Shown here in pieces: positions 1-30,315 of a stretch of 30,315 nt of DNA. The position numbers and the translations under genes were made by a program. Every line of letters begins with the position of its first letter. Position 1 is the first letter of the stretch. This DNA comes from a virus, in the IMG/VR virus record IMGVR_UViG_3300037246_000953, positions 1 to 30,315 of that record. One strand, 5' to 3'. Under the pieces are notes generated by a model. That model did no database searches. It was not told the DNA's origin and worked only from the letters and a program-made list of their open reading frames with translations.

Positions 1-283
1 CTCTCACGATGGTCTTCTGTCCGGTCTTCAGTTCCCTCACGTCCTCTTTGAGGTACTCCACGTCCTTCTTCACCAGTTGGACTTCGGCGTTGGCCTCAAC
101 GCCCTTGTCGGCTTTCCCATCGACAGTGGAGAAGGCCCACCCCCCGACACCAGTGACGAACGCGAGAAGGAGAAGGAGGAACGCACCGACGGCCCACTTC
201 ACCAGCGGGTCAACCGCATTCCTGTGCTTCGAAAAATTCCCCGACTCGCCCGCCCTGTGATGGTGTCGCTCTTCGTGACTCAT
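1..283 (-). CDS. Membrane-anchored coiled-coil protein, C-terminus cut by window edge
   Basis: This gene is partial: it opens with ATG and runs without a stop to base 1, giving at least 94 residues. It begins with a short His/Arg-rich stretch, probably cytoplasmic. One strongly hydrophobic segment follows at about residues 32-50 (core AFLLLLLAF), and then a charged Lys/Glu helix that looks like a coiled coil. Single-helix anchors followed by coiled coils occur in phage hemolysin XhlA-like and spanin-like lysis proteins, so a lysis or membrane role is possible but unproven. An AGGAG ribosome site at 292-296 overlaps the stop codon of the upstream gene and fixes the start. The missing C-terminus prevents a firm family call. 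Confidence 0.8.
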   Translation of the reverse strand, partial: MSHEERHHHRAGESGNFSKHRNAVDPLVKWAVGAFLLLLLAFVTGVGGWAFSTVDGKADKGVEANAEVQLVKKDVEYLKEDVRELKTGQKTIVR

Positions 284-291
284 TGATGTTG

Positions 292-296
292 CTCCT
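292..296 (-). promoter_or_regulatory. Ribosome binding site fused to upstream stop
   Basis: AGGAG lies eight bases before the ATG at 283. Its first bases are the last two bases of the TAG that ends the upstream gene (TAGGAG). It supports the start of the partial membrane protein and implies translational coupling. Confidence 0.7.
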
Positions 297-1716
297 ATGG
301 AATTGGTGTCACTACTCTGTGCTTCTGCTGATCGATCTCCCAGTACATGTCCTGTGTGCTTGGAGTCACGCCCGCGCAGTCTGAGTCAATTTCCAGATTG
401 ACTGTGTCTGTTCCTGCCGCAAAGCTAAAGGTAGAGGCTACGAGGGAAGCCGTTGCATCGTCTAGGGTGTGGACGACAGCGGTTGCGAAGGTGCAGCTTT
501 CGGTCCCTGCGAGGTTGTGGCATGCGAAGACTACGCTGCCAACCTCCTGGGCCTGATTCGTGGTGTCGTCACAGATGATCGTCCAAGACACTGTCCCGGC
601 TGCGAAGTTGTTTCCGATGGTCTGCGGGATAGCAATCGTCGCGAAGGCAGTCGCGGTCGCGTCCGTCAGGGCTGTGACATTCTCTCCTGCGAACGTCACC
701 GGCACAGTGAACTCGGCGCTACCGTCGAGGATGATGAACCTTGAGGTGTCACCCGATCCTGAGTCTGTGACGAAGTCGAAGCTGTTGGTTGCGCCACCGT
801 CCAGGGTGAGGATGACATCAGTGCCTGCTACTCCCGCATGGAGTCTGACATCGTTGTTGGTAGCGTCGATGTGGACTGTGCCAGCGCCCACAGAGTCGAA
901 GTTGATCCCGGCATGGAGGAGAATATCGTTGGACGTTCCGTCAGCGCGGATATTGACAGTCGAGAAGTTGTCTGCGGCGGTCTGGTTAGCCGCGAATCTG
1001 ACGCCGTCTTGTTCAAGGTCTGCGATCTGGTGCGCGTTGATGGTAAGAGCAACAATGTTATGACTTTGTGTCCAAATCGACGTGCTCGTTCCAGTGGCAG
1101 TCGAGATCATCTGGGTGTCGGTGACGACGAACCTGTCTACGTTGCCCGCACCGATGTCTGAGGAGATGGTGAAAGCATTCGAGGCGTCACCGGACAGGGA
1201 GACCATAAGGTCATCCTCGATGTTTCCCACCCTGAAGAACATAGACTCTGCGAGGGCGTCCCCCTGAATGTCGAACCCCTCGTTGCCAAACGCGACGAGC
1301 CCAGTGATGAGGAACGTACCGTTTGTGGTCGAGGACGTCAGCCCAATAGTTGCGCTTGTTGGGAACGTGGCCGCGCTGAGGAACACGTTTCCAACTACGT
1401 CCCCAGAAGCGTTGACGTTGGCAGTTGCTGTCGTAGCCCCGACGACGGACATGTTCGCTGTGATCGTACCGGCATTGGTGAGTTCGAAGAAAGCAAACTC
1501 GGTTCCACCATCCGTGTAGTTCAGCCTGATGACATCGGCGGCGTTCCGGCAGACACCGACGTCTGACTGGTCAATGAACGAGAAGCCGGGAGCCGCGCAG
1601 CCTGTAGGTGCGAGGAATGGGTTGCTTGAGCTTCCGTCAAATGGAGCCGGAGTGTACTGCGCGAACGCAGGGACAGCCAAGAAGGTTGCAACTAGAAGTG
1701 TAGGTAGCAGCTTCAT
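295..1716 (-). CDS. Fibre-like beta-repeat protein with Sec signal peptide
   Basis: A 473-aa protein. Residues 1-19 form a classical signal peptide: a Lys near the start, a hydrophobic core LLPTLLVATFLAV, and an AFA cleavage site before QYT. Residues 41-75 match, as I know it, the phage tail-fibre entry motif of the form 'sFxxDxxtGvyRxgaDxixL' (here FSFIDQSDVGVCRNAADVIRL). The rest is rich in Thr, Ala, Asn, Gly and Val, as in beta-helical or beta-sandwich fibres. Six cysteines, two near the N-terminus and four in the last 90 residues, could form disulfides after export. I chose ATG at 1716 because GGGAGAA lies eight bases upstream; the reading frame extends 22 codons further but loses both the ribosome site and the signal peptide. 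A virion fibre would not normally need export, so the signal peptide is the odd point. It may instead be a secreted or surface-displayed protein. Confidence 0.85.
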   Translation of the reverse strand: MKLLPTLLVATFLAVPAFAQYTPAPFDGSSSNPFLAPTGCAAPGFSFIDQSDVGVCRNAADVIRLNYTDGGTEFAFFELTNAGTITANMSVVGATTATANVNASGDVVGNVFLSAATFPTSATIGLTSSTTNGTFLITGLVAFGNEGFDIQGDALAESMFFRVGNIEDDLMVSLSGDASNAFTISSDIGAGNVDRFVVTDTQMISTATGTSTSIWTQSHNIVALTINAHQIADLEQDGVRFAANQTAADNFSTVNIRADGTSNDILLHAGINFDSVGAGTVHIDATNNDVRLHAGVAGTDVILTLDGGATNSFDFVTDSGSGDTSRFIILDGSAEFTVPVTFAGENVTALTDATATAFATIAIPQTIGNNFAAGTVSWTIICDDTTNQAQEVGSVVFACHNLAGTESCTFATAVVHTLDDATASLVASTFSFAAGTDTVNLEIDSDCAGVTPSTQDMYWEIDQQKHRVVTPIP

Positions 1717-1724
1717 GATGATTC

Positions 1725-1731
1725 TTCTCCC
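1725..1731 (-). promoter_or_regulatory. Ribosome binding site deciding the start at 1716
   Basis: GGGAGAA lies eight bases before ATG 1716 and begins on the last base of the upstream TAG stop (TAGGGAG). It selects the signal-peptide start over the longer open frame that begins at 1782. Confidence 0.7.
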
Positions 1732-1991
1732 TAGAGGCACGCAGCCCAGTAGAGAACCTGAGTCGCGGTCCCGTTGATCCAAACCTCTTCTGGAGTCACG
1801 TTCAAGAACTGGAAGCCCTGGCCGGCAACGAGAACCCCAGCCACAGTCGATCCATCGTGACTGAAGGTGACGTCACCGTTTCCAGCCGCGTTGAGGATGT
1901 TCAACTGGCGGACGCTTTCTCTCCGCGCAGGAACCTCACGGAGCTTCTCCCAGTTGCCGCTCATCGAGATGTTGTTGCCAACGAATGCCAT
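1731..1991 (-). CDS. Small beta-rich virion accessory protein
   Basis: An 86-aa protein with no signal peptide or membrane segment. The middle and end (residues 30-86) alternate Val, Gly, Phe and polar residues. They carry 'VWINGTATQVLYW', a pattern common to small beta-sandwich proteins that decorate phage heads or fibres. I recognise the style, not a named family. The ATG at 1991 is preceded by GGAGG merged with the TAG of the Arg-rich gene (TAGGAGG). It sits between the Arg-rich protein and the fibre-like protein, which is consistent with a structural role. No catalytic motif is visible. Confidence 0.82.
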   Translation of the reverse strand: MAFVGNNISMSGNWEKLREVPARRESVRQLNILNAAGNGDVTFSHDGSTVAGVLVAGQGFQFLNVTPEEVWINGTATQVLYWAACL

Positions 1992-2000
1992 GTTGTCCTC

Positions 2001-2525
2001 CTACCCTTTCGACCATCCGCCGGCACCGCTCAGCGCCGAACTCATTTTGCCCAGGGCTCCACCGCGACCACCGGTCTTCTTTCTACCGAAGCGGCCACCG
2101 AGCATCCCAGCGACCTTGCCCGCTCTGCCCATAGACTTGGCGGCTGGACGACGCCTGATGTTACGAGCGCCATGCCTGACGTTCCCACCGGTCTGGGCTC
2201 CAGCCGCACGCCCACGACGACGACGGATGCCCCCGCGAGCGGCTGGCTTCGCCGCCCTGGATGCGGCAGTGTGCGTCTTTCTGACGTTCCCGCCGACCTG
2301 GGCTCTACCTGCAGCACGACGACCACGTCCGCCGCGACGACGAGGTCGTGCGCCGCTAGCTGCCGCCTTGGCTGCATTACGACGACGAGGTCGTGCGCCG
2401 CGAGGAGCCTGCTTGACGTTCCCGCCTGTCTGCATCTTGGCCGCAGGCCTTTTCAGTCTTCCACCAGCAATCTTCGAGGCAGCCCCACCGACGGCCCCTC
2501 CGAGGTTCTTGAAGCTGAATCCCAT
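2001..2525 (-). CDS. Arg/Ala/Gly-rich repeat protein, possible DNA-condensing core protein
   Basis: A 174-aa, extremely basic protein. A heptad QTGGNVK/R (or QVGGNVR) recurs at residues 32-38, 76-82 and 111-117. Runs of GARPRRR occur at 43-49 and 58-64, with further arginine clusters such as RRRR near 101. The N-terminus (1-22) and C-terminus (130-174) are Gly/Ala-rich and could be short helices. There is no enzyme motif. The composition recalls adenovirus core proteins VII and mu, protamines and histone H1 tails, so packaged-DNA condensation or ejection is a fair guess, not shown. GGAGGG eight bases before ATG 2525, and coupling to neighbours on both sides, support a real gene. An opposite-strand open frame covering the same bases looks like a shadow produced by the biased sequence. 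Confidence 0.82.
   Translation of the reverse strand: MGFSFKNLGGAVGGAASKIAGGRLKRPAAKMQTGGNVKQAPRGARPRRRNAAKAAASGARPRRRGGRGRRAAGRAQVGGNVRKTHTAASRAAKPAARGGIRRRRGRAAGAQTGGNVRHGARNIRRRPAAKSMGRAGKVAGMLGGRFGRKKTGGRGGALGKMSSALSGAGGWSKG
2335..2401 (-). repeat. Two 22-bp direct repeats, 45 bp apart
   Basis: The same 22 bases occur at 2335-2356 and 2380-2401, a spacing of exactly 15 codons. They encode the repeated GARPRRR block of the Arg-rich protein. The bases between the copies do not match, so this is either an old duplication or selection for repeated basic blocks with the same codons. Confidence 0.8.
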
Positions 2526-2537
2526 GATGTCCCTCCT

Positions 2538-2753
2538 CTATGCGCCTGGGCCGGTTTTGGCGTATGGCGCGAGCTTCTTCTGACGCTTCTTGCGATCCTG
2601 GGCGATCTCGAAGGCGTCACTGTAGTTGGTTTCCTGCTCAGTGGTATCGAGGTCGTCCAGGGATTGCCCCTTCTTCTTCTTGGGCTTCTTCTTCTTAGGA
2701 GCAGCCTCCCAGGGCTTTCTGCCTTCCTCTTCGTCGTCCCACTCTTCGGCCAT
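2538..2753 (-). CDS. Small Lys/Glu-rich charged protein
   Basis: A 71-aa protein with an acidic N-terminus (AEEWDDEEEG), a lysine block at about residues 20-28 (KKKKPKKKKG), then a mixed charged helix with another basic patch (RKKRQKK) near residue 55. It is probably largely disordered. It has no known domain. It lies between the HiPIP-like protein and the Arg-rich protein, so these three adjacent products all carry nucleic-acid-like charge patterns. The ATG at 2753 follows TAGGAGG, in which the stop of the upstream gene is part of the ribosome site. The acidic head could partner the basic neighbour, but this is speculation. Confidence 0.82.
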   Translation of the reverse strand: MAEEWDDEEEGRKPWEAAPKKKKPKKKKGQSLDDLDTTEQETNYSDAFEIAQDRKKRQKKLAPYAKTGPGA

Positions 2754-2762
2754 GACGTCCTC

Positions 2763-3368
2763 CTAGTAGTTCACCGGATTCGAGTTGCCGCCTTCGGCGC
2801 CATACCTTGTCTGAAGCATACCTGAGATGCTGCCCTTCTTCTTGCGCCGCTTCGGCTTGGATTTCTTGGCGTAGCTGTGAGCGATAGCCCGCGCCTGGGC
2901 GGGATTCGTCACCTTGTGCCCACTGCTGGACTGGAGCGTCCCCTTCTTGTACTTGCCCATGATCTCGTCTGCAGGCATCTTGTCCTCCTCCCACGCGTTG
3001 CAGCATCCCTCGTAGTTGACGATCACGTTGAGAGCGTGCCCGCCCGTCTTGTTCAGCTTGACGTAGTAGCCGCACTCAGACGCCGAGGAGTTGAAGTGCT
3101 TGCAGTTCTCGCAACGAACTTCCTTCTTCAGGAGGCCTGACTCCTTCGGGGTGACCGACCGCATGATCGGCCCGTTCGGCATCGGCTTCCCGTGGACGTA
3201 GTAGCCGCAGGTGTGGTCTCCGGTGATCTTCCTTCCCTTGCCGTGGATGTGGCAGCGGAGCGGGTGTGCCCCCGCTGTACCAGTCCACATCATGCAGGAA
3301 CGACACTGAGCAAAGTCCTCGCCCTTGCCCTTCGGGTCGAGGTAGAGGAAGGCGTCACGCTTGATCAT
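2763..3368 (-). CDS. Protein with two HiPIP-like cysteine clusters
   Basis: A 201-aa protein. Cluster one is C22-x2-C25-x13-C39-x14-C54, close to the C-x2-C-x16-C-x13-C ligand spacing I know for the [4Fe-4S] high-potential iron-sulfur protein (HiPIP) family. Cluster two is C86-x2-C89-x9-C99 with CC at 122-123 followed by NAW, which resembles the 'GWCxAW' end of HiPIP domains. Two GYYV segments follow C54 and C99, suggesting an internal duplication. The last 40 residues are Lys/Arg-rich and lack cysteines. An iron-sulfur or zinc site on a virion protein is the likely reading, with electron transfer or simple structural stabilisation as options. The ATG overlaps the stop of the giant upstream gene (ATGA), so the two are probably coupled. 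Metal identity cannot be decided from sequence. Confidence 0.85.
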   Translation of the reverse strand: MIKRDAFLYLDPKGKGEDFAQCRSCMMWTGTAGAHPLRCHIHGKGRKITGDHTCGYYVHGKPMPNGPIMRSVTPKESGLLKKEVRCENCKHFNSSASECGYYVKLNKTGGHALNVIVNYEGCCNAWEEDKMPADEIMGKYKKGTLQSSSGHKVTNPAQARAIAHSYAKKSKPKRRKKKGSISGMLQTRYGAEGGNSNPVNY

Positions 3369-6300
3369 GGCGCTTCCGCCGGCTTCCTCTGGTAACCCTT
3401 CACGTCAGCCAGAGCCTGTTTGAACTGCTTCGCGTACCAGCTTGAGAGACGCTGAACGCTCTTTCTCGTACCAGGGCGAGCGTTCTCAAGAACGGAATCC
3501 CAGTACGCAGAGCCGTTGGCCCAATCGTTCTCGACGTAGTGCGCGTCGAGCCGGGCTGCGGTCCCAGTGCCTTCAGCCTTGTAGAGCTTCTTGAGCGCCT
3601 GGGGAAGATACTTGTAGAGGGAAGCCTGAGCCTTCGTCCACTGTGCTGGCGTGAACTCGTAGTACTTCGCCGTGATCATCATGTTGCCGTCGCGGCTGTA
3701 GCCGAGGCTTCTGAGCCAGGACTGTCCGAGGCTGCCTGTCTCTTCGAGCGAAACAGCCAAGTCCCAGACCGCAGCAGCCTGATCTGCTGAGAGCTTCTTG
3801 CTCGACTCAAAGACGAAGCCTGGGCTTCCGCCACTCTTGACACGACGGAAGAACGGAACGGCTGTCTGTCTTGCTGCCTTGCCAAGGATGGCCGCGAACT
3901 CAGCAACGGCTTCAGGCGAACCAAGGATCTTCGAGTAGGTGCCCGCGTTTCTGTCATCCATCCAGGCTCCACGGTCAACCACCATCTTGCGAATCTGGAC
4001 GCCAGCGATTTTTGCGGCCCGCGTGATGAGGTCAGACGCGAGCTTCTTGTGAACCTCTACGGACTCCTTGAGAGTAAGGCCGCCCCTCTTCATGACGAAC
4101 TTGCCGAGGTCGCTTCGTGGAGCGAAGCCTGTGACTTCTGCGGAGACGATGCGCGTGTTGTTGTTGAAGGCGGTTGCGGCGCTCTCTGGCGTTTTGCCGA
4201 GAGCCTTCCGCGTAGCCGTCCAGCCGATAGCTTGGACTTCAGCGGGAGTCCAGCCACCACCGTCGATGTTGTTCTTGTTCATCCACTCAGCGAGCTTGTT
4301 GTAGTAGCGAAGAGCGAAGTGGTACTGACCGTCCGATCCAGTTGAAGCACGCACGTCCTGCTTGAAGCCCTTGACTCCCTGAGCAATCATGTCGTTCTTC
4401 ATAGCCTCGGTGACGAACCCAACGTCCACGAGTGCGTGACGGTCGATGGCCGCAGGCTTGTACTTGCCCGCTCGTCCGGTCCACGAACGAATCTTGAGGC
4501 CGAAGAAGGAGTCAGCGAAGTCGGACAGCTTCTGCCCGAATCCTGTAATGGTGTCCTTCCCTCCGAGGGCTTCACTGAGAGCCTTCTCGGACATTCCTGG
4601 CTTGAGCCTTCCCTTCGCGCCGGCAACGATGTCGAGCGCCCTGTTCAGCGACACGAGGCCAGTGCTTGGCGAAGCTGCCTTCTGTGTTGCCGCGAACGCA
4701 ATGATGCTGATCTGCCTCTCATTCAGGTCCGGGTACTCCGTCTCAAGAGCCTTCTTCATCTCGCGATACCAGTTGCGAGCGCTCCTCCACTCTGCGGAGC
4801 CTTCCCCCAGATGCCTGCGTGCGCGAGACAGCCACTGCTTGAAGGTACGTGGACCCCATGTGTTGCCGTCGGAGTCCTTGAACGGCTTGCTTGCCGGCTC
4901 TGCAGGCTTCTTGAGCGCACCGCCACGGAGATCCTTGCCTTCGTCCAGATTCCGTTCCGCTCTCACGTTCTTGGCCTGACGCTTCTTGGTGACGTAGATC
5001 GGACGCTTCGAAGCCTCAGATCCCTTGCGAACGTTCGGGGAGTCCTTCAAGCCCTGGGTGATGAGACCCTCAGCCCCAGGCTCGACCTGAACCTTGCCAT
5101 CTTTCACGACCATGCCGTGGGTCTTCTTGCGGGGGTTCCTGACGATGTCGATGCGTCCCTCGGAGTCAACCTCCTCAACGATCTTCCGTGCTCCGCGAGA
5201 GTTCTTCACGACGTCGCCAACCTTGTGACCCTTGCCTGTCATCGGTCGGACGTCTTCGTCTGCGACGACCTTGGGCTCGACCTTCGGAGCAGGCTTCTTC
5301 TTGGCAAGAATCCCCCTTGCCCTCTCTAGCTCGCTCTGGCTTACTGGAACGCGACCCGGCTTCGGCTTTGCCTTGATCTTTGACAAGCGAAGTTCTGGAG
5401 AATCAACAATCTTGCCGTCCTTGATCTTCACCTTGTATCGAATCTTGCCGTTGGCGTCAGTGTAGACACGAGTCACGTTGCCAGTCTTAGGTCCACCAGA
5501 CTTGAGGTGAGAAACGATAACTTCATCACCAACAGCATGCGCGGAGCCCTTCGTCTTCGCCTTAATGGCCGCGACTCCTTCCTCAGATGGAGGACGCATG
5601 AGCTTGGTTGCGTCTGGTAGATCCTTGTCAGCAATCGGCTCCGTCTTCGGAGCGGACTTCGTTCCGGCGCCGAGATTTTGCTTCACGTATGCGCGTGCCT
5701 GCTTCGGTGTCTTGACTGCAAGAGGAAGTGTGAACTTGGAGCGGATCTCTCCGGTTACCTTTCCATCGTTCTCCTTGAGCATGTGCTCCAGAAGCTCAGG
5801 ACCAAGAGCCTTCGGAGCGGCCTTCGCACCGCGCTCCTTGCTGCGTCGCAGAGCCTCCTTCATCGCCTCAGCCTTCGTTGGCTTGGATCCGATCTTCTTT
5901 CCACGCTTGTTGTAGATGGAGTAGGTGTCGCCTTCCTTCTTCACGCTCCAGCCGCGTGCCTTGAGAGTGGCAGCGGTGCCCTTCGTTGGCGCTGCAGGCT
6001 TCTCTGCCTTCGGAGGCTTCACTGGAGGCTTCTCAATGGAGGCCTTGAGCGCAGCCTCGACCTCAGCGGGAGGAGTTGGCGGCGGCCCAGGCTTCGCGCT
6101 TGTGCCAACGGCGGCTGTCTTCTGCTTGCCCGGCTTCACGGGAGGAGTCTGAGGCGGAACCTCTGAAGGCGCCCCAGGCTGGATGATGTTGCCCTCACCG
6201 TCTCTCATGGTGCCGTCTGGGTCGATGATGAGAGGCTCCTTCTCTCCGATCCGTCCTGCCTCCTCCAGCCATGCACGCTTGGCCTTCGTCGCCATGGTGC

Positions 6301-9214
6301 CGTACATGCGTACCCACTCTGCGTCTGTCGGTCCACCTGGGCGCTCGAATGCAGTCAGGCGAGCCTCTGAGTCCAGAGGGGTCTTCTCGAACGGCTCACC
6401 GCTCTTGGTCTCGAAGACGCGCTCAGTGCTACGAGACGGCCCTGCAGGCTTCGCAGGCGGCTCCGTAGGTGCTGGGGTGGTCTTTGGCGCAAGGAGGCCG
6501 TGTGCGTCAGCAATGGCCTCTCCTGCCGGCCCTGTGAAGCCCTCAGGCGGACTCTCCCGTGGAGCAATCGGAAGGTCGGTCTCGCCCCTTCCGATCTTCG
6601 AGTAGGCCTCAGCCTCTGTGGTCGTGACGTCGATGACGTGACCGTTCTTGTTGCGAGTCTCCCAGAGCGTCTTGTTCTTGCCGGCGGGAGCCTCTGTGAC
6701 GGTCAGACCGGCCTCTGCCGCAGTCTGGCGACCCTTGGCGATCTCAGGCATGCCGGTGAGTTCTGTCTGTCCTTCGAGAGGGAGAGCGGCCTGCCCTGGC
6801 TCTCTTGCGGGGGCGACAGGCTCTTCGGTCTCTCGACGTGGACCTACGCGGCGCTCCTCTGGCCTTTCGACAGAAGGCCTCTCAGACTGCCTGCGGTCGG
6901 ATGCCGCGACGCGCTGATCAATGAGGTCGATCTCGTCCCTGATCCCCTGTTCCTTTGCGCTGGGCTGCATCGGCCTACGGGGCTCAGGACCACCCTCAGT
7001 AGGCGCAGGGGGCACTGGTGGCGCACCTTCTGAAAGACGGCGGGTGGTTCCGTCTTTCAATCCATTCGCAATGTCCCTATAGAACTTCTCTGGAGACAGC
7101 GGACTATCGACCCATGACCCGTCAGGTCTTTCGAGGACCAACTTGCCGCTCGGTCGCTGGGCGACCGTGGCTTCACCAATTCCTTCTAGCTCGAATCTCT
7201 CACCAACAGCTACCGGTTCGGCCTTAGGAGCATGCTTGGGTGTGGCGGGCTTGGGATTCTTGCGTTCGGGGAACTTTGCAGCTTCAACGATGGCGATACC
7301 CCTAGAGTCCACGGCACCCTGCGGAACCGGCTCTGTAGGAGTCGGACCCTCAGGCGCTGGTCCCTTCGGTGCTGGTTCTGCTGGTGGAGCTTCTGACGCT
7401 CCCCCCGGTCCACGCTTGCGGATGATTTCGGCGCGAGCCATCTGTTCAGCGATCTCAGTAGGAAAGTTCGCCTTCCCCTTGCGCCCAGTGAGATCGGTCA
7501 TGATCTCGTTGAACAGAGTGACTTCCTCTGGAGAGAACCCGGCTGTCTTCCCTGTGCCTCCTGCGCTAGGGGCGCCGGCAGGTCCACCTTCAGGCACTTC
7601 CTCGATGAACTCCGGCGGACGACGCGCTGTACGCGGAGTGGTCTGAGACAGGTTCGCGTCCACGATGATGTCGGCTGGGTGACCCGGACGCATGAATGGC
7701 TGCTCGCCGCTGGAGCCCACCTTGTGTGGCCTTCCCCCTGGAAGGTTGGCTGACCTCGGATCGAGCGGAGTCGTGGCCGGATCACGCAGTGCGCCCAAGA
7801 CCTCTTCAGGAAGAGTTGTCGAAGTTGGCTTCGGGGCAACATCAAGAAGCTCCTCACCAGCAACAGGAGTCAGGCTGCGACCTTCGGACATCTGGGTCGC
7901 GATGGCGTCTTGCGCCTTCTCCATCTCCCCGATGATCTTGTTGAGTTCTGCGACGAGCGCCTGGACCTGCTTTGGCTTCAGGCTGCTGATGTCGGGAGAC
8001 ACTTCACCTAGTCCAAGCTTTCCCTTGATTCCGGCCAAAGCCTTCCCCACGAACCCTGGCGCCTTCTTTGCAGCCAAGCTACCGCTGAAGAATTTGGCGA
8101 GGATTCCCATCCCTGGGAAGAGCGAGTCGAACGCTCTGTAGACCATCAACTTCGCGGTAACAGAAGCAGCAGTTCCAGGGAGGCCTGTCAGATCGGTCGA
8201 GACCTTCCCTGACTTCGGCTTTCCGGTTCCTGCTCCTCCGGTAGCACGGTCGATGGCAGCAGCAGCCTCTTGCGGCGTCGTCTCACTTGCCTTCGCCAGA
8301 ACTTCGATTCGTGCCATGGCGGATTCGATGGATGGGAACGGAGGCTCGACTGCGGGATCTGGGGCTCCTGTTGCAGCGGAAGCAGTGTTTCGAGGGACTG
8401 CCCGAGCTTCCCTCCAGTTCCTAAGGGTGGCCTTTACTTGAGGGAGATATGTCTTGCCACCCTTCATGCCACCAACAAAACCAATAATTTCACCTGCAGG
8501 TCCGGTGACGGATCGTACGACCTCCTCTTCCTCTCCAAGGATTTCTGCAATCGGGGTAGCGGCGACGTCCCCTCCTGCACGTCCGAGCATTGAGAGAGCA
8601 AGGCCTGGGATCATCGCCTCTGGGGCAGCGATGGTTCCAGCTACAACCGGAGCTACCCCTCCAGCCATGTGAGCAACGCTGCGAAGCTTGCCAGGGCCAG
8701 TGACAGGCGTGGTGAGCATGTGAGCCCTGTTCTCGCGGTTCTTCAACGCCTCCTTGGAGTGATACGTGCTTGCCTCAAGGACGTCCTTCTCGCGCTGAGA
8801 AATCCGCGCCTTGGCCTCCTCGTCGTCAGTGAGCGTCCTTCCAAGCGCTGACGAAAGACGGGTGCTCACGCGATGCTGAATATGTGGGACTTCCTGAGCA
8901 GCCCCAAGCATCATGTCTGCGAAGGCGGTAGCGTAACCAAGCCCTCCCGTGCCGATCTCCTTCGCAATCTGGAGCGGGGCAGCGGCAACCCCGAACAGGT
9001 CACGCTCCTCCTGGCCGACCATACGGCTAGCCTGAAGGAAGTTCTGAGGCTTCTCACCGAGGGCGCGAGCGTTCTCCTCAGCCTGGGCGATTACCTTCTT
9101 TCGATGCAGAAGCTGGCGACCTGTGACGTCATCTCCAGTCTCTGGATCGAGGTAAAGCTTCGCCATTCGATCTTCTTCAACGACGTTTCCTTGAGCATCG
9201 AGGTACTGGGCCAT
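3365..9214 (-). CDS. Giant 1949-aa internal virion (ejection) protein, T7 gp16 position
   Basis: This is the largest gene in the window. Residues 1-160 are charged and helical. Residues 170-260 hold Gly/Ala-rich hydrophobic stretches (for example VAPVVAGTIAAPEAMIPGLAL) that could insert into a membrane, and a second such patch lies near 345-400. Residues 430-1300 are a very long Pro/Ala/Glu/Lys-rich, probably disordered region with short folded islands. Residues 1450-1940 are a globular helical domain containing 'FAATQKAASPSTG' and a Trp-rich end. That part is reminiscent of domains in phage and plasmid polyvalent proteins, but I cannot name a family. Its place after the GNAT, 245-aa and 545-aa genes mirrors T7 gp16, a large ejected protein. 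I see no clear lytic transglycosylase motif, unlike T7 gp16. TAA of the upstream gene is followed by four bases and ATG 9214. Confidence 0.88.
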   Translation of the reverse strand: MAQYLDAQGNVVEEDRMAKLYLDPETGDDVTGRQLLHRKKVIAQAEENARALGEKPQNFLQASRMVGQEERDLFGVAAAPLQIAKEIGTGGLGYATAFADMMLGAAQEVPHIQHRVSTRLSSALGRTLTDDEEAKARISQREKDVLEASTYHSKEALKNRENRAHMLTTPVTGPGKLRSVAHMAGGVAPVVAGTIAAPEAMIPGLALSMLGRAGGDVAATPIAEILGEEEEVVRSVTGPAGEIIGFVGGMKGGKTYLPQVKATLRNWREARAVPRNTASAATGAPDPAVEPPFPSIESAMARIEVLAKASETTPQEAAAAIDRATGGAGTGKPKSGKVSTDLTGLPGTAASVTAKLMVYRAFDSLFPGMGILAKFFSGSLAAKKAPGFVGKALAGIKGKLGLGEVSPDISSLKPKQVQALVAELNKIIGEMEKAQDAIATQMSEGRSLTPVAGEELLDVAPKPTSTTLPEEVLGALRDPATTPLDPRSANLPGGRPHKVGSSGEQPFMRPGHPADIIVDANLSQTTPRTARRPPEFIEEVPEGGPAGAPSAGGTGKTAGFSPEEVTLFNEIMTDLTGRKGKANFPTEIAEQMARAEIIRKRGPGGASEAPPAEPAPKGPAPEGPTPTEPVPQGAVDSRGIAIVEAAKFPERKNPKPATPKHAPKAEPVAVGERFELEGIGEATVAQRPSGKLVLERPDGSWVDSPLSPEKFYRDIANGLKDGTTRRLSEGAPPVPPAPTEGGPEPRRPMQPSAKEQGIRDEIDLIDQRVAASDRRQSERPSVERPEERRVGPRRETEEPVAPAREPGQAALPLEGQTELTGMPEIAKGRQTAAEAGLTVTEAPAGKNKTLWETRNKNGHVIDVTTTEAEAYSKIGRGETDLPIAPRESPPEGFTGPAGEAIADAHGLLAPKTTPAPTEPPAKPAGPSRSTERVFETKSGEPFEKTPLDSEARLTAFERPGGPTDAEWVRMYGTMATKAKRAWLEEAGRIGEKEPLIIDPDGTMRDGEGNIIQPGAPSEVPPQTPPVKPGKQKTAAVGTSAKPGPPPTPPAEVEAALKASIEKPPVKPPKAEKPAAPTKGTAATLKARGWSVKKEGDTYSIYNKRGKKIGSKPTKAEAMKEALRRSKERGAKAAPKALGPELLEHMLKENDGKVTGEIRSKFTLPLAVKTPKQARAYVKQNLGAGTKSAPKTEPIADKDLPDATKLMRPPSEEGVAAIKAKTKGSAHAVGDEVIVSHLKSGGPKTGNVTRVYTDANGKIRYKVKIKDGKIVDSPELRLSKIKAKPKPGRVPVSQSELERARGILAKKKPAPKVEPKVVADEDVRPMTGKGHKVGDVVKNSRGARKIVEEVDSEGRIDIVRNPRKKTHGMVVKDGKVQVEPGAEGLITQGLKDSPNVRKGSEASKRPIYVTKKRQAKNVRAERNLDEGKDLRGGALKKPAEPASKPFKDSDGNTWGPRTFKQWLSRARRHLGEGSAEWRSARNWYREMKKALETEYPDLNERQISIIAFAATQKAASPSTGLVSLNRALDIVAGAKGRLKPGMSEKALSEALGGKDTITGFGQKLSDFADSFFGLKIRSWTGRAGKYKPAAIDRHALVDVGFVTEAMKNDMIAQGVKGFKQDVRASTGSDGQYHFALRYYNKLAEWMNKNNIDGGGWTPAEVQAIGWTATRKALGKTPESAATAFNNNTRIVSAEVTGFAPRSDLGKFVMKRGGLTLKESVEVHKKLASDLITRAAKIAGVQIRKMVVDRGAWMDDRNAGTYSKILGSPEAVAEFAAILGKAARQTAVPFFRRVKSGGSPGFVFESSKKLSADQAAAVWDLAVSLEETGSLGQSWLRSLGYSRDGNMMITAKYYEFTPAQWTKAQASLYKYLPQALKKLYKAEGTGTAARLDAHYVENDWANGSAYWDSVLENARPGTRKSVQRLSSWYAKQFKQALADVKGYQRKPAEAP

Positions 9215-9218
9215 ATCG

Positions 9219-10856
9219 TTACTGCTTCACGTAGCCAAGACCGTCCCATACTCCGACCGAACCGTTTGGAAAGGTTTTCTCGTCACCGATCTGAGGCTCT
9301 CCTCCTCCGGTTCCCTGGGCTTCTCCCTCGGTCCCTGGATGAACAACCCTTCCCTGCTCGTCAAACGTCCCTTGCATCTGGCCCCATCCAACGTTCAACG
9401 CTCGGACAAGGTCGTCCCTCGCCTCGTTGATGTTAGACAGCATGGTTGGGTATCCCTGCGAGATGCTTGGAATGAATCCTGCGGCAAACTTGGCTTCCGT
9501 GGGAGTCACTGCGGCGCCGTAGATTTCGTGGCGTTCCTTTGCAGCCAACCTGTTGAGGGTAGATCGGAACTCTGTTACGCCCTTTGGAATGTCCAAGGGA
9601 TTGAGTTCCCCCAAGGGCGCAAGCCATCCCCCAGACTCCCAGTTGACGACACGGCCAGCGTACGCACCGAGCCACTCGACAACCTGCTCATCCCTGAGAA
9701 GACTTTCCAGGCGACTGATGTCTGACAGAGTTGCCTTGGCCTGAAGGGTTTCTCTCGCAAGATCCTTTCCGACCATCTTCCGCTTGTTCTTCTTGGCAAA
9801 CGCCTTTGCGGCAGCGATGTTGATCCCGCCACGCTTACCGAAGTCGGCGGACGTGTACATAGTGTCATCGAAGTCCTGCCAGCCCTCGGCTGTGTTCGCG
9901 AGGAAATCATCCTCGTTCTTGACATCGTGCTTCCTGTCGGCCCTTTCCTCTTGGCGGATCTCCCCTTCGAGCTTTTGACGCTGAGTGATTGCATTATGTT
10001 GGTTCCAAAGGTCCGCTCTGTCCTGGGCCGCCGCAGTGCGGGCCTTGTTCGCCTGCAACACTTCGAAAGCCTTCACATGGAGTCCAGTCAACGCACCAGG
10101 GGCAATGAGTTGGCCCTCTGTGAATACTTTCTGCAGGTCGGTGGGAAGGCCAGCAATATCGGCTGCGGTGACTCGGTGGACCTTACCAGTCTGAATGTCG
10201 ATGTTCTGCTGAGCCATGGCCTGACGTAGGGCTGCGCCTGCTTCCGCGCTCTCACGCTCTTCTAGGAACTGAAGTGGAACCTCAGTTCCGAGGACGTTCA
10301 TTGTCACGCGCTCCTTGGCCGTGATAGGAGTTGCGTCACGAACGGTTAGCTCAGGTGCCGTGAACTGTGTCTCTGGAACGGACGGTCCTGCGGCGGGGGT
10401 GGTGGGAGCACCAAGCCCTGTATCGAACTCGGTCGCCGGGGATTCGTTTCCGTCCTTGAAGTCAAGCCCTGTATCGAACGCCTGGGCTTGGCTTCCGTCC
10501 TTGAGGCGAGACAGCATCTTCTGAAGATCATCAATCGGCGCACCGGCTGTGATGTCCGCGCCCTCTGGCTGGGATGGAGATGTTGGAGTTGGTACATAGG
10601 CTTCGCCTAGTTCTCCACCCTTGTAGCCGCTCGTCTGACCGATGACGGTCTTCATGACGTTGAACTTCTGGACCTGACGCCTCTCGTCCTCAAGCATGAT
10701 CTGGCGCTTGCGATCCTCATCCAGCTTGTCACGCTGCTGTTGCGCCAGAGTGTCCTGTCCGTACTGCTTGAAGCCGAACCCAGCACCCTTCAACATGTCC
10801 GCAATGGCGCTTCCGCCGCTGATGGTCTGTAGAGGACCAGTCCTGATGATAGCCAT
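9219..10856 (-). CDS. 545-aa internal virion protein, T7 gp15 position
   Basis: Residues 20-75 form a Gln/Arg/Glu-rich coiled coil. Residues 80-190 are Pro/Gly/Thr-rich with a tandem FDTGL repeat. Residues 270-330 are a second long charged helix. The C-terminal third (about 370-510) is helical and contains 'EFRSTLNRLAAKERHEIYGAAVTPTEAKFAAGFIPS'-type sequence (quoted only in part: EIYGAAVTPTEAKF). I have often seen this pattern at the end of phage internal virion proteins, where it reads 'RGaalTeaE...lP..sD.p'. It probably lines the DNA-delivery channel with its two neighbours. The ATG at 10856 follows GGGGGCG just after the TAA of the 245-aa gene. Family assignment is by pattern and position, not by search. 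Confidence 0.86.
   Translation of the reverse strand: MAIIRTGPLQTISGGSAIADMLKGAGFGFKQYGQDTLAQQQRDKLDEDRKRQIMLEDERRQVQKFNVMKTVIGQTSGYKGGELGEAYVPTPTSPSQPEGADITAGAPIDDLQKMLSRLKDGSQAQAFDTGLDFKDGNESPATEFDTGLGAPTTPAAGPSVPETQFTAPELTVRDATPITAKERVTMNVLGTEVPLQFLEERESAEAGAALRQAMAQQNIDIQTGKVHRVTAADIAGLPTDLQKVFTEGQLIAPGALTGLHVKAFEVLQANKARTAAAQDRADLWNQHNAITQRQKLEGEIRQEERADRKHDVKNEDDFLANTAEGWQDFDDTMYTSADFGKRGGINIAAAKAFAKKNKRKMVGKDLARETLQAKATLSDISRLESLLRDEQVVEWLGAYAGRVVNWESGGWLAPLGELNPLDIPKGVTEFRSTLNRLAAKERHEIYGAAVTPTEAKFAAGFIPSISQGYPTMLSNINEARDDLVRALNVGWGQMQGTFDEQGRVVHPGTEGEAQGTGGGEPQIGDEKTFPNGSVGVWDGLGYVKQ
10413..10479 (-). repeat. Direct repeat of 16 bp at a 51-bp period
   Basis: Sixteen identical bases (aagccctgtatcgaac) occur at 10413-10428 and 10464-10479. 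They encode the repeated FDTGL block of the 545-aa protein at about residues 126-148. A shorter shared run (tccgtccttga) lies beside it at 10449-10459 and 10494-10504, giving an imperfect tandem in a linker region. Confidence 0.75.
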
Positions 10857-10865
10857 TACGCCCCC

Positions 10866-11603
10866 TTACACGGGAAGGATGATGTCCGGCTTCGATGGTG
10901 CTCCGAACTGGTGCGCGGCCAGCATTCCTGCAACGCTCGGAGACGATGATGTACTGCTTCCACCACGCTGTTGCTGCTTGAATTTTTCCTTCATCGCCAA
11001 GCGTGGGTCGAGGAATCTCTGCGCTCCCTGAAGCCTTTGCATCTTGATCTGTTCCGCCATCATTGGGGCTTGAGAGATCTGGCTCTTCACCCCAGCGGTG
11101 ATTCCAGAACCAGCAAGAAGCGCGTCGAGAGCGGACTGCTGAGAGCTTTGCCCTCCAGCCATCGCTGCCCGAGCCTGGAGCCCGCCCTGAAGATCTCGAA
11201 TCTGCTTAGCACCACCCTGGGCGATGCCTTCGAGATAACCCGCTGGAAGCTCTGAGCGCCCAAGCAGATCCTCGTGGCCCCCGCGAACCTGCCCCTGCAG
11301 AGCGGCATCTGCGGCCTGAGCCTCTGGGGTTCGAGACGACGATCCGCTCGTGTTGCTGTAGGACGTCGTGTCGGAGGTCTGGGGCGCTCGTGCCATAGCG
11401 AGAAGCTCCGGTGAAGCCCCCGTCTTGTACGCATCGAGGGATCGGGTGTAGTCATCCGAGCGACCCTGAGCAATCCCGATGTCCGCTCGCTGCTGACCGT
11501 AGCGTGCCTTCTCGGCGGCGCGGTTCTTCTTGCCCTCGATCATGCCACCGACCATTTGCATCCCGCCGCCGATGGCCCCGCCTGTGACCGGATCCATTCC
11601 CAT
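10866..11603 (-). CDS. 245-aa internal virion protein, T7 gp14 position
   Basis: The N-terminus has a Gly/Met-rich hydrophobic helix (GAIGGGMQMVGGMIEG, residues 9-24), then a charged coiled coil up to about 55. A Ser/Thr-rich linker near 80-95 follows, and then long Ala/Gln/Gly-rich helices. T7 gp14-type ejection proteins look the same: one short Gly-rich membrane-prone helix and a helical body that can cross the outer membrane. It follows the GNAT-like gene and precedes the two larger candidate ejection proteins. GGAGG eight bases before ATG 11603 sets the start; a second ATG two codons later is less well placed. No enzyme motif is visible. Confidence 0.85.
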   Translation of the reverse strand: MGMDPVTGGAIGGGMQMVGGMIEGKKNRAAEKARYGQQRADIGIAQGRSDDYTRSLDAYKTGASPELLAMARAPQTSDTTSYSNTSGSSSRTPEAQAADAALQGQVRGGHEDLLGRSELPAGYLEGIAQGGAKQIRDLQGGLQARAAMAGGQSSQQSALDALLAGSGITAGVKSQISQAPMMAEQIKMQRLQGAQRFLDPRLAMKEKFKQQQRGGSSTSSSPSVAGMLAAHQFGAPSKPDIILPV

Positions 11604-11623
11604 TTTGCCGCCTCCTCTAAGTC

Positions 11624-12016
11624 CTACTTTTGCAGAGTATCATCCTGGGCATCACGAAGAGGAATCAACCAGATACGTGCATTCATCTCCTTACCGCCCG
11701 CAAGCGTCGTGGACAGGTGTTCGATGACCTTGTCGAGCGGTGGTCCTGGGCTCCCGTCGATGACGCTAGACGTACAGGACGAAGCTCCAAGGGAGAGAAG
11801 CTTCTCCTTCACGGCCCCCCAGAGCCTCACGAGGACGAACCCAGAGTGACCACGACTGTCCGGGCGAACCCAGAGTGGGTCGAGGTGCGGAGAGAGGATG
11901 ACGCCGCAGCACGCGACGACGCCCCCGTCCTCATCCACCGCTCCAATCGCAAGCATTCCATCCACGATTCCTGGGACTTCCTTTCGCTCTTCCACCGTCA
12001 GTTCTCTGTATTCCAT
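11624..12016 (-). CDS. GNAT-fold acetyltransferase-like protein, T7 gp13 position
   Basis: A 130-aa protein with the order of a GNAT domain. Two strands (LAIGAVDED, GVVACCGVILS) are followed by 'LWVRPDSRGHSG', which resembles the GNAT acetyl-CoA loop (V-x-P-x-x-R-G-x-G/S). A helix (RLWGAVKEKLLSLG) and a further strand come next. T7 gp13, which sits directly before gp14, is to my knowledge also GNAT-like and acts in virion assembly, not as a proven acetyltransferase. Here too the gene lies directly before a gp14-like gene, so an assembly role is likelier than general metabolism. The last Gly of the loop is replaced by Ser (SRGHSG), so catalysis is uncertain. The ATG overlaps the upstream TAA (TAATG). 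Confidence 0.82.
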   Translation of the reverse strand: MEYRELTVEERKEVPGIVDGMLAIGAVDEDGGVVACCGVILSPHLDPLWVRPDSRGHSGFVLVRLWGAVKEKLLSLGASSCTSSVIDGSPGPPLDKVIEHLSTTLAGGKEMNARIWLIPLRDAQDDTLQK

Positions 12017-12843
12017 TAGATCGAGTAGGTGAAGACGATGTACATGGAGAGTTGAGTGATCGTTCCAGTGACTGCAGCGACCTCGAAGTCCAGGGCGTTT
12101 CCGACCGAGACTGTCGTGTTCTGCAGAGTACCGAAGCTGGTCCAGCCGGTGCCGCTCAGCGTCAGATCAGCAGAGCGGATGTTCGAACTCGCATTCTGGA
12201 TGTTGACGTCGGCGGTCGTTCCATCCAGGCGCTTCGCGTACGCTTCTGTGATCGTGCCGGCACGCCTGAACTGCATGAGGTTGATCGTGCTGACGGGGAT
12301 CCCAGCCACGAGCGTGATGTACATCGGGATGATGTCGGTGTGGAGTGGGCCATCGATAGAGGCGACGGTCAGCCCGCCGGAAACTCTCAGGTCTCCGAAG
12401 ACATCTGAATCCCCACCAGCGAGCAGCTTCGAGGCGTACAGCCCTCCAGCCACATGGAGGTGGCCCTGGATGTTGTACTTGTCGTGTGGGTCGTCAGGCT
12501 CGGTGGAGAACGGTCCCTGGACTGTCGGCATCCTCCAGACAGCATCCTCTCGAAGAACCCTCTCATGGCCCTCTGGGTAGGCTCCAGACATCATGGGAGC
12601 CTGCGAAGGAACGTAGCCGATGGAGTGTGCCGGACCGGCGGCTCGAAAGACCTCTTGGAAATCGAGATGCTTCGGCTTCGCCAGACGCTCGTTAAGCTGA
12701 GCCTGGGTGACCAAATCTGGGTCTCGCTGTCCGGCCCTGAAGGCAACGTCCCGAAGCAAGAACTTCAGGCCTTCGATCTCTTGGTTGAGTTCCTGAACCG
12801 TGATCTGGACGTCTTGCGTTGCGTCCTGAGGAACGTTCGCCAT
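12016..12843 (-). CDS. 275-aa tail fibre/appendage-like protein
   Basis: Residues 5-60 form a Gln/Glu-rich coiled coil typical of fibre trimerisation. The middle (about 120-165) carries short repeats of the form 'GxLxVxGGLxxxxL' (HLHVAGGLYASKLL and DLRVSGGLTVASI), the sort of beta-turn repeat found in phage fibre shafts. The C-terminal 80 residues are a beta-sandwich-like head rich in Thr, Ser and Asn, ending in YIVFTYSI. It follows the nozzle gene with no intergenic base and precedes the GNAT-like gene, in the place where podoviruses often keep a tail appendage. A receptor-binding role is plausible, but no specific ligand can be deduced. Confidence 0.85.
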   Translation of the reverse strand: MANVPQDATQDVQITVQELNQEIEGLKFLLRDVAFRAGQRDPDLVTQAQLNERLAKPKHLDFQEVFRAAGPAHSIGYVPSQAPMMSGAYPEGHERVLREDAVWRMPTVQGPFSTEPDDPHDKYNIQGHLHVAGGLYASKLLAGGDSDVFGDLRVSGGLTVASIDGPLHTDIIPMYITLVAGIPVSTINLMQFRRAGTITEAYAKRLDGTTADVNIQNASSNIRSADLTLSGTGWTSFGTLQNTTVSVGNALDFEVAAVTGTITQLSMYIVFTYSI

Positions 12844-15800
12844 TTAGACGTTCCCTTGGTCGCCGCTACCGAATGGAAGCTCGGTCATGTTCCCTGCTCC
12901 CTTGTGTCGTGCTCGAATCCCGTAGGGCTCGAAGCCCTGGTCGAATGGACCACTTGAATTCGTTGTCACGAATACGAACCTGAGGCGACGACCCTTCGTG
13001 TTGCGGACCGTATTGATGCGGTAGACGTCTCGGATGTTTGGGGTCACCGGGATCGTCACTGTGTCGAAAAGAACCCCGTCCTTGAAGGTCTTCATCAGAA
13101 GATCCGCCGGACTCCATGTGTCGATCTCGACTTCTGTGACCCACGAGATGTCAGTTCCTTCCGGTGGAATGATGTGGCCCGTATCCATAACCATGACTTG
13201 CTGCGGACGAGGACGGTACGAAAGACCGAACGCGTGCAGAAGGAATGTCGTGAAACTTCCAGAGAACTCAAGCTGAGCACGCAGGAACGTCCCGAACTCC
13301 TCGACGCTTGATCTGTAGACGCCAGGGCCGTCTGAAGCCATGTCAGTGAGCGTCTGAGTCGGAGAAGTCAATCCGTCCTTGAAGAGAGCTACTTCTCCTT
13401 CGACTCCAGCGGTGTCGAGATGGACCTGAAAATCCGCAGAGTCCTTTCTCCTCATAGGGTTTCCGTCGTCCTGCCAAGGGGTCAGTACGTTAACGAAGAT
13501 GGGGGTTCCGTCGTCCTTCCCTTCTGCTTCGATCTCCCAGATTTCTCCTGTCGCTGTGCCGACCAGAAGCTCCCCAGTCTCTTCGCGGTGGATAGAGAGC
13601 AGGCTATCCCCTCCGTAGTCGAGCCGGCTCCATTGCGACGGGCTGAGATTTGGCTGGAACTTCCAGATCGATGAAGCGTCCGAAGCCTTGATCGCCTTCA
13701 GGTCGCCCTGAGCCAGGGGGCTCGCACCCTTGGCGACAGGAAACGTGTAGGTGTCGTCAGTGAGATACGTGATGTTGTGAACCCCGTTGAAGGTATCCTC
13801 CAGGGATCCGCCGATTTTCACCTGATCATTCGTGTTGTAGCCGTGCAAGGTGTGGGCGGCTGTCGCCAATCCGTCCGCTGACGTGACAGTGATGGACGTC
13901 TCTTCGATTCCATTCTCTTCCGGGGCGAGCATGTACAGGTTGTGGTTGTCTACCGCGAACCTGAACCGACCAGCCTTGACGTTGAGTTGCTCGACTCCGT
14001 GGCGGTCGTACCCCCTCCAGAGGAGACTGGTCCCAGCGAACGGAATCTCGCTCACGGTTGCCCCAGAGAAGATCTGCGGACCGTCTGCAGAACGGTAGAG
14101 GATGGCGTTTCCATCCTGTGTCACGGCGGCATCTACTGGAGGGTTGGCAACGTTCAGTTCCTCGGCGTGGAGATCGATCTGGACGTGATTGTTGGACTCG
14201 GTTCCACTGCCAGCGATCCTGATGATGTCCTCAGAGCAACCAACGAAGATTCCGCCTGTTGTCTTGATCACCCAGTACGGAGTTCCGTACTTCCTAAGAT
14301 CGATGGTGTGGTAGACGCTGAAGCTCGATGAGCGCTTCTGAGAGGACGGGTAGAGCCAGCCCTCCTTCGTGAGAACGAACATTCGAGAGCGCCACGGACC
14401 AGCGACGTCGATGATGTTTACTGGCGGACCTGAGGCTCCAGGCTCGAAGACCTCGTTCTCGATCAGAGCGTCGATTTCGCTCTTCCTGAGAGTGAGGACG
14501 AGGTCGAGGTTTCCGGCGCTTACAGGAACTCCCGGTGCCACACTGGAGTCCTGAGTGATGGTGAACCCGTGAGTAGCGAGCCTCGTTCGTTCTCCGGCTC
14601 CACCAAAACCAAGCCCGGAAGGGTTCGTGAGTTCATCGATGGTCATGGCGTTTGAGACAACGGCAGCAGTCACAGCGACCCTATAGAAGGTGTCAAGCCA
14701 TCCACCGTAGATGTAGATCCACGTCTGGTTGACCTGGGCGTCCTTGTTCTGAAGAGAGGCAGCCGGGATCGTTACCTGCATCGTCTGCTGCGCGAGGGTG
14801 ATCTCTGAGGACAGCGGAGACATCGGAGAGAGTTCGGTGTAGATCTCGTTTCCGTTGTTGTCGTTGAACCGGCGAGCGAAGCGGTATCCAATGCGAAAGG
14901 CTCCGGTCAGAGAGCGACTTCCCCCTCCGGTCCAGCCCGCATCATCGAGGTAGAGGGAGTCGTCTGTGCCTGGGATGCATGTGTACACAACCTTGAATCC
15001 ACGAACCGTCTTCCAGTCGCGTCCAGACCCCTTGCCGACACGCTTGAACTGAGCGCGGGTCACGGTGAAGTGGCCCCAGGCTGGAGAGTTGTGCTGAGAG
15101 TCGGGACGCTCGAATGAGGACTGACCGACGAGGCTGGTGAGCCTCTTCACGATGGATCCTGCGACCTCTGGGCTGTGGACTGCCGTGATCTCTTGCGGTG
15201 TGAGGGAAGAGAGGAGCCTATCGGTCGAGGCTCTATATGCCTCAAGAGCGCTTGTCTCCTCATCCTTCAGCTTCACCTTGCCGTCGTTCTTGATCTGAAA
15301 CTCGAAATGGAAGTAGTCATCCACGAACGGATCGGCTCCGGTCCCCAGGCCGAACATGAAGGAGACCTTGTCCACCTTGCGAGGTTCTTCCAGCCAGACA
15401 CGCACGTCGAAGAGGTCGGTTGGGCCACCGAGGCCGCCGCCGAGATCGAGGAAGTCTTGGTCATTGGTAAAGAGCTTGGAGACGGAAGCTCGCCCTGTGG
15501 CTGGGTCTGGAATGAGTTCGAGGGCGGCGTTGGCCGTGTCATCGAAGTTGTTCACGAAGTTGCTCGTGCCCTCGTTGATCACAACCGCTGGGTCTTCGAT
15601 GCTGTCGAAGCTGGCAACAGTTGTCGTGATCGCGTCAACGGAATCAAGTTCAGCCTTGTAAATTGGAGCAGAGATTCCCCAGTTGTTTAGAGTGGTTCCG
15701 TCGAACTTCTTTCTCGTTGATCCACGAGCCATGAAGGCCTGATAGGCGTCGTCACCGAACGAGATGTCCCCACGCCCTTCGAACGCAACACCAAAGCTCT

Positions 15801-16056
15801 TGCCGTCACGGTAGACCTGATTGTCGATCCCGGCGAGGCGGAACGTCGAAGACTGCAGCGTAGGAGTGTAGAGAGACTGAACCCTCTGCTCTTGAAGTCC
15901 TGTGTACAGAGGGCTCTTCCCTGCGCGTAGGCCAACCGCTCCGTGCTCATCTGGCACGACGTTCTGAGCGTTCAAGAGCACCCCGTCTGGGGCGTTCGTG
16001 GCGTCAGCGTCTGGGTACCAAACCAAGCCGCTGGACTTCCTGAAGAGGGTCGGCAT
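12844..16056 (-). CDS. 1070-aa tail nozzle protein (T7 gp12/P22 gp10-like)
   Basis: The opening, 'SGLVWYPDADATNAPDGVLL' and then a 'GLRAGKSPLYTG' segment, follows the pattern I know for podovirus nozzle or tail-stabilisation proteins: an early 'P.G.l..lqNv....G.l..R.G' block leading into a beta-propeller. Many repeated beta segments follow, with bulky aromatic blades such as 'WRSRMFVLTKEGWLYPS' near residue 560. A short module at residues 723-773 (HTLHGYNTNDQVKIGG) is related to one in the 643-aa protein. The C-terminus (about 900-1060) is a further beta domain. The size exceeds T7 gp12 (about 790 residues), so insertions are likely. Its position between adaptor-like and fibre/ejection genes supports the call. 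One base separates it from the zinc-ribbon gene. Confidence 0.87.
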   Translation of the reverse strand: MPTLFRKSSGLVWYPDADATNAPDGVLLNAQNVVPDEHGAVGLRAGKSPLYTGLQEQRVQSLYTPTLQSSTFRLAGIDNQVYRDGKSFGVAFEGRGDISFGDDAYQAFMARGSTRKKFDGTTLNNWGISAPIYKAELDSVDAITTTVASFDSIEDPAVVINEGTSNFVNNFDDTANAALELIPDPATGRASVSKLFTNDQDFLDLGGGLGGPTDLFDVRVWLEEPRKVDKVSFMFGLGTGADPFVDDYFHFEFQIKNDGKVKLKDEETSALEAYRASTDRLLSSLTPQEITAVHSPEVAGSIVKRLTSLVGQSSFERPDSQHNSPAWGHFTVTRAQFKRVGKGSGRDWKTVRGFKVVYTCIPGTDDSLYLDDAGWTGGGSRSLTGAFRIGYRFARRFNDNNGNEIYTELSPMSPLSSEITLAQQTMQVTIPAASLQNKDAQVNQTWIYIYGGWLDTFYRVAVTAAVVSNAMTIDELTNPSGLGFGGAGERTRLATHGFTITQDSSVAPGVPVSAGNLDLVLTLRKSEIDALIENEVFEPGASGPPVNIIDVAGPWRSRMFVLTKEGWLYPSSQKRSSSFSVYHTIDLRKYGTPYWVIKTTGGIFVGCSEDIIRIAGSGTESNNHVQIDLHAEELNVANPPVDAAVTQDGNAILYRSADGPQIFSGATVSEIPFAGTSLLWRGYDRHGVEQLNVKAGRFRFAVDNHNLYMLAPEENGIEETSITVTSADGLATAAHTLHGYNTNDQVKIGGSLEDTFNGVHNITYLTDDTYTFPVAKGASPLAQGDLKAIKASDASSIWKFQPNLSPSQWSRLDYGGDSLLSIHREETGELLVGTATGEIWEIEAEGKDDGTPIFVNVLTPWQDDGNPMRRKDSADFQVHLDTAGVEGEVALFKDGLTSPTQTLTDMASDGPGVYRSSVEEFGTFLRAQLEFSGSFTTFLLHAFGLSYRPRPQQVMVMDTGHIIPPEGTDISWVTEVEIDTWSPADLLMKTFKDGVLFDTVTIPVTPNIRDVYRINTVRNTKGRRLRFVFVTTNSSGPFDQGFEPYGIRARHKGAGNMTELPFGSGDQGNV

Positions 16057-16057
16057 T

Positions 16058-16471
16058 CTAGGCCTCTAGGGTCTTCCGTTCTTCTTCTGTGGCTGTCTTG
16101 GCAATAGAGAACTGTGGTCGCCCTTCCTCTCGGAGCTTCGGGAGCAAACCGAGAAGAGTGTCGTTCCACTTTGTCAGAACCGGAGTCGGCATGAAATCAT
16201 CCAGTCTCTTTTGCTCGCGAGTCATCGTTCCACCGTTCTTGAGCATCGCTTCGTAGCGAGGATTGACCCTGTTGCAGCGAAACTTGTACATCTCCGTTGA
16301 GACATCGTGAACGATTCGAATTTCGGATTCCGTCTTCGTTCCGAAGAAAGCTGTTGCGACGTGACGCATCAGAAGTGCTCCAGGGCGAGTCGCTACTCCT
16401 CCGCAATAGTCGCACCACGGATCCCCGAACCAAGTGCTTACTGTTGCCTTACATCCCTTGCAGGCCGTCAT
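16058..16471 (-). CDS. Small zinc-ribbon protein in the tail operon
   Basis: A 137-aa protein. The N-terminal 25 residues hold two CxxC knuckles (C4, C7 and C20, C23), a clear zinc-ribbon. The rest is mixed helical with a basic centre and a Lys/Glu tail, and I know no family for it. It is wedged between the 688-aa fibronectin-type protein and the nozzle. It could be a small virion or assembly protein with a structural zinc site, or a nucleic-acid-binding factor. The ATG overlaps the upstream TAA (TAATG), so translation is probably coupled. Confidence 0.85.
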   Translation of the reverse strand: MTACKGCKATVSTWFGDPWCDYCGGVATRPGALLMRHVATAFFGTKTESEIRIVHDVSTEMYKFRCNRVNPRYEAMLKNGGTMTREQKRLDDFMPTPVLTKWNDTLLGLLPKLREEGRPQFSIAKTATEEERKTLEA

Positions 16472-18537
16472 TAAGCCCCCAGCTTTCCGATGATCTGCCT
16501 CTCGCCGTTGTCGTCAACAGTACGGATTCCCAACGTGCCACCTGTTGGAAGGGACTTGTACCAAGTCTGCTGCGTCGCAGTCTGATCGATCTTGAACGCG
16601 AAGCGCTGGAAGAGGAACTGCAGCTTTTCTCCATAACCAGAAGTGGATGTCGGAACAGCAGAGAGTTCAGAGTCTTCCTCAGCTACTGCCGGGAACTGGG
16701 TCCACACCTGCTGGCCCCTGCTGATGCTGTAGTCCGTGGTGGCTTCTGGCTGAATGGTCCAAGGCGAGGACAGCTTGACCACAAATGTTGTCCCGTTGTA
16801 GGCCACAATCGGACGGGACTGGCCCGCTCCTGGCCCAGAAATGAGACCAAGGATCCCACCGTTGTAGTAGTCGTCGTTGGCGTCTGCGCCGTCATCGAGC
16901 TTGGCCTCCTGAGGAGTCACATGGGTCTGAAGCGTCCCCTGCCTCAGGTTCTGGCTTCCCAGTGCCCCGCGAATGTCGAAGCCTGAGGCTCCACCGACGG
17001 CCTCGATCCCGTGTCCTGCCCCAATGCCGGTCGCAATGAAGCCGGACTCGTTCGTCAGTCCGCTCGCGTCCGCGTCGAACTGGCTCGTCTTCATGAGCGT
17101 GCGGACGTGAACCGAGAAGTCTCGGAAGATAGCGACCCCGTCCTGATCAATGAACTGAATGATCACATCCTCTCCGGTCAGTTCCGTCGTTCCGTCCACC
17201 ACAAGGCTGTAGACTGTCGTTGAGCCGATCTGAGTGATGGCGTTGTCCGGCTTGCCGCTGTTCGTGGTCTTCAGGACTCCATCGATGTAGATCAGAACAT
17301 CCAGCCCTCCAGACGTGTCTGTTGGGTGAAGACCAGGGAACACCGCAGTCGTCAGGAAGCGGTCACTGGAGTTTGTAGCAACATCCCGGTAGGAGAAGTA
17401 GACGTTCTTGTCCTCCCCCTGGATCGCGTCGTATTCGTAGATGTGCATCTGTGCCTCCTGGGCAGCAATCTCTTCCGGGCTGGCCGGAATGGTGAAGCTG
17501 AACTCATCCCCTTCAATGAAAGTCCAGACAGCCGGTGTTCCAGCTAGATCGTATCGTACTTCCAAGCGGAAGAAGTACTGTTGAGCCTCGGTCAATCCAG
17601 TGAGGACGACCTGGGTTCGCTCGCCGCCCGAATCGACGGTCGTTGGGATCCATGGCGTATCGTTCGCGTAGGGTTCCCCGGAATCAACGTCCCAAGCGAA
17701 TCTCCACTCGGCGTCCGCAAAGCCGTTCCTCGTGACGATGCCGTTGAGGTTGGCCCCACCGTCGTCTGAGACTCCGAACGCCCCTCCGTGAATAGTGCTA
17801 GCAGGCGTCGTACGAACGTCTGGGGCATCTGCCTCCGTTGTCGCGTTGGCGATACCCGAGTAGAAGTCCTTTGTCGGATTCGTTGTGCTAGCCCTGTTGA
17901 GATGAAGCCTGAACACGTACTCTGTCTGAGGAACCAGCCCTGTGATCGTTGTCGTCAGGATCGGCTGAGACACCTCTGACGTCCCAGAGAGAGACGAGGA
18001 TGTCCACGGAAGCCACGCGGAGAGGGGATCAGAGAGCTTCTTGTACTCGACCGTGACGTTCACGTTGGTCGAGAAGGTTCCAAGGTTGACGTTCCCGTCC
18101 ACATCAATGGAGAATGCGGCTTCACCGCTCAGGCTCGGAGTCCCAACCGTCGGAGCGATTGCGTGCGCCTTGACGACGACGGAGGGGTTCTGATCGCGCC
18201 ACACAAAGCCATTCAAGAAGAGGAAAATTGCCCTGTTTCGGAAGGTGATGCTCTGGTCGCAGCGCAAGTCCCTTGGGTCATCAAGGTCGAGCCACCGTCT
18301 GGCATGGCCGGGGCAGCTACCAACATATTTTGTCTGCTGGTCTTCGTTAGCAAAGGCGCTGTCGCTGTACTGAGCCCAGGAGTTGACGAGTTCCATGCAC
18401 CTCTGGTCACCGCACACGGTGCTGCCGCCTTGGCACCCCTTGTCGCTCTGGACCCTACGACGGGTAACGGTGGCTTGAGTTGTCCCAGTGATAGTTCCGT
18501 ACGTGATGATCCCGACGGCAGTAGAGGAAGTTCCCAT
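16471..18537 (-). CDS. 688-aa virion protein with Fn3-like repeats
   Basis: The N-terminus holds five cysteines (C35, C42, C47, C75, C93) in a compact Cys/Trp-rich domain, possibly metal-bound or disulfide-linked. Two fibronectin type III-like repeats follow at about residues 125-235 and 240-350, marked by the closing pattern 'LTGL.p.t.Y.FRL.v' (ITGLVPQTEYVFRLHL and LTGLTEAQQYFFRLEV). A third beta domain lies at 360-480. The C-terminal 200 residues include 'ISGPGAGQSRPIVAYNGTTF', a pattern I associate with phage tail and baseplate proteins. The likely role is a virion surface protein binding host or carbohydrate. It sits upstream of the nozzle gene. Four bases separate the upstream TAG from ATG 18537, without a strong ribosome site. 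Confidence 0.86.
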   Translation of the reverse strand: MGTSSTAVGIITYGTITGTTQATVTRRRVQSDKGCQGGSTVCGDQRCMELVNSWAQYSDSAFANEDQQTKYVGSCPGHARRWLDLDDPRDLRCDQSITFRNRAIFLFLNGFVWRDQNPSVVVKAHAIAPTVGTPSLSGEAAFSIDVDGNVNLGTFSTNVNVTVEYKKLSDPLSAWLPWTSSSLSGTSEVSQPILTTTITGLVPQTEYVFRLHLNRASTTNPTKDFYSGIANATTEADAPDVRTTPASTIHGGAFGVSDDGGANLNGIVTRNGFADAEWRFAWDVDSGEPYANDTPWIPTTVDSGGERTQVVLTGLTEAQQYFFRLEVRYDLAGTPAVWTFIEGDEFSFTIPASPEEIAAQEAQMHIYEYDAIQGEDKNVYFSYRDVATNSSDRFLTTAVFPGLHPTDTSGGLDVLIYIDGVLKTTNSGKPDNAITQIGSTTVYSLVVDGTTELTGEDVIIQFIDQDGVAIFRDFSVHVRTLMKTSQFDADASGLTNESGFIATGIGAGHGIEAVGGASGFDIRGALGSQNLRQGTLQTHVTPQEAKLDDGADANDDYYNGGILGLISGPGAGQSRPIVAYNGTTFVVKLSSPWTIQPEATTDYSISRGQQVWTQFPAVAEEDSELSAVPTSTSGYGEKLQFLFQRFAFKIDQTATQQTWYKSLPTGGTLGIRTVDDNGERQIIGKLGA

Positions 18538-18541
18538 CGGG

Positions 18542-18940
18542 CTACCTTGTCTTGAAGGCCAGAACCTTGAGCGTGCCGCCTGTTCCTAGATCGACCGCTT
18601 GGGTGAACAGGTTGTAGAACGTGCAGGTCACGGTGTTTGCTGCGGTCACCTGTGCGGTGAGTTGCATGTCCTCTGTGTCGAGATCGAACGACACGAGGGC
18701 GAAGTCGCCAAGCTCAGCGCCAGCGACCGTCACGTCTACGGACTGGAAGGAACCAGAGTCGATGCTGAGGAGAGCGGTCCAGGCGAACTCCGTGCCTGTC
18801 CCAGCCGCACCGACTGTCGAGAACGAGGAGAGTGAGATCGCGTGGCCGGGGAGCGACCCACCTCCTGGGTGAGTCTTGACGACCGCTCCGGTCCCAAGCA
18901 CCAAGTCCTGCGCCATCCAAGTTTCAACGATGATTGCCAT
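18542..18940 (-). CDS. Small beta-sandwich virion protein
   Basis: A 132-aa protein. The C-terminal half contains 'LGDFALVSFDLDTEDMQLTA' followed by 'VTAANTVTCTFYNL'. To my recollection this is a common end domain of phage head-fibre and tail proteins (pattern 'vtGaalGD.v.vs...d..gl.l.a.vtaantV.v...N.tg..vdl..gtl.v.v'). The N-terminal half is Gly/Ser-rich and also beta. No cleavage signal or membrane segment is present. It lies between an adaptor-like gene and the Fn3-like gene. A decoration or fibre-tip role fits best. The ATG is preceded by GGGGGTAGGA overlapping the upstream stop. Confidence 0.85.
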   Translation of the reverse strand: MAIIVETWMAQDLVLGTGAVVKTHPGGGSLPGHAISLSSFSTVGAAGTGTEFAWTALLSIDSGSFQSVDVTVAGAELGDFALVSFDLDTEDMQLTAQVTAANTVTCTFYNLFTQAVDLGTGGTLKVLAFKTR

Positions 18941-18943
18941 TTC

Positions 18944-20023
18944 CTACCCCCTGAAGGGACGCGTGTATCCGAAGTCAGACGGGAATCGCTCCAAGTACGA
19001 GTCGAGCTTGCCCAGCCGGCGCTGGCCCATTCCGAAGGCCCGCTCCTTCAACATATCAGCCACGCGCTCCTTGATCCTGTTCCGACCCATGTCGTAGCGC
19101 ATCCTGTAGTGATCCGAGAGAGTCTTGTCTTCCCCCTCGCCTGGGGTCGAGTAGGCACGGTGGAGCGCCCACCATTCGACGTACCTGACGGCTCGGTTCG
19201 GGATCTCGAACGCGTGCGCTGACAGCGAAGCTCCCAAACGAAAGAACTCAACTCTGGTTGCGTTCTGGTCTGGAGTGATTCTCTTGATTCCACCGTATTC
19301 CTGAGACGACGCCATGAAGTGCTGCGGAAGCGAACGGATACCACCGTAGGTTCCGAGAATGACCTCCTCGTCGTAGTCGTACGACGTGATCCTTCGAAGC
19401 CCGCCGTAGAGTCCAGTGATCGTCTCCGGCTCGATTGTCGCGGTTGGAACCCCGACGACTCTGAAGGCGAAGAGCCCGTCCTGATCCTGGCTGTAAGAAA
19501 AAACACCTCCGGTTTCTGTCGGGTAAATGTTCCGGCTCTTCCTCAGGTAGCGAGCGTTCTCCGGCTGCAAGCGAAGCCAGTCGTGTGTCACTCGTGATAC
19601 AGAAGCGAATCCTTCAGGCAAGAACCAAGTGGTCGTGCTCGTTGCTGGTTCGTCAGTGGTCGTGAAGAAGTTGGCCTCGTCTGGAGACGTGTGGTTCGCT
19701 GGCCCAGGCACAGGATAAGGTGATCCCTGATTAAGGTAGTCCCGGTCGGACTCCTTCGTGAAGTTGAATTGCCTCAGGATCGGCCAGTCGGTCATGTACT
19801 CTCTCTCGAACGGACGAGTGTAGTTTCCGGTCATCGGCTGGCGGTCGAACATCACCATGTCGAAGAGGCACTCAGACTCACGGCACAGCTTGTCGTAGCC
19901 GTCCTGAACGAAGTCTTGGATCTGGTCACGAGCCCAAACGTCACCAGTCTCGTCGTCCAACTGGCGCATCACTCGGTTCGTGGACTCATCGAACGTGATC
20001 GGTGTCTGGACGTTGACTGCCAT
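18944..20023 (-). CDS. 359-aa head-tail adaptor-like protein
   Basis: The N-terminus reads 'VWARDQIQDFVQDGYDKLCR', which fits the opening helices of podovirus head-tail adaptors and connectors (I-x-x-x-V-x-x-G-Y-x-x-L). The middle is beta-rich with many Arg and Tyr. The C-terminus (about 270-340) is helical and basic, with 'AVRYVEWWALHRAYS' followed by a 'DHYRMRYDMGRNRIKERV' helix; such a closing helix pair is common in this protein class. The TAA of the preceding adaptor-like gene overlaps the ATG (TAATG), so two similar helical adaptors are translated together. One could be the gp11-type adaptor and the other a second gatekeeper. I cannot assign which. Confidence 0.84.
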   Translation of the reverse strand: MAVNVQTPITFDESTNRVMRQLDDETGDVWARDQIQDFVQDGYDKLCRESECLFDMVMFDRQPMTGNYTRPFEREYMTDWPILRQFNFTKESDRDYLNQGSPYPVPGPANHTSPDEANFFTTTDEPATSTTTWFLPEGFASVSRVTHDWLRLQPENARYLRKSRNIYPTETGGVFSYSQDQDGLFAFRVVGVPTATIEPETITGLYGGLRRITSYDYDEEVILGTYGGIRSLPQHFMASSQEYGGIKRITPDQNATRVEFFRLGASLSAHAFEIPNRAVRYVEWWALHRAYSTPGEGEDKTLSDHYRMRYDMGRNRIKERVADMLKERAFGMGQRRLGKLDSYLERFPSDFGYTRPFRG

Positions 20024-20715
20024 TACCTTCTCACTCCCATCCCGCTGAGAGTCCTGCGGGCGCCCATGCGAGGCACCTTGTCTCTCCTCATTCGGTTCTT
20101 CGAGAGATCCTTAAGCTCCCCCTCGTGGCTCTGGTATCTAACCCAGTGCTCCATAGCCTTTTGGGACTCCTTCTTCTGAACGAGCAAGGCGTACATCATG
20201 TAGTGTTCGATGGCCGTCGAGAAATCGGGAGGAAGGTTGGCTGCAACAGTCAGGCCTGTGACCAGACCGCCCTTCTCCTCTACGTGCGGAAGCTGCGAAA
20301 CGTAGTGGATACGAAGAGGACTGTTGTCGGTTCCAGGGACTGGGTAGGTTCCCAGGAAGTAAATGCCACGCGTCCACCACCAACGAGACTCGTTGTCAGG
20401 CTTGTTCTCCCACTGACGACCGAGGGTGTCGTCAAGATCACGCACGGTGACTGGGTGGAGCCACCGCTCGCTGCTTGGGTTCCAGATTGCAGTGATGCGG
20501 AGAACGTCAGGCGGGAGATATCCGCGAAGGTCGGAGTACGCAGCCCACTTCCTGCGCTTGATCGTGACGTAGTTCTCGTTGACCTCTGTCGCCTCGCTCA
20601 GTTCATCGAGCGCGTCGTTGTAGGCAAGAACAAGATCGGCAGTCGCGAAGAATCGGTTGTCTGGATCCTCAAGGCGAATCAACACCCTGTCGATGATCTG
20701 CTGCGCGGTGTCCAT
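20023..20715 (-). CDS. 230-aa head-tail adaptor-like protein
   Basis: Residues 3-45 read as two helices, 'AQQIIDRVLIRLEDPDNRFF' then 'LAYNDALDELSEAT', the usual start of phage head-tail adaptor proteins (gp11/gp4 class). A beta middle part with 'LPPDVLRITAIWN' and 'LRIHYVSQLP' follows. A C-terminal helix with 'LPPDFSTAIEHYMMYALLVQ' matches the pattern 'lp..y..al..yv...ly.kk'. The basic tail (RRDKVPRMGARR) may contact DNA or the portal. It would sit at the portal-tail junction. The upstream Pro/Gln-rich gene ends 15 bases before, and the downstream adaptor overlaps by one base. The ribosome site is weak (GGGTGGG). Confidence 0.84.
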   Translation of the reverse strand: MDTAQQIIDRVLIRLEDPDNRFFATADLVLAYNDALDELSEATEVNENYVTIKRRKWAAYSDLRGYLPPDVLRITAIWNPSSERWLHPVTVRDLDDTLGRQWENKPDNESRWWWTRGIYFLGTYPVPGTDNSPLRIHYVSQLPHVEEKGGLVTGLTVAANLPPDFSTAIEHYMMYALLVQKKESQKAMEHWVRYQSHEGELKDLSKNRMRRDKVPRMGARRTLSGMGVRR

Positions 20716-20730
20716 CGAGGCCCACCCTAT

Positions 20731-21198
20731 CTACCGACCACCGAGGAGCTTCATCAACATGTCAGCGATGCCGCTTTGACCTTGGGCTGGAATGGCCCCT
20801 GGCTGTGAAGCCTCATAGCCGGGTAGCCCCTGCGGACCCATCATCTGATTGTACTTGTCAGCGCCCTGTCCGATGCTCGCCTGGAGTTGCTGCTCTGGGG
20901 TGAGTTGGGCGCCGATGCCCTGAAGCTCCTGAACCTGACCAGGGACTTCAAACTGGGAGATGTTCTGTGGCGGCTGGTCCGGCGCTACTGCCACTGGCTG
21001 CTCCTGCGGCGGTGGCGCCTGCGTTGGGTCCGGTTGTGGCTGCTCCTGTGGAGGGCAGAGCGACGTGTCCTGCGGGTTGGCCGCGCAGTACGCTGCCAAT
21101 TCTGGAGACTGACCACCTACGCCTAGACCGCCTCCCACCTGTGCTCCCGCCTGTGCGCCTGCCGCGTTGCCAAGCATTTGTGTGATTGGGCTACCCAT
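20731..21198 (-). CDS. Pro/Gln-rich small protein of unknown function
   Basis: A 155-aa protein with a Gly/Ala-rich start (residues 1-30), a low-complexity Pro/Gln/Asp region at 45-85 (QEQPQPDP, APPPQEQP), and Gln/Leu-rich helices near 95-120. It is probably mainly disordered, with two cysteines (C38 and C48). I do not recognise a family. Disordered Gln/Pro-rich proteins near adaptor genes may be assembly chaperones or scaffolds, but nothing in the sequence proves it. AAGGAGAA upstream of ATG 21198 lies inside the 37-aa gene, whose stop overlaps this start (ATGGGTAG). Confidence 0.8.
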   Translation of the reverse strand: MGSPITQMLGNAAGAQAGAQVGGGLGVGGQSPELAAYCAANPQDTSLCPPQEQPQPDPTQAPPPQEQPVAVAPDQPPQNISQFEVPGQVQELQGIGAQLTPEQQLQASIGQGADKYNQMMGPQGLPGYEASQPGAIPAQGQSGIADMLMKLLGGR

Positions 21199-21304
21199 TG
21201 CTGTTCTCCTTCTTCTTCGCTTTCTTTAGTGTCTCGGTAGCGATCTGTTTCCGAGCCGTCTTCTCTTTGCGATCACGTTCCCGCCGGGCCTTGCTTCGAC
21301 CCAT
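21191..21304 (-). CDS. 37-aa strongly basic micro-protein
   Basis: A very short frame, ATG at 21304 to TAG at 21191. More than half of its residues are charged, mostly Lys and Arg (SKARRERDRKEKTARKQ at the start and a KKAKKKE tail). It is probably one helix. It exactly fills the space between the holin-like gene, whose TGA overlaps its ATG by one base (TGATG), and the Pro/Gln-rich gene, which it overlaps by eight bases. That fit, plus a GAAGAAG site upstream, supports a real gene. The ribosome site is weak. It could be a nucleic-acid-binding peptide or merely a coupling peptide. Confidence 0.6.
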   Translation of the reverse strand: MGRSKARRERDRKEKTARKQIATETLKKAKKKENSNG

Positions 21305-21498
21305 CAGCTACTTCTTCTGTGTCCTCGAACGAGAGGCTCCTTTGGTGGCTGCTGACGGATGAGCGCCAGAGATGTAGCTGCAGCCGCCACGGAAGCCGCC
21401 ATGTACTCGGCTCCAGTCAGGCCACCTTCGAACAATGGCCCCAGGGTGCCACCAAAAGCGACAGCCGACGCCAACAGCATTTCCAGTGCAAGTCTCAT
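21304..21498 (-). CDS. Small two-segment membrane protein, holin candidate
   Basis: A 64-aa protein with two hydrophobic stretches, about residues 2-18 (LALEMLLASAVAFGGTL) and 27-43 (GAEYMAASVAAAATSLAL), joined by a short FEGGLTG loop, and a basic tail RQQPPKEPLVRGHRR. Small phage holins have this form: two helices, a tight turn and a charged C-terminus. The gene lies close to lysozyme and hydrolase genes. ATG 21498 is preceded by GGAGG; a longer in-frame start at 21549 lacks one and would put charged residues before the first helix. A head-associated membrane protein is an alternative. Confidence 0.8.
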   Translation of the reverse strand: MRLALEMLLASAVAFGGTLGPLFEGGLTGAEYMAASVAAAATSLALIRQQPPKEPLVRGHRRSS

Positions 21499-21520
21499 GT
21501 TGTCCTCCTGCTTAGCCAGA

Positions 21521-21814
21521 TTACCACTCGAAGGCCACCTGCGCCCCACCAGAGAAGTCCCCAGCGTGCGAGCGCTCCACGATCAGCCCCATGGACCAGT
21601 TGTTGTTCAGGCGTGCAGCCATGACCGCTACTGCCTTGTCTTGGTCCAGACGGACGTTGAGAACAGCGCCCTTCTTGTCAGGGCCGACAGCCATCAGCGC
21701 GTCGTTGATGTGCTTCTGGATCGTGCTATCGCTGAAGAGGCGAACCTCCTGAGTCAATCCACTGCCGAGTGGGATCCGCTTCCTTACCAGCATGTCCGTC
21801 AGATGTGTGCTCAC
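21521..21814 (-). CDS. 97-aa hypothetical protein with GTG start
   Basis: The protein is mostly alternating beta and helix. Its centre reads 'KGAVLNVRLDQDKAVAVMAA', followed by 'NNNWSMGLIVE', with no signal, membrane helix or cysteine. I know no family. I choose GTG 21814 because GGAGG lies seven bases before it and because its GTGA overlaps the stop of the lipoprotein gene, exactly as at other junctions here. A longer ATG start at 21832 would place the ribosome site inside the gene. It lies between the lipoprotein and holin-like genes, so it may be an envelope accessory gene. Confidence 0.78.
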   Translation of the reverse strand: MSTHLTDMLVRKRIPLGSGLTQEVRLFSDSTIQKHINDALMAVGPDKKGAVLNVRLDQDKAVAVMAARLNNNWSMGLIVERSHAGDFSGGAQVAFEW

Positions 21815-22929
21815 CAGTCTGCCTCCGCGCATGTCCGGCCATCCTCGGTACAGGTCTTGACGTGACCGTGGCAGGCCGCTTGTGCTCTGTTACCTTCCTT
21901 CGGTTCGATAGACTGCCCATCGCACCACCACTGCTGAGCGCCGATATGCTTCGCCTCGCACGGTGGACGCTCTGGATCGCCCTCGTTACGCAGGGGGCAC
22001 CATGTTCGGTTTGTGAAGCCCGCCTCTGTGCAGTACTCGAAGCTCTTCACTCTGTAGGTTGAGTCCCACAGTTGTCCGTGCTCCTTCATCTTGAACTCAG
22101 ACTGGAGCCCTGTTGGATCCGGGTCCGTGCAGACGCCATCGCCAGGAGGAGGATCAACCGGTGGAGGATCGACGGGTGGAGGAGCCGTGTTTACGTGGCA
22201 GCCGACGTACTTCCCGAAGCCGCTGTTCGTCCAGCCGCCATCACCAAAGAAGACTGTGTGGTTCTCTTCCCAGCGACCGTCGTTGCGGAGGATGAACACC
22301 GCTTCGATTCCGCCGAAGGCGCACAGCCCTTCGTTCTGCTCGATCAGCTTGGCAGCGAGCGTCTTCAGGTTCTCCTGCGGGTCGTTGCCCGTGAGGTCGC
22401 CCAGGGTGGTGGTAGCCACCTTGACGCGGGTACGGAACACCTGACTGCAGCCAGTAGAAGGGACCAGGGTGGACTCGACGTCCTTGCAGACGCCGGGTTC
22501 GGGAACCGGACAGCCGATCCAAGCATGACCCAGCCAGCAATCGCAGGTGTCATCCAACGGCTGGATCGTCCCTCCCCTGTCGGTGAAGCTCTGGCACTGA
22601 GGCTGAGGAAGCTCAGGAGGGGGCTCTACGGGGCAGTCAGCGGCCTTCTCGCAGTGCTTGGGGTCGAGCGTCGGGTTGTGGATGCAGTCGCCGCAGGTCA
22701 TGCCCTCGACGTGGCACCAAGGCAGTCCCTGGTCAATCAAGGCCTGACAGGACTCCGAATACGGAGGATCCACTGGCGGCGGCGTCGGCTCCACTGGAGG
22801 CTGCCCGCCGCCAGGAGGAAAGGAGCCACAACCGATGATGGTGCCCCCGATCACCATACAAACGGCGAGAATGAGCACTACCCAGAAAGCCCGAGCCCAG
22901 CGTGGCTCTTCGTACCAGTGATTTCTCAT
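21811..22929 (-). CDS. Cys-rich phage lipoprotein of unknown function
   Basis: A 372-aa protein with one hydrophobic segment (about residues 14-33: FWVVLILAVCMVIGGTIIG) ending in a lipobox I-I-G-C34, so acylation at C34 is expected. A Pro-rich stalk (PPGGGQPPVEPTPPPVDPP) follows, then a Cys-rich domain with CxxC (TCGDC), CDCW and many other cysteines, about 20 in all. A second Pro linker near residue 250 (PPPVDPPPVDPPPGD) separates the C-terminal part. The sequence would stand in the periplasm or outer surface with many disulfides. I know no family. It is too long for a standard outer-membrane spanin. Superinfection exclusion or envelope blocking is possible. ATG 22929 is set by AAGGAGAG and by an ATGA overlap with the upstream hydrolase gene. 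Confidence 0.85.
   Translation of the reverse strand: MRNHWYEEPRWARAFWVVLILAVCMVIGGTIIGCGSFPPGGGQPPVEPTPPPVDPPYSESCQALIDQGLPWCHVEGMTCGDCIHNPTLDPKHCEKAADCPVEPPPELPQPQCQSFTDRGGTIQPLDDTCDCWLGHAWIGCPVPEPGVCKDVESTLVPSTGCSQVFRTRVKVATTTLGDLTGNDPQENLKTLAAKLIEQNEGLCAFGGIEAVFILRNDGRWEENHTVFFGDGGWTNSGFGKYVGCHVNTAPPPVDPPPVDPPPGDGVCTDPDPTGLQSEFKMKEHGQLWDSTYRVKSFEYCTEAGFTNRTWCPLRNEGDPERPPCEAKHIGAQQWWCDGQSIEPKEGNRAQAACHGHVKTCTEDGRTCAEADW
21822..21826 (-). promoter_or_regulatory. Ribosome binding site for GTG start at 21814
   Basis: A perfect GGAGG sits seven bases before GTG 21814. It decides between that start and the ATG at 21832, which would lie upstream of the site. Confidence 0.7.
22144..22184 (-). 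repeat. Short tandem repeat encoding a PPPVD linker
   Basis: About three imperfect copies of a unit near 18 bases (ggtggaggatc type) encode PPPVDPPPVDPPP in the second proline linker of the lipoprotein. Such runs gain and lose units by slippage, so linker length may vary between relatives. Confidence 0.65.
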
Positions 22930-23564
22930 GTTGCTCTCCTTGCGGGAACGATGGCCTGCCCAACGAACTTCCACTCAGTCGCCTCCGTGGCGACGGCGTA
23001 GTCCATGAACTCGTCCGGGTCGATCTCGTTCGGGTCGTGGTTGTTCACACTGATGTTGTCCTCTTCGAGACCGATCAGAATGTGGTTCGAGCACACGACA
23101 CGGGTCTTGGAAACGTGAAGCTTCGAGAAAGGGATCAGCCCACCCGTGAGCTTCTCTCCCAGGAACGTTCCGATCCTCCACCAGCCGTATCTCTCGCCCA
23201 GGCGGCTGTGCCAGTTGTCGGTTGCACGCTTGACGCCTTCGTTACCGGAATAGTTACGCGGTCGAAAAACTGCAACCGCGTAGCCCTGCTCGTTCTTGTG
23301 GCGCTCCCACCAGACGTTCTCCTCGACGTGCCACAGGGACTCCGTGGCGGTCGCGAGAGAGGTGACATCATCTGTCGGAGGGACCATGTAGCCTGGGGTG
23401 AGGATGCCGCCAACGTGGTTGGCCCAGGACTCATCCTCGTTCTTCGAGCGCTCGGCCCAACGAATCAATCGCCCGAAAGTGGCTGTCCCTCGTGCGAAAA
23501 AGACGTCTCCCGGCTGGCAGAATGGGTATCCTGGCTTTCCCGGTGCGTGCTTCCTGATCGTCAT
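22926..23564 (-). CDS. Permuted NlpC/P60-like (YiiX-type) hydrolase
   Basis: A 212-aa protein. Residues 18-24 (PGDVFFA) and 49-54 (NHVGGI) match the opening of permuted NlpC/P60 (papain-like, YiiX/LRAT-type) proteins, with H50 the expected catalytic histidine. The catalytic cysteine would be C158 in 'RVVCSNHILIG', where the family has 'vCSelv'. The order His then Cys is the permuted order, so both key residues are present. The family hydrolyses amide or ester bonds, for example in peptidoglycan peptides or lipids. Directly behind the lysozyme, with an ATGA overlap, it may be a second cell-wall enzyme. The exact substrate is unknown. The open frame extends upstream for 73 codons, but that part only mirrors the lysozyme gene, so I start at ATG 23564 with GGGGG upstream. 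Confidence 0.84.
   Translation of the reverse strand: MTIRKHAPGKPGYPFCQPGDVFFARGTATFGRLIRWAERSKNEDESWANHVGGILTPGYMVPPTDDVTSLATATESLWHVEENVWWERHKNEQGYAVAVFRPRNYSGNEGVKRATDNWHSRLGERYGWWRIGTFLGEKLTGGLIPFSKLHVSKTRVVCSNHILIGLEEDNISVNNHDPNEIDPDEFMDYAVATEATEWKFVGQAIVPARRAT
22934..22941 (-). promoter_or_regulatory. Ribosome binding site deciding the start at 22929
   Basis: AAGGAGAG precedes ATG 22929 by four bases. It selects this start over a longer frame that begins at 22974 and would bury the signal segment. Confidence 0.7.
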
Positions 23565-23980
23565 GAGAATCCCCCTGACTCCATCGCCTTCGCCATACGC
23601 TCGGCGCGACCGGGAGTCTGTCGCGCCCAGAGAGAAGCTCTCATTCCCTTCGCGGCCTTCTTGTAGTCGCCCTTCTGCATGTTCTTCAACGTGTTCTTGA
23701 ACTTGAAAAGGCCGCTGGTCCCCATCTGGTACGCCATTGAAATGACCACCGCCTTGCGATCCTCGTTGAGGAACCTCCACCATGGGATCTCTCCGTCAAG
23801 CTCGGCGCGGATCTTTTCGATGTCCTGCATGAGAAGGAACATCCCCTCTGCCTTGGAGATGCCACCGCCACGGCGCTCATCGACCATTCGGCCAAAGCCG
23901 ATGGTCCAATAGCCGAGGTGGTCCTTGTACGCGTGAGGCTTGAACCCCTCCTCACGGATGAGCAGTTCCTCGATGTTCAT
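23561..23980 (-). CDS. T4-type lysozyme (endolysin), GH24
   Basis: A 139-aa muramidase that cuts the beta-1,4 bond of peptidoglycan. The catalytic triad of T4 lysozyme is present at the same residue numbers: E11 (REEGF), D20 (YKDHLG) and T26 (YWTIGFG). Further family blocks are MAYQMGTSG and WARQTPGRAERM, which match T4 MVFQMGETG and WYNQTPNRAKRV. It is 25 residues shorter than T4 lysozyme (164), with a short gap in the helix region after residue 35. There is no signal peptide, so release needs a holin; a candidate lies at 21304-21498. A tail-borne use cannot be excluded. ATG 23980 has only a weak ribosome site. Confidence 0.95.
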   Translation of the reverse strand: MNIEELLIREEGFKPHAYKDHLGYWTIGFGRMVDERRGGGISKAEGMFLLMQDIEKIRAELDGEIPWWRFLNEDRKAVVISMAYQMGTSGLFKFKNTLKNMQKGDYKKAAKGMRASLWARQTPGRAERMAKAMESGGFS

Positions 23981-23989
23981 CTGAGAGCC

Positions 23990-24292
23990 CTAGTCGGTGT
24001 GGCTCTTACCGAAGTCCTGCTTGCCGCCTCGGCCAGGATGCCACGGAGCGGTCTCCACGATCCAGACCTTCTCGTAGATCTTGTCGGACTCGGAGATGGG
24101 GGTGTCCCCAGTTCCGTAATTCGCGTTCACGGGTCCGATTGGAACGATCTCCTGCGGAGCGGACGGGTTGGTGTCAACGTTGAACCGAACGAGATCGAAC
24201 GGGTTCCGCCTGTAGAAATCCTGTCCGCCCTTGCTGGACTCGATGACGTAGATCGCTGTGTAGCGGTTGCCGCTCTGCTTGTAGTCAGACAT
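23990..24292 (-). CDS. 100-aa hypothetical protein
   Basis: A beta-rich start ('NRYTAIYVIESSKGGQDFYR') is followed by a proline-containing middle, and the end carries a WIVETAPWHPG segment. I do not recognise the family. There is no signal, membrane segment or cysteine pair. GGAGG upstream of ATG 24292 lies inside the last codons of the Cys-rich upstream gene, so translation is coupled. Its place just before the lysozyme hints at a lysis or virion role, but the sequence itself does not say. Confidence 0.83.
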   Translation of the reverse strand: MSDYKQSGNRYTAIYVIESSKGGQDFYRRNPFDLVRFNVDTNPSAPQEIVPIGPVNANYGTGDTPISESDKIYEKVWIVETAPWHPGRGGKQDFGKSHTD

Positions 24293-24293
24293 T

Positions 24294-24683
24294 TCACGCC
24301 TCCTTGGGACGAACGAGAAACTCGATGATTGGCAGCGCGAAGCGGCAATGATGCGTGTCGCACCAAGGGGCCAGACCGCGAGCCAGTACTAGCTTCAGAG
24401 TGTACCTGACAACTGCCGGCATCACCCACTCTGAGTTGATGGGCATCGCCGGAGCGATTTTCATGCTGCCGCACGAATGCAGGAAGACCTCCCCTTCCTT
24501 CTCTGCGGGCTGATCCTTGGCCCACTCTTGCCATGCTCGATACTGCTCGTGTGTGAGCATCCGCTTGCACTTATGGCAGCGATAGAAGTCGTGCTGATGA
24601 ACCTTCTTCCCGTTTGGGAGCGTGATGTCGCCCAACATTTCTTTGTACTGCTTGAGGTTCGAGTAGTCTTCAAGTCTCTTCAC
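24294..24683 (-). CDS. Cys/His-rich (zinc-site) hypothetical protein, GTG start
   Basis: A 129-aa protein with CxxC at 36-39 (RCHKC), a single C71 and a 'WCDTHHC' cluster at 107-113, which together could bind zinc. The middle is helical and charged. No family is recognised. I choose GTG 24683 because it overlaps the TGA of the glycosyltransferase gene (GTGA), the junction type used elsewhere in this window. ATG 24692, three codons earlier, is the alternative; it has AAAGG almost touching it. The gene follows the enzyme cassette, but nothing ties it to the same task. Confidence 0.78.
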   Translation of the reverse strand: MKRLEDYSNLKQYKEMLGDITLPNGKKVHQHDFYRCHKCKRMLTHEQYRAWQEWAKDQPAEKEGEVFLHSCGSMKIAPAMPINSEWVMPAVVRYTLKLVLARGLAPWCDTHHCRFALPIIEFLVRPKEA

Positions 24684-25453
24684 AGCCCCCATCCTTTCGG
24701 TCCCCGTACTTCGGGAATCCCCTGCTTTTCTTTTTCGGCCAGCGCCTTGAGATGCTGCTCCCTCGTGATCACCTCTGGGTCGCCCATGTGCCCAAGCTGA
24801 ATGCCAGTGTCAACGTAGAGTTGGATTCCGCATCTCATTGCTTGGTAGCAGAAGCTTAGGTCTTCTCCGAAGCCGCCAGAGTCGCGGTTGTCTGGGAACC
24901 AGCCCCCACGCTCATTGAAGTCTGGGTGTCGTGCGATTGCGTCGATGAGCTTACTGCTCGTCCAAACAAAGCCGAATCCGCAGGCATCGGCTGGAGCAAG
25001 CGTGTCCTCTGGGTAGTCCTCAACCGAATAGAATCTGCCCCTGGGCTCGCCCTTCTTCGCCTCCTTGAAGATGTAGAAAACTGGCTTGTACTTCCCTCCG
25101 CGATGGTGATAGACGCCAGAAATAAAGTCCGCCTTCAGCCTCTTAGCCTGATAGATCAGCCTGGAAATCGACGCAGGAGAACACCGGATGTCGTTGTCGA
25201 TCCACATGATTCCGTCAGCGAAGTCCGGGCCTGCTTCGATGAACTGTTGGGTCGCCGTGTTGCGAGCAGCCGCGTACCCCATTCGATCTGGTGAGATGTC
25301 GCCAACCCATTCAAGGCCCTTGACCGCTGCGTTCATCATGCTCACTCGAACATCTTTCGCGCATTGACTGTCTGTGTTCCCGTAGCTTGGGACTACAAGG
25401 GCGGCCCTCATCCCCTCCAGGGGCTTAGCCTCTGGTGCGGTTTCAACTGTCAT
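24680..25453 (-). CDS. GT-A fold glycosyltransferase (GT2-like)
   Basis: A 257-aa protein. The start 'MRAALVVPSYGNTDSQC' (from residue 15) is the first beta strand of a GT-A Rossmann-like domain. 'ARNTATQQFIEAG' at 63-75 and 'MWIDNDIRC' at 83-91 give the D86-x-D88 metal and nucleotide-sugar site. 'GEDLSFCYQAMRCG' near 196-209 matches the conserved ED acceptor motif of GT2 enzymes, and 'LGHMG' with H222 closes the domain. It would transfer a sugar from a nucleotide-sugar to an unknown acceptor. It has no membrane helix. The TGA of the methyltransferase overlaps its ATG (TGATG) and GGAGG lies five bases upstream, so the longer open frame from 25552 is rejected. Confidence 0.87.
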   Translation of the reverse strand: MTVETAPEAKPLEGMRAALVVPSYGNTDSQCAKDVRVSMMNAAVKGLEWVGDISPDRMGYAAARNTATQQFIEAGPDFADGIMWIDNDIRCSPASISRLIYQAKRLKADFISGVYHHRGGKYKPVFYIFKEAKKGEPRGRFYSVEDYPEDTLAPADACGFGFVWTSSKLIDAIARHPDFNERGGWFPDNRDSGGFGEDLSFCYQAMRCGIQLYVDTGIQLGHMGDPEVITREQHLKALAEKEKQGIPEVRGPKGWGL

Positions 25454-26013
25454 CACTCCTCCACTAGCTTCATTACGAAGGACATCTCCACCACTACGTT
25501 CAGATAGCGTCTCGCAGCCCGCCTGAACTCTTCTTTGCTGACGCCTTCCCATTCGATAGACGGCCTAAGGTAGACGCACTTCACGTCCCATGGCTGAAGG
25601 GGAATGCCCTGATCCGCGTGCAGCGAAGATGCCCCGCCACCCGACTCGTACAATCGCCTGTCAAACTGTGCCGGCGTTCGCTCTGTCCACGCCTGCTTAT
25701 GGAACGGGTTCGCGTAGAAGGTCTCGCATGTAGCGTACGGGACGATTCCGATGAGGTGCCCGCCCGGCTTAAGCACCCGACCGCACTCGTACATGATGTG
25801 GAACAGTTCCTCTCCAGAAAAATGCTCCAGAGTGTGCGACGCCAAGACAGAATCGTACTGGTTGCTCCCAAGCGGCCACGAGTACCTGAGATCGAAGTGG
25901 ATGTCCGCTGGAACAGACGCGTTGAAGTCCACGTTGAGCCACCCCGGTAGAGGCTTCATGCCACACCCGAGGTTCAGCTTCTCTCCTGTCGCGTACTTCT
26001 CAACTAGATCCAC
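25453..26013 (-). CDS. SAM-dependent methyltransferase, second copy
   Basis: A 186-aa class I methyltransferase. Motif I is 'LNLGCG' (13-18), the acidic ribose-binding residue is D29 (NVDF), motif IV is 'SHTLEH' (59-64), and post-motif 'LKPGG' is at 81-85. This is the Methyltransf_11-type layout that often methylates sugars or small acceptors. I choose GTG 26013 because the radical SAM stop TAG overlaps it by one base (TAGTG) and GAGG lies five bases upstream; a TTG at 26028 is the alternative. It is linked in order with the radical SAM and glycosyltransferase genes. The C-terminus (about 140-186) is basic and helical with no known acceptor motif. Confidence 0.85.
   Translation of the reverse strand: MDLVEKYATGEKLNLGCGMKPLPGWLNVDFNASVPADIHFDLRYSWPLGSNQYDSVLASHTLEHFSGEELFHIMYECGRVLKPGGHLIGIVPYATCETFYANPFHKQAWTERTPAQFDRRLYESGGGASSLHADQGIPLQPWDVKCVYLRPSIEWEGVSKEEFRRAARRYLNVVVEMSFVMKLVEE
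25458..25462 (-). promoter_or_regulatory. Ribosome binding site for the glycosyltransferase
   Basis: GGAGG lies four bases before ATG 25453, inside the last codons of the upstream methyltransferase gene. It decides against the longer open frame. Confidence 0.7.
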
Positions 26014-26831
26014 TAGATCCTCGTGCAATCCCGACAGATGTCGTACTCGTCTGCTCGGTTGTCGTAATGGGTCTCCCTGAACTTCACATAGTTCGCGGAA
26101 CCGTACACCTGACGTAGGGTTTGCCTGGACAGGTCGCCAAAGACCTGCCTTCCGGTTGGGTCAAAGCAGCATGTGGTGACTCGCCCGTCGAAGAGAACGT
26201 AGATGGACTCCAGCGCCCTTCTACACGCCTCGTTCGGCTTCCACGTACGGATGGTCCTTCCGTCGCCCGCCCAGTTGCCCTCGTTGATGCACTTGCCGTG
26301 ACCACTATAGCCGGCCTCGCCCCAACGCTGGTAAAAGCTGATCGCGTCTCTTCCGTTGAACTGGTCTTCGTTCAGGACCGCCCTGACATCGATGCGTGGC
26401 CCGCCCTGGCTAATAGCGTTCTCGATATTAGAGCAGACCTGATCGAACTTCCCCTTGAGACCCATGATCTCTTCGTGCTGCTCTGAGCGCACCGCATTCA
26501 AGCTGACCACGACAGAGTCGAGCCCGACTTTTTTCAGACGGTCGAATCTATCCGGGGTCAGGTAGACACCATTCGTGAAGATCTGGACAATCGAGTCTTC
26601 CCTCGCCACCTGACGGATGTACCAGATGCGGTCGTCAAGCTTCGGGTCGAGAAGTGGCTCGCCCAGGCCATGCAGGATGAATGTCTTGATGTGCTGAATC
26701 GTCACCGCCTCGTCCACGATCTTTCGGAACAGATCCATGTCCATCAGCCCACCCCAGCGCTCAGCGGTCGGATAAACACAGAAGTGGCAAGCAGCGTTGC
26801 AGGTGCTAGTCGTCTCTATCTGGAGTTCCAT
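26013..26831 (-). CDS. Radical SAM enzyme with SPASM-type C-terminus
   Basis: A 272-aa protein. The CxxxCxxC motif (C11, C15, C18 in TCNAACHFC) binds the [4Fe-4S] cluster that cleaves S-adenosylmethionine. 'GLGEPL' at 55-60 is the usual GGEP-type SAM motif. The C-terminus carries a cysteine set C203, C221-C222 and C266-x2-C269, with 'VLFDGRVTTCC', the typical SPASM/Twitch auxiliary cluster region. Such enzymes modify peptides, sugars or other substrates by radical chemistry; the substrate cannot be read from sequence. The two flanking methyltransferases and the glycosyltransferase suggest joint work on one acceptor. I use ATG 26831; a TTG start at 26846 would add five residues. The gene overlaps its upstream neighbour by 26 bases. 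Confidence 0.9.
   Translation of the reverse strand: MELQIETTSTCNAACHFCVYPTAERWGGLMDMDLFRKIVDEAVTIQHIKTFILHGLGEPLLDPKLDDRIWYIRQVAREDSIVQIFTNGVYLTPDRFDRLKKVGLDSVVVSLNAVRSEQHEEIMGLKGKFDQVCSNIENAISQGGPRIDVRAVLNEDQFNGRDAISFYQRWGEAGYSGHGKCINEGNWAGDGRTIRTWKPNEACRRALESIYVLFDGRVTTCCFDPTGRQVFGDLSRQTLRQVYGSANYVKFRETHYDNRADEYDICRDCTRI
26019..26022 (-). promoter_or_regulatory. Ribosome binding site for GTG start at 26013
   Basis: GAGG lies five bases before GTG 26013, within the last two codons of the radical SAM gene. Together with the TAGTG overlap it supports the GTG start. Confidence 0.6.
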
Positions 26832-27420
26832 CTTTCTTGAGCCCAAAGTAGAAGCGCGTGAAAGTCTTGCCGCCTTTGACGGTGATCGTTCGCACTTCGT
26901 TGTGCAGCAGCCTCCACCAGTAGGGTCTTACGTACTCTCTGTAGTCAGAGGCCGGCGAGTTGCCGAGGTTGTAGATGCCAGGAGTCAGAAAGCCGAGAGT
27001 CTTGCCGGTGATGAGCCGGGTATGCCCTGGCTCGTCCAAGCCCCAGTCCTCAAGGGTAGGGCAGGTTCCGATCATCCAGCCTCCGGGCTTGAGCACTCGC
27101 CAGTACTCTCTAAACTCGCGAAAGAAGCCCTTGTAGTCGCCCTGGCGACCGATGTGCTCAAGCACTTCGTACGCGTGGATCTCGTGGAACCTCTCGCTTT
27201 CGAATGGAAGCTGGTTCTTCGGTATACCTGTGCTGCTGACAGGAACCGGCGGGGCGATATGGAGATTGTCGAGATCGAAGACCACGTCCGGCTTGGCGCG
27301 TGGATTCATGTCGAGCGTCGTCCACTCCGTCATGTCGTCTGTTTCTGAGTCGGGGGCAAACAACTGGCGAGCGGGCTTCTTGTGCCCTGTTCCCAGCATG
27401 AGACACTTCTGTTTGGTCAA
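26806..27420 (-). CDS. SAM-dependent methyltransferase, first copy, TTG start
   Basis: A 204-aa class I methyltransferase. Motif I is 'LMLGTGHKK' (7-15), less regular than usual. D37 is the expected ribose-binding residue, 'AYEVLEHIG' at 83-91 is motif IV, and 'LKPGG' at 110-114 follows. The C-terminus (150-204) is basic and Tyr/Trp-rich, possibly an acceptor site. It resembles the 186-aa methyltransferase only in the core. The frame opens with TTG at 27420, four bases after GAGG; the first ATG (residue 8) has no ribosome site and would cut into motif I. It opens the enzyme cassette directly after virion genes. Confidence 0.85.
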   Translation of the reverse strand: MTKQKCLMLGTGHKKPARQLFAPDSETDDMTEWTTLDMNPRAKPDVVFDLDNLHIAPPVPVSSTGIPKNQLPFESERFHEIHAYEVLEHIGRQGDYKGFFREFREYWRVLKPGGWMIGTCPTLEDWGLDEPGHTRLITGKTLGFLTPGIYNLGNSPASDYREYVRPYWWRLLHNEVRTITVKGGKTFTRFYFGLKKDGTPDRDD

Positions 27421-27424
27421 GCTA

Positions 27425-27428
27425 CCTC
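27425..27428 (-). promoter_or_regulatory. Ribosome binding site for TTG start at 27420
   Basis: GAGG sits four bases before TTG 27420 and overlaps the TGA of the upstream gene. It is the main argument for a TTG start. Confidence 0.6.
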
Positions 27429-27882
27429 ACTTGAGTGCAAGGAATTCTCCCAGGGTCAGACCAGTGGAGCCCGATCCCTCTGTCACGATGAGACCGGCTG
27501 AGTTGGTCGGGATCACCTGCACCTGATTCTGCACGAGGATCCCGTTCTCCACATCGAAGATATTGTTGTTCGAGCCCACCAGACGAACCGAGTACTGCGC
27601 GTCTGGGATGAACTGGACCTCGTACACGTCGATATTGCTGGAGTTGGTGGCGTTCAGGAACTCCAGGGTGCGGGCGAACGTGGTCCCCGCAACGGTGACC
27701 TCGGTGTTGTGGCGGTGGCTGTCCTGAAAGACGATCCCCTGCTGGTCATCCTCCAAGTTCTTCACGCTGAGTCTGAAGGCGTCAGTGTCCAGTTCGTACA
27801 GGGTTCCAGTGATCAAGGTCAGGTCCGCCTGTGGGATGCTGATCGTGAAGGGGCTACCCGAGTAGTCAATCGTGATTGCCAT
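27427..27882 (-). CDS. Conserved 151-aa virion protein
   Basis: The sequence pattern 'DTDAFRLSVKNLEDDQQGIVF', 'SHRHNTEVTVAGTTFAR' and 'DAQYSVRLVGSNNNIFDV', then 'NSAGLIV', matches a family I have seen repeatedly near tail genes of environmental phages, usually of unknown function. It is all-beta, with no cysteine and no signal. It precedes the enzyme cassette and follows a coiled-coil gene that it overlaps by 17 bases. A structural role in the tail or as an appendage is probable. The ATG at 27882 has only a weak purine-rich site, so coupling with the upstream gene likely matters. Confidence 0.86.
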   Translation of the reverse strand: MAITIDYSGSPFTISIPQADLTLITGTLYELDTDAFRLSVKNLEDDQQGIVFQDSHRHNTEVTVAGTTFARTLEFLNATNSSNIDVYEVQFIPDAQYSVRLVGSNNNIFDVENGILVQNQVQVIPTNSAGLIVTEGSGSTGLTLGEFLALK

Positions 27883-28255
27883 TTTTGAGACTCTTGATCT
27901 CTGCGTTCAGCCGCTTAACGTTGGCGAGGTACTGCTGCTTCCACTCGTTCATCTTGGTCACTTCGGATTGTAGCATCTGGCTGTTCGCAGCCATCTGCTT
28001 GTTCTGCTTGATCAGTTGGGCTTCCTTTATCTCACACAGCTTCCCCAACTTGTCTCTCTCTACCGTCAGCAGCTTCGCGGCGTAGTTCATCGTATGGGCA
28101 AACTTCTCCAGCCACTGAAGCTGGGATTCAGTGCTTCTCAACCTCCAGCTTGGCTCCCAGGCGATCTTTGGAGGGTGGGTCTCTATGAACCTGTCGTCCA
28201 GCTTGTGGAATCCGTGTGAGACGTAGTCCGTGATCTGGTTGCCTTCTTTACTCAT
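27866..28255 (-). CDS. 129-aa coiled-coil protein
   Basis: Residues 40-125 form a long Lys/Gln/Glu-rich helix with heptad spacing (AKLLTVERDKLGKLCEIKEA, and later NVKRLNAEIKSL), so an oligomeric coiled coil is likely. The N-terminus (1-40) is polar with 'PPKIAWEPSWRLR'. I do not recognise a family. It lies between two structural proteins and overlaps both (8 bases upstream, 17 downstream), so a virion or assembly-chaperone role is likely. The start ATGAGTAA includes the upstream stop TAA. Confidence 0.84.
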   Translation of the reverse strand: MSKEGNQITDYVSHGFHKLDDRFIETHPPKIAWEPSWRLRSTESQLQWLEKFAHTMNYAAKLLTVERDKLGKLCEIKEAQLIKQNKQMAANSQMLQSEVTKMNEWKQQYLANVKRLNAEIKSLKNGNHD

Positions 28256-30179
28256 CGAGTGCCAACATGATATTCACCGTGAGTCCTGCGTTGTTATCCA
28301 TCGTTCCCGAGATTGGGAAGGTCTTGAAGCGGGGTGACGCGGTGGACTTCCTGACGTGACCTTCAAACGGCTGAGACAGAGCCAGCGTCCGCGTGAAGGA
28401 AGCGTTCCCGGCGACGTCCGTGAGTTCCTCGATCAGGACTCCCGTCGAGGTGATGGTGCCCGTGTAGCTCACGGAGCCCGAGTCGGTCGTCAGATAGGTG
28501 TAGCTGTCGTCATCAACAACCGTGAGGATAGTATGCACCCCATTGTTGTCCTCAACCTTGTCGGTGATGCCCAGGATCTTGACCTTCTCTCCAACAACAT
28601 ACCCGTGCGCTGTGTGGACTACGTCCGCAACTGTAGTTGAACGGGTGATCGTCACCGAAGCATCGACTTTGAAATCCCCTCCGGCGGTTGCAATCGCGTA
28701 GACCCGTGCGTTCTCTAGGACCACGTCGGCGTTGTCCTTGACGTTGATCGTGAGAGTCACCGGAGAGAAGACCAGCGTGACTGCGATTCCAGCAGCGTCG
28801 TCCTTGAAGAGGTTCGAGGATGTCGCTGCAGCGCCGTCTACCGTGCAGTCGATGATGTTGCAGTCCAGGGATCCTGATGCAGCTAGGAAGCGGAGGGCTG
28901 CATCGTCCCCATCCTCGGATGTTCCGAACCCAGCAAACTCGATTCCCCGAAGGGTGATGTCAGCGATGATAGCGGTCCCGAAGTCGATGGCGTGATGAGA
29001 AGCCGCTCCCATGGTGAACGTCATGTCGTCCAGCAGTCCGTCTGGGTTCGTGGCGATGTTCCAAAGCAGAGCCCCCGTATCGGCTGCGACCGTGGAGTCG
29101 TTGATGCTGCTCCTCCTCAAGTCGGAGCCAGGGGCGATGATCTGATCGGGAGTGGTAAATACGCTGTCGGTCCAGACGTTGGTCGCGTCGAGAGTGATGA
29201 TGTCACCACGCTCTACGTTGACAGCTACACAGTTGCAAGTGGTGAGCCCAGCGAGATTGATGACTACCGTGTGGGGAGCAATCGCTTTCAGTGTGCCCTG
29301 AGACAGATTGACGATGGTTGTGTCGTCTCCCTCCTCACCAAGGAACTCGTAGAACCCAGCCGCCACTGCTGAAGTGACACCGTCGCTCAGAACCTGCTTT
29401 TCCCACACAACTGTGAAGCCGCTGTCGGTGAACTCTGTGAACCCTGCGCCTGACGCGAAGCCGATGCTCAGCTTGCTCTTGGCAAACAGGATGCCAGAGA
29501 CTTCCCGCAGACCGCCGAACCTGCCCGTCGTGACGACGTCTTCGAAGGCGATGAAGTCTGCGAAGGTTCCCTCGGCTGAGGCTCCGTCTCCCAGCGTCAT
29601 GCGGTAGCCCTGCCCCACGGAGAAGGCGTCCAAGAATCCGTTGTCCGTGTTTCCTGTGATCGTGACGGTGGTTGTCCAGAGGACACCGAATCCGTCCACA
29701 CCAGAAAGCTGAGCGGGGTTCCCTGTGACCGTCCAGACTGCCGTCCCTGCTGTCACTGCATCGAAGTCAGCGGAGGGGTTGATGACGAAGGATGTCCACC
29801 CTCCGACGTAGCCCTCTTGGGGACCGACGTACCAAGTCCCATCTGAATCAGTGGCAAGATCGTCCACCACCTTGATGCCGAACCCGCCATTGGCCTGGAT
29901 GTCCCAAGCAGCGAAGATGCTCATCCAAGCAAAGATGTGGTCGCCGTCGTTGCCGCCACCGGAACTGAATGCGAACGGCTCCCCGATGACATCCGTCGTG
30001 TTGACGGTTTGCCTCTCTACCGCACCGTTGGAGACCTTCTCACCGAGAGACGCAGTACCTTCAATGAAGTTGACCGTGTCAACCTGAAGACCACTGGTCC
30101 ACCCGACGTCCCCATCGGCAAGGATCACTTTGCCGACGTTGGACCCGATGCCGTACCAAGCAACCGACGGAGCCGCCAT
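28248..30179 (-). CDS. 643-aa beta-rich virion protein with FCCH-like module
   Basis: The protein is all-beta and rich in Thr, Gly, Val and Asp. The N-terminal 200 residues carry aromatic-rich blocks such as 'DGTWYVGPQEGYVGGWTSF', known to me from tail or appendage proteins of environmental phages. The middle (300-480) looks like a beta-solenoid with regular Asp/Thr turns. At 513-563 lies a small module with 'HTAHGYVVGEKVKILG' and 'DDSYTYL', related to the one in the nozzle protein and similar to what databases often call an E1 FCCH-like domain. The last 75 residues resemble a beta-sandwich end. A tail appendage or receptor-binding function is probable. GGGAGG merged with the upstream TAG sets ATG 30179. 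Confidence 0.86.
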   Translation of the reverse strand: MAAPSVAWYGIGSNVGKVILADGDVGWTSGLQVDTVNFIEGTASLGEKVSNGAVERQTVNTTDVIGEPFAFSSGGGNDGDHIFAWMSIFAAWDIQANGGFGIKVVDDLATDSDGTWYVGPQEGYVGGWTSFVINPSADFDAVTAGTAVWTVTGNPAQLSGVDGFGVLWTTTVTITGNTDNGFLDAFSVGQGYRMTLGDGASAEGTFADFIAFEDVVTTGRFGGLREVSGILFAKSKLSIGFASGAGFTEFTDSGFTVVWEKQVLSDGVTSAVAAGFYEFLGEEGDDTTIVNLSQGTLKAIAPHTVVINLAGLTTCNCVAVNVERGDIITLDATNVWTDSVFTTPDQIIAPGSDLRRSSINDSTVAADTGALLWNIATNPDGLLDDMTFTMGAASHHAIDFGTAIIADITLRGIEFAGFGTSEDGDDAALRFLAASGSLDCNIIDCTVDGAAATSSNLFKDDAAGIAVTLVFSPVTLTINVKDNADVVLENARVYAIATAGGDFKVDASVTITRSTTVADVVHTAHGYVVGEKVKILGITDKVEDNNGVHTILTVVDDDSYTYLTTDSGSVSYTGTITSTGVLIEELTDVAGNASFTRTLALSQPFEGHVRKSTASPRFKTFPISGTMDNNAGLTVNIMLALDE

Positions 30180-30188
30180 TAGGCCTCC

Positions 30189-30315
30189 CTAGGCGTCATC
30201 TGTCCTAGTCGCCGCAACCGACTGCGGAGTACTGAGGAACTGAGCGGCGTTTGCCTCGAAGGTCTTTGTTGGGATGCCGTCTCCTGCCGTACCCCCGTCC
30301 CTCACGCGGACGAAC
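30189..30315 (-). CDS. C-terminal end of a virion protein, cut by window edge
   Basis: Only the last 41 codons are present; the gene continues beyond base 30315. The readable end (FVRVRDGGTAGDGIPTKTFE, then AAQFLSTPQSVAA) lies in the frame that ends with TAG at 30191-30189. The other frames of this stretch contain stops or unlikely Arg-rich text. The composition (Gly, Thr, Ala) fits a phage structural protein. Its stop is fused to the ribosome site of the next gene (TAGGGAGG). Nothing more can be said about function. Confidence 0.72.
   Translation of the reverse strand, partial: FVRVRDGGTAGDGIPTKTFEANAAQFLSTPQSVAATRTDDA

Follow-up and report, generated by a model that had tools for sequence, protein, structure and literature searches.

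Organization of the cassette

Positions 24294-27420 of the window, the 30,315-nucleotide stretch of viral DNA analysed here, carry five genes on the minus strand, which encode a methyltransferase (MT1), a radical SAM enzyme, a second methyltransferase (MT2), a glycosyltransferase (GT) and a small zinc-ribbon-like protein. MT1 (26806-27420) is a class I SAM-dependent methyltransferase of 204 aa read from a TTG start. The ATG of the radical SAM gene (26013-26831; 272 aa, in an ORF that opens at 26846) is located at 26831 and the stop of MT1 at 26806, which makes an overlap of 26 bases. Its own stop and the GTG start of MT2 at 26013 form a TAGTG junction, and the stop of MT2 (25453-26013; 186 aa from GTG, ORF opening at 26028) and the ATG of GT (24680-25453; 257 aa, ORF opening at 25552) are joined in TGATG at 25453. 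The initial annotation had placed these ORFs here, with the same three junctions, between structural and lysis genes, and all of this can be read in the sequence. Its block of four overlapping genes must nevertheless be extended, since a fifth gene that it did not list (24294-24692; 132 aa with CxxC/CxC), overlapping the GT gene by 13 bases, also belongs to the cassette. In 18 loci, which with few exceptions come from the lineage of the window, the module is adjoined by a homolog of this zinc-ribbon-like protein.

The neighbouring genes described singly here are also on the minus strand. Structural-type genes (27427-30179) precede the cassette, the nearest of them encoding a conserved probable virion protein of 151 aa (27427-27882) that is 95% identical in the cousin phage L003. 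Immediately downstream lie a small conserved protein of 100 aa (23990-24292; 91% identical in L003) and a phage lysozyme/endolysin (23561-23980; PF00959, 1.9e-15). A SU10-type head-tail adaptor (20023-20715; PF24175, 7.9e-13; neighbour cluster 11) puts the window in lineage B. The contig itself is without a coat gene, and the cassette is found between fibre-like and lysis genes. Homologs of the upstream virion protein adjoin large structural-type proteins in L022-L032, where the cassette is absent beside them, and therefore the cassette is not a part of that structural module. Homologs of the small downstream protein come after GT in L035, L205 and others.

Comparison with L003 gives the limits of the cassette. 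Synonymous divergence (dS) is 0.09-0.26 in the flanking genes and 0.81-2.82 in the five cassette genes, and the boundaries at 24294 and 27420 correspond to this step; the value for the 24294-24692 gene, 0.81, is cassette-like and unlike that of the next gene. Because dS is high inside and low in the flanks, the cassette has been exchanged between phages, and yet it is under purifying selection (dN/dS 0.15-0.26 against L003). These ratios, together with recurrence of the genes in dozens of contigs, exclude chance ORFs. In L003, the cassette has an additional gene with a sulfotransferase domain.

Enzymes encoded by the cassette

The Pfam model Methyltransf_11 matches MT2 at 1.5e-7 and MT1 at 2.6e-4, and by Pfam and conserved motifs both proteins have the Gly-rich motif I, the acidic motif II and the predicted Rossmann core of class I SAM methyltransferases, as had been proposed. 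A search of PDB gave no informative match for MT1. The motif-I Gly, D37 and E85 of MT1 are invariant in eight relatives. Orthologs of MT2 occur mainly in the phage lineage of the window.

The window GT has no match in Pfam, and its L003 ortholog matches Glycos_transf_2 with an E-value (9.5e-4) that does not pass the curated cutoff. PHROG matches of the cassette are to PHROG 1574 (3.7e-16) and to a phage glycosyltransferase PHROG (7.9e-6). D86xD88 and the GED motif G196-E197-D198 are invariant in 18 sequences, and the AF2 model (pLDDT 87.8) and Foldseek support a GT-A fold with its DxD and acidic base, so that the earlier reading as a DxD glycosyltransferase holds. Its closest fold in PDB is A197 of STIV (2c0n, E 3.9e-10), to which similarity by sequence is marginal (E 0.015); COLGALT1, LH3 and polypeptide GalNAc-transferases are also matched. 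Such fold matches do not reveal the acceptor of the GT. No membrane-spanning-like segment was found in the cassette proteins of the window, where no 19-residue stretch exceeds a KD value of 1.18 (2.67 in a control lipoprotein).

The radical SAM enzyme matches Radical_SAM (PF04055) at 7.4e-21 and SPASM at 1.3e-11. Its CxxxCxxC motif (C11/C15/C18) and four (plus one) auxiliary cysteines are invariant in 44 relatives, and its AF2 model (pLDDT 95.6) supports the fold of the superfamily with the partial TIM barrel. Thus, the intact CxxxCxxC of the initial annotation stands, while its SPASM-type cysteines have to be read differently. A full SPASM domain has seven cysteines (tested as CX9-15GX4C-CX2CX5CX3C-C) and two auxiliary clusters, but the protein has just C203, C221(C222), C266 and C269 and ends shortly after C266xxC269, although the Pfam SPASM model matches it. 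A twitch domain is a truncated SPASM domain with one auxiliary-cluster site (PMC6231123), and the C-terminus is predicted to be such a one-cluster domain. The best match is BtrN (PDB profile E 2.7e-22, fold E 1.8e-15; 17-20% identity), both domains of which align including the four auxiliary cysteines. From this profile and fold similarity we infer a BtrN-type dehydrogenation, the two-electron oxidation of a carbinol to a ketone; it is known that twitch enzymes do not group by reaction and that function of such an enzyme is unreadable from its sequence (PMC6231123). Fold neighbours also include the peptide-modifying enzymes anSME, EpeE and SuiB. In the model, the 272 aa make up the core and the twitch domain alone, without an N-terminal peptide-recognition domain.

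Linkage of the genes in other phages

Linkage was analysed in 49 non-redundant viral radical SAM loci with 2 kb flanks. Neighbour clustering joined MT1 with the radical SAM enzyme, partly via fused or misframed ORFs, and counts were taken from HMM analyses instead. An MT1-type methyltransferase and/or a GT adjoins the radical SAM gene in 47 of the 49 loci (control, 1/17) and both do so in 29; MT1 adjoins it in 39. L210 even has a natural MT1-radical SAM fusion, followed by MT2 and GT in the order of the window. Three coat lineages, those of the P22 coat (PF11651), the PHROG 9953 major head protein and the SU10 MCP (PF17236), have the module among their clustered head genes, so that enzyme genes encoded with virion genes, a mark of virion glycosylation, are seen in all three; the same gene set occupies different positions among them. 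Complete intervals from coat to adaptor number 46 in the P22-coat lineage; all of them contain GT, 45 contain GT and MT, and 18 have the radical SAM gene in addition, while GT-MT only is found in 27/46. Since GT and MT occur together in 45 of these intervals and the radical SAM gene in just 18, GT and MT (in the window, MT1) are the core, and the radical SAM enzyme, MT2 and the sulfotransferase are optional tailoring enzymes. As further extra genes, L214 has a PLOD-type GT and a GT2, and L218 a non-homologous Methyltransf_24.

The joint unit postulated at the beginning would have been doubtful if the genes were scattered in related phages or had lost their catalytic residues; neither was seen, as they are linked in other phages and the residues are kept. 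The four-gene order is another matter, because what recurs is linked GT, MT and radical SAM genes, of which the radical SAM gene and especially MT2 are optional. Distances of the cassette genes are correlated, though this co-variation may merely reflect shared phage ancestry. A linked and co-varying unit thus remains of the proposed joint pathway, with a core of GT and MT and an order of reactions that can be suggested as below.

Possible function of the cassette

What does such a cassette do for a phage? Probably, it is a phage-encoded virion-glycan system, in which a capsid protein is glycosylated in the cytoplasm and its sugar is then oxidised, methylated and, in some phages, sulfated. This reading is based on the 47/49 linkage, the fusion in L210, the location among head genes, the folds of GT and the radical SAM enzyme, and the lack of membrane-spanning-like segments. 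A lone GT relative just behind the MCP gene of a T7-like phage agrees with it, as do the apparent glycan genes (judged by eye) around cellular relatives of the radical SAM enzyme in L111 and L112. The head-gene operon would be transcribed late in infection, and the soluble GT-A transferase would put the sugar of a host nucleotide-sugar on a virion protein in the cytoplasm, most likely on the major coat protein or an adjacent decoration or fibre protein. The BtrN-like enzyme may then take hydrogen from a carbinol carbon of the sugar and oxidise it, with the [4Fe-4S] cluster of the twitch domain as electron acceptor, MT1 and MT2 may O-methylate the sugar, and in L003 the sulfotransferase may sulfate it. 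The extra genes in L003, L214 and L218 fit a sugar as the substrate. As the radical SAM enzyme and MT are separable from GT in many phages, the enzymes may have different molecules as substrates. Since non-core enzymes are gained, lost and exchanged, related phages would show different surface glycans, and the benefit might be protection against antibodies, proteases or decoy receptors, or else an adjusted adsorption.

The initial annotation had left the choice between a virion protein bearing a methylated sugar and a glycan of the host surface. The former is better supported by the location among head genes of three coat lineages, the soluble enzymes and the similarity of the GT fold to viral and polypeptide-directed transferases. 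It is unlikely, though worth consideration, that the cassette alters LPS, capsule or teichoic glycans of the host late in infection, so that superinfection is blocked or progeny phages are kept from re-adsorbing to debris. GT-rich host-recognition regions of pelagimyophages, some of which differ by radical SAM cassettes, have been interpreted likewise (PMC7029224), and cellular relatives of the radical SAM enzyme on the MAG contigs L111 and L112 stand among apparent glycan genes (judged by eye); yet neither a membrane-spanning protein nor a flippase or a lipid-carrier transferase is encoded in the cassette, and in unrelated phages its genes are directly behind the coat gene and not with early or lysogenic-conversion genes. 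Rather unlikely, too, is that the radical SAM enzyme and MTs modify side chains of the coat directly, by oxidation, epimerisation, cross-linking or methylation, with the GT acting on the resulting residue or independently. The head-gene location would suit this, as would anSME, EpeE and SuiB among the fold neighbours and the resemblance of the GT to collagen hydroxylysine and mucin-type polypeptide transferases. However, the enzyme lacks the N-terminal peptide-recognition domain, its closest relative BtrN works on an aminocyclitol, and the optional sulfotransferase and extra GTs indicate a sugar.

Variable membership, with the radical SAM gene, MT2 and the sulfotransferase being optional, could also mean that these are unrelated cargo genes (morons) without a common pathway, which accumulate where the late operon tolerates them, but this is highly improbable in view of the 47/49 linkage, the MT1-radical SAM fusion, the same set in three coat lineages, purifying selection and invariant catalytic residues. 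Least of all is a viperin-like (ddhCTP) or another defence or counter-defence enzyme to be expected. The weak PADLOC matches to pVip (3e-11) are confined to the core domain, residues 12-159, and the BtrN profile and fold are far better than viperin-type folds (E 1e-8 or worse), which speaks against membership in that family; the enzyme is linked to GT and MT and has an auxiliary-cluster domain, which viperins are not known to have.

If the virion-glycan system is what the cassette encodes, it may, though we propose this only tentatively, represent a widespread and undescribed way of capsid decoration in uncultured phages: a GT-MT core fixed behind the coat gene would be supplemented with an optional BtrN-like enzyme, sulfotransferase or further GTs to give oxidised, methylated or sulfated head sugars, and would be exchanged as a surface-variation module. 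Its radical SAM enzyme would be the first one known to build a virion glycan, adding this chemistry to virion modification. Glycosylated phage virions are known from few cases only and such modification has hardly been studied in phages. The cassette described here links modification to the head genes of three coat lineages, in one of which nearly all sampled members carry it. That it is near-universal and also swapped between close relatives suggests strong selection on the capsid surface, and the cassette bears on phage clearance and adsorption.

Relation to known systems

Temperate phages carry gtrABC serotype-conversion clusters, GT modules that alter a surface glycan, lie next to int/att and combine a membrane flippase with a membrane-bound GT. 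The cassette has neither these genes nor that neighbourhood, and with no membrane-type segment in its proteins it is not of this type. In mycobacteriophages of cluster O and relatives, phage GTs modify the capsid and the tail tube, with an effect on the antibody response (Freeman et al., 2023, via PMC11600133, PMC13313380). There, GT genes are beside an O-methyltransferase gene as in the window, but the GTs are three in tandem, the hosts are actinobacterial, and no radical SAM enzyme is mentioned; homology was gauged indirectly, through the absence of an MT1 relative among GenBank phages. STIV A197, the best PDB fold match of the GT, is likewise a viral GT-A enzyme; its gene is essential and the STIV coat is glycosylated (PMC4187194, PMC10551542), but STIV is an archaeal membrane-containing virus, and the accessible parts of these papers describe no methyltransferase or radical SAM partner. 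Pelagimyophages share GTs and radical SAM cassettes, which are in their host-recognition region, but they are large myophages with LPS-type GT8 genes and without a fixed GT-MT-radical SAM set behind the coat gene (PMC7029224). BtrN, the 2-deoxy-scyllo-inosamine dehydrogenase of butirosin, resembles the window enzyme in domains and auxiliary cysteines and differs in its low identity and in that the latter is encoded in a phage head operon.

A literature search, in which subscription papers were thinly covered, gave no report of the GT-MT-radical SAM set, and no cultured phage with the whole set was found among GenBank phages. There, the radical SAM enzyme has no close relative (matches, chiefly in Campylobacter phages, reach 27% over half at best), MT1 has none, and relatives of the GT are just 23-30% identical. 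In the P22-like cousins PBR31, DSL-LC05 and MW202483 in GenBank, the coat and adaptor genes are separated by small hypothetical genes instead of the cassette. Most genomes retrieved in a scan were metagenome bins, whose relatives of the radical SAM enzyme are distant and have no MT1 or GT beside them according to the HMMs. In a T7-like spring-water phage, a relative of the GT is located, alone, just behind the MCP gene.

Linkage of the cassette genes

All the major genes of the window lie on the minus strand. After structural-type genes (30179-27427), the cassette is transcribed from the class I methyltransferase gene MT1 (27420-26806) through the radical SAM gene (26831-26013), a second class I methyltransferase gene, MT2 (26013-25453), and the glycosyltransferase (GT) gene (25453-24680) to a fifth gene for a 132-aa CxxC protein (24692-24294); genes for a 100-aa protein (23990-24292), lysozyme (23980-23561) and, farther along, an SU10-type adaptor (20715-20023) follow. 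The overlapping junctions first read from the sequence, of 26 bases, TAGTG and TGATG, are indeed present, and a 13-base overlap also joins GT to the fifth gene. Pfam recognizes Radical_SAM and SPASM in one protein of the window and Methyltransf_11 in two; GT is identified by PHROGs and fold, and its ortholog in the cousin phage contig L003 weakly by Pfam.

Three scans for radical SAM across 2.9 million viral contigs recovered 80 proteins scoring above 200 bits, which fall into 73 clusters at 90% identity; linkage was counted on the 49 clusters with at least 2 kb on both sides. An MT1 homolog lies within 1 kb of the radical SAM gene in 39 of these loci and a GT homolog within 1.5 kb in 37; both are found in 29 and neither in two. 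In 17 control viral loci, whose radical SAM genes show only distant similarity, MT is found in none and GT in one. The initial annotation had proposed searching phage genomes for the same gene order, and the order recurs in contig L210, where a single 478-aa open frame (6392-7828) fuses MT1 with radical SAM and is followed by an MT2 homolog and then GT. Pairwise distances of radical SAM, MT1 and GT correlate (permutation P 0.001), with r 0.81, 0.94 and 0.80 over 44 loci and 0.64-0.74 within the 30 loci taken as lineage A, which shows co-inheritance that is not separable from phage ancestry. In a Verrucomicrobia MAG, a homolog of radical SAM (L113:755-1903) is lengthened at its N-terminus by a long stretch that looks TPR-like by eye, and its gene adjoins a class I methyltransferase-like gene.

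Position among head genes and composition

Neighbour clustering divides the loci into three phage lineages, in which scaffold and small-protein names are assigned by position. The order in lineage A is terminase, portal, scaffold, P22-type coat (PF11651), GT, MT1, radical SAM and P22 gp4-like adaptor. Lineage B, in which the window is placed through its adaptor, has terminase, portal-like, scaffold-like, a second major head protein (PHROG 9953) and a small protein, then MT1, radical SAM and GT in variable order, and an SU10-type adaptor; in the window, the cassette also has extra genes on its flanks, fibre-like and for lysis. In lineage C, terminase is followed by radical SAM and MT1, SU10 portal, scaffold-like protein and SU10 coat (PF17236), and in L174 and L247 a weak GT-like gene lies past the coat.

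A separate scan seeded with the lineage-A coat gives an estimate free of radical SAM selection. The best 80 coats comprise 68 non-redundant ones, 46 with a complete coat-to-adaptor interval; since these coats are the closest to cassette-carrying seeds, the fractions are not valid for all P22-like phages. GT is present in 46/46 intervals and GT with MT in 45/46, radical SAM accompanies them in 18 of those 45, less than half, and no interval is empty (0/46). The cassette is absent from GenBank P22-like cousins at 34-38% coat identity. In the annotated environmental T7-like phage L330 (MW202711.1), a distant GT relative (4001-4630) stands alone, without MT or radical SAM, one gene past the MCP, with the MCP region on one side and tail tubular protein A on the other.

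The core of the cassette is thus GT and MT1, and the other enzymes are optional. MT2 is mostly confined to lineage B, and in L218 a non-homologous Methyltransf_24 gene adjoins radical SAM, with no MT1 detected there. The cassette is enlarged in one phage head cluster (L214:5442-10526), where two radical SAM genes and MT1 are joined by three GTs: the usual one, a GT2 and another with a PLOD-type domain. The CxxC protein is present in 18 loci, almost all of lineage B, where this small, zinc-ribbon-like product (24294-24692; CxxC...CxC) is a conserved fifth member; it might serve as acceptor, scaffold or regulator. Glycan pathways combine one attaching enzyme with changeable tailoring enzymes, and the make-up of the cassette appears to resemble them.

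Predicted enzyme activities

Structure prediction and fold search, also suggested initially, gave BtrN and STIV A197 as first matches for radical SAM and GT. Across 44 radical SAM sequences, the cysteines of the RS cluster never vary, nor do four auxiliary ones and an adjacent fifth; the enzyme therefore has a twitch domain. Profile comparison favours BtrN (2.7e-22; next solved family 4.3e-9), as does the AF2 model (pLDDT 95.6; E 1.8e-15, TM 0.71/0.78). BtrN oxidises a cyclitol alcohol, and its fully ligated auxiliary cluster probably takes the electron (PMC9012708). Since the other neighbours include enzymes that act on sugars (BlsE, DesII) as well as on peptides (anSME, EpeE, SuiB), sugar dehydrogenase is the leading, not the sole, reading; that the enzyme is an alcohol dehydrogenase acting on a virion sugar is a tentative proposal.

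DxD and GED of GT are invariant in 18 sequences, and its model (pLDDT 87.8) matches collagen and mucin-type polypeptide transferases after STIV A197. PMC10551542 describes A197 as essential and the coat of STIV as glycosylated, with A197 substrates not established. No membrane-like segment was found in any cassette protein of the window. This is expected of enzymes that work on coat protein within the cytoplasm, and it sets the cassette apart from surface conversion of the gtr type.

Exchange and proposed role

Of the related contigs found, one is near-identical to the window (99.8%), and L003 is an informative cousin that keeps the gene order with an extra gene in the MT1/radical SAM gap (225 aa, Pfam Sulfotransfer_1 2.3e-8). 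Against L003, flanking genes have dS 0.09-0.26, whereas cassette values are 0.90 (MT1), 1.54 (radical SAM), 2.82 (MT2), 1.26 (GT) and 0.81 (CxxC protein), with sharp edges at 27427-27882 (dS 0.20) and 23990-24292 (0.26) and dN/dS of 0.155-0.263 inside. Therefore, the cassette has been swapped as a unit among closely related phages while purifying selection acts on it, a combination that would be more in keeping with a module for surface variation than with passive cargo.

Most likely, GT would attach a host-derived sugar to a capsid protein; methyl and oxidised groups would then be added to the linked sugar, and sulfate in some phages. On balance we favour a product that sits on the virion. 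In mycobacteriophages, virion glycosylation with an O-methyltransferase gene nearby is described (Freeman et al. 2023, as cited in PMC11600133). The literature searched gave no report of a radical SAM partner in virion glycosylation, of head-gene linkage across three coat lineages or of cassette exchange, and 50,697 GenBank phage records yielded no MT1 relative. The cassette would therefore be a variant of virion glycosylation.

Other features of the window

The 27427-27882 protein has no match in Pfam or PHROG; its family (MAITIDY...VGSNNNIFDVENGILVQNQVQVIPTNSAGL) adjoins large structural-type proteins in 11 more viral contigs (L022-L032) of differing gene content. Upstream of the cassette lies a 643-aa protein (28248-30179), whose L003 ortholog shares 32% identity with residues 702-808 of a 1070-aa protein (12844-16056); the common region is likely a repeated virion or carbohydrate-binding domain. 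A 688-aa protein (16471-18537) has a purple acid phosphatase N-terminal/Fn3-like domain. An ORF at 22926-23783 runs out of frame over the lysozyme gene (23561-23980); translation probably begins near 23615, so that the real overlap is short.
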